From Picocystis sp. L7 (taxonomy: Eukaryota; Chlorophyta; Picocystophyceae; Picocystales; Picocystaceae), in contig QXJR01000005.1 in the NCBI GenBank assembly GCA_020975725.1, positions 1,093,072 to 1,157,071 of the forward strand: a stretch of 64,000 nt of DNA. The letters run 5' to 3'. Position numbers and translations under genes: made by a program. The notes under the pieces were generated by a model. That model was given only the letters and a program-made list of their open reading frames with translations. It was not told where the DNA came from and made no database searches. Each line of letters starts with the position of its first letter. The stretch's first letter is position 1. This document shows positions 1 through 64,000 of this stretch, one piece after another.

Positions 1-60
1 ACACATGTAGGAAAGTGCCGACACAAGCGTCCCTGAATCTGCATCATTGCAAACGAGTTC

Positions 61-612
61 TTGGAAAGGATTGGAAAAGCACCCTTCTGCTGTCTCATCC
101 ACTGCTCCACCCGAATTTCTCATCTCCTAGGACCAAATTGTGCGTTGTTGAACTCTTACATATCGATAAACTATGCAAGAGCTTTGCAGACCATGTTTCC
201 CCTCGGCGAGGGAAAGGAAGAGCGAGAAAGAAAGATCCTAGAATGTGCCTCTACAGACCCATGGCTTGCGTTGGTGATTTCGGTCATCCGTTTTAAATGG
301 AATGTACGGCGTGCATGTATTGCCTTAAGCAAAGAGCCGAACGCCATCGTAAGGATGCAATTGAAGGGTTCACCAGAGCTACCAAGGCTGTCAAGCAAGT
401 GGGAAGGAATCCTTGATGACGAGTCCCTTCAAAACTTGCTAGGAGCCGATTCGCGGAAAGAGATGATGGGCGCTTACAAGACACGGAACACACTCGTTCA
501 TGGAGAGGGGTCTTCCGACCCCCACTTTGCGAGAGACTTGGTTACGGTGGTTTTGGATGCAGCAGAGAAAGTTCGAGTTTATGCAGAAAATGCTGGTGCA
601 AACTTATATTGA
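61..612 (+). CDS. Hypothetical protein, possibly HEPN-like
   Basis: This 183-aa open frame ends about 30 bp before the gypsy A insertion. I do not recognise the family with certainty. The C-terminal third is alpha-helical in character and holds RNTLVHG (about residues 145-151), which fits the R-x4-6-H pattern of HEPN domains (RNases and nucleic-acid-associated helical domains). The N-terminal third (before about residue 45) is cysteine- and serine-rich, and the true start may be the ATG near base 195. An overlapping frame on the opposite strand is shorter and less protein-like. The left window edge may hide upstream exons. Function is not assigned. Confidence 0.4.
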   Translation: MERIGKAPFCCLIHCSTRISHLLGPNCALLNSYISINYARALQTMFPLGEGKEERERKILECASTDPWLALVISVIRFKWNVRRACIALSKEPNAIVRMQLKGSPELPRLSSKWEGILDDESLQNLLGADSRKEMMGAYKTRNTLVHGEGSSDPHFARDLVTVVLDAAEKVRVYAENAGANLY

Positions 613-641
613 AGACTTCAAGTTCGAAAACTCTCCACGGT

Positions 642-1297
642 TGTTACAAAGCGTCCGTGAAGGACGTTGGACACACGGTTTGCTTCTGGAAACTTCGACC
701 CCTGACGAAATGGAGGCGGTCTCTTCTTCTTTGGGTGGGCGCACTTCTCGTTGGCGAGAGCGGCGTCCGTCCCCTTCTTGGCTCGGTGGTGCCTCCTCCG
801 GCACTTGGAGAGACTTGGAGCGCTGCTTCTCCGGCGTGGAAAGTGCTGATGGCTCGCGAAAATCCATGGAAGAGGCGCCGTGGACGTCGTGGGGTCAAGC
901 AAGTTCTCATCTACTACATGCTAGGGAGGTCCCCTTAAGAGCCTCCCCTTGAAGGTTGAGGGGTTCGTACGTAGCCCCCTCAACTGAATTGCGGCGGATG
1001 ATGGTCACGTGTTGCTTACGTCATCCATCGGACGGCCAAGATTCAGTTCCTAAGCCGACCGAATCTTCCACACAACATCTCCACCCTTCGTACCCCCTTC
1101 TCGAATCTTCGAGGGGATTCGGCCCGGGGGTGGGTCGGTCTGAGTCCGGTTCGCCCGGACTATTCCGTCCGACTAACCCGGGGATTAGTCCGGGGCTCAC
1201 TCGATTGACCGGCCGATTGTCGGGGTCCTGCCCCCCACTGCTCCTGGAACTCTAAGGGCATGGCTTCATAGGAGAGCCAGGCTTACCCGGCGTAACA
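642..1297 (-). repeat. 3' LTR of gypsy A (656 bp)
   Basis: Starts TGTTAC and ends GTAACA. It matches 7612-8095 joined to 11694-11865 nearly base for base, with a handful of substitutions. It preserves the empty site (GGCCC followed by GGGGG at about 1131) for the insertion in the other LTR. Confidence 0.95.
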
Positions 1298-1311
1298 CTC
1301 TCCTGGCTCCC
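1298..1311 (-). other. Polypurine tract of gypsy A
   Basis: On the minus strand this reads GGGAGCCAGGAGAG directly before the 3' LTR. This is the expected place and composition for the plus-strand DNA primer of an LTR retrotransposon. Confidence 0.8.
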
Positions 1312-1324
1312 GGCATTCAGCCAA

Positions 1325-2815
1325 TCAAAGCTGAAAGTCATAGATGGCTGCCACTGGATCATACACCATGCTCCTTACTTTCTGCTGTGTGTAATACTCT
1401 ACCTTTCCATCAGTTCATAACACTTCAAACAACCCATTAACGACGTTAGTCACCAATCCTCGGTAGTATGCGGCTTTGTGGTTGCCCAAATGGAAAAGTA
1501 CTTGCACCACACAACCGATGAGGTTGGTGGGCACAGCAACAATAGGTCGTCGTCTAGTGTGGTACGGTTGCTTCGCTTGCGTCCAAGTATTGATCATGAT
1601 TGGGTCAGCTGACTGTAGGTAAACTGTCCTCTTGTGTGTCTTGACTGCGTCATAATTCGAGGGGCTGATGCCCTTTTGAGGGATAGAGCCATTGTTCTCC
1701 TCGAGAGGTAGGAATTCTTCCAACAGGGCAGAGGACTCATCCACCCAGAAAAAGCGTTGCCACGCGTCTGCCAGGTTGCTTTCAATCCAGTAACGTACGG
1801 GGCGTGCAGGAAACACTGAGTAATCCCGTAACAAGTATCGTCGAATACGATAGGTAGTTGATTCACTTTGCATGGCTGCAGTATCAGGCAAGGGTGCCGT
1901 TGCGGGCTGCCGATGTTCATCCATTGGGAAGAGAGTGAGATCTGAATCCACCCAATGTTCCAACCTGTTGGCGTGGATACGATCTGAAAAGGCGGAGCCC
2001 GGTGGTAGTTCCAGTTGATATGCACCATTCTTCAGCACCTTCTTGATGAGATAAGGACCTACATAGTAAGGGTCCAATTTGTGCTTATCGGTGGGCCCCT
2101 TGAGCCCATACTGCACCTTCACCTTGTCTCCAACAGCAAACACCTTCTTAGGTCTGTGCGCTGTTGCTGCCGCAACATTCTGCGAAGCCTTCACCAAGTT
2201 TTCCTGTACAACCCGATAGACTGCACGATGTTGCTCCAGCAGGTCTGTTACTCTTTTATCGAAGGTTGTTACTGTCAGGTGATCAGCAGGTCCATCCTTT
2301 GTGGGCAACTGGAGGTGCCACGGTAGCCTTGATTGACAACCAAAGAGCAATTCAAAAGGGGAATGTTTGGTTGCATCATGCACAGAATCATTGTAAGCAT
2401 GTGCTGCTGCCTGTAAATACTGATCCCATTGATGTTTGTTCTCGCACGTCGTCCGTAACGTCTGCAGCAGGGTGCGATGTTGCCGTTCTGCACCACCCTG
2501 AGACTGTGAATGATAAGGCGTTCCGGTTACGTGGCGGACACCTAGCGCGGCACAGAATGCTCGGAATAATGCTCGATAAGCCGGTCTGTTATCTGTGTGA
2601 ATATGCATAGGTGTATGAAACCGGTAGACGAGGCTGTCCATAAGACACTCAGCTTGTCTATGAGCACTCGAGGTAGAGTGGATAGGTATATAGATGGCGT
2701 ATTTAGTAAACCTGTCCACCACTGTCAATACTGCATTATGACCGAGGGCAGTAAGGGGTAAGTTCTCCACCATATCTAGTACCACCGTGCGAAAAAGGTA
2801 AGGGTGGAACTTCAT
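1325..2815 (-). pseudogene. Gypsy A integrase, GPY/F region and Tudor-like tail
   Basis: The C-terminal part of pol. The rve integrase core is at the start (first Asp in VVLD, second in IHTDN, Glu in GGAERQ). In the second motif the usual glycine after DN is arginine. Next comes an SH3-like GPY/F segment (GPYLIKKVLKNGAYQL), then a family-specific stretch with a GSIPQKGI motif, then a Tudor-like module containing AYYRGLV. An in-frame TGA at 1415-1417 replaces the tryptophan of the WTDG motif seen in families C, E and F. The frame then continues to a natural stop at 1325-1327. The upstream junction with the DNMT frame is frameshifted near 2900. Integrase inserts the cDNA; the tail may contact chromatin (inference). 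Confidence 0.85.
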
Positions 2816-4290
2816 TTCTGGACAGAGCGGTGTGTGTCGTAACCAGTTACCTCGTTTCTGAAGCTGACAGGCAAGACAGCGAGCGACAAAGTGCTCGATG
2901 TGCGATCGAATACCAGTCCAGGTGAAATGTCGCTTGCGTCAGCGAGCGTACGTGCTGATCCAAAGTGTCGATGATCGTGCACCATGTGTAGCAGTTCCTG
3001 TCGTAGAGCGTTATCTGCTGGTACCACCAGTGCTGGTTGAGCATTGGCCGATTGCTCGAACAGCAAACCATCGCGCACTGTCATGCCTTCCGGCGGTGCG
3101 CGCAGTAATTTCTTGTACTCTGGATCAGTTTCAGCGGCGACGCGAATCCTATCCAGTATGGGAGGCAACTGACCCGTAAGACCTGTGCGCAATGATTGCG
3201 TAGATTGCTGACTTGTAATAGACGCGATTGACCCGCACACAGTCCCAGCAGGACTGCGGCCGGCTAGCAGTCGAAGCGTCCGTGTGTTGTTCACCCATCG
3301 GTGTAACATGTGTGCAATCCAACCCATGGGGAAGGCGTTGCCGCACATGCGCTGCCGGCTGGTTTCGCTAACATTCTTTGCAGCAGTGTCACCAGTCCGC
3401 ATGCCGACGAGTCTTTCTCGCTCGCTGATGGTCAGCGGGCGTAGAGTCCCATCTTGATCGTGCACCCAGGTGGAATGTGAACGGTTGCTGTGCGAGCGTT
3501 CAGTGGCCATTAAAGTGGGGCACTTCAAGCGGAGTCGATTCAATGCGTCCAAAGGGACCTTTGATCCAGGTTCTAGGCAATCCTGCCAGGTCGTACGTAT
3601 TGCCCCCATGTGTTCAGGCTCATGCTTGAGGGGTGGTAGAGAGGTCCAGCACAGCCGGACTCGAGCTTGCGCACAATACTTTGAGAGGTCTTCGCAAATA
3701 GGCTCTCCAAACCAGTGTGCAATCTTGTCCAGATGGGTTTTCAAGTGCGGGGCGAACGGCGTACATTCCAATATGTAGTATGGCGACCGCAACCGCTTGT
3801 GTATCTTTGACACTGCTGTGAACAGTTCACGTTCGTCGTAAAGGCCCAGCAGTGGCTTTGATGTGTCGGTGTTCGCCCGCGAAAATGGTTGGCAGGGCAC
3901 CCTAGCAATCAGCAGGTGGACTTGGGGGAGCTTTCGTCGATGCGCCAATTCAGTCACATCGTTTCCATACCGAAAGATGTCCTTGCGCATAAAGAGCCCA
4001 GGGCGTGCTAAGCGAACCTGGTGGAACACGCGTGCAATTATGTTGCGGCAGTCTACATTTTGTTCCACTGCTATGTAATCCAAGGTAATATTGGTCGATT
4101 CTGGTATTACGCATTCCAGCGGACGCAGCGTTGTTCCCATACCTGCACATAAGTCCAAGATGCAATATGTGTCCGTATCGTTCACCTTAGCTGAGTGCCT
4201 GGAAAGGTAATCGGGTCCAACGTTCTCTGTGCCTGGCCTGTACTCCACCTTGAACGGGGCAAAGTACGCCAACTTTTCGATCCATCGCAT
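2812..4290 (-). pseudogene. Gypsy A C5-DNA methyltransferase domain and integrase zinc finger
   Basis: A 492-aa open frame. Residues 1-35 are the end of RNase H. Residues 42-330 (bases about 3300-4170) form a C5-cytosine methyltransferase domain: motif I DLCAGMGT (46-53), an acidic VEQ motif II, motif IV PCQPFSRAN with the catalytic cysteine (132-140), motif VI ECTPFA (175-180), QARVR motif VIII (208-212), motif IX RPLTISERERL and motif X CGNAFP (316-321). Known enzymes have DLFCG, PPCQ, ENV and GNAVP here, so this copy deviates at motifs I and VI. The segment after 360 leads to the H2C2 finger (HDHRHFG) and then loses frame. Predicted to methylate cytosine in DNA if expressed; no activity is shown. 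Confidence 0.88.
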
Positions 4291-4365
4291 TTCGCGCGGA
4301 GACAGCTGCTCAGTAGCTTTTGTTCCAATAAAGTGACTGGCCTTGTTGTCAGTGATGACCGTAAA

Positions 4366-4956
4366 CTACTGGCCAAACAGGAGGTGCCTCCAATGCTGCA
4401 GTGCATATAATATTGCACATGTCTCCTTCTTAGCAGGATGGTAATTCTGTTGGGCAGCATTGAATTTCTTTGACCAGAACTCAACTGGATGCCAACCTCC
4501 CTCTTGATCGTGCTGCATCAAAGCTGCTCCCATCCCCACATCGGAAGCGTCGGTCTCAACCCGTATGGGCCTGTCTTCATCAAATAGAGCCAATACCGGG
4601 GCTGTGGTCAAGGCTTTGATGAGCTCCTGGTATGCCTTCTCCTGTGGCTCTTTCCAATATGAAGCGAAGCCGTGCTTCAGAGCAGCTTGATTCAATTCTG
4701 TCAAGGGAGCTGCCCGTTCCGCATAGCGAGGGACGAGCCTCATATAAAACTGGCAGAGACCAAGGAATGCCATGTTTTCTCGCTGCGTTCGGGGACGCGG
4801 AAATTGTTTGATCTTGGACAGCAAATGATCAGTGCAGGCGAGCTGACCATCGCGGATGCGGAAACCAATCCATTCCAGTGTACTCATGAAAAAGTGGCAT
4901 TTAGACCTCTTCAGCCTAGTGTCGGCACGTTCGCAGGTGGCGAAGAATTCTTCCAA
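4366..4956 (-). pseudogene. Gypsy A RT connection and RNase H
   Basis: 196 aa following the RT palm. It contains the gypsy connection motif (FLGLCQFYMRLV) and RNase H (RVETDASDVGMGA with the first catalytic Asp, then KKETCAILYAL with the Glu). An in-frame stop at 4366 interrupts the domain before ITD. A frame break near 4956-4981 separates it from RT. RNase H removes RNA from the RNA-DNA hybrid during reverse transcription. Confidence 0.85.
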
Positions 4957-4980
4957 ATGTTTGAAGTGTTCCTCAAATGT

Positions 4981-5745
4981 TTAAGAGTGAACAAGAATGT
5001 CATCCATGTACACTTTCAGGTACAATAAATGACCAAACACCCTGTTCATCATACGCTGGAACATCGCGGGTGCGTTTGCTGCCCCCATGGGCATCACTTT
5101 CCAGACGTAAGAGCCAAACGGGGTGACCACCGCCGTCTTGTCGATGTCATCAGGATGCATGCGGATCTGATGAAACCCATCCAACGCATCGAGCGATGAG
5201 AAGTATTTGGCTCCTCTGAGATTCTGTAAGTAATCGTCGATCCGTGGAAGCGGATATCTGTCTTTAATAGTCACACTGTTCAGCAAGCGATAATCGAAAA
5301 CGACCCGCCATCCCCCATCTTTTTTGGGGACCAGGATCAGTGGGGCACCCCAGCTGGATCCTGCGCATAGGTCCATCTTTCCAGCTTCAACATACTCAGT
5401 CACCAGCTCCTTCAGGGCAGTTTGCTGCTGAGGGGAAAGCCTGTAATAGTTTCTGTACTGTGGAGTGGCTCCTTCTTCCACCTGGATCTTGAATATTTCG
5501 CCCGGTACCCGTTCTGGTGGTAGTTCTGTGCGGGGCTCGAACAAATGCTTGAATTGTTTGTTCACGAGGTCGTCCAGCCGCTGTCGGTGAGCGTCATCAA
5601 GAGGCCATTCATCGCTGACCTGGCTATGCACGCTGCTGAAGTCTGAATCTTCGCTGAGTAGTTCGGGCGTTGTATCTACCGGCTGAATCATTAGAAGCAA
5701 GCAGCCTGGATCCTTCACCGCTTTACGTGCCTCACTACGGGGCAC
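4981..5745 (-). pseudogene. Gypsy A reverse transcriptase
   Basis: 254 aa holding the fingers-palm of a Ty3/gypsy RT: WGAPLILVPKKDGGWR, VVFDYRLLN, YPLPRIDDYL, a palm Asp in SSLDALDGFHQI, and the catalytic VYMDDILVHS (YMDD box) near the C-terminus. The first ~90 residues are the protease-RT linker. The frame is broken upstream at 5750-5935 (stops) and downstream at 4981. Confidence 0.9.
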
Positions 5746-6219
5746 AATCAGGTCCAGTTTTCTTGAAGATATGAACTGGTGGTCTCCATAAACAGTAAAC
5801 TTTGTACCATTGCTATTTCATAGCACCATGCGATGATTCTGCCAGTCCAGTGCTGTCAAGTGCTTGTGGCAGAAGGTTGCTCCCAGAATGCAGTCAAAGG
5901 TCTCTAGAGGAGGAACTCCGAAGTCGATGCAGGCCTAGAACCCATCGATCGAGAATTGCGCTTTAATTACTGGGGCAGTGTGGAGCTGCTGGCCCACAGC
6001 CACGCTATAATTAAAGACCGCTGATGTATACTGCGAGGACAGTCCCTTAGGGTCAGCTTGCTGCAGCTCTTTGAAGAGGCCTTCCCTCATGAAGCAATAA
6101 CTTGCCAAGGTGTCCAGGTAAGCTTGTGTTCTGATTTTATGTGGCTTCTTTCCAAAGTAAGTCTCGGCAGCCAGGAATTCATGTCTAGGCCTGTCATTGG
6201 TAAGTGAGTGCAGGCACAC
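5746..6219 (-). pseudogene. Gypsy A protease region
   Basis: The open part 5935-6219 contains AYLDTLASYCFM, where an aspartic protease would have D-T/S-G-A. The glycine is leucine, as in gypsy E. An in-frame TAG near 5937 and a TGA near 5819 interrupt the frame. Between them the second half (FDCILGATFC) has the ILG element of retropepsins. Expected role: processing of Gag-Pol. Confidence 0.65.
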
Positions 6220-6289
6220 TACATTCCCATCTTTGGTAACCGGGGTGGCTGCAAGTTTCGCTCCCGGCTCCGTCCCGGTAACCGTAGTT

Positions 6290-6950
6290 ACCGGACGGAG
6301 GGTCTTCTGTTTTTTGGGGCACCCATTACGGATGCCATTTTGCAGGCTGCCTGATCATGTCCGTAACGGCGACAGCGTAGGCACAGCGCGTTCGCTAGTC
6401 AGAGATCCTTTTCTTCTTGAGTAAGTTTTGCACCTAGGGGCTTGTTGGCCAGCCTAGTCTGCACCTTCACGATCGAACTCTGCTGTTCTTCATCCAATTC
6501 ATCGAAGCGCTTTCGCTGTCGCTTGGCTGGCCCATTCACCCTTGAGTTACCTGGATGCGATGACGGTAACGCTGCCGCTGTGGCTATGCTGGATCGATTT
6601 GGAAAGCCATGCATGTTACCAGTGTTACGGACTCCTTTGCTCTGCAATTTCCAGTTGTCCGCTGGCTGTCTTGAGTCTTTCCTTGCTGATTCATGTACTT
6701 CCCGTTCCAGTTTAAAGATAATGGCAGCAAGGTTTCCAGGCTCCATGTCAGGAGCTTTGTCCACATCAATTAGATGATCCAGGTGCTTGTATAAAGCTCT
6801 TTGCAAGTAGCCAAGGAGGCCTTGTTGCAAACGGGCCGAGATGTCATGTTCCGTGAGAGTCCGGCACACAGGTGAGGAGCTTGCATTAACTACAAAGCTC
6901 AGTGGCACCAACCTGTTGAGGAACTGCAACACATTTTCTGTCCGCTTCAT
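6290..6950 (-). pseudogene. Gypsy A Gag, C-terminal part with zinc knuckle
   Basis: The 183-aa frame 6399-6950 carries the capsid C-terminal region. After an in-frame TGA at about 6399 the same frame continues with CLRCRRYGHDQAAC, a perfect C-x2-C-x4-H-x4-C nucleocapsid knuckle that binds RNA. A frameshift near 6950-7023 separates it from the N-terminal Gag. Confidence 0.8.
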
Positions 6951-7022
6951 ACGGGCGGTGTGGAACTCCCGCCAAGCCTCCGGTCCTAGGTCTTAATTTT
7001 GGAAGGTTTTACGGAGGTAACC

Positions 7023-7568
7023 TTACAAGTCTTCGACGGAGTTAAGGGCTGCCGGGTCTCTCATAATGAGGTTTTGAACCATGGATTTTGCCGTACCGCC
7101 GAGTGCTTGATTAATGGCTAACACAAGTTGTTCCATCGGGCAGTTAAAGGCATCTGCTTGGCACCAACAAAGGACATCCCTATACCAATATGTAAGGGCA
7201 TAGGGGTTGTCCTCAAGTTCCGTACCGGTAAACTTGTCCGGTTTCTTGAGGGACACCTTTGAGATATTCTTGGAATCTTGTAAAGCCATGCCATAGAGGC
7301 TGATGAGATGAGGTAAACCTTTTTGCTCTGATGGTGTGACTTCTTGTAGGCTCGGCTCCTTTGGCTCCGCGAGGTGTACACCCTCGGGGCGGTCTTCAAC
7401 CACTATCTCTTCTTCTTCCTCACTTTCTTCAACTTTGTGAGCTTGGAGCTTCTCAATGAGTTGGTGGAGCCCAGCAATTTTCGTCTCGAGGGAGGACTGC
7501 TCCTCCCGTTCTTGTTCGAGTTCCCTGCGAAGCGTGCTCATGCGGGTTGCATGGTTGCTCTCCTCCAT
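7023..7568 (-). pseudogene. Gypsy A Gag, N-terminal part
   Basis: 181 aa starting close inside the 5' LTR. Residues 1-60 look like a coiled coil (heptad-rich, E/L/K-rich), followed by an acidic stretch (ESEEEEEIVVED) and then a capsid-like region (PDKFTG, YALTYWYRDV, QLVLAINQALGG). It runs into a frame break at 7023. Gag would form the particle that packages the element RNA. Confidence 0.75.
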
Positions 7569-7611
7569 AGTTAGTCGAGTAGAAGTTTTTCAAAAGCTCA
7601 AGCTTCGACAG

Positions 7612-8095
7612 TGTTACAAAGCGTCCGTGAAGGACGTTGGACACACGGTTTGCTCCTGGAAACTTCGACCCCTCACGAAATGCAGGCGGTCTCTTCTTCT
7701 TTGGGTGGGCGCACTTCTCGTTGGCGAGAGCGGCGTCCGTCCCCTTCTTGGCTCGGTGGTGCCTCCTCCGGCACTTGAAGAGACTTGGAGCGCTGCTTCT
7801 CCGGCGCGGAAAGTGCTGATGGCTCGCGAAAATCCATGGAAGAGGCGCCGTGGACGTCGTGGGGTCAAGCAAGTTCTCATCTACTACATGCTAGGGAGGT
7901 CCCCTTAAGAGCCTCCCCTTGAAGGTTGAGGGGTTCGTACGTAGCCCCCTCAACTGAATTGCGGCGGATGATGGTCACGTGTTGCTTACGTCATCCATCG
8001 GACGGCCAAGATTCAGTTCCTAAGCCGACCGAATCTTCCACACAACATCTCCACCCTTCGTACCCCCTTCTCGAATCTTCGAGGGGATTCGGCCC
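7612..8095 (-). repeat. 5' LTR of gypsy A, first segment
   Basis: Matches 642-1130 of the other LTR, starting TGTTAC. It stops at GGCCC (8091-8095), where the mariner-containing insertion begins. The rest of the LTR resumes at 11694. Confidence 0.95.
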
Positions 8096-8878
8096 ACCCC
8101 TGAGCCACTTTTTTTGGTGGGCTGTGGGGGTACTTCTGCGTTTCCCACCGCCTTGGCCGGGGACGGCCGATCCAGGCTCAGAGTCTTCGATCAAAGTGGT
8201 TCTACGTTTTACGTTGCATCTTTTCGATCGATGACACATGTCCCGAAACGATCTTCCCTGCACGCCTCGGAGCCTTCCCGTGTGGGCAGGCGCGTGGGTC
8301 CGTTGGGGTCCCATCTACTAGCGGTCGACGAGTTCGACTTCAAACCTCTGTATCTTCGCAATGACGTGTTGGATTGACTTGTAAGTACTCTCGTTCGAAA
8401 TCTCTTGTTGCGTTGTTTTGAATGGTGTCCTTGGCATGCTCTGAAACGGCCTGTGCGCGATTTTAGAGACCGAAATAGGCATGCACCTCGAACAAGGTCC
8501 GCCTGACCGGCGCAAAGGGAAGATTTGGATTACATCTCCCCAACCACGCCCGGGAAGGGGGCGAAACAAGTCCTCAAAGAAAGAACGGAAGCGGTTGCAC
8601 GGACGAGAGAAAAGAAGCGCACTCAATCGGCGTGATGGGCGTCCTCCGACGCATTCCCATCTGTGGTCCCAAACAGCCCAAATTGGCCTGGGTTTCAAAA
8701 GTCGCGAGAGTGAACCCGCACGAGTTCGATGTCAGGGGCGTGAATACTGCACGCGAGACCCAGACCACCGGAAAGAGCATCGAAAATCATGCTGAGGGAG
8801 GCCAAGCACGTGCGGAATGGACCACGAGGCGGCACGTGACCCTCTCGGACTCACACGCCCAAAAAGTGGCATAGGGGT
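8096..8878. repeat. 783-bp unit, copy 1 (MITE-like)
   Basis: Has its own terminal inverted repeats (ACCCCT..GCCACTTTTT) and no recognisable gene. By eye it differs from copy 2 at about four positions in 783. Small open frames are conserved between the copies only because the copies are nearly identical. It may be a non-autonomous DNA transposon whose transposase source is not in this window. Confidence 0.8.
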
Positions 8879-8883
8879 GGGTA

Positions 8884-10900
8884 AAACTGGGAGGGGTATT
8901 CAACCGGCGCACGTCATCGATCGCCACGTACGAACGACGGGGAATCAGATCTTGATATTCCGATGGAAGCAGGCCCGGTGCATGAGGAACACGTGAAGGA
9001 AAGGCCGAAGGGCAGTTCCTCGTAGAAGGACAGGGTTAGCCTCGAATCCCCTATCCAGGGTGCCTCTGCCTGTGAAAGAGGGGTGTTTTTAGGAGGGTAC
9101 AGAGGGACAGGAGAGGGGGCGATCACCACGTCCAGCACACCAATCGAAAGAGGAACGACGAAACTCTCTGTGGTACGAGTGAGGTATCACGGATTGCGGC
9201 GATGGTTGCGCGAGGCAAGGAAACACCCACACTCGCCATGAAGCGGGAGGCGGCCAGAAAAGCCACCCAAGTGGTGTTCGAGATGTTGCATCAAAATGTG
9301 ATAGCCACAGCCGAGGTCATGAAACGGTCACCCACCACAATACGAGCATGGGTGGCGACGGTGCCCAAAATCTCAAAGCCCAAGCGAGAGAGGCATAGCG
9401 TGGGCTACGCCACGGAGTACGAGGCATGGTTGGACAAATTCGTCCGTGAGGCGGCCGTGAAAGGGCAGCCCACCTCTTGCGCGGATATCCAAACCGCTTG
9501 GCACGCCCAATTTGGCAAGAAGATATCCTTGAGAACCCTCCATCGAATCACCAAGGACGTGGGCATCCGAGCCCGTAGGCAAAAGCTAGTGCAAAGGTTG
9601 ACGTTCTCCCACAAGGAAAAGAGGTTGGCTTTTGCACTCGAGCACCTGGGCGATGACTTTTCGAGGTGGATGTTCACGGACGCCAACCAAATCTATCTTG
9701 GAGTGGCGAAGCATAAAGGAGCTTCCACCACCATGGTACCTCGTGGGGTTTCCCCCACCGTGGAATACACGAAGGACCCACCGCGAATCAAAGTGTATGG
9801 TGGGATCACGTTGCATGGGTTCACCCGGCTTCTACTTGTCACGGGCACCACACGAAGGAAGAGCCGGTACATGGATGGCACCAAGAGGCGAGCCAAAGGT
9901 GTTGGAAGCGAGGAATATAGAAAAGACGTGCTCCCTTGGCTTTTCCATGAGGGAAAACGGATTTTCAAAAAGAGGAAGTGGACGTTCCAACAAGACGGTG
10001 ACGGAGCTCATCGAAGCAAGGACACATTGGAGGTTCTAGGCCAAATGAGTTTGCGTGAGAACGTTAGATTGGTCCTCGACTGGCCCCCTCTTAGTCCCGA
10101 TCTCAGTCCGATAGAGAATGCATGGGCTTTGTTGGATGGGAAGCTGGCCACCATGAAGCCTACCACCCTTGAGGGGCTCGTTGAGGCAGCCAAAGCGGCT
10201 TGGTTCGAGCTCTCACAAGCCGGTATGGGCAAGGCCCTCTTGGAAAGTATGGCACGTCGACTTCAGGAGGTCATACAATCCAAGGGTGGACGAACAAAGT
10301 ACTAGAGGGAACGAGAAGTGGGGATGTTTAGATCCAGCCGAAATGTGGATATTTTTTACTAATATTATAACACAGCACCCAGTCTTTCCGCCATTCCCCA
10401 TTGACATCATGCATGGCCGTGAAACTTTGTCCAGCTTGTACAAACATCTATTACAGCAATGATACAAAGTTTGAGACGATTTCAAGCCAAAATGGGTCGG
10501 TGGAGACCAATGTTTGGTCCTGCCGGACTCATGGAATATGTAGGACAGCCCCACTAGCGGACAAGTCTGATGGTCTCAAGCGCTGATCTGGCCGTTTTAC
10601 GCCCTGATTTTTTGCAGAGGGTGTAAAAGAATGATTAAAAATATGCTTACAAAATTACAGCATCAAAAGTGATGTACGTTGCGTTCTACGTGGGTATGTG
10701 TCGATTCAGGTTATGGGGCCAATTTACTGGTTTCGGGGTCCATTTTCAGGGTCGACACCCAAGGGGCTACAGGCACATGTACGACTTCTTTGCAAACGAA
10801 ATTCCGTCATACTACTACTAGGAGCTCATTATCGATGTGTACACAATATCAGGAGCATTCGAACGGTAATCCAACCAGGAAGGCCTTTGTTGTACCCTCT
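8884..10900 (+). mobile_element. Tc1/mariner-type element between the two units
   Basis: Flanked by TA dinucleotides (8882-8883, 10901-10902), themselves bounded by GGG and CCC. The pre-insertion spacer would have been the palindrome GGGTACCC with TA at its centre, the target used by this superfamily. The ends are only loosely inverted (GAGGGGTA..CAAC versus GAGGGTACAAC). It contains one transposase gene. Confidence 0.7.
9202..10305 (+). CDS. Tc1/mariner (IS630-like) transposase
   Basis: An intact 367-aa frame. Residues 15-55 form a helix-turn-helix-like region (ATAEVMKRSPTTIRAWV). Residues 80-130 form a second DNA-binding region (LRTLHRITKDVGI). The DDE catalytic domain follows: first Asp in WMFTDANQIYLG (D160), second in FQQDGDGAH (D265), and Glu in DWPPLSPDLSPIENAW (E305), the hallmark PLSPDLSPIEN motif. 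The D-to-E spacing is near 39, longer than classic mariner. It would excise and reinsert the element at TA sites. No frame damage is visible, so it could be active. Confidence 0.92.
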   Translation: MVARGKETPTLAMKREAARKATQVVFEMLHQNVIATAEVMKRSPTTIRAWVATVPKISKPKRERHSVGYATEYEAWLDKFVREAAVKGQPTSCADIQTAWHAQFGKKISLRTLHRITKDVGIRARRQKLVQRLTFSHKEKRLAFALEHLGDDFSRWMFTDANQIYLGVAKHKGASTTMVPRGVSPTVEYTKDPPRIKVYGGITLHGFTRLLLVTGTTRRKSRYMDGTKRRAKGVGSEEYRKDVLPWLFHEGKRIFKKRKWTFQQDGDGAHRSKDTLEVLGQMSLRENVRLVLDWPPLSPDLSPIENAWALLDGKLATMKPTTLEGLVEAAKAAWFELSQAGMGKALLESMARRLQEVIQSKGGRTKY

Positions 10901-10905
10901 TACCC

Positions 10906-11688
10906 ACCCCTGAGCCACTTTTTTTGGTGGGCTGTGGGGGTACTTCTGCGTTTCCCACCGCCTTGGCCGGGGACGGCCGATCCAGGCTCAGAGTCTTCGA
11001 TCAAAGTGGTTCTACGTTTTACGTTGCATCTTTTCGATCGATGACACATGTCCCGAAACGATCTTCCCTGCACGCCTCGGAGCCTTCCCGTGTGGGCAGG
11101 CGCGTGGGTCCGTTGGGGTCCCATCTACTAGCGGTCGACGAGTTCGACTTCAAACCTCTGTATCTTCGCAATGACGTGTTGGATTGACTTGTAAGTACTC
11201 TCGTTCGAAATCTCTTGTTGCGTTGTTTTGAATGGTGTCCTTGGCATGCTCTGAAACGGCCTGTGCGCGATTTTAGAGACCGAAATAGGCATGCACCTCG
11301 AACAAGGTCCGCCTGACCGGCGCAAAGGGAAGATTTGGATCACATCTCCCCAACCACGCCCGGGAAGGGGGCGAAACAAGTCCTCAAAGAAAGAGCGGAA
11401 GCGGTTGCACGGACGAGAGAAGAGAAGCGCACTCAATCGGCGTGATGGGCGTCCTCCGACGCATTCCCATCTGTGGTCCCAAACAGCCCAAATTGGCCTG
11501 GGTTTCAAAAGTCGCGAGAGTGAACCCGCACGAGTTCGATGTCAGGGGCGTGAATACTGCACGCGAGACCCAGACCACCGGAAAGAGCATCGAAAATCAT
11601 GCTGAGGGAGGCCAAGCACGTGCAGAATGGACCACGAGGCGGCACGTGACCCTCTCGGACTCACACGCCCAAAAAGTGGCATAGGGGT
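10906..11688. repeat. 783-bp unit, copy 2
   Basis: Direct repeat of 8096-8878, same length, with the same terminal inverted repeats and about 99.5 percent identity by eye. Its right end (ATAGGGGT) abuts the GGCCC duplication. Confidence 0.85.
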
Positions 11689-11693
11689 GGCCC

Positions 11694-11865
11694 GGGGGTG
11701 GGTCGGTCTGAGTCCGGTTCGCCCGGACTATTCCGTCCGACTAACCCGGGGATTAGTCCGGGGCTCACTCGATTGACCGGCCGATTGTCGGGGTCCTGCC
11801 CCCCACTGCTCCTGGAACTCTAAGGGCATGGCTTCATAGGAGAGCCAGGCCTACCCGGCGTAACA
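11694..11865 (-). repeat. 5' LTR of gypsy A, second segment
   Basis: Completes the LTR interrupted at 8095. It ends GTAACA at 11865 and is followed by the duplication ACGGT (11866-11870). Confidence 0.95.
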
Positions 11866-11870
11866 ACGGT

Positions 11871-12250
11871 CAACGCAACCATTATTGGACATCGGCTCAT
11901 AACAATTGGCTTTTTGAAGAAGCTCCACTTGCGCGACGACAGCGGAGTGAACTTTTTCTTCACTGTGGAATGATACCAATCATCAAAAGGCAGATACCAT
12001 ATCTTCAGCATGGGATTGGTGTACGGGTGGTGAGTGGCTTTAGCAAAAGGAATGACCAAGGGTATCTCACACATGCTACGTTCGTGAGGGTACTGCCCGC
12101 TATAGAAATTGCGTAGTCGGTGACTGTGTCTCCAAGTGTAGTGCCTCCTTCACTTGGGCTCCGAGCTCCTTCAGGAACCAATAGTACATCACATACTTCC
12201 CGAATCGCATGGGGATTCCACACGATGCTGGGAAAAATTCGCAAAACTAA
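11871..12250 (-). pseudogene. Unrecognised gene remnant on minus strand
   Basis: Two overlapping minus-strand frames (about 11870-12074 and 12005-12244) look protein-like. One has an aromatic-rich stretch including KIWYLPFDDWYHS, and another frame reads VMYYWFLKELG. The frame changes between them, so a gene seems to be broken here. I do not recognise it. The segment is host or older transposon DNA into which gypsy A inserted. Confidence 0.3.
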
Positions 12251-14718
12251 AGACTAAAGGCAGTATGTTGTAATAGATAGGAGGAACCACTGTCCTTGCT
12301 AGAAGAGCACCATTCTCTTATGACATATTACGGCATATCTCTTTGATCTTTGCATGTCGGGTGTCCTAGAGTGAGCAAGCAAAGTCCCACAATTTAGCGG
12401 TGCTTGCTTGATACAATCTTGTAGTCCGGTCCATCACCCATGCTTTTAGAGCCTTCTATCGATTGACCTTCCATTCCCTTTCGTTGATTTCTGCCTTTGC
12501 AATGGGACTCAAGAGTGCATGACGACATTTGCATTCGGTAATATTAAGCACCGCCAGCAAGTGGGACCATCTCAATTTTTCCATGGTTTTCCTACTTATT
12601 TCCCTTCGGTTTTTTGTCCTCAAAGTTGGCATGGCCAAGTAAGATCAAACCATGGATGGACCATCCATGTGAACAGAAGGAACCATGTGTCGCAAGAGGA
12701 CGCACTAGCTCCCTCTCATTCTCCGATCGACCTTGCATCGACCACGAGCGAGTGCTACCTCCTCAGCGAAGTAACCGGTGGTTCTCCCTTGGATCTGTCT
12801 CTTTGGAAGAGTGTGTTTACGATCGTGATGCGTCCTTCCCCCTTCTCCCACGTCCAAGTCGCTGCATCCTTGAGGCGTTCGAATCCGACAAAGGAAGCAC
12901 TTCAAGATCGCATACGAGGGATGGCGTGCATCCATCCCATCCCGCAATCTCCGTCCCCTTATGTCCTTTATTCCGATGGCGAATTCCTTCCATCGGATGG
13001 GTTGGACGTGGCCATGTCCACTTGTGTCGCCCTTGTGGTGGATCCATGTGGACCACGCCCAAAAACTGGCTAATTTGTAGCATGGCTACAAATAGATAAA
13101 CCGCCCAAAGACCCTGGGACTCTCCAAGTGGGGGGTTTCCCCTCCTCCCCATCGGAGAAGATTCTCCCTCGAATAGGCAAGGAGGGTGGTGCAAGTCTCG
13201 AAGACGAACTCAATCCTGCCGCTTCCACTCGAGAATTCCACACGAGCTGTTCCTCCTTTCCTTCGAACGTGTCGCGTGCGAAGGACACAAGTGCACGATG
13301 GATCGAACCAAGGGTGAGGTGAAACCCCAAGCGAGGTCTCCGGATCGCCTCCGACGGTTGAACACGCGTGAAAAGCGCGGGGAATGGATGGACGATCCAC
13401 GAAAACGTAGCCGACTTGAAAGCGTTTGCCGATTCATACGTAGATGCGGGACCACTCGTAAGATACAATGCGGTCGAAGCTGCCGAATTCAAGGGAAGAA
13501 TACGCCGCTCGAGACGAGGTCCAGGTGGTGCGGACGAAGCTCAGGGCATCTAGACGGAAGGACAATCACGTTAGTTCCTTCGTGTAGGTTCGACCTGCGT
13601 GACGTTGAATGCGTAAAATTCTGACCCGTTGTTTCGTCCGTGTTCTCTTCGAATCCGCTCTAAGGCTGCAAGCAAGCGATCGTACAATGGTGATGCAAAC
13701 CGATTGCCCATGGGATTGCCCGTGGTGGGCAAATTTCCAAGGAGAGGGACCTGCCCTGCATTTTCCATGCAACGTCTTCTCATATGTGTGTTGGGCACGA
13801 GCTTCAAAACTCTGCCGACCCAAAGGGAGACCGTCACAACGAACTTCGGAAATTCTTGCACACATCATTCTCATCACCGTTGCATATTCTATAGAAGACA
13901 TGAAAGCTCGTGAAGAAATGGACGTCCCCACCGTCGCAAGTCAACTCTACAACAAGTAATGCCAGAATGACTGCGTGTGCCAAAAAGTCTATATCTCCCA
14001 CCGAGCAAAGTACATGCCAAGGCTACTTCACCGCCAAGCCAATCTTTGAGGAAGAAAATCCAAGAGATTTGCATGCGTCGATCAGAGGTACACTAAATTC
14101 CCCAATCCGGTCGAAACATGCTCCTTCTTATTGTTCGTATTTCCAAAGGTCAATTTTCTGCTCTAAGCAAAAATATGAAAATTGACAGTCGAATGTTTCG
14201 TATTGCCGTGTTATTCAATGGAACTTCGGGATGGCTGATGGATCAACCTTTCCATACTCTCTTCACGTTGCAAGTCGGTTTTCTCTTGCTTGTCGCAATT
14301 GACTAGAAGTATGCCCTGACGGTCCACTAGTTACTGTCCTTCTAGCGGCCAACGTATCCCACAACAGTGCCTCGCATCGGTTCTTGATTTTGTCTAGTTA
14401 CCTACATGCCCCACTAGGAGAAGTACCTCGTAACCAAAAGATGTTTTGCTCCGCGGGATAGATTCTCCCCCTCGTAACCTGCCAAGAACTTGCGAAGTAA
14501 GAACTATAGCTTGGGCCACCCTCGATGTCACAAGTTTTCTCTCGAAACAAACACAAGAAAGGACCTCATTGCGAACGGACGATTGTAAGCATTGCCATGG
14601 ACACAAAACGCATGGTGCTTATTCTCCAACAGAAGATTGATTACACCCAATTGCAATAATCCCATAATTGATGCGAGGGGCGGTCCAAAGGTGTAGTAGG
14701 TTCTCTTTTGAAAAGGCA
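12251..14718. other. 2.5 kb with no recognisable gene
   Basis: Open frames up to 184 codons (for example 12519-13073 plus) overlap frames on the other strand and show no motif I know. Short near-palindromes such as ATGGACCATCCAT (12656) and ATGGACGATCCACG (13385) occur. Probably degraded repeat or non-coding DNA. Confidence 0.35.
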
Positions 14719-15689
14719 CTATGGTGCAGGTTCAGGGCCACACTGAAGCCATTGTCTTGACAGAAGCGAACATATATCAAGGAGGAAGAAGGCTTCCCTG
14801 TTCAGATGCGTGTGTTCGGATTGATTGACCTTGGACTTCTGGCCACTCATGTACTTGTGCACGGTGGTATTCCAAACATGCCCCGGAAACTCGACAACAC
14901 GCGCATTGCCCCTCCAACCCTTCAAGTACTCGCAATTGCGCAGCTTGTGCTGTTGCCCTGCATTGTTCCCTACCTTGGCACCTGTGCTCGCATTCACCGC
15001 AAAGAGGTGCGGTTGCGCATCGTTCCCGCCTATCGCATCCATCTGCCATACCAGATCGGTGTCGTACCTGGGCCAGACCAAGCCGTTGTTGTGCAACAAG
15101 GGGATGGTGTTCCTCTTTCCGAGGGCCTTGGAGGCGGTCGTCAATAGAATCATTTGAGGGCATGACTTTGTGTGGTTCGGACTTTCTAAGGATCGTCAGA
15201 AGAAGGATCCAATTGATCCATGCACAGCAGACGGATTCCATCGCTCCTACCCGCCACGGTGACCAGGCAAGCGTGCGTTCCGTTCTTGGTTGCGCGGTAA
15301 AACAGCCTCACGTCTTGCACGCCATGCAAGTAGCACAGAGTCTGTTTCCACACGTCTTGATCCCGCACGCCGTCTTCGTACACCACTTGGGTTTTCCTGG
15401 CGGATTGGAGCGCCTCCTCGTACTTTTTGGCGGTGGTGGGATGCGCCGTCACTTCCATGCGGTCGTTCGCTTCGTCCACGACCGCGTTCGCATCCACGAC
15501 GTCTCTTGGTTGATCGGGCATCGCCATCTCTAACACGGGCTGCTTTCGAAGGAGCTTGGTGACGTTGGCGGCACGCAGCACGCCCACCGCGGCATTATTT
15601 CCCCACCTCTGTCTGCCTTTGCCGTGTCCACGCACGGCCACCAAGAAGACGTCTTCTTCCACTTCAAGCTCCACGCGCGTCATCGCCAC
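14719..15689 (-). pseudogene. Unrecognised coding remnant in two frames
   Basis: Frames 15186-15689 (167 aa) and 14719-15153 (144 aa) lie end to end on the minus strand in different phases. They read like one protein broken near 15170. The first is acidic/helical with YEEALQSARKTQVVYEDG and CYLHGVQDVRLFYRATK. The second has LVWPRYDTDLVWQMDAIGG. I cannot assign a family. A decayed transposase or host gene are both possible. Confidence 0.35.
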
Positions 15690-16960
15690 GTTGCTGTAGG
15701 TTGCGGCGCATCGTTGGTGTCCTTATCGGGTGGAATCGAACACAAGCAGCATGGATTGTCGTTCTTCCACCACCGAGAAGCGATGGGCCCACGGTTCGGT
15801 GCGGTTGCGCTCGATCGGGATGGAAGGGAGTGCGGCTTCCATCCCACTCGTCCAGATCCAAGCGATCCACCAGCATGCCAACAAGAGAGACGCACGCTTC
15901 CACACGCACGCGTCTTGCATCGCGAAAGGGAACGAGGAAGACGCGTCGAAAGGAAAACGAGCGATGCGACGTCAAGTTGGAAGGAAGATCGTGGAACGGG
16001 AAACGTTCCTTTCGTTTCCCTCGTACAAGTCGCCTCCGAAGAAGGAAAGACGAAACCGAGGGATCGACATTACGTTCCGACCCCCGAACGACTCGGTATC
16101 TCGATCGGGTTCGAAAGGATTCGATCCTTCCCACAGCACCGATCCCATCGAAAGGGATCGAGGAACGGTAGGAAGGAGGACCACGATCGGTCCAACCAAA
16201 GAAGAGAAGCGAAAGGAAAAGATGGGAAGGTTGCTGTTGGGCAAGACGACGAAACGAGGAGCAAGGTCAATGACCAAAATGCGTAGGTGGTGTTTCAAGT
16301 CGACGGAAAGGATGGAATGGTCGTCCTTGGACGGACGTGGACGAGAGTCCAAGGAACCAAGACGGGGAAGATTCGTGCGTCGTCGAACGACGCGATTTGC
16401 TTGAACACGGGCGCATGGAATGGATGCAAAAGATTCGAACAAAGACGACAAGGCAATGCATTGCATTCTATCATGCAACGACTAATCGCAAGGATGGACA
16501 AACGAGGCATCGTCTCCTTGCGGACGCTTGCATCGTCGGCTTTGTTGAAAAGGCTTGTCATGTTCGATAGCCATCGTAGAGGTCAAGCATACCACAACGC
16601 AAAACTAATCTAGGCTTGATTCGCGTTCCACCTTGGATGGATCCTCCACACGCAAATGGTATCGACGTCCCACCCCCAAACCGCCGAGTTCCACTTTGGT
16701 TCAAAGTCCAATGCACGTCCAAGGTGTGCCTCTAATCCATTCCTTTCGGACAAATTGAGTCGGAGGCTCCACTTGCTTCCACTACCGATGTTGTTGCCCT
16801 CTATGAGCATCGTTGGCTTGTCGGTCCACCCCAACAAAGTGCACATCGACCTTGTGCGAGTTCACGGTAAAATTGAGTGGTGCTCCCATGGTGGGAACGG
16901 GGTGGACTTGATCCATGTAGTAGACCACGTGATCCCTCTTGTGACCTTGCTAGACGTGGT
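15690..16960. other. Stop-poor region with open frames in most phases, no assigned gene
   Basis: Between about 15.6 and 16.5 kb, frames of 150-224 codons are open on both strands at once (for example 15730-16404 plus and 15972-16478 minus), with frequent TCG, CGA and GGA triplets. None shows a known motif. Composition alone may explain the lack of stops. 16610-16960 has a similar mixed character. Confidence 0.3.
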
Positions 16961-17488
16961 TGTATTAGACTTGCGTCCGTGGTTGAATGACTCAACACAC
17001 GTACTCTTGGTGACGAGGGTCTCGTGGACGGGATTCGCACCCCTTGTACCGGGGTCTTCTTCTCTCTCTCTTCTCCCTTGCGTTGAAGGAGCCTCGGCCG
17101 GCGTGGGAGGCGTGAACGGACGTGCTGAAGCGTCCAGGTGGCTTCTCCTGTCGCGTTGGTCAGGGTCGGAGGAGGAGGCGTGTTGCGCACTTGGCTTGGC
17201 AAGTAGAAGAAGTGTATCACAAAGCAAAGAGGGACCAAGGGTCTACCTCTCTCACCGCCTCTCACTGGCGGTTGGAATTGGGGCAACAGGGGTGCCATGG
17301 CAGCCCACGTGCTCCCTAGCGTCACATCTGACCGTCCGTTGCGTTCGCCCCGGGGCGAACGTGAGCTGGCAGTCGCATCGACACCGTCCAGCACCCCAGC
17401 CCTACCTTCCAGAAGCAAAGGTAGAGATGGGGTCGGTCCCCTTCAGTCGGTCTGTTTCGGTCTAAATCCTCGATGTCCCTTACAGAAA
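16961..17488 (-). repeat. LTR of gypsy family F, distal part, split by copia
   Basis: On the minus strand an LTR beginning TGTAAC at 22567 runs to 22376, skips the copia element, and continues from 17488 to a TACA end at 16961 (about 715 bp together). It matches the 3' LTR of the gypsy F fragment at 40569-41278 in inverse orientation. No matching target duplication was seen at its own ends, so it may be a solo LTR with altered flanks. Confidence 0.75.
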
Positions 17489-17795
17489 TATTGTGAGACT
17501 CGTCTGTCCTGCCTGAAAAGGGGGTCTGAAATCCCCTGGCCGAACCGAGCGTGGCGGTTTCGGACGATGGATGGGACGATGGCGTGGCGGCTCAAGGGGT
17601 TGCTCGACGTGGATACCAGAGAGTGTAACACATGCATTAACCCACTCAGTACATATAGTGGGTGGTATTTCATCAAAGTTAAGTCACGCGCATGATGAGG
17701 CGAGCACGGACACGGCTTGGTTCTCGGGGACGACGTCCTCGTCTGCGGTAGAGAATAAACTCCCACAGAGGGATCCTGCACCCCTTTTCTCAATA
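17489..17795 (-). repeat. 3' LTR of copia
   Basis: 307 bp, TATTG..CAATA. I see no difference from 22069-22375. Related diverged copies occur at 31080, 31979, 45113 and 57308. Confidence 0.95.
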
Positions 17796-19701
17796 CTCCC
17801 ACTCAGGATCAGTTTGTGGCATCTCTTGATATGATTGGAGTTATACCAAGCCTTGTAATGCACTTCCAAAATGTTTGCTGATTTGAATTTTTAGTTAAGT
17901 AGTCAGCCAACATCTCCGCACTTTCGCAATATCGGAACGTGATATCTCCGAACATGACCCGCTCGCGGACGAAGTGATGGGCCACATCAATATGCTTGGT
18001 TTTCTGCATGCTGTGGTTGTTGTCCAAGATCTTGATGCATGCCTGATTGTCACAGTAGGTGACTACCTGTTTGTTTAAACTGCCACCTGTTAAGTCAGAA
18101 AGCAGGTTTTTTAACCAGAGTGCCTCTTTGACGGCACTCGATGCCGATTGATACTCAGCCTCTGTTGTGGAGGTTGATACAGTAGATTGAAGCTTGCTCT
18201 GCCATGAGATAAGGCTTCCATTCAGTAAGAAAAGATATCCCGTTCTGGACTTTCTGGTTTCCTTGTCCGTGGCATAGTCTGCATCACAGTAACCAGTAAG
18301 GGTAAAGGTATCGATTGCTTGGTCGAGATCTTCAGACAGGATATCGAGGCGATCCCCCAGACACAGACCATGGTAAACTGTTGCTTTTAAGTACTTGAGT
18401 ACCCCTTTGGCTGCCTTGAGGTGGTACTTAGTGGGACAAGCCATGGATCTGGACAGTTGTGAAGCAGCTTGGCAGAGGTCTGGTCTGGTAGTGGTTGAGA
18501 GGTAGAGTAGACTCCCAACAAGGATTTGGTACTCCGTGGTGTCACAGGGTTCACCATCCTTTTCACTAGTTAACACCACATCCAAGGGAATCTTCTTGGT
18601 TTTGCAGTCCTCCATGTTAAACTGCTTGATTAACTTCTGGATCTTCTCAGGTTCACTGAGATAGATTAACTTCTTGTTTCTGTCTCTGTTAACCTTCATG
18701 CCACAAAAGAAGGAGGCTGCACCCAGGTCTCTGGCATCATAGTGCCTGCAGATGGTATCTATCACTGCCTGGGTGGTATTGAGATCTTGAGCAGCAACCA
18801 GCAGGTCATCCACATACACTAGGATGAGGCACTCCTTGCCAGTTTTCTGATGCTTGCACTTGAGGATGGTGCCATCCACAAAGTTGCATTGGAATCCCAG
18901 TTCCTTCTTCAATGTGTTTGTGAGGTGCTGATACCACATTCTGGGGGCCTGCTTCAATCCATAGAGGGACTTCTTCAGTTTAAGTACCAGGTTCGGTTCC
19001 TGGATAAGTTGTCGGTCGTCCCTCAGTCCCTCAGGGATCTCGAGGTAAATTTCCTCGTTCAATTCTGCGTTGAGGAAAGCGGTCTTGATGTCCACTTGCT
19101 GAACCTCATAGTTAACCAGGGCTGCATAGGTGAGAAAGGCCCTTTGAGCCACTTTGCCCGAGGTAGGGGCAAACACCTCGTGGAAATCCACTCCTGCACG
19201 CTGCTCGAAGCCACGCACGCACAGGCGGGCTTTGTAGCGCTCCACCCGACCGTCGCCGTCGGTCTTCACCTTGAACACCCACGTGGTGGTCAAGGGGGTG
19301 CGACCAGGAGGAAGTGGAACGAGACGCCAAGTGCCGTTCTTGGCCAAAGAGGTGAGCCCGTCGGTGATGGCGTGTTGCCAGAGCTCGGCGTCTGGACGAG
19401 CCATGGCGCGAGCGTAACCGGAAAAGCTGTCGTCGAGCTCCCACTGACGCGTTGCTTTCGCTCTCATGGCGCTGCCTTTTCTTGGACGCAGGTTGTATGG
19501 ATGCGCTGGAGCTGCTGGCTGGATGGACTTGGGTTCCACTGCTTGCGGATGGCCATTTTCTGGGAGTGCTGAGGGAGCTTCTTTAGCCACAAGAGTGGCT
19601 TCCTCAACACTTTCATGATGCTCAGGAGGTGTGAAGGACACACCTGGAGCATTGTTTGGACAAGCAGCTGTGGGCGAGCTGCTGCCGTCTTCAGGCAGCA
19701 A
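17796..19701 (-). CDS. Copia RT and RNase H (second half of polyprotein)
   Basis: A 630-aa frame (17809-19701) in phase with the upstream frame after an in-frame TAA. RT motifs include TWVFKVKTDGDG, YKARLCVRGFEQ, VDIKTAFLNAEL (first catalytic Asp), SLYGLKQAPRMWY and LVYVDDLLVA (YVDD box). RNase H carries YCDADYATDK, STTEAEYQSAS and VTYCDNQACIKIL, and ends with KHIDVAHHFVRERV and the ADYLTKN tail typical of copia. It converts element RNA into cDNA. The ~100 residues at the N-terminus are a low-complexity linker. Confidence 0.95.
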
Positions 19702-19710
19702 CTGCGAGTT

Positions 19711-22047
19711 TTATGCTGCTGCACCATCCTGCTGGATGGTTGTTTGCGACTCACTGACTGGTGGTGATACCTGATGTGACCCTGGAGGTCCATCCATACT
19801 TGCTGCAGATGATTGGCTGAACTGTGGAGGTTCAGGTAGCAGGTCTGGGACGACTTGTGCGCTGTCGGGTGTTTGGCTTTGGTTCATTGACTGACTGCTG
19901 AATTTGTCTTCCACAAAGCTCACGTTTCTGCTGAGAGCAATTTTGTTGTCCACCAGGACGCGGTAAGTGGAGCTGTTGTGATAGCCGATGAATGTGCCTT
20001 TCACTGACCTTGCGCTGAATTTGCTGCTTCGCTTCTCAGGAGGTATGAGGACCCAGGCATCGCACCCAAAGGTGCGGAATTGGTTCAAGTTGGGCAAGGT
20101 GCCCGTCAATACTTCCAGTGGTGTTTTGCCATCCAAGGCAAGGGAGACTGGGGTGCGATTACGCACAAAATTGGCACAGCGCACAGCCTCTCCCCAGAGA
20201 GTTTCAGGGAGTCCTGCACGGATGAGCATTGCACGGGCGCTGTCATGAAGCGTTCTGTGCAATCGTTCAGCAGCGTTTTGCTGAGGCGTGTATCCTGCTG
20301 TTGTTTCATGCGTGATTCCTCGATCTTTGAGGAACTTTTGCAACGCATTTGACTGAAATTCTGATCCCAGATCTGATCGTATGGCTTTCACCCTGTAGCC
20401 TGCTTTTGCGATTTTCTCAAATGTGTTGATTCCTTCCATCAGCGCACCTGATGCACTGGACTTGTTGGGCAAGAGAAACACCAGGCTTGCTTTGGAAGCC
20501 AGGTCATATAAGGACAAATAGTAAGTCTGTCCACCTGGAGTTTCTGGTATGGGTCCGACAAGGTCTGTATAGACCAGATCCAAGGGCTCATAGGTATAGT
20601 TACTGGGGCGAAATGGTTGAGCAGTCTGCTTCGCTTGGATACAGGATTCACAGGCCCCGTCTAGCTTGTGGGGCAATCCAAGGAGCTTCAGCCGGGGTGC
20701 ACTTGCGTGCCCAAGGCGTTCATGCCATCGCTGAGCGGTAGTCACCAGGGCATAGACGTGGTCAGCACTCGGGGTAGCCTCGATGACCCCTTTTGCACAT
20801 TCCACCCTGCAGGTCCCATGGGTGAATAGGACTTGGGCCCCTGCCTTTGTGGCAGCAGGTACTAAAAACAGGTTGTGTGCAAAACCAGGGATGTAGTAAA
20901 CATTTGTGAGGCGCACAGGTGTGCCTGTTTTTGATCTAATCACACTGTTTCCCTTAAATTCACTTGTTAACTGCTGCCCGTTGGCACATGTGATTGCCAC
21001 ATGGGCTGTTTGACGAGTTGCTGGGTCAATCAAGCCGGGATCACCTGTCATATGAAATGAGGCACCAGAATCAATGATCCAGGTGTTCTGCATGCTTAAG
21101 CTGCCACTTGAAGAGAGTGATATGCCTGATGGTGTAGAGGAATGGGCTGTGAGACCATTTTGTCTTGGCATGTTTGGATGCGTGGCGCCGATGGCCGTGA
21201 GGGAGAATCCAATTGGACTTTCTTCACGTTTGGGCCCTTGTTGAGCTTCCAACACCTCATTCTGTCCAGGTGCTTGATGTTTTCCACCTTGGCTGTTCTT
21301 TTTCTTCAGTTTGCGACACTCGGAACGGACGTGTCCATGAAATTTGCAATATGTGCAAAATGGTCTTGATTTTCTGGGCTTCCCTTTGGTGGAGGAGGCT
21401 GTCATTGCCTTTCCACTAAACTCCGTGGACTCGAATCGCAATATTGCATTGCGGACATTCTCGATGTTGAGTTCTTGATGGTAATTTTCATCCACATGTT
21501 TGATCATGGAGTATTGAGATGGCAAGCCGTTGAGTATGGCCGTGCATATGGCCATTTCACCGACGTCGTAACCATTGTCTCGGAGCTCGCTTGCAAGACT
21601 TGTGACTCGCTTGATGAAGTCATCCGATTGCTCCTTGTCTTCCATCCGTATGTTGTGGAGTGTCTTGAGGAGGTGAGAAGTCCGGGAGAGCGATTGTTGC
21701 TTGTAAAGGGATTGGAGCTTTTCCCATATGCTCTTCGCCGTTGTGCACCCTTCAAGGATCCCTTTGAAACAATGCGGCACTCTCATGAGGATACGAGCTT
21801 GCGCCTTTGCGGCGATTCTGACCTTCTCAAGGTCGTCGGATGTGTAATGCTCGGCATTGGTTGTTGAAAGTCGGGGTTCTTGATCCACATAGTCCCAAAG
21901 GTCCATCAAGATGAGGCTATTTTTCATCATGTAGGACCATTCCGGCCAATTCGTGTTGCTTAGCTCGGGGATTCCATCCCGATCCACGGATTCTAGGGTT
22001 TGGTTGGACGCCATTTTTGTTCTCGAAGCTTTACTTCGCTGAAACAC
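19711..22047 (-). CDS. Copia Gag-protease-integrase (first half of polyprotein)
   Basis: 778 aa. The likely start is the MASNQ methionine 11 codons inside, where relic copies of a relative also start. The Gag N-terminus (DRDGIPELSNTNWPEWSYMM) matches the UBN2/copia Gag type. The zinc knuckle is CTYCKFHGHVRSEC. The protease active site is WIIDSGASFHMTGD. Integrase has WHERLGHAS and CESC of the HHCC finger, YTDLVGPI (Asp), IRSDLGSEF (Asp) and NAAERLHRTL (Glu). It terminates at an in-frame TAA where other copia polyproteins continue into RT, so this copy needs readthrough or is defective. Confidence 0.95.
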   Translation of the reverse strand: MFQRSKASRTKMASNQTLESVDRDGIPELSNTNWPEWSYMMKNSLILMDLWDYVDQEPRLSTTNAEHYTSDDLEKVRIAAKAQARILMRVPHCFKGILEGCTTAKSIWEKLQSLYKQQSLSRTSHLLKTLHNIRMEDKEQSDDFIKRVTSLASELRDNGYDVGEMAICTAILNGLPSQYSMIKHVDENYHQELNIENVRNAILRFESTEFSGKAMTASSTKGKPRKSRPFCTYCKFHGHVRSECRKLKKKNSQGGKHQAPGQNEVLEAQQGPKREESPIGFSLTAIGATHPNMPRQNGLTAHSSTPSGISLSSSGSLSMQNTWIIDSGASFHMTGDPGLIDPATRQTAHVAITCANGQQLTSEFKGNSVIRSKTGTPVRLTNVYYIPGFAHNLFLVPAATKAGAQVLFTHGTCRVECAKGVIEATPSADHVYALVTTAQRWHERLGHASAPRLKLLGLPHKLDGACESCIQAKQTAQPFRPSNYTYEPLDLVYTDLVGPIPETPGGQTYYLSLYDLASKASLVFLLPNKSSASGALMEGINTFEKIAKAGYRVKAIRSDLGSEFQSNALQKFLKDRGITHETTAGYTPQQNAAERLHRTLHDSARAMLIRAGLPETLWGEAVRCANFVRNRTPVSLALDGKTPLEVLTGTLPNLNQFRTFGCDAWVLIPPEKRSSKFSARSVKGTFIGYHNSSTYRVLVDNKIALSRNVSFVEDKFSSQSMNQSQTPDSAQVVPDLLPEPPQFSQSSAASMDGPPGSHQVSPPVSESQTTIQQDGAAA

Positions 22048-22053
22048 GAGCTT

Positions 22054-22068
22054 GCAAGGCTCTTAACC
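22054..22068 (-). other. Copia primer-binding site, half-tRNA-Lys type
   Basis: Directly inside the 5' LTR. On the plus strand it reads GCAAGGCTCTTAACC, which equals the 5' side and loop of the anticodon arm of plant-type tRNA-Lys(CUU), with CTT as anticodon. The primer would thus be a tRNA cut in its anticodon loop, as known for Drosophila copia with initiator tRNA. The match to tRNA-Lys is from memory of the plant sequence. Confidence 0.75.
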
Positions 22069-22375
22069 TATTGTGAGACTCGTCTGTCCTGCCTGAAAAG
22101 GGGGTCTGAAATCCCCTGGCCGAACCGAGCGTGGCGGTTTCGGACGATGGATGGGACGATGGCGTGGCGGCTCAAGGGGTTGCTCGACGTGGATACCAGA
22201 GAGTGTAACACATGCATTAACCCACTCAGTACATATAGTGGGTGGTATTTCATCAAAGTTAAGTCACGCGCATGATGAGGCGAGCACGGACACGGCTTGG
22301 TTCTCGGGGACGACGTCCTCGTCTGCGGTAGAGAATAAACTCCCACAGAGGGATCCTGCACCCCTTTTCTCAATA
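22069..22375 (-). repeat. 5' LTR of copia
   Basis: Copy of 17489-17795, 307 bp, TATTG..CAATA, followed by the AGAAA duplication. Confidence 0.95.
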
Positions 22376-22567
22376 AGAAAACCCGTTCTGAACCGGGGCG
22401 ACCTTCCTTCAATACGAACCCCCAAGGGGACTGACTCCAGTTCCGGAACGGTACAGTCGTTGTTTGAGAGGGGACACCATTGCCCTTCATCCATATGGGG
22501 TCCCGGGGGTCTGGTCCCGTAGGCCAGGGTCTCGTAGGGACCCTGGGAGGCCTCGCTGGCCGTTACA
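22376..22567 (-). repeat. LTR of gypsy family F, proximal part
   Basis: Minus-strand start TGTAACGGCCAGCG at 22567, the same start as the LTR at 40569. It is continued at 17488 beyond the copia insertion. Confidence 0.85.
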
Positions 22568-23265
22568 GTCAATCAGATCTACTTGGATGAGTGCTGCCCA
22601 ATTGGCAAGCATACCCACAACGAGGTGAATGCGGCATGGGCGAGCCTCATCGAGCATTAAGCATTCGTGGTGGTGGCCTTTTCGACGGATTCGACCTCTC
22701 GATACCGGCTGTGGGGAGGCAGGTGAAGGAGCTCATGCGCAGGCAGAAGGAGCTAAATCGCGAGGCCCGCGCTGCCACCGATCTCGGAGGGGCTTGAATG
22801 CACATTGACGCGGAAGCCGGTGCACAACAGTTGCTGGATCTCCAAGAGCACGTGGACACCGAGTGCGCGAGTGAGAAGGATGGGAAGGCTTTGAAGCCGG
22901 CGCAACTGGATGGCGATGCTTAGGATGCGCTAAAGCGATCGATGGAGAGGTATGCGAAAACACCGCGGTGATTTGGAGGAAGCAGGAGCAGTGGAGTACG
23001 GACCAAACGGCGAGGGAGTGGCACGGAATGCGCCGTGAAGCTGGAAGCCTAAAGGACTTCGGTACAGTTGCAATGGAATGGTTCATCAAACAAAGCGCGA
23101 GGATGGAGTAGGTGACGAAGGTACAACGGCACGCCAACCATCCCACGCTAGGCGAGCACCGAGGATCCGAGGACGCTTATGTGCAAGCAGCTGTGGAACC
23201 CCATCGCATGGAGATGCGAAATGTGAAGACGTCCAAGTGAAAGGACGCTCCCAGGGCTTCGTCCA
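22568..23265 (+). pseudogene. Harbinger Myb/SANT-like protein, truncated relic
   Basis: Plus-strand relic of the accessory DNA-binding protein of PIF/Harbinger transposons. Its start VNQIYLDECCPIGK aligns with VNQMYMDKCCPIGK in the fuller copy at 27746-28615. Further matches are GLFDGFDL, EAQ/EAR-rich helices and QQLLDL. The N-terminal part is missing exactly where the family F LTR begins. TGA and TAG codons and phase changes (near 22797, 22922 and later) break it. Confidence 0.75.
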
Positions 23266-23734
23266 TTAGCAACGAAATGGTTGCTGACGTCGACAAATGA
23301 AACAAATGTGTAATGAACTTGTATTGTTGTGCTTTTCTTCCTCTTGCACGAGTTCGCAATGATCGTCCGAACACTCTCGTGTCCACAACGTCATGCAGTA
23401 GCGTCACGGTCGTCCGAGGGAACTAAAAATACGGAATGAAATATTCAAATGTGAACGCGAAGGTTGATTATTCATTTATAATAGCCTCGTTCACCATGCG
23501 TGAACGAGTCTTATGGTCACTCGTGTATTCCTCCATACACACGCTACTCTTGCAACACCGTCCTTCCATCTTTGCCATTGGTGTGTTGCTCTAGTAGCTC
23601 CATCCACCGTTGCCGCTATTGCTCTTCGAGCTCCATCCTTGCTACTACTGCTGTTCGAGCTCCGTCCTTGGTGCTGCTGCTGGTGCTGCTCGTGCCGCAT
23701 CCTTGTTGTAGTTGCTGCTACTCCAAGTGCCGTG

Positions 23735-24393
23735 TCATTGCATGTTCGGACTCTCCGACTGGAAATGGTACATGGCATGGTACTCCCTCATGGAGGGTGG
23801 CAGGGTATCGAAGTACCTATTGACACCACCACCGCACATGCAAGTATGGAAGTTTGTGAGCAACGCAGCAACACAATCCTCTTTACTCGTCGCACGCGAT
23901 CCAGTTTTCTTTCGTCGAACGTCTGTCACCAACGGTCATAGCTCACCAATGTTTCCAAAGACCCATTCGACGCTTTCCCGGTAGTGGGACAAAAGAGTTG
24001 CATACGCCTCCATCGCAATCGTCATCCTCCCTTTGGGCGGACGTAGAAGCACGTCGTGCACGAGGACCGCCGGATCCCGGTACACGCACACTTCGATGTC
24101 CACTCAACCTCGCATCCCTTGCAACCGCGCCACCAATTTCGAGTTTGCTAGCACTTGCGAGTCGTGCGCACGTCCTACTGCGGCCCTAAACCAGTCACCA
24201 ATCAAAAAAATTTGGAAGGACTACACGTTGGTATTTCACCTTGTGTTGAAGCTTCCAACCATTGTACACGGCTTCTTGTCCCGTAGATGGCTTGCAAATT
24301 GTGAATAGGGTCCCGTCAATAAATCCAAAACACAGTTCCTCGGGACAACCACGCTTTTGCAACACACATGCGAACGCATGCAAGTACTCTCTT
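23735..24393 (-). pseudogene. Harbinger DDE transposase relic, C-terminal parts
   Basis: Minus-strand pieces match the plus-strand transposase at 26342-27336: AALLTNFHTCMCGGG near 23800-23880 (last domain), and FGFIDGTLFTICKP with YNGWKLQHKVKY near 24195-24340 (first catalytic Asp region). It is interrupted at 24394 by a solo LTR. Together with 22568-23265 it forms a Harbinger element in inverse orientation to the one at 25816-28961. The ~470 bp between the two genes is CTG/CCA-rich low-complexity sequence, as in the other copy. Confidence 0.75.
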
Positions 24394-25157
24394 TGTTCCA
24401 CCCAGCCCTCTCGAGACGCCTTTCTTGCCGAGGTTATCCTTTGACGATGAGGAATACTCCCTCGATCTTGAGGCCTTTGAGAGGTACTCAATCATATTCG
24501 GGCCATTTGCTTGGGACTTGTTTGCATCCGCGCACAATGCAGACTGTTCGACCTTCTTCACACGGGAGACAAATGCTCCGCCCAAAGAATGGGCTAGTCT
24601 CGGCAACGTGTGGGCACACCCACCTTGTTGCCTCATAGATTCCGTGGTGGGCAAGCTCGAGGCCGAACCAAGAGCCCTTGTGACCATGATTACTCCGCAT
24701 TGGCCAAAGGCTCCTTGGTTCCCTCGCTTGCAACATCTCGCTACCTATCAAGAGGTACTAAGGAGGCACGAGGGGCTCTTCACGGACTCTCGAGGCAGGC
24801 CTATGCCTGCTCCTCACTGGGACGTCCTCCTTCGCCATGTCCCTAGGTGAACGCACGGTTCGGACTAACCCCGAATAGGAACCGGTTTGTCCCCCTTACT
24901 AATAAGGGCTCTGTGGCTGATGAACCGGATAAATACGTGGTTCAGCCACGGGCGGATTACCCAATGGAGTATGTATGTAATAACAAGTGTGGCGGAAGGG
25001 AACAACAACAAGAGAACAACGTTCCCTGACGTTCCGCCCAACCATCTCGGCTGCCGCGGCGACGCCAACGAACGCACGAACGAGCGCGAACGCACGTTGA
25101 CGCCACCGCCCACGTCCTCTTCGCGCCATAGGAGGAGGTGGGCGCGCTTTCGCCACA
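24394..25157 (+). repeat. Solo LTR of gypsy C (plus orientation) with coding segment
   Basis: 764 bp, from TGTTCCACCCAGCCC to GCCACA, matching the 767-bp LTRs of gypsy C in reverse orientation relative to that element. It keeps an open 160-aa frame (24368-24850) equal to the C-terminal Dam/DIRS-like domain of gypsy C (IIFGPFAWDLFASAHNADC, HPPCCLIDSVVGKL). No internal gypsy sequence is attached. Flanks CTCTT and TCGTG do not match, so the duplication is not evident. Confidence 0.85.
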
Positions 25158-25711
25158 TCGTGTATCTTTGGACCCTAAAACCGGCAATGCTGCCGCAACC
25201 AATCGTCAGGGAAGCCACCGATCATTCGAAGCACGTTCGTTATTGCGCTTTTGTACGTCGAATACCGCTTGGCATTTTCTGAATCATCCCAACATTGCTC
25301 AATGGTGGCAAGTAGGAGACGCAAAACCCTGATCCGCACATTAGCACGGAGCCGATACGCGGTAGGAAACCAATGAAGAGCCCCACTAGCTCGTCAAAAT
25401 GCTTGCGAAGCATCCTTCACTCTAGCGCGCATCCCACTTGCGATGGCATGGCCCTTCCTCCTTCCCGCGGAATCTCGAACCTCGCTCCTATTCAACGGCC
25501 TAACATGCAAGGCGCGTGGAGGAACGTGGTCCGCTTTCCCCAAAACTCCTCTAGAATACATGGCAAATGAAAAAATATTCGCTCGAGTTCCCGTGATTAA
25601 AACCGCCCCATGTTTACAGTTGGCGTAGTACTCTAAGTGGAAAAGGGAAAAGCTACAGACCCTTCACTTTCCCCAAAATCGAAAACGGGGAAACCTCAAG
25701 TCCCAAAAACC
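25158..25711. other. No gene recognised
   Basis: Possibly the continuation of the Harbinger relic beyond the solo LTR. I could not recognise the transposase N-terminus in it. Open frames are at most about 65 codons. Confidence 0.3.
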
Positions 25712-25791
25712 CGAGAATAAACTCCCTCTTGCCCGAATATTTCGTCTTTCCCCAAAATCTAAACTCCACTCTGCACCCCTTTTCTCAATAA
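25712..25791 (-). repeat. Copia LTR fragment
   Basis: Contains GAGAATAAACTCCC and ends TGCACCCCTTTTCTCAATA, as in the end of the 307-bp copia LTR, with unrelated sequence between. A decayed LTR piece just outside the Harbinger end. Confidence 0.6.
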
Positions 25792-26110
25792 CCTCTAATC
25801 TGAGTTCCTCTAGTAGAGGCATTCGGCAAGTGCCCCCCAAAAAACTCCTGGTTTTGCATTACTGAATTTTTTGACCGTTGACCCAGTTTTCCCGACCGGG
25901 AAATAAAATCCAGTCTGTTTTTGCCGCAAATACTGGTTCTATTTTGGGGGATACCCTGCGAGTCTACGAAAAAAAACGAAACAAGTGGGGCAGTCCGTCG
26001 GTCATTATGGAGCGAGTTGGACACATGCTTTGAGGAAAATAATCCCTTCATGGCCTCGGCCGTGATGGGACCACTTCCTCGACGGTGGCAAAGCAAGGTC
26101 AAGAACGCGG

Positions 26111-27336
26111 GAAGGATGGAGGAGAGGAGCACCATGCCCCAGCGCAAAGGCAAGATCCTCGAGAGCATGCAGCTGCGGCGAATGCGGGTCGAGATCACGA
26201 GGATGCGCACCTTGGCCGTCGTCGCGATGTGTCAGTCTCCTAGCCTTGGTGTCGCGTTCGCAACTGCGTTCGACGCCATTACGATGGAGTGTGACGCGTT
26301 GCTGCGAGGAATGATGGGATGGTGGAGTCCGCAATGCTTTCTTGCTTCAACGCCGCGCACAATGGACTCCTTTACGGACGACGAATTGCGGTCGTCGTTT
26401 CCGCTTCGATCGAGAGGCGATTTCCGAGCTACGAGGGTTGCAAGAAGTCCCAAACGTACTGTGGTCGCGGTGGAGGAAGCGATTTGGCGGCGAGGAGGCG
26501 TTCCTCCTCCTCCTTCGTCGGTTGGCTGGGCGCGAGCGCAACATGGAGCTCGCGCAGATTCTCGGTAGGCCTTTGTAGGCAATATCGGAGAAGTAAAACG
26601 TGATGCTAGACCACGTGTATGAACTTGCGCGACGTGCGTTGCGATTGGAAATGTGGGACGCTCAACTCCCGTTGTTCGCAAACGACTTCGCGCGCTGCGG
26701 GTGCCTCGAAGCTCACTCTGTGGGCTTCTTTGACGGCACCATGTTTACCATCTGCCGTCCAATGATGGGACAGGATAGCATGTACAATGGATGGAAGCGG
26801 TCGCACAAGGCTAACTACTAGTGCGTTGTCCTTCCAAACTTCATGATCGGCGATTGGTTTGGACCGTCTGCAGGTCGTACGGATGATCCGCACATGCCGG
26901 TTGATTCTCGACTTGTGCCTCGATTGCGTGCTATTTGCGAACGACTTGGACAGCAAGTGTGCTTGTATGGAGATGCAGCCTATCCAGCGAGTGAGGTCCT
27001 CCTCCGTGCACTGAAACGACCAAACACGACACCTGCCATGGCAGAGTACGCTACCTCCATGTCCAGTACAAGGAATGTGTTGAATGGGTCTTTGGAAAGA
27101 TCGGCAATTTGTGGCCGTTCGTAACGGGCGTCACAAGGAAGATGACAAGCTCCCGTGCAACTTGTAGGGAAGATTGGGTAGCGGCTTTACTGACTAACTT
27201 TCATACGTGTCGATACGGGGGTGTTGCGAACCGTTACTTCAACACAACACCTCCTACAATGCAGGAGTACAGAAATATGTACTCGGTGGGGGGTTCACAA
27301 CTACAAGATACGATTGCGGTTGAAGTTGACCATTGA
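26111..27336 (+). pseudogene. Harbinger DDE transposase
   Basis: The N-terminal half in frame 26342-26578 reads GEEAFLLLLRRLAGRER with LAQILGRPL, the conserved helix block of Harbinger transposases. The catalytic part follows in another phase: VGFFDGTMFTICRP (first Asp), then after an in-frame TAG at about 26819 LPNFMIGDWFGPSAGRTDD, and LYGDAAYPASEVLL (second Asp). The tail is AALLTNFHTCRYGG (27150-27240). The shift near 26580 and the stop make it inactive. The sequence 26005-26340 may belong to the N-terminus but is not clear. Confidence 0.8.
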
Positions 27337-27470
27337 CCATCCAGCAGTGCAGCCACCATCCAGCTGCAACCATCCACCAACGGCAATCCAGCAGCATCCA
27401 TCCAACAACGGCAATCCAGCAGCATCCATCAAGCAGTGCAGTAACTAGCAACAACCATCGAGCAACGGCA
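27337..27470. repeat. Short tandem CCATCCAGCAG/CAACGGCAA-type repeat
   Basis: Imperfect repeats such as CGGCAATCCAGCAGCATCC occur twice, with related CCATCCA units, between the transposase and Myb-like genes. The rest up to 27745 shows no gene. Confidence 0.6.
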
Positions 27471-27745
27471 ACATGAAGAAGAAGCAGGTGCCAAATGTTC
27501 ATGTATGGCACCTGACTCCGCTCCTAGACCAACAACCTGCCTTGTAATAATTTTGTATTGTTGGTGCCAGAAAAATGTACGCGCATCTTCCCAATGTAAA
27601 CATGACTAACACAAACGATTTCAAGCACCTGCACGAAAACTATCGACGCAATTGAGGAAGATTCTTGCGTAGAGAACGAACAATAGGGAAATCTGGCAAA
27701 GAATGATAAAGAAAAGAAAGGAAACACGAATTTACACAAGCCAAG

Positions 27746-28615
27746 TCAGACGTCACATACGTTTGCTATGTCGACGTTGTTGAGGTCATCCTCCTCTGAT
27801 GTCGGATTGTCCTCCACCGACGAACGGTGCAGCTTCGCGCGATGCGCTGCCACTGCTTTCGCAATCCAAGCTTCCTTTGGTCCAAGATCGGGCGCCACGT
27901 CCGGATGCAATTTGTAGAGTTTGTCCGCCTTCATCCACGCCATCTCCGCTTGCGTCTCGACGTACTCCTCCATAGCGAGCATTAGCAGATTGTTGGTATC
28001 CCGCATACTCGCTTCCACTTGCGCAATGCTGGAGCGACCTCCGCCGCTGCCATGGCTCTGGCGATCAGACGAGGCGCGCCTTGCCCGTTTTCCGTGTGTT
28101 TCCATGGACTTCCTCAGGGCTTCCTTCGCATCCTCGTCCAGTCGCGCCAGCTTCGTGTTCCGCTGCTCCTTCGCAATCGCCCGCTGCTGCTTCAAACCGT
28201 CGCGCAAGTCCAACAGGCGCTGGACTCCTTGTTCGAGGTCGGTGTGCACTGCACACCCCCCTCGACCAGTCGCAACCTGGGCCTCTGCATTTCGCTTGTC
28301 CTGCTTCTCCATCAAAGCAGCCAATTGGTGCTGGACAGTCCTCTGACACAGGTTGAAGTCGTCGAACAGGCCGTCTGGATGCCTTCGCAAGCCATCCAGC
28401 AAGTTCGACCAGGCCGCATTGATCGCTCCATGGGAGCCCTTGCCAATCGGACAGCATTTGTCCATATACATCTGATTGACGAGCGCAATCTGCTGAGCTT
28501 TGTTCCACCTGTTCCGCTTCGCCTTCAATCCTTCATGCGCGACGTTTGGCGTCTCCGTGATTTCGACATTGTCGTCACGCACCGCCAATGGCTGGTGCGC
28601 CTGGATACTGCCCAT
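27746..28615 (-). CDS. Harbinger Myb/SANT-like DNA-binding protein
   Basis: A 289-aa intact frame. Residues 30-100 (KRNRWNKAQQIALVNQMY through GLFDDFNLCQRTVQHQLAAL) fit the Myb/SANT-like domain that Harbinger elements encode next to the transposase and that helps it enter the nucleus and bind the ends. Residues 140-190 are charged and helical (coiled-coil-like); a basic patch KRARRASSDRQ may be a nuclear signal. The acidic tail ends EEDDLNNVD. It is convergent with the transposase, as usual for these elements. Unlike its partner it shows no break. Confidence 0.8.
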   Translation of the reverse strand: MGSIQAHQPLAVRDDNVEITETPNVAHEGLKAKRNRWNKAQQIALVNQMYMDKCCPIGKGSHGAINAAWSNLLDGLRRHPDGLFDDFNLCQRTVQHQLAALMEKQDKRNAEAQVATGRGGCAVHTDLEQGVQRLLDLRDGLKQQRAIAKEQRNTKLARLDEDAKEALRKSMETHGKRARRASSDRQSHGSGGGRSSIAQVEASMRDTNNLLMLAMEEYVETQAEMAWMKADKLYKLHPDVAPDLGPKEAWIAKAVAAHRAKLHRSSVEDNPTSEEDDLNNVDIANVCDV

Positions 28616-28961
28616 TGCGCACTCAATTCAAACGCCATAGCTCGACGAAGAAGCAGGACTTCTTCGTCGAAGGATGCAAATAACAGAATTTTGCATAATT
28701 GTTGGAGCTCGTCGCCCTCCATTGGATCATCGTCCAGGTTAGAAACCAACAAGGTTCCCTTTCGCGCCAAATCGCAGAATCCTTGTTTTCGGTACGAACA
28801 GATCGATATCTTACAATCCCCGCGGAGGACGAGACCCCCATCTTTCGGGACGATTTTGGGGAAGAAAAGCCGAATCTCGATTGCGACCCGAAAAAATACG
28901 ACCGCTACGACCGGGGCGAAACGGATCGGAAGTTTTTTTGGGGGGGCTTGCCGAATGCCTC

Positions 28962-29124
28962 TATTCAAAATAAAATTAACTACTTCCAGTGAAGGATGCA
29001 GTCTTCCGTCAACGATCCAAGAACATACGATCGAATGAAAAAGCCACCTTCAGTTATCGACAAGGAGTCTGGAGAGCGCAAGGCATCCTAACAGCGTTCA
29101 CACTTTGCGGGCAAAACAATTGGT
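28962..29124. other. Spacer after Harbinger element
   Basis: Short sequence between the Harbinger right end and the GT47-like gene. It probably contains that gene's promoter or leader. No specific signal recognised. Confidence 0.3.
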
Positions 29125-30351
29125 GTGGAGAAACTAACAATGATGGTGGCTTTCGTGGATGTGGGAATTGAGTCGGTGGCGATAGTTTCATCAACGGTCT
29201 TTTTCTTTCTGACGGTATCCACAAGCTGTAAAAGGTCTGAGAAGGTCACTAGCTGGATGCAACACCAACATTTTTCTATGAGACATGCCGAAGCATTGCC
29301 CACTAGACATATATTTGGTGTGCCCTGCCCTGAGATTGTCTGTTGGAAGAACAAAATGCTAGGTAGCATCATCAAAATGTTCTCAGAAACAGAAGTACAC
29401 CCAATACACACGGGCATGTTCCACAAATGTCTAAGGGAAGGGTGCGCATCAAATTTAGTATTATTCGATTGCTTTCGCAACCTGAATTCTTCTTGGCCAA
29501 AGAATGGTGAAATAGTAGTGATTGAACAAGCTGACATTTGCTGTGCAAAGGAAAGGCTCTTACAAGCCAGACATACTCTGAGGAAGCTAGTCCTGATTAC
29601 AGTAGGTCATGATAATCTAGGCTCCCCTGCTACACAACATTCATCGCGCAGAGGAGATCAGTTTTCCTGCTTGAAAGAATTACTGGGGACCACTTTTGTT
29701 GAAAAATACTTTGTGTCTCAACATAAGTCTTCGTACCAGCATCCCAAGCTGGAGTATATACCAATTGGACTTGGTAGTGCAAGTTCAAGGCTTAAGGCCC
29801 GCATCAATGCCAACACCTTGATGTCAACACTGGAAGAAGTAAGAACTGTTCTGAATGCAGCATGTCTAGACAAGAAATGCGTCATGACACCAATTGCTGT
29901 GAACACTAACCTTGACGGAAAGGTCAGTGGAAAGCATAGACAGATGGCATACGCAGAACTCTGTAAGAGATTTGTGAATGTGACCAATTACTATGGAAAG
30001 TTGAAGGGAAAGGGTATTTTTCAACACTATGGCATGCATGTCCTTGGCTTCTCCCCAAAAGGTACACATTATGATTGCTGGCGTCATTACGAAGTCTTGA
30101 TAAGTGGGAGTATCCCCATTGTTGACCAACATCACAGTATTTACACAATTCTAAGTGACTTGCCCACTCTCGTCCTAAATGATTGGTCGACTCTAACAAA
30201 TAGTAGTATTCACAAGCATCTAAAGAACATGCTGGTAAGTGGTGGATTTAATCTACAGAAGCTTGGTGATTGCTACTGGCTCAGGAGAGTTGGCGTCAAA
30301 TTATTAGGAACTAAATGTGGGCGAAGACAGCTACCACGAGTCCTGCAGTGA
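29125..30351 (+). CDS. Exostosin-like glycosyltransferase (GT47-type), host gene
   Basis: 408 aa without breaks. Residues 12-32 are hydrophobic (signal anchor of a type II Golgi protein). The C-terminal half has the exostosin core: EYIPIGLG (211-217), then LGFSPKGTHYDCWRHYEVL (about 307-325) and SGSIPIVDQH with LPTLVLNDWSTL (about 327-357). In family terms this is the S-P-x-G-x-x-D-x-x-R-x-x-E ... G-x-I-P-I-V nucleotide-sugar site followed by D-W. Enzymes of this family add sugars to wall or matrix polysaccharides in the Golgi. The substrate cannot be inferred. The N-terminal 100 residues are less typical. It lies between transposons, with codon use unlike the GC-richer Harbinger genes. Confidence 0.75.
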   Translation: MEKLTMMVAFVDVGIESVAIVSSTVFFFLTVSTSCKRSEKVTSWMQHQHFSMRHAEALPTRHIFGVPCPEIVCWKNKMLGSIIKMFSETEVHPIHTGMFHKCLREGCASNLVLFDCFRNLNSSWPKNGEIVVIEQADICCAKERLLQARHTLRKLVLITVGHDNLGSPATQHSSRRGDQFSCLKELLGTTFVEKYFVSQHKSSYQHPKLEYIPIGLGSASSRLKARINANTLMSTLEEVRTVLNAACLDKKCVMTPIAVNTNLDGKVSGKHRQMAYAELCKRFVNVTNYYGKLKGKGIFQHYGMHVLGFSPKGTHYDCWRHYEVLISGSIPIVDQHHSIYTILSDLPTLVLNDWSTLTNSSIHKHLKNMLVSGGFNLQKLGDCYWLRRVGVKLLGTKCGRRQLPRVLQ

Positions 30352-31079
30352 GCATACATCGCTCAAGTACTTTATCATGCAATGGAGTCCTAGACTCTCA
30401 ATTTGCCATTCGTCGAAAAAAATATATACAATGATAGATGGGCCAGATTCGCAAAATATGAATGGAACCTTGGGCCAACCGGTCGATCCATGGAGATCAG
30501 GGCGACTTTGTACAAATGCACATGACTACTCTCTTTTCTCTATTCGAACTTACTTCTCAATACCAGGAAGAGGCCTTCTCAGAAAGCCGCATCGCAGGGC
30601 TATCGGCAACCTATCTGATGTAGCAGCTGCGAGTAGTATGTGCCGGGGTGAAAAAGGATCGCTGGATTCCAATTTGTAGACCTGGCTGTCCATTCTCCAA
30701 ACTCTCCAGTTTTGTAGAAAATGGCAGCTGTGAAAGAGTATGCAGTGAACCATTAGCAAAGCTGTCCCTTCTCATGGACTGGTGTTTACTAGAAGTATGC
30801 AAGTGGGTATGAATTTATGACTTGGAAATATGTTTCGGCTCGTCAATACTGAAGATACAGGGATCACTTGACCTGTCCACACTGCTCAAATCTGGTTGAA
30901 GATTTCGGCACAATTTTTGGTGAATGTGATGAAGAGCTTCTCACTCACCGGGCTCCAGCATTCTGCTTACGAGTGGATTTATCATGACATTTCCTAGAAC
31001 TAACACAAGAGCATTGAATGCCCCTGTGCTCTGTCTTAAAAATTTGTCACCTGGTTCTTCCTGTGTCGAACTTGCCCCA
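30352..31079. other. No gene recognised downstream of GT47-like gene
   Basis: An open frame of 120 codons (30317-30679) overlaps the end of the previous gene and shows no motif. Probably 3' region or decayed DNA. Confidence 0.3.
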
Positions 31080-31290
31080 TTGTTGAGAAGAGGGATGCAA
31101 AAGCCATTTGTGGGAGTGTATTCTCTCTTGAAGACAACGAGTTTATGCTTGAGACTTAAGCCGTGTATACGCGCTCCGCTTCATGTCTGCTTGGTAGTTT
31201 TAATGCACAATCATCCTCTCTATGTGCGAAGTGGGTTGATGCGTGTATAGCACTGTTTGCTATCCACGCCAAGACGCGCTTCGAGCTGCC
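31080..31290 (+). repeat. Diverged copia-type LTR, solo
   Basis: TGTTGAGAAGAGGGATGCA, TGTGGGAGTGTATTCTCT and AAGCCGTGTATACGCGCT follow in the same order as in the reverse complement of the 307-bp copia LTR, including the ATGTGCGAAGTGGGTTGATG segment. Many substitutions indicate age. It ends indistinctly near 31290. Confidence 0.65.
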
Positions 31291-31978
31291 AAGCCATTCT
31301 CCATTACATCGACCGTCACCGGCCAGTCGACCGGGTGTAGGATATCTAGATCCCTTCAGAAGGAGAAGATTCCCGAAAGATCGCGGTATGTGGTGCTGCC
31401 CACTATGTTAACACAGAATAATACTTAAGTGGGTCCACAAAGGGGTTCTTGGAGGGCCTTCTTGGAATTTGCTTGAACTTTGGCTTCGAAGAGCAACGAT
31501 AACTTGCGGAGTTGCTGGAGGTAGATGTCTTCTTCCAGGAGCGAGGGTTGGAGCGCGTTGTTGATGATCCAGACTTGTGGCTAGCGAAGGTGTCAAGAGG
31601 TGCACGGCTAGTCAAGTCAAAAGGGATCTGATCTATTACAACACAGCATGCGCCATGTATAGGGGCTGTCGGAAGTCAAATCGTTGACCGATTGGCTACT
31701 GAGGGACCTTGTCCATAAAGGACCTGGTAGGGACCCTGTGATTCCACCCGGTTCGTAGGGTCTTCACCGAGACACAGCGTGTTTATATCAAAGTTAATAT
31801 TGTGACGAGGCACGGGGCGTCACACGGTATCTCAAGGACCTCGACGAACCCAGGTCCTCCAACGCTGCATGGTAACCTCGCGGTTAAACAGCAGATCTTC
31901 TCAGCAATTCTCCTATGCGCCCACATTCTGGCCTCAAAACACAAGAAAGAAGGTTTGTGTTCGAAGATCATGAGGGGG
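31291..31978. other. No gene recognised; ends in a purine-rich tract
   Basis: Short frames only. The last bases before 31979 (GATCATGAGGGGG) resemble a polypurine tract preceding an LTR, so part of this may be the 3' end of a copia relative. Confidence 0.35.
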
Positions 31979-32295
31979 TATTGAGAGACCTAGGTCCAGG
32001 GGTCCCTCTGTGGGAGTTTCTTCTCTATTGAGAGAAGAAACTCTATCGTGCAGCCAGGCAGGGACGACGGCCTCCAACGGACCAACTAGTACCGCGCTCT
32101 CGATGGGTCGCACGAATCCAACCTCGGATGCTTAACATGCATGAGTTAATAGATTGATTACACGCTCAAAAGCCGCCACCAAGCACTCCCGCCATCAAGA
32201 CGCCCGTCCATTGGAACCACCGGTCGAACTCTGTCGGTTCAGACCGACCCACCAGCCCAAGGGAATCCTCACTGAAGTGAGGATCAACTCTTATT
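31979..32295 (+). repeat. Copia-family LTR (subfamily 2), copy 1
   Basis: Begins TATTGAGAGACC and is about 317 bp. It matches 45113-45429 and, in part, 57308-57568. It is followed at 32296-32310 by AGGTTAAGAGCCTTG, the same half-tRNA-Lys primer site as in the intact copia, so here it acts as a 5' LTR. Confidence 0.8.
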
Positions 32296-32346
32296 AGGTT
32301 AAGAGCCTTGTAAGCTTCCCTTCCAAGAAAAGACGAAGTAGAGGTA

Positions 32347-32558
32347 ATGGCCGCCCAATCCACCATTGAAAACCTCGATAGGGACGGGGTGCCGGAACTC
32401 AACCCCACAAATTGGTCATCATGGTCGTTCAAGATGATGAATTGCCTTGAGATCTTGGATCTCTGGGAATATGTGGAGGAGGAACCACACATGCTGGTGG
32501 ATGAAGGTGGTAATCTCACCACCGAGAGCCAAGAATTGGCAAAAATGGTCCGAAAAGC
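32347..32558 (+). pseudogene. Copia Gag N-terminus, truncated
   Basis: About 70 codons starting MAAQSTIENLDRDGVPEL, parallel to the Gag start of the intact copia (DRDGIPEL, NTNWPEWSY versus PTNWSSWSF, LWDYVDQEP versus LWEYVEEEP). It is cut off by the gypsy B LTR at 32559. Confidence 0.85.
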
Positions 32559-32782
32559 TGTTAGGAGCGAAGCTCCTTGCTCTTGAACTCCGCCGGTGCG
32601 GAGGAAGTTGCCTCGGAGGTTGAGGAGGCGCTTGGGAGGCGGCTCTACCTTCGAGGTCAAGATCAACTTAATTACAAAGTGAGAGAGAGAGAGGTTAAGT
32701 ACTCTTCTCCATAGAGGAGTAGCTATCCATTGAAGGGGTTCAATGGGTGAGGAATCAAGGGGGGATGCCCCGGTTCCTAACA
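32559..32782 (-). repeat. 3' LTR of gypsy B
   Basis: 224 bp, TGTTAGGA..TCCTAACA, with a GAGAGAGAGAG run. Next to it, 32783-32796 reads on the minus strand as GGGGCTGGGGAG, the polypurine tract. Confidence 0.92.
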
Positions 32783-32979
32783 CTCCCCAGCCCCAACACC
32801 GGCGTCCTCGACGGTTCTTGTACACTAACCAAATAGGTGGTAGGAGAAAACCTGCCCTCACGTCAAAAACTCCTTCTGAAAATTTAATCTATCCTAGCGG
32901 AGGATCGATAAAGGAGCCTGTCCAATTCTTGATGTGTGACAGCTTCTTCGTAGCCGTCGGTGTAACGGATGGTGTATCG

Positions 32980-33960
32980 TCAAGTACCAGTTTTGGGAGT
33001 GGCGACGACCTGTCCAGCGTAATACATCAGTAGTCCTTGTTCGTCAAAGCGTTTCTGCACTATTCTGTGCAGATTAGCTGCAGGCAATGTTTGCAAACTG
33101 GGAAGTTTCACAGTGGACGTACGTCCAATAGCTGCTGCCCATGGAGCTTTGCCAGTCCACGTGTTCTGAACGATGGGTGATTTCTGCTGAAATTTGACGC
33201 GTTTGTGCTTGAGAACTGCAGCCTTGTTGGCAGCAGTGATACCAATTTCTGGCAGGATCCCATTCACTTTTTTATAGACAGCGACGTCGCTGATCGGCGC
33301 ATCGTCTTCATATGCCCACCCCAATTCTTTGCCAGGGGTATCCCATTGAACATAGTATCTGGGTGGCACTGAATTCCAGTTGCGCAGGAGGTACTTTCTG
33401 ACAGGGTATTTCTGCGTTTGGTCGGCTGGTTGCGGTGACGTATCTGGCGGTAGCACTCCCGGTCCAGGTTGTTGAGCCAACGGAAACTTTGTAGGGTCTG
33501 CTGTCCAAAACTTTTCCAGTTTGTCAGCATGCACGACCGGGTGTATGCTGCTACCCTCCGGTAAGCGGATCTCATAATTGTTTTTGCCCAGAGAGCGGAC
33601 AATTTCGGTAACCCGGAAGCGTGGCTGTAATTTATGCTGATCACTGCGTGTCGCACGTCCTCCCTGCAGCTTAGCAATGTCTCCCTTTGCAAATGTTTTA
33701 CTGGTTCGGGTACGGTTACCGAAATACTGCATGCGTTCCTCAGCCTTGGCGAGATTGATCGTCATAAGACGATATATCGTCCTGCTGTATTTGCACAATT
33801 CCGCTACATGCTTGTCAATTGTACGGTTGCTGGGTCCGGGCAGCAAATAGAAGGGCATGGTTGGATGGCGACCCAACTCTGCCTGAAAGGGATGACCCCT
33901 GTTATTGTTCGCACAGTGTTGTTGGTCGCAAATTCTGCGATGTGCAGGCATCGATACCAA
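32980..33960 (-). pseudogene. Gypsy B integrase C-terminal region
   Basis: 326 aa with the segment after the integrase core (NRTIDKHVAELCKYSRTIYR), an SH3/GPY-F-like part (RFRVTEIVRSLGKNNYEIRL), the shared YLLRNWNSVPPRYYVQW block, the GILPEIGI variant of the GSIP motif, and a tail with MYYAGQVV reminiscent of the Tudor-like module in the other families. It overlaps the core frame 33804-34148 in another phase, so there is a frameshift near 33900. Confidence 0.75.
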
Positions 33961-34301
33961 TCGTCATCAGAACTGAAAGTATCTATAAGCGCGACCCGCA
34001 GTTGGTCCGCTAGCGTCGCAATTTGACGTTCTGTCTGTCCATCGGACTGCTGATGGTAAGCAATTGTGAGCATGGCTGTAACACCCAAGGTCTCCATGAA
34101 ATCGCGCCAGTACGCGCTGGTGAATTTGGTGTCTCGGTCCATGATCAAATTGCTGGGACATCCGCGTTTAGCGACCCAGTGACGCTCAAACTGAAAGGCT
34201 AATTCAGGTGCGGTGATGCTGGTGGTGATAGGAATGTAGACGGTGTATTTGGTAAACCGATGTACGACAACCAGAACTGCATCGTAACTGCGACTGGGCG
34301 G
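33804..34301 (-). pseudogene. Gypsy B integrase core
   Basis: The rve domain in two phases: VHRFTKYTVYI-type sequence near 34200-34270, and LIMDRDTKFTSAYW (second Asp) with SDGQTERQIATL (Glu) in 33804-34148. The first catalytic Asp lies just upstream in TLDIAMG (34302 onward), after which an in-frame TAG stops the frame. Confidence 0.8.
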
Positions 34302-35174
34302 CTATCCCATTGCTATGTCTAGTGTTACCCAGCGGTTTGGGTACGACCCATGGTCTGTAGGATGGAGAATGGTCGTGCTGCGCTGCCGGCTGATTTTGCC
34401 CAGTTGGCAAGCATAACATTGTTTGCAGTAAGATTTGACGTCCTCGTGCATTTTAGGCCAGTAATATTGTCGCTTTAGCAGTTCGGTGGTTTTACGAACC
34501 CCCGGGTGACCTGCGTACGGCAAATCATGAGTGGTCATCAGGATGAGGTTTTGAACTGTGCGGTTGTTAGGAACATACAACCTTCTCTGCCCCTTGCTGA
34601 CCTTATACATGAGTCCATCCTGCTTCTGCAGAGTATCGGTCTCCTGAAGTTTCTGATAATCTGCGTCCATCGATGCCGCTTTCTCAAGTAGCGCATCCAA
34701 TTGGCTAATCTTACCAATGTCGACCGCTGTGAGTACTGATTGCAGAGGTTGCAAAGTAGTATTCTCAGCTTGGTAAAAAGGACTATCCTGTGCCCCGGGT
34801 GAGGGAAGAGGATAGCATGCTGCTGCTTGTTCATCATTGCTGTCGACTGTGTTGATCCAGATACGAATGATGGAGTTTATCCAGGAGACAGGGAACGCGT
34901 TGCCGAGCATACGGTTCCTGGTGGATTTATCCAACCCAGGTGCTGCTGTGTCTCCTTGCTGGAGCCCAACTAATAATTCTCGTTCTTCGGGAGCCATTTG
35001 CCTAGTGGTAGTGCCACCTTCTTGCTGAACCAATGACTGGCCATTTCTGACATTATGGGTGTTGTCCCAGCTGGCCATCAGCGTGGGCGCTTTTTCGGAC
35101 GGCGCTGTCCAACCTGATTGAAGACAGGCCTGCCAAGTAAGCGGCTGGACAATTTCCTTCGACAGCGGCTTCAT
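34302..35174 (-). pseudogene. Gypsy B DNMT C-terminal half and integrase H2C2 finger
   Basis: 290 aa. The first half completes the methyltransferase domain: a target-recognition-like stretch with PTLMASWDN, motif IX MAPEERELLVGLQQGDTA and motif X LGNAFPVSWI. The C-terminal part has the H2C2 integrase finger (HDLPYAGHPG, CKQCYACQ) and the first integrase Asp (TLDIAMG). It follows the N-terminal DNMT half in the same frame after a TAG at 35229-35231. Confidence 0.82.
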
Positions 35175-35228
35175 ATTTTCAGTGTCGAGATTACTCCAAA
35201 GCAGCCTCGTGCGCTGTTGCGCTGACCA

Positions 35229-36317
35229 CTAACTTAAGTCATGCTGGATAGGTTGCCCCAACCATTGCTGCACCCCTTCCAGATCTTTTTGCAAGTGCTG
35301 GGCAAACGGGGTGCAGTCAACTGCACAAAAGGTAGCTCGGCTGTGCATAAGTAGTTTCTGCACAACTTGAAATAGCAAACGGTCATCCTGCAATCCCTTT
35401 CCAGCAGGATTCGCTCTACTGAAAGGTTGGCATGGCACCCCTGCTATGATGTGGTCCACTGCAGGCAGTTTCCTGTTTGCCAGGTCCTTAACGTCATGAC
35501 CCAAACGGAATATGTCCTTGCGCAGGAAGAGACCAGGACGGTCGCGCCGAACTAAACTGAAGATTCTCTGAATAAGAGTGCGACAATCGGCATTGTTTTC
35601 AACTGCAATATAATTGATGCGAACATGGTTTGGTACTGCATGGACCAGGCTGCGGATTACAGTTCCTGTCCCTACACATAAATCGAGCACAGTGAGGTGA
35701 AGCACAGAACGTCCGCGGCTCAGCGCATCGGGCGGCAAATTAAACTTTCCAGGCTTGTACACTATGGTAAGCTGGAAATCGGCGAGCCGGGGTAACCACG
35801 ATAACTCGCGTTGCTGAAGCTTTGCTGGCTGCTTGTTCAGATAATGCACCAGTGCCTGATGGTCGGTGCGAACAACGATCGGGATACCCAACAAGTAATG
35901 CCGCCATGTCTGCAATGCTAGGACAATAGCTAGCATTTCCAGTTCAGTGGTAGTGTAGTTTTTCTGCGCACCCTGGAGCGACTTACTCCAATAAGCCACT
36001 GGGTGCCAATCACTGCTGTGTTGTTGGAGCAACACAGCTCCCAGGCCAACATTAGATGCATCTGTGTGAAGTTCAGTTGGGTATCCTGGAGTCCAGAGCC
36101 TAAGAACAGGTTCCGAAGTTAATGCTAACTTCAACTCAACAAACGACGATTCTGCTTGCTCATCCCAACGAGCGGCCAAAGGTTCGGTCGTCCTAGTTAG
36201 GTCGTAAAGCGGAGCCGCCTTTTCCTGGAAGCGAGAAATGAATTTTCTGTAATAACCTGCCAGCCCCAAGAAAGATCGCAACTGCGTTGGCGTCCTGGGT
36301 TGGGGAAACTCTCTCAC
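35229..36317 (-). pseudogene. Gypsy B RNase H and DNMT N-terminal half
   Basis: 362 aa. RT connection (FLGLAGYYRKFI), RNase H (ELHTDASNVGLGAVLLQ, TTELEMLAIVLAL, VRTDHQALVHYL), then from about residue 205 a C5-DNMT: LDLCVGTGT (motif I), YIAVENN (II), KDIFRLGHDV, AGVPCQPFSRAN (IV, catalytic Cys) and VDCTPFAQHL (VI). It ends at an in-frame TAG in the motif VI-VIII linker, where families A and E have Lys or Asn. One base change (AAG to TAG) would explain it. DNMT span about 34860-35700. Confidence 0.87.
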
Positions 36318-37698
36318 CGCCCCTATCAGTCTGGGGTCCGGTCGTAACTGTCCCTCCCCAATGACATGCCCCAGGTATGTAAGGTGAGTCTGAAACCAGG
36401 TGCTTTTTTTGCATATTTAGTCGGAACCGGTACCGATCGCAAATCTCCAGCACCTTCTCAAGTGTGTCTAACATGACCCGGAAACTGTCCGCGTAGATCA
36501 GCAGGTCGTCGAGGTAGCAAGCGACTGTGCGCTTGTCATATATGAGGTGATGGAACCTGGCATCCATCATGCGCTGGAAGGTAGCAACTGCGTTGCACAT
36601 GCCCATAACAAGTACCAACCACTCAAATAAGCCAAAGTGAGTGATGGTGCCAGTGTACCTCACACTGTCCGGATGCATGCGTATGTTGTAATAGGCTTCT
36701 TTCAGGTCCAGGCTTATGAAGAAGCGAGCCTGACTTAATCGATCCAGCAGTTCCTCGATGAGAGGTAGAGGGAAATGATCCTTAACTGTGACGTCGTTTA
36801 ACGCTCGAAAGTCCACGACGTCACGATCAGGCCCGTCCTTGCGCTTAACCATGAAAACTGCAGATCGGCAGGTCTCGCTGTCGCTGGCAGCCCGTTGCAT
36901 AATCCCACGCTTGCATCGGTGCGCAAATCGCTTCTGTAACTCAATTGTTGGGTCAGCGGCCAATCGTATCGGACGGGTTTGGACCCGCTGTGACCCCCCC
37001 TCGGTTAGGACGATACGATGATCAAATTCTGATGGCGGTGGCGGTGGTTCGTCGTCACCTGGTGGCTGCATGAGGTGCAGGTATTTGAACAGCAGGTGTT
37101 TTAGTTGTTGCTGCTGTGCTGAATCCAGCGACTCGGGCAATTGTAATCCCTCGACTGCCTCCCGAGTGACCGCCGGACGATTCTCCTGGATCGCTCCTAG
37201 CGTTGTCGTCTCGGCAGCGCTGTTGCGATTGATATGCAGAGCTACCATCCCACAGGCAGGGGCACTATGTCCAGCAGTTTCTGCTTGTTGCTTATAGGTC
37301 TTGTCTGCCGAAGGAATTACCCTACCCTTCTGCAAAAGGGGCTGTAATTCCCTGAACCATGGACTGCTGGGTAGATATGGGTTCAGGAGTACCAGGTCCA
37401 CTGGTGCCGAGGTTCGTAACTTCTGCGTAACCTGGGGCAGTAGTCTCAAAGGCGGGGCGCAGAGTATGGGCCCTGGCAATTCTGTCCAGTCTTGTTTCAT
37501 TGCCTCAACAGGATCCTCATAATTGAGTGATGCCAGCCCTGCCGTTGCTGAAACAAACAGGGTGGTACTGAATGGCCCAAACTCCTCTTCCAAGGTGCTG
37601 AAAGAAGTTGGGTGCTGAGCACTTAGCTCTGCAGTCGCCACGCTTACTGAAGCCAGGCCGTTGACGGAGGACGTCTCCCCTGTCCTGTTTTTGTCCAT
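36193..37698 (-). pseudogene. Gypsy B protease-RT linker and reverse transcriptase
   Basis: 501 aa. After a 210-residue linker rich in Pro/Gln come RT motifs: VFMVKRKDGPDRDVVDFRALN, HFPLPLIEELLDRL, ISLDLKEAYYNIRM, WLVLVMGMCNAVATFQRMMD and ACYLDDLLIYAD (YLDD box). The frame then shifts near 36400 so that the connection domain is read in the 35229-36317 frame. Confidence 0.87.
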
Positions 37699-37713
37699 GG
37701 CCAGCGTTATTGT

Positions 37714-38460
37714 CTAACCGCTATGTCTCAACTGAATTGTGTTGCGATTGACGTCCAGCGAAGCCCGGAGTTGCTTCATAACATCACAACCAAGGATCAT
37801 GTCAAAGTTCTTTGGTAGATCCATAGGTATCACCTTAATCTTTACCTTGATCTGTTCTTCCAACGGCAGATCGAACGGACCAAGAGCAACTGAAATCTGC
37901 ACAAGTTCGCTGGACGTATGCGCCTGGCCATTGGCGAACACGCTTCGCACAAAGTGTGCTTTGCTGATAATGGTACCCAGAGTGCTGAATTCTCTGTGAA
38001 TATAGGAACACCCTGCACCGGTGTCCCATAATGTTTTCAACTCTGTACCTTGAACGTAGGAAGGTCTGATAAAGGCCAACCCTCCAGACTGCGCCAAATT
38101 CACAACGATCTGAGGACAAGAGGATGCTGGAGGGTTCTCACCAGCCCCAATTGTCAAATCACTCAACTCAAATGTAGACAGCTCCCTGGCATAGTCCACA
38201 TGGTAATTATCACCATCTGAAACTGTTTCACTGCAAGGTGAATCACACACCGTTGCCGCCACGGGCATATCTCCAGCCCAGTCTTCACTTTCCTCAAGGA
38301 GGTGATGCCCTGTGGGACTCACCTGGATGGTGGGAGCAGGAACAGGATTCCCACCCTCACGCTCGCTCAAAGGGGAATTTGTCTCTACGCCCGCCGGGGT
38401 ATCCCGTTGCCGGGGGCCTGGCCGTTTCCCGTTTCCAAACTCTTTCCCTTGTTGGGGCAA
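37714..38460 (-). pseudogene. Gypsy B aspartic protease
   Basis: 248 aa. LKTLWDTGAGCSYIHREF has the canonical D-T-G-A active site, and DMILGCDVMKQL has the ILG element. Upstream residues 1-70 are a linker from Gag. A stop near 37714 separates it from the RT frame; the spacing suggests the original polyprotein was continuous. Confidence 0.8.
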
Positions 38461-39484
38461 TCATTCGCCACATGATCAGGGCTCAAGCAACGGAAGATAA
38501 GACATAGTCCCAACTGCTTACATTGCTCAATTGCTTTTGGCGTCGGTTTTTTTTCCTTTCCACTCGGCACGGAACTTTTCTTGTTCGGGCGTGAGAGGGT
38601 GCGGCGATGCTGGCACAGCCGCCACTACTGACGGTCGCTCCATTTTCTGTGGAACTGCCTTCGCTTTACGCCCGTGACGCTGATCATCGCGTTCCCGCGC
38701 TCCTCTTTCGCGCGCGTGACGCTCCTCGCAATACTCCAAAAGCTCAAGCCAGTCCTCCATGGTCTCCAACGGTCGTTCGTTTCCGTCGAGCTTGTCTACC
38801 TCCAGTTTCGCACGCAGTTGATCACGGATTCCAATCCATACGCTACTGCGCAACTTCAATAACACCATTTCCTCACTCACATGGGGAATGAGTTTACCAT
38901 CTCCCAAATTCACCTTCCTTTGTAACTCCTCAAGGTGGAGTAGGAAGTGGCGGACCGTCATGTCCCGCTTTTGGTAAGCCCTCTCGAGTTCCTTTGTATG
39001 CGGCCTCGGATGAAGGACGGATACGGTGAAGCTGAATCAATAATGTTTTGAACGCTCCCAAATCTTGGGGAAGTGTCCCCTTCTCATAAAGAGAATCGAG
39101 GACGGCGCACTTGGGTCCTTGGATCATGTCCAGGAGGTCCACCACGCACTCCGATTCCTCCAAATCTGGTTGGCGGGCCTTGCGCCTTCCAAACCACCTT
39201 GTAACACTACCCCACCAAGCCTCGAAAGCCTCGGACAACGCGTCTTCCCCCATGTTATGGAAGGAAAAGCCCTTGGGCCGCACGATCGTCTCCATGGGCC
39301 CGCGAGGGATGGACGGCATCGTAATGGATTGAGTGGAAGTTCCATCTTGAACGGAAGAAGATGGATTACTTCTTAATTTCTCCAACTCTTCACCTTGTTG
39401 GATGAGTTGCACTTTCAATGCCTCCAACTCATCTTTCAATTCTTCCATCCTTGTCATTCTCTTTTTTTTTTTTCTACCAGTCAA
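38385..39484 (-). pseudogene. Gypsy B Gag
   Basis: The N-terminal frame 38930-39484 (184 aa) opens with an Arg/Lys-rich start and a coiled coil (ELKDELEALKVQLIQQGEEL), then a capsid-like region. The frame 38527-38961 continues it (RDQLRAKLEVDKLDGNERP, DWLELLEYCEERH). 38385-38570 contains a knuckle-like C-x4-C-x4-H-x4-C (CLIFRC, HVANDC), close to but not the canonical C-x2-C. Two frame changes break it. Confidence 0.75.
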
Positions 39485-39725
39485 ATTCTATCTTTTGACA
39501 CAGACCGTTCCAGAAAACGGTTTTTATATCATTCGACGCGTCTTTTGACGCACTTTCAAACGACACGTCAAACGTTCAATTTGAGCAAGTAACGGCAAAG
39601 TTATGCCCCAGTGAAATTTCCATGAAAACCTAGGTGACCGGACGTGACACGACCACCACGGACGCGTCCGCAAAGCTTAAAACGCACGCGTACGTTCTCT
39701 CTCCGTGCGTGGTAGTCCTTTTTAC

Positions 39726-39948
39726 TGTTAGGAGTGAAGCTCCTTGCTCTTGAACTCCGCCGGTGTGGAGGAAGTTGCCTCGGAGGTTGAGGAGGCGCTT
39801 GGGAGGCGGCTCTACCTTCGAGGTCAAGATCAACTTAATTACAAAGTGAGAGAGAGAGAGGTTAAGTACTCCTCTCCATAGAGGAGTAACTATCCATTGA
39901 AGGGGTTCAATTGGTGAGGAATCAAGGGGGATGCCGAGGTTCCTAACA
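39726..39948 (-). repeat. 5' LTR of gypsy B
   Basis: 223 bp, TGTTAGGA..CCTAACA, differing from the left LTR at several positions. The 240-bp leader (39485-39725) lies between it and Gag. Confidence 0.92.
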
Positions 39949-40568
39949 ATCTACAGCCAGCAGGGGACCGCTTCCGGATACTCGGGCCATGTAGGATGAG
40001 ACTACAGCGTACCGCATACGCCGATATCTATTGCGGGACTATTCAGCCTTCCCCGCGCAGCCCGTATGATACTGGGTTGAGGGAGACATGGCTGATCCGT
40101 CGCAACGCTACTTCTGGGTAGACGAGACAGCAACCTCATTGGAGGAATTCCTCCCCTTGGAGGAACAAAACGGATGCATACCAGAGCAAGGGATTTTGCC
40201 AGCGAACTTCGATGTCGTGCAGACTCATAAGAAGACAACTCATTTGCAGTCCCCAAACCCGATTATGGCGAACACGTGGCCATATCATAGGCTACCGTAC
40301 CAGACACGCCGGCGCCCGCCGTCTCCACCAAGGACAACTCTATTGAATAGTGTGGTACAAGAGCTGTTTTATTTGGAGGGACAGGACCAATCGGCATACT
40401 TTCAGGGGATGGTGCATGCATACCAAGACAAACAGTATGAGGTACTATGGACAGATGGAAAAAAGGATTGCTATCAGAAAGAACAAATCAAGGCTATGCT
40501 GTATGACCCAGTTTCGTACATATATGACTTCCAACTCTAATTCAGATTGTCGCAGTGAGCCGGGAGAG
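39949..40568 (+). pseudogene. Gypsy F pol C-terminus (Tudor-like tail)
   Basis: Plus-strand remnant of an A-like gypsy. Before 40088 the frame reads the YLLRDY block with an in-frame TGA where A has Arg. From 40088 a 150-aa frame continues (RYFWVDETATSLEEFLPL, GCIPEQGI, NTWPYHRLPYQTRRRP) and ends with the Tudor-like module (SAYFQGMV, QYEVLWTDG, AMLYDPVSYIYDF). A purine tract (GTGAGCCGGGAGAG) then leads into the LTR. Confidence 0.85.
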
Positions 40569-41278
40569 TGTAACGGCCAGCGAGGCCTCCTAGGGTCCCT
40601 ACGAGACCCTGGTCTACGGGAGTGGACCCCCGAGACCCCATATGGAGGAGGGGCAATGATGTCCCTCCTCAAACAACGGCTGTACAATTCCGGACCGAAG
40701 TCGGTCCCCTTGGGGGGTCGTGTTGAAGGAAGGTCGCCCCGAATCAGAACGGATTTCCTGTGAGGGACATCGGGGGTTTAGACCGAAACAGACCGACTGA
40801 AGGGGATCGAACCCATCTCTACCTTTTGCTTCTAGAAGGTAGGGCTGAGGGGCTGGACGGTGTCGATGCGACTGCCAGCTCACGTTCGCCCCACGGCGAA
40901 CACAACGGACGGTCAGATGTAACTCTAGGGAGCACGTGGGCTGCCACGACACCCCAGTTGCTCCAATTCCAACCGCCAGTGAGAGGCGGTGAGAGAGGTA
41001 GACCCCAGGTCCCTCTCTGCTTTGTGATACACTACTTCTTCTACTTGCCAAGCCAAGTGCGCAACACGCCTCCTCTTCCGACCCTGACCAACGCGACAAG
41101 GGACACCACGTGGACGCTCCAGCACGTCCGTTCGCGCCTCCCACGCCGGCCGAGGCTCGTTCAATGCAAGGGAGAAGAAGACCCCGGGACAAGGGGTGAA
41201 GGCCCCGTTCTCCGACGAAATCCTCATCACCAAGGGTGAGTGTGTGAAGCAAACAACTCCACGGACGCAAGTCTAATA
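40569..41278 (+). repeat. 3' LTR of gypsy F
   Basis: Begins TGTAACGGCC after a polypurine tract and matches, inverted, the split LTR at 16961-22567. The last two or so bases of the LTR are lost where piggyBac-derived sequence begins. Local differences from the other copy include small indels near 41160-41240. Confidence 0.85.
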
Positions 41279-41284
41279 GCCTCG

Positions 41285-41345
41285 ACGAACCCAAACCACC
41301 TGTCACCAAGGCGGGCACGCCCACCTCTAAAGAACGGCTTCATCT
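41285..41345 (+). pseudogene. Short piece of piggyBac-like transposase gene
   Basis: ACCCAAACCACCTGTCACCA and the following bases match, with changes, 42629-42685 inside the transposase gene. A deletion derivative or an older relative next to the complete element. Confidence 0.6.
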
Positions 41346-41354
41346 TGTGTAAAT

Positions 41355-44247
41355 CCCCAGCTCATTGTCCTATATATAGGACAATCGGGGACAATGACGT
41401 TTGGCGCGCGTTCGCCACCATAACCATGCGCGTTTCTTTTGCGCGTTCTAGGACGTGTAGAGAACTCTTTGGAGCTTTTAAGTCCACCCGCATGAGCGGA
41501 GAGATGCCCCGTGTCGTCGTCCAACGCCCCGTACATCCGACTCTTCGTCAACCCATAGGACAATAGCGCCCAACTTCGCGCGGTCCGTGTACACCCATCG
41601 CGCTCTCCCACGTCGCGTTGCACGGCTCATTTGAAGGCTTAGAAGCTCAACTTATCGATCTATTACTCTGTGGAGCTACGCCTCCGACTTCGCATCAGAC
41701 GGGCCGGTGCAGGTGTGCCCACGTCCGCCCCCGACACCCTCCGGCGTCGTCTAGAGGGGACTCTTGCCATGTGCAGTGCAACGCAATCACGGCCCATGTA
41801 TGGCCCACACAGGTAGGCAACGATGCCTTCGCTTGGCTTGTGACATGCCTGGCATGCTGCCGAGGCTTTCCTACCGCACATGACGCAGCGTTGCTGCGTC
41901 ACCTTCCTCACTTGCATGTCTTCGCCACTCGTCCTCATCACTTCCTCCAATACCACTCGACGGTGCGCACTTCCTCCACCCAAATCACCCATCGCAGCGA
42001 TCAACGGACGAAGACGGAGAGCTTGCTGCCTCTCCGTCTCCAACTCTGCCATTATCCACGGATTCTTAAGCAACTCCTTTGCGAGGAGCATCCTGCATTG
42101 CTTCTGTCGCACCTGCCCTGTTCCGTTCGCACGCATGAGCAGGAAGGTGTTCACCTCCGCCAATCCAATCAGCTCACTCAACTCGCGAATTCGAAAGTCG
42201 TGCGTTTTCCACACGTCGTGGAACGCAACGCTACCTGTTCGCAAACGGTTGTGCTGGTCCACAATGCTATACTTGGATCTGTACATCTGCGTTGTCTCAT
42301 CTACTGGGATTTGCTTTGCCAGCAGATGAGTGGTGTCCGTTGGATGCTTGATCATGTACTTCATGGTGCCTGCTGGCTGTGTGTTGAAGCAGGAAGACAC
42401 CAAGCAGAGTGGTACACCAGCAGGCCGACGATGGGCAGTTGCCTTGATCAAGGTGCGGGTCCTGCGCACAGAGACTTCTCCTGGAATGCAAACAGTCAGT
42501 CCAGGTTGGTTGGGCTCACTCGAAAGGAAACGTTGAAGTGCAGCCTTGGGGTAACCCCTCTGTGCTGTTTTCACATTCAACACGGAGTACACACCGCGCT
42601 CCAGCAGCGCACAGCATGTCTTGACTGACCCAAACCAGCTGTCACCAAGGCAAACACGCCCACTGCCAAAGAACGGTTTCATCAGCCTGAGGGTGGTTGC
42701 CGTTGTGGTGCCAAATTCTGCAAAGAATTCTTTCTCCTTCATCAAGCCTGCATTCTCCACTGGTTCCATACGAAAGCAGACACCAGTCAGCCCATCACAT
42801 ACAGTTTGTAGCTCCATGCCCAGCAGGTCAGGTTTCCTGCGCAGAAACATCCTAGAGGGCATGTACCGGCCCATCCATTTCAACATGGATTCATCCACAA
42901 CCACCAGCCTGCTTGGAGTGTAATGCCGGGATGCATGTGCATTCCATGCATCCCAGAACCGGCGCAGTTCCCAATGAGGATCATCTCGCAGTGTATGCAG
43001 GGTGCCTCTGGGTCCCTTGCAAGCTCCAGCTTGCTCAGGTCTGTCCACTCTCGCTCCTCGCTCCGCTGTATATTTTGGCACACTGTCTGCCAAAAATTCC
43101 AGGATGCGGTCAAAGTCCCTCCTGTAGAGGAACTTGTTGAGGTTGAAGTTGACCGCCAGTGGGTCCTTTTCCACATCAATCACCTGCCAGAAGGACTTTC
43201 TGCTGTGTCCAAGATGCAACAACATGTACACAAAGCACCCAAGCACCCTCAACAACATACCAGGTGTACACTCTCTGTCGTAAGACAAGAAAGTGTCACC
43301 TGGTCTGTTGTACTTGCTTCGACCACAGCTGGTGATCTTAGCGGTCCAATCAGGCAACAGTTCGTACGGAAAGAATCGTAGGAAATACTGCAATGCTTTT
43401 GTCTCATGAAAAGGCTCTAGTATGTAGGACGAAGGCGAGCCATAGCCTTGCTGCCTGTCCCTGACGCCATTGGCTGCACGTGAGTCGACGGTCACATGCG
43501 CCTCCTCTTCCTCCCACACCACTCCAACACCATTCCTCGCAACTTCGTTGGCGTCCACGCCATCTCCAAGCGGGTCTAAGCCTTCCTCGTGGAGTGTCGC
43601 GCACTCCTGGACGTCGAGGAAGGCCTCCTCCGGTGGTACCTCCGTGGGTGGAGGTACCAAGTCGTCATCCTCACCGGCATCCATTCCGGTGGGTCTTTCT
43701 TCCTCCGTGGTCGCGCGCTGCGGTTCTTCTTCCGGTGGTTGCTCGACAACCCTGTAACGGTTCACCGTTTCGTCGGTGACCGGCCATTCCTCCGCCGAGG
43801 TGCCCGCCGTGTGGCAGCGAACGATGGCCTCCTGCTCCCCTCTACGTAAACGTACGAGGCGGAGCACCACGCCGTCATACCACGTGTCGCTCCACGCCTC
43901 CCCATGCGCTTCACGGGCCCATTCGAAGCCAAATTCGGTTGCTGGAATGCGAACGCGCGCTCCGATGAGCGGATTCGGCGGCCGTTGCTGGCGTTGCTTC
44001 CGTCGCGGGGCCATGCGCGATCACGTCCGAAAACCCGTAGGGCTTCCTTCGTGGTTCGACCGCGCAAAAACCAATACTGAACTTGCTCATCGGAATTCCG
44101 TCCCATGATTGGAACGCGTCGTGGGTATTCAGGCATCAATTCTCCCATCTAAATTGGGCAATTTGCAGAAAAACGTTTCTATAGGGAAGATCGTCCTACA
44201 TATAGGACAATAACACCCTCATTGTCCTATATATAGGACACATGGGG
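41355..44247 (-). mobile_element. piggyBac-like DNA transposon
   Basis: Ends CCCCA..; both termini carry the perfect 16-bp palindrome GTCCTATATATAGGAC (41367-41382 and 44224-44239), with a third near-copy at 44193-44208. The terminal region continues as an inverted repeat (..GGACAAT..GGG). The usual TTAA duplication is not visible at these ends. It contains one intact transposase gene on the minus strand. Confidence 0.8.
41663..44014 (-). CDS. piggyBac-like transposase (DDE_Tnp_1_7)
   Basis: 783 aa without a break. Residues 14-90 form a small beta-rich module (LIGARVRIP, WYDGVVLRLVR) resembling a Tudor/SH3 fold. 95-190 is acidic and disordered. 200-660 is the transposase domain with the three catalytic aspartates in VVVDESMLKWMG (D374), VCLGDSWFGS (D458) and YSIVDQHNRL (D586). 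The Cys-rich C-terminus (710-745, CVMCGRK, CQACHK, CGPY) matches the cysteine-rich domain that binds the element ends. The tail is arginine-rich (nuclear signal). PiggyBac enzymes cut and paste without footprint at TTAA. This gene looks functional. Confidence 0.92.
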   Translation of the reverse strand: MAPRRKQRQQRPPNPLIGARVRIPATEFGFEWAREAHGEAWSDTWYDGVVLRLVRLRRGEQEAIVRCHTAGTSAEEWPVTDETVNRYRVVEQPPEEEPQRATTEEERPTGMDAGEDDDLVPPPTEVPPEEAFLDVQECATLHEEGLDPLGDGVDANEVARNGVGVVWEEEEAHVTVDSRAANGVRDRQQGYGSPSSYILEPFHETKALQYFLRFFPYELLPDWTAKITSCGRSKYNRPGDTFLSYDRECTPGMLLRVLGCFVYMLLHLGHSRKSFWQVIDVEKDPLAVNFNLNKFLYRRDFDRILEFLADSVPKYTAERGARVDRPEQAGACKGPRGTLHTLRDDPHWELRRFWDAWNAHASRHYTPSRLVVVDESMLKWMGRYMPSRMFLRRKPDLLGMELQTVCDGLTGVCFRMEPVENAGLMKEKEFFAEFGTTTATTLRLMKPFFGSGRVCLGDSWFGSVKTCCALLERGVYSVLNVKTAQRGYPKAALQRFLSSEPNQPGLTVCIPGEVSVRRTRTLIKATAHRRPAGVPLCLVSSCFNTQPAGTMKYMIKHPTDTTHLLAKQIPVDETTQMYRSKYSIVDQHNRLRTGSVAFHDVWKTHDFRIRELSELIGLAEVNTFLLMRANGTGQVRQKQCRMLLAKELLKNPWIMAELETERQQALRLRPLIAAMGDLGGGSAHRRVVLEEVMRTSGEDMQVRKVTQQRCVMCGRKASAACQACHKPSEGIVAYLCGPYMGRDCVALHMARVPSRRRRRVSGADVGTPAPARLMRSRRRSSTE

Positions 44248-45112
44248 ATTCGTACATCAATCGGACAACTCATAACAAGATCTTCTGGAAAATCCTCGTG
44301 CGGGATATGAATGGCGAAATGGACTCCTTTTCGAAGATAACGCTGACAATAGCTTTGGAGAATACAATGGTCCTGCTGTCCTCCGTATTCCCCAAGACAA
44401 CGCTTTACGCCTGGAAGTGTTACATTTGGTCCATGACCGCCCACAATTTTGGAGCGCACATAACTTATGAATCTGCCCGTGGACAATTCACGTGGCCTAG
44501 CACGCAAGCACATATACAACAGTTTGTTGCAAGGTGCCCCACATGCCAGGAGATGAAACCAAGCAATACTTCGCGGGCTCGGCTTCAACTACCTCAAATG
44601 AGGTTCTACCCACATCCATTCCACACAGTGGTGCTAGATGCTGTTGAAGGTCTGCCGATCACCTGTGACCAACACAATGCTGTGCTCACACTTGTAGAGA
44701 GGCTAACAAAGTTTGCCATCTACATACCAATCCATAAATCGTGGTCGGCTATGAAACAAGCCCAGGCACTGCTATACATTGTGGTTTATCGTTACCAAAC
44801 TCTACCAATCATTCATACACAAAATGGACTAGCGTATCGCAAATTATTCGAAGCCTTTTGTAAAGCTTTAGGTATTCATCACAAAACTAAAACACCATAT
44901 CATTCGCAGTCTCAAGGGCCAGTTGAGCGACAACATCGCACACTATTGCAAACGCTTCGAACAAGGAATAATCGTTCAGAATAGTGGGAGCATTTCCTTC
45001 AAGCGGCTGCGCATGCATCTAATGATAGTGTCCATCCAATCCTGCAATGCAGCCCACTTGAGATGCTCTATGGATGTCCTTCACGACTACCGTGGCACCT
45101 ACAATAGGTTAC
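44248..45112 (+). pseudogene. Gypsy integrase fragment (A/E-like)
   Basis: A plus-strand remnant. After a frameshifted start resembling the finger region (HLVHDRPQF), the frame 44298-44984 has CPTCQEMKPSN, the core with HTVVLDAVEGLPI (first Asp), IIHTQNGLAYRK in which the second catalytic Asp is Gln, and GPVERQHRTLL (Glu). After a TAG it continues to a GCPSRLPWHLQ motif and is cut at 45113 by a copia LTR. Inactive. Confidence 0.85.
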
Positions 45113-45684
45113 TATTGAGAGACCTGGATGCAGGGATCCCTCTAGGGGAGTTTCTTCTCTGTTGAGAGAAGAAACTCTATCGTGCAGCCAGGCAGGGACG
45201 ACGGCCTCCAACGGACCAACTGGTACCGCGCTCTCGATGGGTGGCACGAATCCGACCTCGGATACTTAACATGCGTGAGTTAATAGATTGATTACACGCT
45301 CAAAAGCCGCCACCAAGCACTCCCGCCATCAAGACGCCCGTCCATTGGAACCACCGGTCGAACTCTGTCGGTTCAGACCGACCCACCAGCCCAAGGGAAT
45401 CCTCACTGAATTGAGAATCAACTGTTATTAGGTTAAGAGCCTTGTAAGCTTCCCTTCCAAGAAAAGACGAAGTAGAGGTAATGGCTGCCCAATCCGCCAT
45501 TGAAAACCTCGATAGGGACGGGGTGCCGGAACTCAACCCCACAAATTAGTCATCATGGTCGTTCAAGATGATAAATTGCCTTGAGATCTTGGATCTCTGG
45601 GAATATGTGGAGGAGGAACCACACATGCTGGTGGATGAAGGTGGGAATCCCACCACCGAGAGCCAAGAATTGGCAAAAATGGTC
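45113..45684 (+). repeat. Copia-family LTR (subfamily 2) copy 2 plus start of gag
   Basis: TATTGAGAGACC at 45113. The LTR runs to about 45429, then the primer site AGGTTAAGAGCCTTG (45430-45444), then about 70 codons of Gag from 45481 with a TAG at 45547-45549. It ends at the gypsy C LTR, at nearly the same Gag position as copy 1. Confidence 0.85.
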
Positions 45685-46451
45685 TGTGGCGCTTGGGCGC
45701 CCACCTCCTTTTCCTATGACGCGAAGACGATGAGGGTGGTGGCGTCGACGTGCGTTCCCGTTCGTTCGTGCGTTCGTTGGCGTCGCCGCGGCAGCCGAGA
45801 CGGTTGGGCGGAACGTCAGGGAACGTGGTTCTCTCGTTGTTGTTCCCTTCCGCCGCAATTAGTATTACATCTTAACTCCACTGGGTCATCCGCTCGTGGC
45901 TGAGCCACGTATTTATCCGGTTCATCGGCCACAGAGCCCTTATTAGTAAGGGGGACAAACCGGTCCCTATTCGGGGTTAGTCCGAACCCTGCATTCGCCT
46001 AGGGACATGGCTGAGGAGGACGTCCCAGTGAGGAGCAGGCATAGGCCTGCCTCGAGAGTCCGTGAAGAGCCCCTCATGCCTCCCTAGTACCTCCTGGTAG
46101 GTAGCGAGATGCTGCAAGCGAGGGAACCAAGGAGCCTTTGGCCAATGCGGAGTAATCATGGTCACAAGGGCTCTTGGTTCGGCCTCGAGCTTGCCCACCA
46201 CGGAATCTACGAGGCAACAAGGTGGATGTGCCCACAGGTTGCCGAGACGAGCCCATTCTTGGGCGAGAGCATTTGTCTCCCATGTGAAGAAGGTCGGACA
46301 TTGGGCATTGTGTGCGGGTGCAAACAAATCCCAAGTAAATGGCCCGAATATGATTGAGAACCTCTCAAATGCTTCGCGATGGAGGGAGTATTCCTCATCG
46401 TCGAAGGACAACCTCGGCAAGACAGGTGTCTCGAGAGGGCTGGGCGCAACA
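45685..46451 (-). repeat. 3' LTR of gypsy C, with coding segment
   Basis: 767 bp. Bases 45977-46451 encode the last ~158 residues of Pol. 46452-46463 on the minus strand (GGTCCGGGAGGG) is the polypurine tract, so that tract also lies within the coding frame. Confidence 0.92.
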
Positions 46452-47419
46452 CCCTCCCGGACCACCATTAAGCCCAACTCAGCCCGATCGTCGAGTGGCT
46501 CTGGCGAGACGAGGGAAGCTTGGCCGTACACGGCCGCCATAGGATCGAATAGGATCGTGTGTGCGTCATCGAGACGGTAGAAGGAAGTAGTCCCGTCCGT
46601 CCACCGGATGACGTAAGCAGCGGGAGAAGATTTCGCCGCTTTTCGAAAGCGTTCCACAAGGCCAGTCCAACACTCTAGGCGAGTTGAGCCGTCCATGAGC
46701 TCGAGCAAGAACCTTGCTTGCACGACTTGCCCAACCAAGTTCGTACTCGGCGGTTTCGCAAAGCGCGGTTTCCTTAGGCTAGTGTATGGCAGAGCGTACG
46801 GCCACGTATCCTTTAGGATGGGCCTCTTCTGGTGATAAAATTTGGACTTGTAGCGAGACACGCGACTCTTGTTACGTGCGGTGATGCCTTGCTCGGGGAA
46901 ATGCCCGAGGAGTTCCTCGATCTCACAAACGTGGTCGATGAGATCCGACGTTTCCTCTACGAACCCGCGATGTTCGTGAAGAGGGGCATCGGCGCTACAA
47001 GCAAATTGGACATAGTACCTAGGTGGAAAAGTGGTCCAATCACGTATGTAGAAGCGCTCTACCTGGAAACGAGTTTCCTCTGATCCATTTGGGAGAGGAA
47101 CCGTTTGAGGTTCAGGAGTAAGTTCGCGATGGGGGAACTTTGAATGGTCGCTCTCATGCCAAGGATGCAGTCGTTCGATATTGACTGTGGCGGAATGTCG
47201 AGTGCCGTCGGGTAGGACCAAGCGGTAAGCTCCCTTTGGTAACACCTCGCCAATGGTGTACGGCCCTACAAAGTAGCTCTCGAGCTTTCCTTTGTCCCTG
47301 GAGGACTTCAGACCGCGTTGCAGTTTGACTTTATCCCCGACGCAAAAGCGTCGAACCTGCCTTTGGCGGTTTAATCTATCTTCAACTTGTTTTTGATAGA
47401 GGGCGTGTCGTTTTTGCAC
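45977..47419 (-). pseudogene. Gypsy C integrase C-terminus, Tudor-like module and Dam/DIRS-like domain
   Basis: 480 aa, in frame with the main Pol frame but separated by a single TAA. Order: SH3/GPY-F part (YFVGPYTIGEVLPKGAYRLV), the FYIRDWTTFPPRYYVQF block, HFPEQGI motif, Tudor-like module (CWTGLVERF, YVIRWTDGTTSFY), then the domain encoded inside the LTR (46105-46365): FGPFTWDLFAPAHNAQCP, WAHPPCCLVDSVVGKL and PHWPKAPWFPRLQ. This is the pattern of the Dam-like segment of DIRS elements and phage N6-adenine methylases (F-G-x-F-x-x-D-x-x-A ... N-A-x-C ... N-P-P-Y). The NPPY motif is HPPC here, so enzyme activity is doubtful. Confidence 0.78.
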
Positions 47420-50400
47420 TTAAGCATAAAGCTCTCGGCGAGCGTCAAACAGCGAATGGAGTTGCTTGCACGCATGGTCTGCATTCTCTCTTAGGAGGGA
47501 ATATGTCCACGGCAAACTGGCGTTCGTACCGAAGAGAACGTAATGAGGAGAGTAGCCACTAACTCCATGCACCGATGTATTGTAGGAGAAGGACGCTGTT
47601 TGAAGCAGCTCGTCCCACTCTACATCTGGCCGTGATGTTGCCAATGCCCGAAGGGTGGATAAAAGGGTGCGGTGCTGCACCTCCACTCCTCCTTGTGTCT
47701 GGCTATGGTATGGCGCACCACTTTTATGCTTGGCCCCAAGCTCGATCAAGAATGGATCAAAGAGCTCGCGAAATCGGGGCCCGTCGTCGGTGAGGACAAT
47801 GCGCGGACTTCCGAATGGATGGATTACTCGGTCCATGAGCACTTTGGCAACGTCGTGCGTTGTCCAGTCGGTGTGCATCGGGAAGTAGAGAGCGTACTTG
47901 GTGAACCGGCATGTCACGGTCAACACCGCATTGTGACCTCTCGAAGTGACGGGAAGTCCGACCACTTCGTCTACCGCAATCGTATGGAAGGGGTAAGGGA
48001 AGATCTCTTGCATGTGGACGAGATGCTTCGCAGGTCGATTGCTCGGCTTTAGGAGTTGGCAGCGTGGCCAAGTACGGACGAAGTCGATAATGGAAGACTT
48101 CATACCCTGCCAAACAAAATGTTGTCGGCATTGCTCATAGGTGCGTTGGGCGCCAAAATGGGCATCGGAGTGGACACGGTCCACAAGTCGTTGTCGCACT
48201 CCAACATCGTTCGGCACCACCAGGCTAACACGATCTGTTACACGATCCGTGCGCCACACGAGTCTGTCTTGAACTTCGTGTTGTGGTGGTGGTGAGGCTA
48301 CAAGATCTTGGTAAGCTTTGTCTTTCTCACCGGCACATTGCACCAATGTATACAAATCTTCCTCCTGGGGGTCAACCGATGGATTCTCAAGGGAACCACC
48401 CATAGCTCGAAGAGCTGGCCCGGGAGGGGGTTCAACGAGTGCTGGGATGGTGAGCAAAGGCATCGACCGCCGGAGGAGGTTTGCTAAGGTGATCAGCCTG
48501 AGATCAGGACCTTGGTTGACTTGCAACGTAGTGCGCACAGTGAGGCCGGACGCAAGCATATAAGACTTGGTAGCGCGAGCACGCGTTCCATTATACGTGG
48601 CTGAGTGAATCACGTGGGTAGAGGCAGGCAACCTATCGAGGAGTCGGTTGCAAGCAAGCACGTCAAGGTGCTTGTCGTCTGCTAAGAGCACAACATGAGC
48701 TGGCGGGAGCCGCTTGCGTTTGGCTACCTCCGCTAAGGAAGTCGTCTCAAAACGGAGGGGACGGCTTGTACGCCATCGAACGGGGGCCTCTAAGCGTGCT
48801 CGATCGTATTGCAGCATCCAACGTTCGCGAGCAGCTTTGGATCGAAAGGTACCTATGACCGCTAGATCCAGGGAAAGCGTGGACTCGATCAACAAGATCT
48901 CTTCCAAGGAGGGGATCAAGTCATCCGTGGGTGGCCCAACGTAAAGGACACGGAAAACTTGGCCCCTGTCCCAGTCCGTACGACTGAGAGCGTCCGCTCC
49001 AGGATTGGCGATGCCTTGGCGATATTGGACCTCGAAAGGCGTGAATTCGGCCAAGGCGTCTAGCCAGCGGATCTCCCGAGAGGAGAGTTGATCAGCATTC
49101 TTCGTTTGCAAGTATTTGGACGCAGTGTTGTCGGTTAAGACAGTGAAAGAGCGTCCTTGCAGAAGATGCTTCCACTTGACGAGACTTTGCAAAATAGCAA
49201 GAGTCTCTTGCTCAGCTGTGGAGTAGTTGCGTTGGGCATCATTGAATTTTCGCCCATAGTAAGCAACGGGATGCCACTTGCCATCCTCATGTAGTTGAGA
49301 AAGAATCGCGCCGGTGGCGATCTTACTAGCATCCGTCTCTACGCGTGTCTCTCTCTTCGGACCGTATTGGACGAGGACGGGCTCTTGAACTAGAGCAGCC
49401 TTGAGGCGCTGGAACGCGTCCTCTTGAACCTCAGTCCAGGAGCCAACGAAGTCTCCTTTAAACGCCTTTCTATTGATGTCCGAAAGAGGAGCAGCAAGAG
49501 TGGGGAAGTCCTTAATGAAGGAGGAGTAGTAATTGCACAAGCCTAAGAAGCTTTGATTCTCCTTGATGCTAGTTGGCCGGGGAAAGTTCTCAATTTTCTC
49601 CACGAGACGCTTTTGCATCATCACTCGGCCATCGCCAATATGGAATCCGGCGTAGTCGAGGGCTTTCTTAAAGAGCGCCGTCTTCTCCTTGGCAAGCACG
49701 ATATGCTCTGCCTTGCACCGTTGGAAGAAAGCCTCAAGGTGATCCAAGTGATCAGCCTCCGACCCATAATGAATGAGAATATCATCCATATACGCCTTGG
49801 TGTTCGTGAGCGGGGAGACGATGCGATTCATCATCCGCTGAAAGATGGAGGGGGCGTTTGCCAAGCCCATTGGCATGACACGCCATACGAACGGACCAAA
49901 TGGCGTCACGCATGCTGTTTTGTATTGATCCTCTGGGGCCACAAGCATGTTGTAAAACCCGTCTTTTACGTCAAAGGACGAGAAGAACGTCGAGGTGCTC
50001 CAATCTAAGAGCAAGTCATCAATCACGGGTAAAGGATACTTGTCCTTGATCGTGAGATTGTTCAGCATGCGATAGTCAAAGACAATGCGGTAGCGCCCAT
50101 CCTTTTCTGGGATGAGGAGCACCGGGGCTCCGAATGGCGATCCGGGCGAATGCGCCATCTTGCCGTCTTTGAGCAATTGGTCTATGAGCTCTCGAGAGGC
50201 CTTGGTCTTCTCCGGAGAGAGACGAATGGGTGGCCGACTCTTGGGTCTGGTTTTGGCGGTGTCCAAGGGTATGCGGCACACTTCTCTTGGTACTCGTTCA
50301 GGAGGTAAGGCGAAGCTTTCCTCTTTGCTACGAAACATCGATGCATACTTAAGGAGGAGCTTGTCGAGCCGTTTCTTATGTTGGGAAGTGAGAGAGTGAT

Positions 50401-51532
50401 CCTCAAAGAGAGTAAGGCTAGCTATCCTTTCCCCGAGATCATCCTCGTCATGTTCCAAGTCGGGTAGACGTTGGATGAGCACGAAAAGACTACCTTTGCG
50501 AGCCTTGCGGCTTGCGCGTAAGATGTGGGCGGCTTCTTGCATCGACCAATACGCGTCTAGCCCATGCTTTGAGGCGAACTTGGAATCGCCACAAAGTTCA
50601 TGCTTCTTCCACTGGTAAAGAAACGTTAGAACGCTCCTAGGGAACTCTAAGCTCGCGTGGTAAGAGACCAGAAAGTCCATTCCAAACACAACATCATAAG
50701 TGTTGAGAGGGCATACTGCGAAAGGCCTCCGGATTGTGACCTTGTCTATGGTAAAGGTCAATTCCACGAGGGGTGCCTTGTACAACGTCTCACCTACACC
50801 TAAGCGGTACGTAAGGTTTTCGTCTGTAGGGGTGGATGTTCGACCATTTGGGTCGGCACGGCACATGCGCTCATGAAAACTAAAGCTTACGAAGTTATGA
50901 GTAGCGCCTGTGTCGACAAAGGCTTTTGCCGCCAACCCCACTAAGGAAAGCGTCACGACCATGCTCGTGCATAGTCCGGAGCTAAACTCGCAAAGCGTGC
51001 CGATGGTAGGCGGGGGGTTTACGCTCGATGGTGTCAAGTGAAGGGGAGAATGCAACTCTCCCGGACTTGGTGGGAACTCCGGGGGTGCGTCCACCTTGGG
51101 AGTTTGCACCGGGACCGAAGCGTGCAATGGAGGAGGGCAAGGATAGCGGTTTTCACAAGCACAATTATCCAAAGTCCTATTACATATTGCACACTTAGGT
51201 GCTTCACTACATACCGAGCATTTGGAAGGATTTACATACGTCCTTTCCCTTTGCCTTGGCATTGACATAGCGAGCAATTCACCGTCAGCCGACCGTGCTA
51301 GGTCATCTTGAGCTTGAAGCTCCTTAGGCAGATCGCTACTCAACAACATACCTTTACACGCGGAGGCGCCACGACGGGTTTTCTTCTTCCCGCCGGGCTT
51401 AAAGGCGCGCTGGTTTGGAGCCAGCGGAGCTTGCGAAGGACCTCCTTGGGGCCTTGTCCAACCTTGGGCAGCTTGAAGTTGCCCGAAGGTTAACGCCAAT
51501 GCTGGAATCTGCACCATTGCTTCATGAGGCAA
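47420..51532 (-). CDS. Gypsy C Pol: protease, RT, RNase H, DNMT-like relic, integrase
   Basis: 1370 aa. Residues 100-135 are Cys-rich (CSVCSEAPKCAIC, CACENRYPC), a zinc-binding knuckle replacement. Protease FVDTGATHNFVS (about 205-216) with VVFGMDFL. RT from about 460: LLIPEKDGRYRIVFDYRMLN, FFSSFDVKDGFYNM, KAYMDDILIHY (YMDD). RNase H: RVETDASKIATGAIL, AEQETLAILQSL, VLTDNTASKYL. Bases 48440-48965 hold the DNMT-like relic. Integrase: finger HSDAHFGAQRTYEQC with CQLL (first Cys of CxxC is changed in WPRCQLL), core IAVDEVVGLPV, VLTDDGPRF and GGVEVQHRTL. It overlaps Gag by 43 bp in a different phase, implying frameshifting for Pol. Its stop at 47420 is premature. Confidence 0.9.
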   Translation of the reverse strand: MPHEAMVQIPALALTFGQLQAAQGWTRPQGGPSQAPLAPNQRAFKPGGKKKTRRGASACKGMLLSSDLPKELQAQDDLARSADGELLAMSMPRQRERTYVNPSKCSVCSEAPKCAICNRTLDNCACENRYPCPPPLHASVPVQTPKVDAPPEFPPSPGELHSPLHLTPSSVNPPPTIGTLCEFSSGLCTSMVVTLSLVGLAAKAFVDTGATHNFVSFSFHERMCRADPNGRTSTPTDENLTYRLGVGETLYKAPLVELTFTIDKVTIRRPFAVCPLNTYDVVFGMDFLVSYHASLEFPRSVLTFLYQWKKHELCGDSKFASKHGLDAYWSMQEAAHILRASRKARKGSLFVLIQRLPDLEHDEDDLGERIASLTLFEDHSLTSQHKKRLDKLLLKYASMFRSKEESFALPPERVPREVCRIPLDTAKTRPKSRPPIRLSPEKTKASRELIDQLLKDGKMAHSPGSPFGAPVLLIPEKDGRYRIVFDYRMLNNLTIKDKYPLPVIDDLLLDWSTSTFFSSFDVKDGFYNMLVAPEDQYKTACVTPFGPFVWRVMPMGLANAPSIFQRMMNRIVSPLTNTKAYMDDILIHYGSEADHLDHLEAFFQRCKAEHIVLAKEKTALFKKALDYAGFHIGDGRVMMQKRLVEKIENFPRPTSIKENQSFLGLCNYYSSFIKDFPTLAAPLSDINRKAFKGDFVGSWTEVQEDAFQRLKAALVQEPVLVQYGPKRETRVETDASKIATGAILSQLHEDGKWHPVAYYGRKFNDAQRNYSTAEQETLAILQSLVKWKHLLQGRSFTVLTDNTASKYLQTKNADQLSSREIRWLDALAEFTPFEVQYRQGIANPGADALSRTDWDRGQVFRVLYVGPPTDDLIPSLEEILLIESTLSLDLAVIGTFRSKAARERWMLQYDRARLEAPVRWRTSRPLRFETTSLAEVAKRKRLPPAHVVLLADDKHLDVLACNRLLDRLPASTHVIHSATYNGTRARATKSYMLASGLTVRTTLQVNQGPDLRLITLANLLRRSMPLLTIPALVEPPPGPALRAMGGSLENPSVDPQEEDLYTLVQCAGEKDKAYQDLVASPPPQHEVQDRLVWRTDRVTDRVSLVVPNDVGVRQRLVDRVHSDAHFGAQRTYEQCRQHFVWQGMKSSIIDFVRTWPRCQLLKPSNRPAKHLVHMQEIFPYPFHTIAVDEVVGLPVTSRGHNAVLTVTCRFTKYALYFPMHTDWTTHDVAKVLMDRVIHPFGSPRIVLTDDGPRFRELFDPFLIELGAKHKSGAPYHSQTQGGVEVQHRTLLSTLRALATSRPDVEWDELLQTASFSYNTSVHGVSGYSPHYVLFGTNASLPWTYSLLRENADHACKQLHSLFDARRELYA
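48440..48965 (-). other. Shrunken DNMT-like segment within gypsy C Pol
   Basis: About 175 aa at the position of the ~290-aa DNMT in families A, B and E. Shared spacing and residues remain (RLEAP versus RLAAP; KRLPPAHVVLLA versus RRLPRVDLAIAG; LLDRLPASTHVIHSATYNG versus LLDRLPSANYIIECTPFA; DLRLITLANLLRR versus ELRPLTIREKERL). The glycine-rich motif I, the PCQ catalytic cysteine and the CGNAFP motif are gone. The frame is open, so a structural role is possible. Homology is my by-eye alignment. Confidence 0.65.
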
Positions 51533-53743
51533 CCCTTGAGGAGTTGGGCCGGGCCGTAACGAGGTTGGCCGCTTCCCAAACCTGCTATACGTGCATAAGT
51601 GGGAGCCTTTGTAGGGTTCGGCAGAAGAGGAGATTTTCCTTTGCCTTTCCTACCACCTAGATGCCCTTGGGGTTCGGAGGGGAGTTGTCCTTCAAAGTGT
51701 TTCACCTCGCGGAGAAGTTGTTCTCCATTGACAATTTCCTGCCCTACTCTTGGAGCTTGCCGGATGTGGTTGTCAAGGGGCCTCCCCAATTGAGGTCGAA
51801 GCTTTGCTCGAAACATTATGAGGAAAAAATGCTCCCGGAACCTATGCTGGGCCTTTGGGGTACGTGAGGCATGCAAGAATGGATCGGCGGATTCCATGGC
51901 CCCTTCGACTTCTTTGCGCATGCGCAAATAGAACTCTTCCGCACTCTCGCCGTGGCGTTGGTAGCCACGGGCGAGCTCGGAGACGCATTGCCATCCAACA
52001 TCGTATGGGTAGTAGTGACGACGTAACACACTCGAAAATTGCTTCCAAGTGGTCGGCGGATGTGCTTGCGTGGCCAATTTGTAGAATCTTTGCGCACTCC
52101 CTATAAGGTAGCGTGCAGCAAGGGCGACTTGCGCTTGTTCCTTGTCTGATTGACCGGACGTGAAGTCTCGGACCGCTTGGAGCCAATCTCCCAAAGAGTG
52201 ACGGTCGAGCCTCGTACCGTCGAAGGTCGGCGGCAGGGGAAGTGTGGCACGCGTGATCCTCTCTGGATCAAGGGCCATCACAGCCGGAGGGCGCACGTCG
52301 TGTGGCTCCTCCACTTGACCTGCACGAACCAAGGCACGTTCGATAAATTTATCGCGTGCACCATGGCTTTCCTCGTGCAGACGATCTACGAATAGATCGA
52401 GCGCAGATTCTTGGAACGCCATTTGGGCCCATTGAGTGAAAGACCCTTTTGGTTGCGACTCTCGAAGAAAGTCGAACAAGTCCATCGCATTGGTATATAG
52501 CTTGTGAGCCTCGTGCGGAGGAAGCGCAGCCATAGTACGCAACTTCTGGTTACGGGCGTTTGCAAAGCCAGCAACTTCACGTTGCCGCTTTAATCCAATG
52601 CGCTCGCGCTCTTCCTCGACAGCTACTTCACGGCAAACGAGCTCGTGATCGTAGAGCTTTTCGAGTTGAGCAAGGTCTCGCAACATGTTCGTGCGCGACC
52701 TTTGGATGGAATCTTTCTTCTTTTCGGAGGTGGCGGGAGCCACTCTCCGAGCGAGTATACGACACTCGCGGGAGTAGGAGTTTTTCAACTCTTTCACGGC
52801 TCGAAGCTTGTCGTCTGTGAGACGACGCGGTTCGGCCTTCCACTCCAAAATCCAGACAGGAAGAGGCCGATTCACGTACCGGAGTCGTTCCTCGGTGTGG
52901 GGCTCAAGCAAGTCCGCTTCGGGTTCTTGCTTGGCTTCGACCTCTCCTTCGAAGAGAAGATTCTCGAGGCGGGTCGGCGGTAGGCTCTCACTCGCGCTCT
53001 CATCCATGGACTCGGTCTCTGACCCTTCGTTTTGGCCTCGAGCCTTCCTCGTTCGGGTTGGAGGCCTATCAGGCTCAATGGCCAATGGGGCAGTCCCAGT
53101 AGAGGGTTCAGCCAATGGCGAGCCCCCAATAGGGGCTTCTGCCAGCAGCGAGCTCCCGAATCCTGCGTCAGCCAATGGCGAGCTAGGAGTTGGGGCATCA
53201 GCCAATCGGATCGCTCAATTCACGTGGGCGCTTGCGCGCGCAACGACGCGCGCATGATCGGTGCGATCGACACGCCGATCGGCACGCGCGACAGGTCGAG
53301 CAGTAGCCTCGGAGGCACGACGCAGCTTCCGTGCGTCCGAGGAGGCCAGATCGGCTTTCGCAGCCGATCTTTTGGCCTTTTTCCCACGGTGCTCGAGGGT
53401 TTCGAAACCCTCGAGCGCACCGTCGTCCGGAGACGCCATGGCCAAGGCCGTGGGGGTGCGAACGGGATCCATAGCCTCTCGACCACCTCCATAAGCACGA
53501 GGCTTCTTCTGCTGGGAGGTGGGAGCGGCGAGCGCAGCTTTCGAAGCCGTTTTCCGCTCCTTTTCGTTCGCCTCCTCCACGAAACCCTTGCGAGAGGTTC
53601 GTGGAGGCACGGCGCCTCTCTCCGGGCGCGCGCGTTGTCGCTTGGCGTCGGCATTGCCGACAGCCGCCACCATCCAGGCGGCGAGGGGTCCTTGACCGTT
53701 GGCGTTGCCGGCGCGTCCCTCGCTCGCTCCCTTTTTCTTCGTC
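51490..53743 (-). pseudogene. Gypsy C Gag
   Basis: The frame 51490-53205 (571 aa) and the in-phase upstream frame starting MTKKKGASEG at about 53743 are separated by one TGA (53215-53217), so the original Gag was about 750 aa. The N-terminus is Ala/Arg/Lys-rich. At the junction there are short repeats of the type S-PLA-A-x-x-G (SSPLADAGFG, GGSPLAEPSTG). 200-290 is a charged helical region. The capsid core (ALDPERITRATLPLPPTFDG, DWLQAVRDF, YYPYDVGWQCVSELARGYQ, ESAEEFYLRMRKEVE) is of the gypsy retrotransposon Gag type. No zinc knuckle at its end; the Cys-rich piece is at the start of Pol. Confidence 0.8.
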
Positions 53744-53785
53744 ATGTCTTCGCCGCCACTCGCGGGCGGAAGGCTCGTTGAACGG

Positions 53786-54552
53786 TGTGGCGCTTGGGCG
53801 CCCACCTCCTTTTCCTATGACGCGAAGACGATGAGGGTGGTGGCGTCGACGTGCGTTCCCGTTCGTTCGTGCATTCGTTGGCGTCGCCGCGGCAGCCGAG
53901 ACGGTTGGGCGGACCGTCAGGGAACGTGGTTCTCTCGTTGTTGTTCCCTTCCGCCGCAATTAGTATTACATCTTAACTCCACTGAGTCATCCGCCCGTGG
54001 CTGAGCCACGTATTTATCCGGTTCATCGGCCACAGAGCCCTTATTAGTAAGGGGGACAAACCGGTCCCTATTCGGGGTTAGTCCGAACCCTGCATTCGCC
54101 TAGGGACATGGCTGAGGAGGACGTCCCAGTGAGGGGAAGGCAAGGGCCTTCCTTGGGCATCCGAGAATATTCCCTCATGCCTCCCTAGTACCTCCTGGTA
54201 GGTAGCGAGATGCTGCAAGCGAGGGAACCAGGGAGCCTTTGGCCAATGCGGAGTGATCATGGTCACAAGGGCTCTTGGTTCGGCCTCGAGCTTGCCCACC
54301 ACGGAATCTACGAGGCAACAAGGTGGATGTGCCCACAGGTTGCCGAGACGAGCCCATTCTTGGGCGAGAGCATTTGTCTCCCGTGTGAAGAAGGTCGGAC
54401 ATTGGGCATTGTGTGCGGGTGCAAACAAATCCCAAGTAAATGGCCCGAATATGATTGAGAACCTCTCAAATGCTTCGCGATGGAGGGAGTATTCCTCATC
54501 GTCGAAGGACAACCTCGGCAAGACAGGTGTCTCGAGAGGGCTGGGCGCAACA
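53786..54552 (-). repeat. 5' LTR of gypsy C
   Basis: 767 bp, as the left LTR, but with a local block (about 54136-54173) carrying a cluster of differences while the encoded peptide stays similar. The Dam-like frame is open here as well, and by chance continues into flanking DNA up to 54641. Confidence 0.92.
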
Positions 54553-55442
54553 ATTCTTTGTATATCTCGAGTCATCAAGACATCGATGGCATCTCTTCGT
54601 ACGCGCTCGTTGCCGAGGCAATTGTTCGGGTCTTGCGCCATCGTCGTCGTCTAATCCTCCGTGCTCGTCGTTGTACGTGACCCAACTGTCGACGAAAGGT
54701 AGATATCTCTGCCAACTTCCATCTATATTTTCGACTGCGTTGATCAAGTTGAAATATTGGAAGATATCAATACAATATTTCCGTAAATTTTGGCATCTCG
54801 TTTTCCCCCATTTCGTTTTCGGTCCTTGAAAGGGAATCGGAACCGAAAAAGAAAAGATTTTGGGAATATTGGACGAATGGTTACAAAAGATATCGATAAA
54901 TAGGGCCAGTTTGTAACGAAACCTTGCAATATTTCTCGTGAAAGACGTTCGTGGGTTTCTACCTTCGTTCATCTATTTCAACAAACAAAACGGAGGGTCG
55001 ATATCCCTTCGTACTAGGGTTTACATCATACTCTCAGGGATGCAGAGAATCTTCTCTCGACTCCTCATCGGCGATGAAACTGTAGGCTGAGGGCATGGAC
55101 CTTCGAGGAGTCTAGCTATTCCCTCGTACCTCGAGGGTTCCAAGAAGTTAGCAAGCTCATCATTCATAGGTTTTCGTCCTCAGAAGGGCTAGGGCATGAA
55201 TATTTTCAACTGCCAATCGCGGTACATCTGAAGCCAGTAAGTGGGGATATGCAACAAGTACTTCTATACAATATATCCATGTATGATTTAGTCACATGGG
55301 CATGGTTTATTGGTTGAAGAACTGTGCATGAGGATTGCATCAAATCGATCTACAACATATTCATTGCAGAATATGTTTGCTTTCAAGTGAACACCTGCGT
55401 TATGCCCAATGTGCAAGCAGTGAAAGCTCTTCTACAATTCAC
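54553..55442. other. No gene recognised; 3' side of glycosyltransferase gene
   Basis: Short frames only. It is AT-richer than the LTRs and includes the presumed 3' region of the minus-strand glycosyltransferase gene. I see no repeat ends here. Confidence 0.35.
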
Positions 55443-57203
55443 TTAGAAGCGTGGATTGTTTTCTAAAATCCATGATAGCAACTGCTGCTTTTTGGCTCTG
55501 ACATCAGCATGTTGATAAGTGGAACTGGCAGAAAGATTTCTATCCAATGGCTGGACTAATGTCCTTTTTCTTTCCCATCCAAAAGCTGCGACCACATGAG
55601 ACAACCAAAGGTCCTCCACCATTCGATACTCTAGTGGACAATTGAATACCTCCTCACTCAAAAAGATACTGGCATCTATGATACTGCCTCCAGTTCCCAC
55701 ATACTGAAAGCTATCTATATGATTGGCGGACTTTGCCTTTATCTGAGCCAATGACGGGGAGAATTTTGCCCAGTACTTCTCACCGTGAAATCTTTTGCCA
55801 AACCAACCAATGTAGGACTGAGGTAGTCTTTCAGCCCAAAGCTCTGACATGAACTCTGGTGGAAAATGTTGATCATCATCTACAAAGACAAAGTAGTCTA
55901 TCAAGTATCTTTCTAACAACTTTTGTGCAACCATAAACCTACCAAATCCAAAAGTATTCTTCCCAAAGCCATGGAGAGTAACCCTCAACTTTATTTGTTC
56001 TTGTAAGTTCACTATATAGTCTGTAAGTTCTGGATTGTTGACACATATGTGGATGTGTAACCTGTCTGACATAGTTTGAGCTTTCAGATCATCAAATAAT
56101 TGAGGAAGTACCTCTCTCCGTTGGAAGACACAGAGAATCACATGAATTGCTGAAATTTCTTGCAGCGGAATCGCACCTTTGAAACGAGCAACTTGCTTGA
56201 GACGCAATTCACTGCTGACTGTTCGAACAGTGTTTCTTCTATGTGTACTATATCTGTACAGAATCTCTCTGATGTACTGGATTCTTCTTGGACCGCATAG
56301 CTCTAGGAATTTGTAGATGAACCCACGCTCAGTCCCCTTCTGCAAGAAGTTACCATCAGAATCAAGGAAGTCAGGCATCTCTAAAAAGGATAGTAGCCCT
56401 GCACGAAAAGTACGTGGATGGCCGTAAACCCAGGAGGAGTTCCGAAAATCTCTTTCAGGAAAACGCCCAATTTCTTCAGCGTATCGTCCAACCATTGACC
56501 CATAAGTGAACCAGGCATTCAACTTCATGTGGTACTTCCAGATTACTTCTAAAGAGTCGCGTCGAGACAACTTATCGTCTCCATCCATGATGACAACGAT
56601 CTCATATGGTTTTGCTTGCCTTCTCACATACTCGAAACCGTACCACTTGGAGCATGCTGGTCCACAATGTGCGGGAGTGTAGAGCACTACGTCATCTTGC
56701 CATTTCCGGGCATACACATGAGCTGAGCTATTGTCCATGCTATGATCATCGATGAAGACATTCTTGAGAACAAAACAGCACGATCGCTGCACTTGAATGG
56801 AAGTGATTGCATCGTCGATCTGCTTAATCGCATTGTAAAACGGGATTATCAACCACATACGTATCTTTTCTTGACGAATGCACAGGTTGCAATAGGCGTT
56901 CCTAGCACACTGACACGCGTCACACAGCTCTTGACCGATTGCAGAAGTCGAGGACGAGGTACTTCTCAGTGCCCCAACACCACCGTTATGGGAAGTATGC
57001 AAGGCTTCGATCGGACTTTCCAAAGTCTTATTTATCAGTTGTTGGACTATCATGTGAGGCTTGCTGTCAGTTGTAGAAGAATTCAACACCCACCAAGTGT
57101 GCAACCTGATGATAGTGCACACATTGAGTATTATCGTTATGACGAAGAAATAGGCAGGAAATCCGTGCGCAAACTGCACACTCGATGGCGAAGAATATGG
57201 CAT
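55443..57203 (-). CDS. Type II membrane protein with two GT-A (GT2-like) glycosyltransferase domains
   Basis: 586 aa, intact. Residues 15-40 are a single hydrophobic anchor near the N-terminus, expected to hold the protein in the Golgi. Residues 90-110 are Cys-rich (CDACQCARNAYCNLC). The first GT-A domain spans about 117-340: MWLIIPFYNAIKQIDDAI, a VFIDDHSMDNS loop and IVVIMDGDDKLSR with the metal-binding D-x-D. The second spans about 353-586: IHVILCVFQRREVLPQLF, HICVNN, FVFVDDDQHFPPEF (D-x-D) and VEDLWLSHVVAAF (ED motif). Two catalytic domains in one chain is the plan of polymerising or bifunctional glycan enzymes. The substrate is unknown. Its 5' side is 104 bp from a copia LTR fragment. Probably a host gene. 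Confidence 0.82.
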   Translation of the reverse strand: MPYSSPSSVQFAHGFPAYFFVITIILNVCTIIRLHTWWVLNSSTTDSKPHMIVQQLINKTLESPIEALHTSHNGGVGALRSTSSSTSAIGQELCDACQCARNAYCNLCIRQEKIRMWLIIPFYNAIKQIDDAITSIQVQRSCCFVLKNVFIDDHSMDNSSAHVYARKWQDDVVLYTPAHCGPACSKWYGFEYVRRQAKPYEIVVIMDGDDKLSRRDSLEVIWKYHMKLNAWFTYGSMVGRYAEEIGRFPERDFRNSSWVYGHPRTFRAGLLSFLEMPDFLDSDGNFLQKGTERGFIYKFLELCGPRRIQYIREILYRYSTHRRNTVRTVSSELRLKQVARFKGAIPLQEISAIHVILCVFQRREVLPQLFDDLKAQTMSDRLHIHICVNNPELTDYIVNLQEQIKLRVTLHGFGKNTFGFGRFMVAQKLLERYLIDYFVFVDDDQHFPPEFMSELWAERLPQSYIGWFGKRFHGEKYWAKFSPSLAQIKAKSANHIDSFQYVGTGGSIIDASIFLSEEVFNCPLEYRMVEDLWLSHVVAAFGWERKRTLVQPLDRNLSASSTYQHADVRAKKQQLLSWILENNPRF

Positions 57204-57307
57204 TGCAGGAGTATGACAGTTCTGACACTGGAAGCGTGGTTTCCCGATGAACGATCACAACACGCTTTTGTCCTTGTCGAGCTGGACGAAAACCTTCTTT
57301 TGGTAGC

Positions 57308-57568
57308 TATTGAGAGACTTGGGTGCAGGGATCCCTCTATGGGAGTTTCTTCTCTATTGAGAGAAGAAACTCTGTCGTGCAGCCTGGCAGGGACGACGGC
57401 CTCCAACGGACCAACTGGTACCGCGCTCTCGATGGGTGGCACGAATCCGACTTCGGATACTTAACATGCATGAGTTAATAGATTGATTACACGCTCAAAA
57501 GCCGCCACCAAGCACTCCCGCCATCAAGACGCCCGTCCATTGGAACCACCGGTCGAACTCTGTCGGTT
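57308..57568 (+). repeat. Copia-family LTR (subfamily 2) fragment, copy 3
   Basis: Begins TATTGAGAGACTTGG and follows copies 1 and 2 to GAACTCTGTCGGTT, where the gypsy E LTR starts. The remaining ~60 bp and internal part are absent from this side. Confidence 0.85.
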
Positions 57569-57569
57569 T

Positions 57570-57925
57570 TGTTCCACTCTCGACCTTTGGAGGACAAGAA
57601 AAGTGGTCGTATACACTTGGACCCACGAGGAGAGGTGGCACAAACTCGGATGCTTGGTAAAGAACGGCTCCTTGAGTACTCCAATGATGCCCGGACGTGG
57701 AGGACGTGAGGACGGCGCGTGGCTCGGAGGCCTTGAGTAGGACTTGTTCATTGAAAAGGCCGGTGGCTCCTCTCTATGGGGCCTCAAGGTCATCCTCTGC
57801 GGTACATGTCCAAAAGGGTACAATTAGTACTCTTAGCTGAGGACTCTGTGTCTGCATTTATACATGTACCGTCGAGGACGGAAAAACACTCCTCCATGGG
57901 GAGGGTGACCTAGGAAGGTGTAACA
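57570..57925 (-). repeat. 3' LTR of gypsy E
   Basis: 356 bp, plus-strand TGTTCC..GTAACA. On the minus strand 57926-57943 reads GTCTGGGAGCAGGGAGAG, the polypurine tract. The base before the LTR (57569) and GGTT before it belong to the copia LTR target. Confidence 0.88.
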
Positions 57926-58671
57926 CTCTCCCTGCTCCCAGACACAGCTATTGTGGCTGAAAAATCATACACTGCAGAAACAGGGTCATAGAGCATGGCC
58001 TGGATATCTGCGTGGGAGTGAATTGTACGACCACCATCCGTCCAGATGACTGTATACCGATTGTCTATAACTGAAGTGACTTTGCCTTGATAATATATGT
58101 CACTATTGTCCACTGTGAAGTGGGCCTGGACAACTGCATCCAACATTGTTGCAGGTGGGATATACCGAGGTCTTGATCTGGTTTGATAAGGGAGAAAACG
58201 GAATGGCCAAGTGTTTTCCAAAATTGGAGATGGAAACTGCAAATATACCGATTCTTTATGCTGCTGTACCTGCGTAATATTCTGGGGCGTGATGCCCTGT
58301 TCCGGTAAGGACCCATTTGTCTCTTCGAAAGTTAGAATGTCATCCAGTAATGCAGGGGTTTCATCAATGAAGAAGTAGCGATTCGTAGTGGAGTCTGATT
58401 CAACCCAATAGCGAACAGTAGGAAAGTTACTGAAATCGCGTAGTAAATACCTGCGTATGGGATATTCAGCGTCAGTTGTTGGGACCGGTAGCGATTCTGC
58501 CGATGGCAAGGTAGCTGAGGGAAACAACGACAAATCAGAGTGGTGCCATATGGCTAGCCGATCAGCATTGAATCGATCGCTATAGGTGGATCCTGGAGGA
58601 AGTTTCAACCGGTATGCTCCATTCCCCAAATCTGTAGCAACGGTGAATGGGCCAACCCAGCAGGGATCCAA
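57910..58671 (-). pseudogene. Gypsy E integrase C-terminus and Tudor-like tail
   Basis: 253 aa, in phase with the main Pol frame but after a TAG at 58693-58695, where family A has Lys (KVQYGLKGPTDK versus KVQFGL-stop-SPTDK). GPY/F part (PCWVGPFTVATDLGNGAYRL), RRYLLRDFSNFPTVRYWVE block, GSLPEQGI motif, NTWPFRFLPYQTRSRP, then the Tudor-like module (IYYQGKVTSVIDNRYTVIWTDGG split as YYQGKV and YTVIWTDGG). It ends 16 bp inside the LTR. Confidence 0.85.
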
Positions 58672-58692
58672 TTTGTCCTTGTCTGTAGGGGA

Positions 58693-61600
58693 CTATAATC
58701 CAAATTGAACTTTGACTTGCTGGCCAACTTGAAAGGTACGTTGTTGGTTGCCGCGACGTTGATGCATTAATACGCGTTGTTTATCGAGCATATGCAGTAC
58801 TTTCTGATACATTTGCTTCTGTTTCTCCAGGAATGTTGTAACACGGGCATCCAGTGAAGGGACAAGGTCTGTGACAGGGGCGACATCGCCCACGGACGGC
58901 AACTGCAAGTGCCAAGGTAGTCTGGATCTGCATCCATATAGTAGCTCAAAGGGGGCGAAGCCAAGAACGGCATGTATGCTGTCATTGTAGCCGTGAGCTG
59001 CTGCTTGTAAAATATCATCCCAATCTCTTTTGTCATTGCACATAGTGCGTATTGAAGTGAGAAGAGTTCGATGTTGTCTTTCGGCACCTCCTTGAGACTG
59101 TGAATGGTAGGGCGTTCCCGTAATGTGCTGAATTCCCAGGGCAGTACAAAATGCATCGAACAGTTTACGATACATTGGTCCATTATCTGTATGGATGCGT
59201 GTTGGACACTGGTAACGATAAACCACATGATCCAATAATAGCGTTGCTTGTCGAAAGGCACTCCAGCAAGTGTGTATAGGAATATACACAGCAAATTTGG
59301 TAGATTTATCCACGACCGTGATAACGGCGTTGTGGCCTTGCCTAGAAAGAGGGAAACCTTCCACAACATCAAGTACCACAGTATGAAATGGGTGTGGATA
59401 AAAACGAGCTTCTGGGAACATGACCTGGTGTCGGGACTGCGTGCTTGGTTTCTGCAATTGACATGTAGGACATTGCTGAACAAAGGAGGTGCACTGTTTC
59501 TTGTACCCATGCCAGTAAAAGTGACGACGAAGCTCGGCCCATGTGCGGGCTTGTCCAAAGTGAAATTTGTCATGGACCAAATGCAGAAGGTCTTGTCGGA
59601 GAGAAAGATCTGCAGGTATAACTAATACAGCCGGGCCATGGTTAGCCTCCATGGGTTGCGGCTGAAGAAAGAGTAAATCTAAATGCTTGACATATTCAGT
59701 CGGTGGTTGCTTCAAGTTCCGAACATATTCTGGATCGGCCTGAGCTGCTGTTCTTATGCGTTCAATAAGTGGCACTACGGTAGTGTCAGAGACAGCAGCA
59801 AGCTGATGTTCCGGTGAGGCAGTCCCTACGGTGGGGCTAGCTTTGGCCAAAGCGTGTTCAGGCGTTGTTGAATTGGGAATTGTATCATCAACGTCAGCTG
59901 TCAAGGACATGGAATCCTGCACATGCAAACTGTGGCGCGCTAGCAGTCTAGATGCTTGTGTATACAGGTGGATTCCTTTGCGTTGATGAACCAGCCCCAA
60001 TAGTACAGGAGGGGGTGGTTTCCGTAACACCGCGCTGAGCATTGGGGCAATCCAACCCACAGGGAAGGCATTGCCACACATATGATGGCGAGCTCCATCG
60101 CAGACCCCGTACGCTTGCGTATCATTAGGCCTCATACCCGTCAGGCGTTCCTTTTCGCGAATTGTTAGTGGTCTTAATTCATGGTTTGAATTATAGACCC
60201 AGGTGGATTTTGATCGATCCGAATGTGACTTCTTTGAGGCCATAAGAGTGGGGCATTTACTGATAAGTATGCCATATTCATCGACAGGTGGGGATGATTC
60301 TGGATCCAAACATTCTTGCCAAGTATAGGGCACCCCTGGATACCGATATTGAGCTGTGTGGCTGTCCAGGCTTACAGTGGTCCAAACCAAGCGTTGGCGT
60401 GCCTGGGCCGAGAAATTGCTCATATCATGGTGTTCTGGTGCACCAAACCATTCTTGTACCTGTTGCAGGTGGGTATCCAGGTGTCGAGCGAACGGGGTGC
60501 ATTCAATGATGTAATTGGCACTAGGCAACCTATCCAGCAGGGCCCGTACTACGCTAAAGAGTTCTCGTGCGTCCAGCAGTCCCAGGGGTGATGCTTCTGT
60601 ATTAGTGTTAGCCCTGGAAAATGGTTGGCAGGGTACACCGGCGATAGCCAGATCTACGCGGGGAAGGCGGCGTCGACCCTTTAATATCTGAACATCATTC
60701 CCAAGACGAAAGATGTCTGTGCGTACAAACATGGTTGGGGCTGCGAGCCGCACATAGTTAAAAACCCGTTGTATAACCAATCTGCACAACGGGTCGCGTT
60801 CGACTACGATGTAATCAATGCGGTGGCTTGAGTTGCAGGTTAATTCTAAAGCCCGTAGAACAGTGCCCATTCCAGCGCACAAGTCCAATATGCAGAAGGT
60901 TGGAATTTCTTCACCCTGGTTTGGAGGGTGTCTTGAAAGATAGTCTGCCGGCACATTTTCTTTGCCTGGGCGGTATAGAATCTCAAACGGTGCAAAGAAC
61001 TGTAATTTTTCCATCCATCGTATGTCGCGTTGGCTAAGCTGCTCTGTTCCCTTGGTCTGCAAGTAATGTGCAACCTTGCTATCGGTCAGAATCGTAAAGG
61101 GCTGACCAAATAATAGATGCTGCCAATGCTGCAGGGCATAGATGATGGCACAGGTCTCCTTCTCAGCGGGGTAGTAATTCCTGTGAGATGAGTTCCACCG
61201 CTGGGAGTAATATTCAACTGGTTTCCAATTGTGGTTCTCTGTAGATTCCCGGTGGGGACATTGGGATAATACTGCACCCATACCAGCATCCGATGCATCT
61301 GTTTCTACCCGAGTCGGTAGGTCTGGATCATACAAAGCAAGGACAGGATTGGAAATGAGTGCTTGTCGTAACTGCACAAAGGCTCGGTCACATTCTGAGT
61401 TCCAATAATCTGCAAAGTCCAGCTTGTATGTCTTCTTGTTTAATTCCACCAGCGGCGCGGCTAGTTCCACATATCGGTCGAGAAATCGACGGTAAAAGTT
61501 GCATAGCCCCAAGAAGGCTAAGTTCTGCTTCTGCGTCTGTGGTTTTGGAAAGCGTCCGATTTTATCGGTCAAAGTTTCAGTTGGGGTAATCTGTCCATTC

Positions 61601-62964
61601 CCTATTTTGAAGCCTATCCACTCCAAGTTAGTGTAGAAAAAATGGCATTTGCTTGCGTTTAGGCGAATGTCATTTGCAGCACAAACTGAGAGGAATTCCT
61701 CCAGGTGCTGAAAGTGGGACTCTACTGTGGATGAATGTACCAATATATCATCCATATATACTTTGGCATACATCAGGTGTCCAAAGATGCGGTTCATCAT
61801 ACGTTGGAAAGCCGCAGGAGCGTTGGCCAACCCCATTGGCATCACTTTCCAAACATAGGAGCCTAACGGTGTGTTGACTGCAGTTTTTTCTATACTATAA
61901 GGACTCATGGGTAGTTGATGAAAGCCATCGAGAGCATCGAACGCTGAAAATAGCGAGGCTCCTGTAAGTTGTTGCAGGTAATCATCAATACGGGGCAAGG
62001 GATATCGGTCCTTGATAGTGACACTGTTGAGGTGCCTGTAATCGAAGACGATACGCCAGCCCTTGTCCTTCTTGGGGACCAGAATTACTGGTGCTCCCCA
62101 ACTTGACCCTGAGCATAAGTCCATCTTGCCTGAGTCTACGTACTCAGCAAGCATCTCACGCAAAATATCCAGCTGCTTTGGGGATATGCGATAATAATTC
62201 CTGTAAATAGGAGTTGCTCCAGGTTGTACCTCAATTTTAAAGCTCTCTCCTATTATGCGTTCCGTTGGAGGGCTCATTCTGGGCTCGAAACAAATTTTAT
62301 ATTTCTCCTTCAATTCTGTAAGTCGTCGCTGTTGGGACGGGGTCAGCGGATACTGTCCACTGAGCCTGGAGCGCTTTAACGCAAAGTCTTCTGCTTCAGC
62401 CTGTAGCTCCTTTGATGGGTCCAGGGGCTGTATCATTAAATACAGGCACCCTGGTGTTTGTATAACCTTCGGTACCTCTCCAGGAGGCACAATAAGATCC
62501 AGTTTTCGTTTCGTTATGAAATCCCCATCACCAGTAACTGTGTGCAACTGTCCATGATGATCACGCAAGTGCAATTGTCGATTTGCGAAGTCAGGTATGC
62601 CAACCAAATGGGCGGCGCAGAAGTCATAGCCCATAATACAATCAAAGGAGTTCAGGTGGGTGATACCAAAGGGGACCCAGGCTACAAATGTATCTAACTG
62701 GATCCTGGCTTTTACGATCTGTGCTTGGTGGGTGTTTTCCCCCACTGCACATTCAAAATCAAAGTATTCTGTGGTATATTGCCAGGTCTCACCATTGGTG
62801 TCTTTAGTCCGCAGTTTGTCAAATATTGCAACACTTAAAAAGCTGAAGGAAGCCAAAGTGTCAAAGTAGGCTTTGGTACTAACCAAAGAGTCACTTGTAC
62901 CAAAGAAAGCCGCTGCTGTGAGGAATTCTAGGCGAGGACCTGAACGGGTCGCACGCAGGCTCAC
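58693..62964 (-). CDS. Gypsy E Pol: protease, RT, RNase H, C5-DNMT, integrase
   Basis: 1423 aa. Protease-like 15-115 with AYFDTLASFSFLS (D-T-L instead of D-T-G) and FDCIMGYDF. RT 240-415: VILVPKKDKGWRIVFDYRHL, SAFDALDGFHQL, VYMDDILVHS (YMDD, 403-406). RNase H 545-680: RVETDASDAGMGAVL, EKETCAIIYAL, ILTDSKVAHYL. DNMT about 690-985: LDLCAGMGT (693-701), VERD (721-724), AGVPCQPFSRAN (775-786, catalytic Cys 779), ECTPFA (821-826), QARQR (854-858), RPLTIREKERL (931-941), CGNAFPVGW (963-971). Integrase: H2C2 finger (VHDKFHFG, CPTCQ), core D1199, D1260 and E1295. The best preserved DNMT-retrotransposon here. Confidence 0.93.
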   Translation of the reverse strand: MSLRATRSGPRLEFLTAAAFFGTSDSLVSTKAYFDTLASFSFLSVAIFDKLRTKDTNGETWQYTTEYFDFECAVGENTHQAQIVKARIQLDTFVAWVPFGITHLNSFDCIMGYDFCAAHLVGIPDFANRQLHLRDHHGQLHTVTGDGDFITKRKLDLIVPPGEVPKVIQTPGCLYLMIQPLDPSKELQAEAEDFALKRSRLSGQYPLTPSQQRRLTELKEKYKICFEPRMSPPTERIIGESFKIEVQPGATPIYRNYYRISPKQLDILREMLAEYVDSGKMDLCSGSSWGAPVILVPKKDKGWRIVFDYRHLNSVTIKDRYPLPRIDDYLQQLTGASLFSAFDALDGFHQLPMSPYSIEKTAVNTPLGSYVWKVMPMGLANAPAAFQRMMNRIFGHLMYAKVYMDDILVHSSTVESHFQHLEEFLSVCAANDIRLNASKCHFFYTNLEWIGFKIGNGQITPTETLTDKIGRFPKPQTQKQNLAFLGLCNFYRRFLDRYVELAAPLVELNKKTYKLDFADYWNSECDRAFVQLRQALISNPVLALYDPDLPTRVETDASDAGMGAVLSQCPHRESTENHNWKPVEYYSQRWNSSHRNYYPAEKETCAIIYALQHWQHLLFGQPFTILTDSKVAHYLQTKGTEQLSQRDIRWMEKLQFFAPFEILYRPGKENVPADYLSRHPPNQGEEIPTFCILDLCAGMGTVLRALELTCNSSHRIDYIVVERDPLCRLVIQRVFNYVRLAAPTMFVRTDIFRLGNDVQILKGRRRLPRVDLAIAGVPCQPFSRANTNTEASPLGLLDARELFSVVRALLDRLPSANYIIECTPFARHLDTHLQQVQEWFGAPEHHDMSNFSAQARQRLVWTTVSLDSHTAQYRYPGVPYTWQECLDPESSPPVDEYGILISKCPTLMASKKSHSDRSKSTWVYNSNHELRPLTIREKERLTGMRPNDTQAYGVCDGARHHMCGNAFPVGWIAPMLSAVLRKPPPPVLLGLVHQRKGIHLYTQASRLLARHSLHVQDSMSLTADVDDTIPNSTTPEHALAKASPTVGTASPEHQLAAVSDTTVVPLIERIRTAAQADPEYVRNLKQPPTEYVKHLDLLFLQPQPMEANHGPAVLVIPADLSLRQDLLHLVHDKFHFGQARTWAELRRHFYWHGYKKQCTSFVQQCPTCQLQKPSTQSRHQVMFPEARFYPHPFHTVVLDVVEGFPLSRQGHNAVITVVDKSTKFAVYIPIHTCWSAFRQATLLLDHVVYRYQCPTRIHTDNGPMYRKLFDAFCTALGIQHITGTPYHSQSQGGAERQHRTLLTSIRTMCNDKRDWDDILQAAAHGYNDSIHAVLGFAPFELLYGCRSRLPWHLQLPSVGDVAPVTDLVPSLDARVTTFLEKQKQMYQKVLHMLDKQRVLMHQRRGNQQRTFQVGQQVKVQFGL
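60010..60900 (-). other. C5-cytosine DNA methyltransferase domain of gypsy E
   Basis: About 295 aa with motifs I, II, IV, VI, VIII, IX and X in correct order. AdoMet-binding motif I is DLCAGMGT (DLFCG in most enzymes). The catalytic PCQ is present. Motif VI has ECT where ENV is usual; the Glu that contacts the cytosine ring is kept. The target recognition region between VIII and IX is short (~70 aa). No replication-foci, BAH, PWWP or chromodomain is attached. Confidence 0.9.
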
Positions 62965-63047
62965 TGTTTTTCCAGGAAATCTGTTCTAGAGAGGTCCTTC
63001 CTCTCCCCGCTCCATACTAGCAGCCTGGTCTGCTGGTTGGAGCTTAC

Positions 63048-63823
63048 TTAGTTTTTTGGCTTGAAAATGGTAGATGCTGTGCACCTTGTGGTATCATGGC
63101 CATAAGAGTGACACTTTTGGCAAAGACCATTCTGCATGCACAGTTGCTGGAGCTCTGGACTTAAAAGATCCGTGACCGCGGAACGGTTTGCTGCCAGATG
63201 TTTTTGGGCATTGATTATATCACCCTGTTGCTGCTTGGTGAGCTGCCTAAACGGCTTACGCTGGCGACTGGAAGGCTCAAACCCCTTCTCAACTCTGTTG
63301 GAAGGTTTACTTTTCGGCTTTGTAGGTAAGGAAGCCACCTGCCCTAGACTATCCGCCATTTTTTCTCGCTTGGTGCGGAGGAGCTGTTGAGCTTTGAAAT
63401 CAGCATCAAGCTTCATGGCAAGTGCTGCCATTCCATCCACTGACAAATCAGGAGTCTTCCCAAGTTCAATCAGCAACTCATGATGTTTACTGATGCTTCT
63501 TTGGATAGGTATTTTCAGGGCCATACGAAATCGTTCGGCCAGGGTCTGTCCATCAATATGAAAGCATTGTGGATCCTTCGAGTCATTAATGACGAAGGTC
63601 AGCCTTCGAATACGGTTGAGCAACTGGATCGGTGTCTCGTCCATTCTTTGTCGTGCCAAGCGAAACTCATTCAAAGCTTGGGGACCAGGGTCACGGGTCT
63701 GATATGCTTTCTTGAGGAGGCCATAGAGGTCATCAATGGTCCTCAAAGCATCCCGATCCTCCTTAATCCTATGACGGTTTAGGAAGAGGATTTTTGCGAT
63801 GCGCGTGGGACCAATTAAGGTTT
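63048..63823 (-). pseudogene. Gypsy E Gag, 5' end missing
   Basis: Open from 63823 to a stop at 63048. Capsid-like helices (EDRDALRTIDDLYGLLKKAY, QRMDETPIQLLNRIRRL, ERFRMALKIPIQRSI), a basic region, and at the end a perfect zinc knuckle CQKCHSYGHDTTRC. The N-terminal part is replaced by telomere-like DNA. Gag and Pol are separated by about 80 bp and a stop. Confidence 0.82.
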
Positions 63824-63830
63824 AGGGTTT
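63819..63830 (+). repeat. Interstitial telomeric repeat
   Basis: GGTTTAGGGTTT, nearly two telomere units in telomere orientation, joined directly to truncated gypsy E Gag and 79 bp before the terminal array. Confidence 0.8.
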
Positions 63831-63908
63831 CAAAAAGAGGCTCGCGAAACGGTTCGAGCTAAGCTGAGTTGCGCAAAGTAGTTGCTGGAGGTCGAACTAA
63901 GCTGAGTT
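63831..63908. repeat. Subtelomeric linker with an 18-bp direct repeat
   Basis: TCGAGCTAAGCTGAGTTG (63854-63871) and TCGAACTAAGCTGAGTTG (63892-63909) differ at one base, 38 bp apart. The second copy runs straight into the telomere. Confidence 0.75.
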
Positions 63909-64000
63909 GGTTTAGGGTTTAGGGTTTAGGGTTTAGGGTTTAGGGTTTAGGGTTTAGGGTTTAGGGTTTAGGGTTTAGGGTTTAGGGTTTAGGGTTTAGG
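63909..64000 (+). repeat. Telomere, (TTTAGGG)n
   Basis: About 13 uninterrupted TTTAGGG units to the end of the window, G-rich strand toward the end, as expected for a right chromosome end. Telomerase adds this repeat in land plants, many algae and some other protists. Confidence 0.98.

Follow-up and report, generated by a model that had tools for sequence, protein, structure and literature searches.

Can an integrase-bearing Ty3/gypsy retrotransposon encode a methyltransferase-type protein domain inside its own LTR, and what would such a domain be kept for? The question is raised by one element, hereafter gypsy C, in a 64,000-nucleotide stretch of the Picocystis sp. L7 genome that was analysed as a whole (the window). 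The original prediction held that the Pol frame of this element passes through the polypurine tract (PPT) and runs about 158 codons into the 3' LTR, where it would encode a domain resembling Dam-type N6-adenine methylases and those of DIRS elements.

Anatomy of Gypsy C

The stretch concerned (45977-46451) falls within gypsy C, a minus-strand Ty3/gypsy element. Its parts, and a further LTR copy in the window, are as follows:

53786-54552 (-), 5' LTR, 767 bp, with sequence of two LTR lineages in mosaic
54081-54551 (-), 5' LTR copy of the Dam-like frame, 157 codons, open, 96% identity, without stop
51490-53214 (-), Gag-like ORF (PF03732, E 2.3e-4, 21.7 bits, under the 24.1 cut-off)
47420-51649 (-), Pol ORF with Pfam matches for protease, RT, RNase H and integrase, ending in a stop at 47420-47422
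45977-47419 (-), remainder of the Pol frame, in the same frame as the Pol ORF: an SH3_Tf2-1 (GPY/F-like) module, then an uncharacterised stretch, the Dam-like tail and the stop
46452-46460 (-), polypurine-tract-like CCGGGAGGG, read through in frame
45685-46451 (-), 3' LTR, also 767 bp
45980-46450 (-), Dam-like domain in the U3 of the 3' LTR, 157 codons, followed by the stop at 45977-45979
24394-25157 (+), third LTR copy of a divergent lineage, probably a solo LTR, with the domain frame at 24395-24865 and one stop near its end

The two LTRs of gypsy C are direct repeats with TGTTGCG...GCCACA ends and 20 mismatches between them, and the flanks of the element (TACAAAGAAT before, GACCATTTTT after) show no target-site duplication. 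The domain order protease-RT-RNase H-integrase, together with the LTRs, is that of Ty3/gypsy elements. The protease corresponds to PF08284 and Integrase_H2C2 scores 47.4 bits, above its cut-off, while the rve match reaches 31.2 bits in the window copy, slightly below the cut-off of 32.6, and 39.5 bits in the sister copy L030; the integrase expected of the element is thus present.

From position 47419, the Pol frame stays open for 480 codons, through the PPT-like CCGGGAGGG and up to the stop at 45977-45979 within the 3' LTR, and the Dam-like tail is placed behind the SH3_Tf2-1 module of the integrase. The predicted read-through therefore holds, with 157 codons plus a stop, and gypsy C shares with CRM-type elements a Gag-Pol frame that runs beyond the PPT into the 3' LTR. 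The case for one long polyprotein is built on the sister copies; in the window copy, the stop at 47420-47422 interrupts the Pol frame upstream of the Dam-like tail and the Gag-like ORF lies in a different frame from Pol. Scans of the 64-kb window with Rfam and for tRNAs returned no matches.

A Dam-Type Domain Encoded in the LTR

Compared with Pfam, the LTR-encoded domain matches PF05869 (Dam) with an E-value of 1.2e-11 and 45.1 bits, which passes the curated cut-off of 28.1. Dam is the sole Pfam match of the tail up to E 10, and no CR or chromodomain motif was found in it by Pfam up to the same value. PHROG 111, 'DNA methyltransferase', is matched at E 5.1e-13, and phage N-6-adenine-methyltransferases share about 30% identity with the domain (best E 8e-4), D41, A44 and both Pro being close to invariant throughout the alignment. 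The proposed resemblance to the Dam family is borne out by both profiles, and the LTR-encoded stretch is, judged from its sequence, a Dam-type domain, well beyond chance resemblance. The length of the query mattered, since a protein search with the 480-residue piece gave nothing at E 0.001, unlike the search with the 157-residue domain alone, which succeeded. In the PDB, a sequence search gave two chance-level matches (E 0.13 and 1.7), which were disregarded, and a profile search gave none. A structure model of the 157-residue domain has a mean pLDDT of 83.3, and the best matches of the predicted fold are adenine methyltransferases, PCIF1/CAPAM foremost.

Copies and Frame Conservation in the Genome

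At least 147 matches to the Dam-like LTR domain are present in the whole genome (20.5 Mb, 30 contigs). Among the 91 near-full matches (at least 139 of 157 residues), 65 lack a stop, a figure that comes from a sample biased to in-frame copies, so that frame counts are upper bounds. Twenty-three same-contig pairs of matches are spaced by 8.03-8.13 kb, a distance expected of 5' and 3' LTR pairs, and the members of a pair lie, by eye, on the same strand. A search of the genome with the PF05869 profile gave 101 matches, all over the cut-off, and those compared by eye were family C copies. Furthermore, single frames of 2,668-2,672 codons hold six domain matches, and equal frame lengths at these places for the matches to RT and the integrase zinc finger indicate that the frames include them as well.

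Fifty of the 147 LTR pieces were sampled (the 30 best and 20 lower-ranked), a choice that favours full-length in-frame matches, and 36 of them are stop-free. An identical GGTCCGGGAGGG/LTR junction, joining Pol, PPT and LTR, occurs in 15 of the 50, and the remaining 35 begin at other flanks, as expected of 5' or solo LTRs. Four of the six long-frame copies are in the sample (L016, L018, L023 and L030), all with the Pol/PPT/LTR junction. Long open frames alone were not counted as proof of an own Pol, because L007 (frame of 1,586) and L020 (1,065) lack the Pol/LTR junction. Counts of frame-breaking indels were dropped as evidence of frame conservation, the copies having been chosen by in-frame protein match.

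With regard to the checks proposed with the original prediction, the profile search against Dam was positive, and frame conservation across LTR copies is indicated by the 65 open frames of 91, with the bias given above, and by the dN/dS of 0.15 described below; neither a lack of profile similarity nor a frame disrupted in most copies was seen.

Selection on the Tail as a Protein

Between L001, the window 3' LTR, and L030, which carries the common LTR, codons 21-157 differ by 32.5 synonymous changes over 95.7 sites and 20.5 nonsynonymous changes over 315.3 sites, corresponding to a dN of 0.068, a dS of 0.452 and a ratio of 0.15 (Fisher p 1.5e-10). The other two frames of this pair, taken across the entire domain, give ratios of 0.85 and 3.0. 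When all 157 codons are used, dN/dS relative to L001 amounts to 0.15-0.20 for L004, L007, L013, L016, L018, L023, L025, L030 and L050, 0.19-0.26 for L036, L039, L044, L046 and L048, 0.23 for the sister 5' LTR (L002) and 0.53 for the decayed L031, which has three stops; all of these family C comparisons set L001 against the common lineage, and are effectively one contrast. The alternative frames of three tested copies compared with L001 give 0.68-0.85 and 2.9-3.9. Forty-five of the 50 copies are nearer to L030, only the window element's own LTRs (L001 and L002) are clearly of the other lineage, and L027, L037 and L043 are closer to L001 yet nearly tied.

The ratio of 0.15 between LTR lineages points to selection on the LTR-encoded tail as a protein. 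In the noncoding part of the LTR, 38 of 301 columns differ between L001 and L030, which is less than the synonymous divergence, so either an additional constraint acts on this LTR or it has recombined. The variability by codon position across all 50 copies (0.035, 0.026 and 0.045, compared with 0.094 for noncoding columns) is a weak signal in which decayed copies are mixed in, and the between-lineage comparison was preferred for this reason.

An Altered Catalytic Motif

In the 52 aligned phage or bacterial-type relatives (out of 93 new non-EukProt search hits), the first position of the N-P-P-Y motif is always N, the motif reading NPPY in 48, NPPF in two, and NPPC and NPDY in one each. The 50 LTR copies read HPPCC (39), HPPYC (five), HPPSC (four), HAPCC (one) and YPPGC (one); HPP is thus found in 48 of 50, and N or D is never found in the first place. 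D41 is kept in 51 of the 52 non-EukProt relatives and in 47 of the 50 LTR copies, and binding of the methyl donor through this residue may survive in the tail of gypsy C.

The published motif of m6A enzymes is [DNSH]PP[YFW] (PMC7927073), and a figure legend likewise gives D, N, S or H for the first residue (PMC8868631); His in the first place alone does not, therefore, exclude catalysis. A review table lists the METTL16 mutants N184A and F187G as inactive, with methylation abolished (PMC7927073). Taken with the published motif, these mutants give more weight to the loss of the aromatic residue than to His itself. Catalysis by the tail is doubtful on these grounds, and N6-adenine methylation, the activity suggested by the original prediction, cannot be assumed for a motif altered in this way.

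Gypsy D and the Cytosine-Methylase Modules

A homologous domain is found in a second family of the window, gypsy D:

37246-37713 (-), Dam-like domain of gypsy D, between protease and RT, outside the LTR

It matches PF05869 at E 0.01 with 16.0 bits, under the cut-off, and tblastn with the LTR domain reaches 15 sampled family D copies at E 3e-10 to 3e-6; a profile scan of the window also marks it, but this domain had itself supplied a row of the profile. The order in gypsy D is protease, Dam-like domain, RT, RNase H, PF00145 cytosine-methylase stretch and integrase, and the window element (34305-38460, minus strand) holds both the Dam-like domain, in the protease-RT linker, and the PF00145 stretch. 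Its motif is [AV]PPL in 16 of 16 copies (15 sampled and the one in the window), with VPPLR in 12 and APPLR in four. Family D, although it lacks both ends of the motif as well as D41, is similarly conserved: a 97-codon stretch compared between two subfamilies has a dN of 0.058 and a dS of 0.391 (p 1.1e-7), synonymous sites being saturated relative to a third subfamily. That the fold is kept while the motif is lost argues for a non-catalytic use in family D and, by extension, in family C.

The PF00145 stretch also precedes the integrase zinc finger in two more gypsy elements of the window, at 2815-4365 and at 58696-62985 (minus strand), and genome-wide there are 121 PF00145 matches, many within long frames. 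In gypsy C, a Pfam search of the element recognised no cytosine methylase. Its region 48404-48994 (minus strand), between RNase H and integrase, is collinear with the cytosine-methylase region of the sister families, without PCQ, and shares 25% identity over 123 columns with it (hhalign probability 3.8%, E 0.011; hmmsearch -0.2 bits); this region is possibly a remnant of a cytosine methylase. The claim that families here carry two methyltransferase-type modules thus holds for the genome, and within one element for gypsy D, but not for gypsy C.

Elsewhere in the genome (G000:C4:1047861-1065383), matches to the integrase, the cytosine methylase and the Dam-like domain of family D recur with an exact period of 7,149 bases, which suggests a tandem array of elements with shared LTRs.

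Comparison with Known Systems

Like gypsy C, DIRS elements of the Dictyostelium DIRS1 type carry in their Pol a domain of the PF05869 type (PMC3783388; PMC3266345), and fungal DIRS methyltransferase (MT) domains were found with this very profile (PMC3783388). They differ from gypsy C by the order RT-RNase H-MT, by having a tyrosine recombinase and by repeats that are inverted or split (PMC3266345), whereas gypsy C has a DDE-type integrase, ordinary direct LTRs of 767 bp with TG...CA ends, and the domain behind the integrase and inside the LTR. The domain does not directly follow RNase H in either family, being located behind the integrase in C and before RT in D, and the repeats of C are direct, neither inverted nor split. 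PF00589, which detects DIRS recombinases in fungi (PMC3783388), gave no tyrosine recombinase in the genome at E 0.001 or better, while 14 of 14 controls, all prokaryotes, were positive. Gypsy C is a Ty3/gypsy element and not a DIRS; of the original description as DIRS-like, the shared domain family stands, but the recombinase that goes with DIRS is missing from the genome matches.

Coding sequence in a gypsy LTR, duplicated with each copy as was pointed out, has precedents. CRM group A chromoviruses have an LTR-encoded CR motif, in a figure legend that also lists a putative targeting domain (PMC3059260), and in Beetle7 and Bingo of Beta vulgaris the coding frame likewise reaches into the 3' LTR (PMC3605345). 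The tail of CRM is a chromodomain-like motif, whereas gypsy C has in its place some 140 residues with a methyltransferase fold.

With regard to methyltransferases, a 2019 opinion paper assigns Dam domains to DIRS, and cytosine methylases to both gypsy and DIRS elements (PMC6338049). In KnitGypsy-Dnmt3 of Klebsormidium, as in the gypsy elements of this window, Pol acquired a DNA-methyltransferase module (PMC5890265); it is a cytosine methyltransferase, as is the stretch in the other gypsy families of the window, and belongs to another enzyme family than the tail of gypsy C, and no statement found in that paper places the module in the LTR. Phage DNA N-6-adenine-methyltransferases (PF05869, PHROG 111) are of the same sequence family as the tail, which differs from them by H-P-P-C/S/Y in place of N-P-P-Y in 48 of 50 copies and by its fusion to Pol. 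PCIF1/CAPAM and METTL14, unlike the tail, belong to the cellular RNA methylation machinery, and PCIF1 retains NPPF (PMC7927073). Among the top literature matches listed, which lie mostly outside the subscription journals, neither a gypsy element with both an integrase and a Dam-type domain nor an LTR-encoded methyltransferase fold is described. The function of the DIRS MT domain was called unknown in 2011 (PMC3266345); gypsy C is a second context for it, with the domain under selection and the catalytic motif changed, which makes a testable case for retrotransposons using this fold for binding and not for methylation.

Proposed Role of the Tail and Alternatives

On balance, we lean towards a reading in which the Gag-Pol polyprotein of gypsy C ends in U3, its final 157 residues being encoded by the 3' LTR and forming, at the C terminus of the integrase, a Dam/PCIF1-type methyltransferase fold that is probably non-catalytic. 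In the reverse transcription of LTR elements, the 3' U3 is copied into both LTRs. The tail would therefore be present in every insertion and solo LTR and doubled with each insertion, and only its copy in the 3' LTR would be read as part of Pol. No longer an ordinary N6-adenine methylase, the tail would mainly bind nucleic acid or target chromatin on behalf of the pre-integration complex, a role proposed by analogy with the CR motif of CRM.

An active adenine methyltransferase with a His-type motif, acting on DNA or RNA and marking the cDNA or RNA of the element or the host DNA, appears unlikely, though it would agree with much of the evidence: the similarity to PF05869 and phage Dam, the match of the predicted fold to PCIF1/CAPAM (an RNA adenosine methyltransferase), D41 in 47 of 50 copies, a first position in which His is allowed (PMC7927073), HPPY in five of 50 copies and the purifying selection itself. 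It is set back by the residue after PP, which is Cys in 39 (HPPCC) and Ser in four (HPPSC) of 50 copies where the enzymes have Tyr, Phe or Trp, by the loss of methylation in METTL16 F187G or N184A (PMC7927073), and by sister family D, similarly conserved with neither the motif ends nor D41. We hold as distinctly improbable a trans action of the tail on the host, for instance by binding DNA at silenced copies and blocking host methylation or repair, instead of a role in integration; the cytosine-methylase stretch of the sister families makes methylation a recurring theme, but the fusion of the domain to Pol, behind the integrase, speaks against such an action.

If the LTR stretch were kept for cis-regulation and its open frame incidental, the rather good conservation of the noncoding LTR part between lineages would be accounted for; this is very improbable and largely refuted by the concentration of differences at synonymous sites (dN/dS 0.15, Fisher p 1.5e-10), the weaker or reversed signal in the other frames and the match to a full protein domain. 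Least credible of all, to the point of having been rejected, is that the LTR or tail comes from a nested DIRS element, as a piece foreign to gypsy C: DIRS elements do carry the same Pfam domain (PMC3783388), but the Pol/LTR junction is common to 15 of the 50 sampled copies, six continuous frames exist, and the genome gave no match to a tyrosine recombinase where the prokaryote controls were positive in 14 of 14.

Exchange of the LTR between Lineages

The 400 Pol codons before the LTR in L001 are 97.2-98.5% identical (dS 0.024-0.050) to those preceding ten further copies of the 3' LTR, chosen by the GGGAGGG in front of the LTR. Divergence rises about 50-60 bases into the LTR, L001 and L030 differing at one of 60 positions from -10 to 50 and then at 8, 10, 6 and 9 per 60, which places a recombination breakpoint at about 46390-46400 of the window, within the 3' LTR (45685-46451). 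Given the nearly unchanged Pol and this jump inside the LTR, the window element has a divergent LTR, with the other version of the tail, on a common Pol. The 5' LTR is a mosaic of LTR lineages by its sequence differences, since 16 of 16 coding differences from the 3' LTR agree with the common lineage. As for the copy at 24394-25157, its first 474 bases, with one stop, differ from the window 3' LTR at 39 positions and from L030 at 73.

Gypsy C is thus an example of an LTR exchange that carries a protein domain along. A bolder reading, which we consider a long shot, would make the LTR a protein-coding cassette in which a promoter repeat and a nucleic-acid reader of methyltransferase fold travel together and are exchanged between elements, the genome perhaps holding, in one gypsy group, methyltransferases that write and others that, being non-catalytic, read. 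If so, one recombination would swap both the timing of expression of the element and the binding target of its integrase complex.

Other Observations in the Window and Genome

An element at 17489-22368 (minus strand), which we take to be Copia-like, has two direct-repeat stretches of 300 nt with 100% identity and is, from this identity, probably young. A DDE_Tnp_1_7 transposase ORF, presumably of piggyBac type, lies at 41666-44020 (minus strand), and an ORF with HTH_Tnp_Tc3_2 (Tc1/mariner type) at 9076-10302 (plus strand) sits between identical direct repeats of 300 nt at 8093 and 10903.

Nine EukProt hits were obtained with the LTR domain family, including proteins labelled as Pavlova lutheri, a haptophyte, and long stretches of two of these, P0006 and P0008, are by eye the same as in the genome copies L040 and L032. 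Light-harvesting proteins are encoded in the genome, and one matches PDB chains named chlorophyll a-b binding protein and LHCI (best 9vfj, 'LHCI-2', next 6kac, presumably from Chlamydomonas). Label and protein disagree here, the light-harvesting proteins being of the chlorophyll a-b type and pointing to a green algal host, and a mislabel or a contamination in the public dataset is a possible explanation for the Pavlova lutheri entries.
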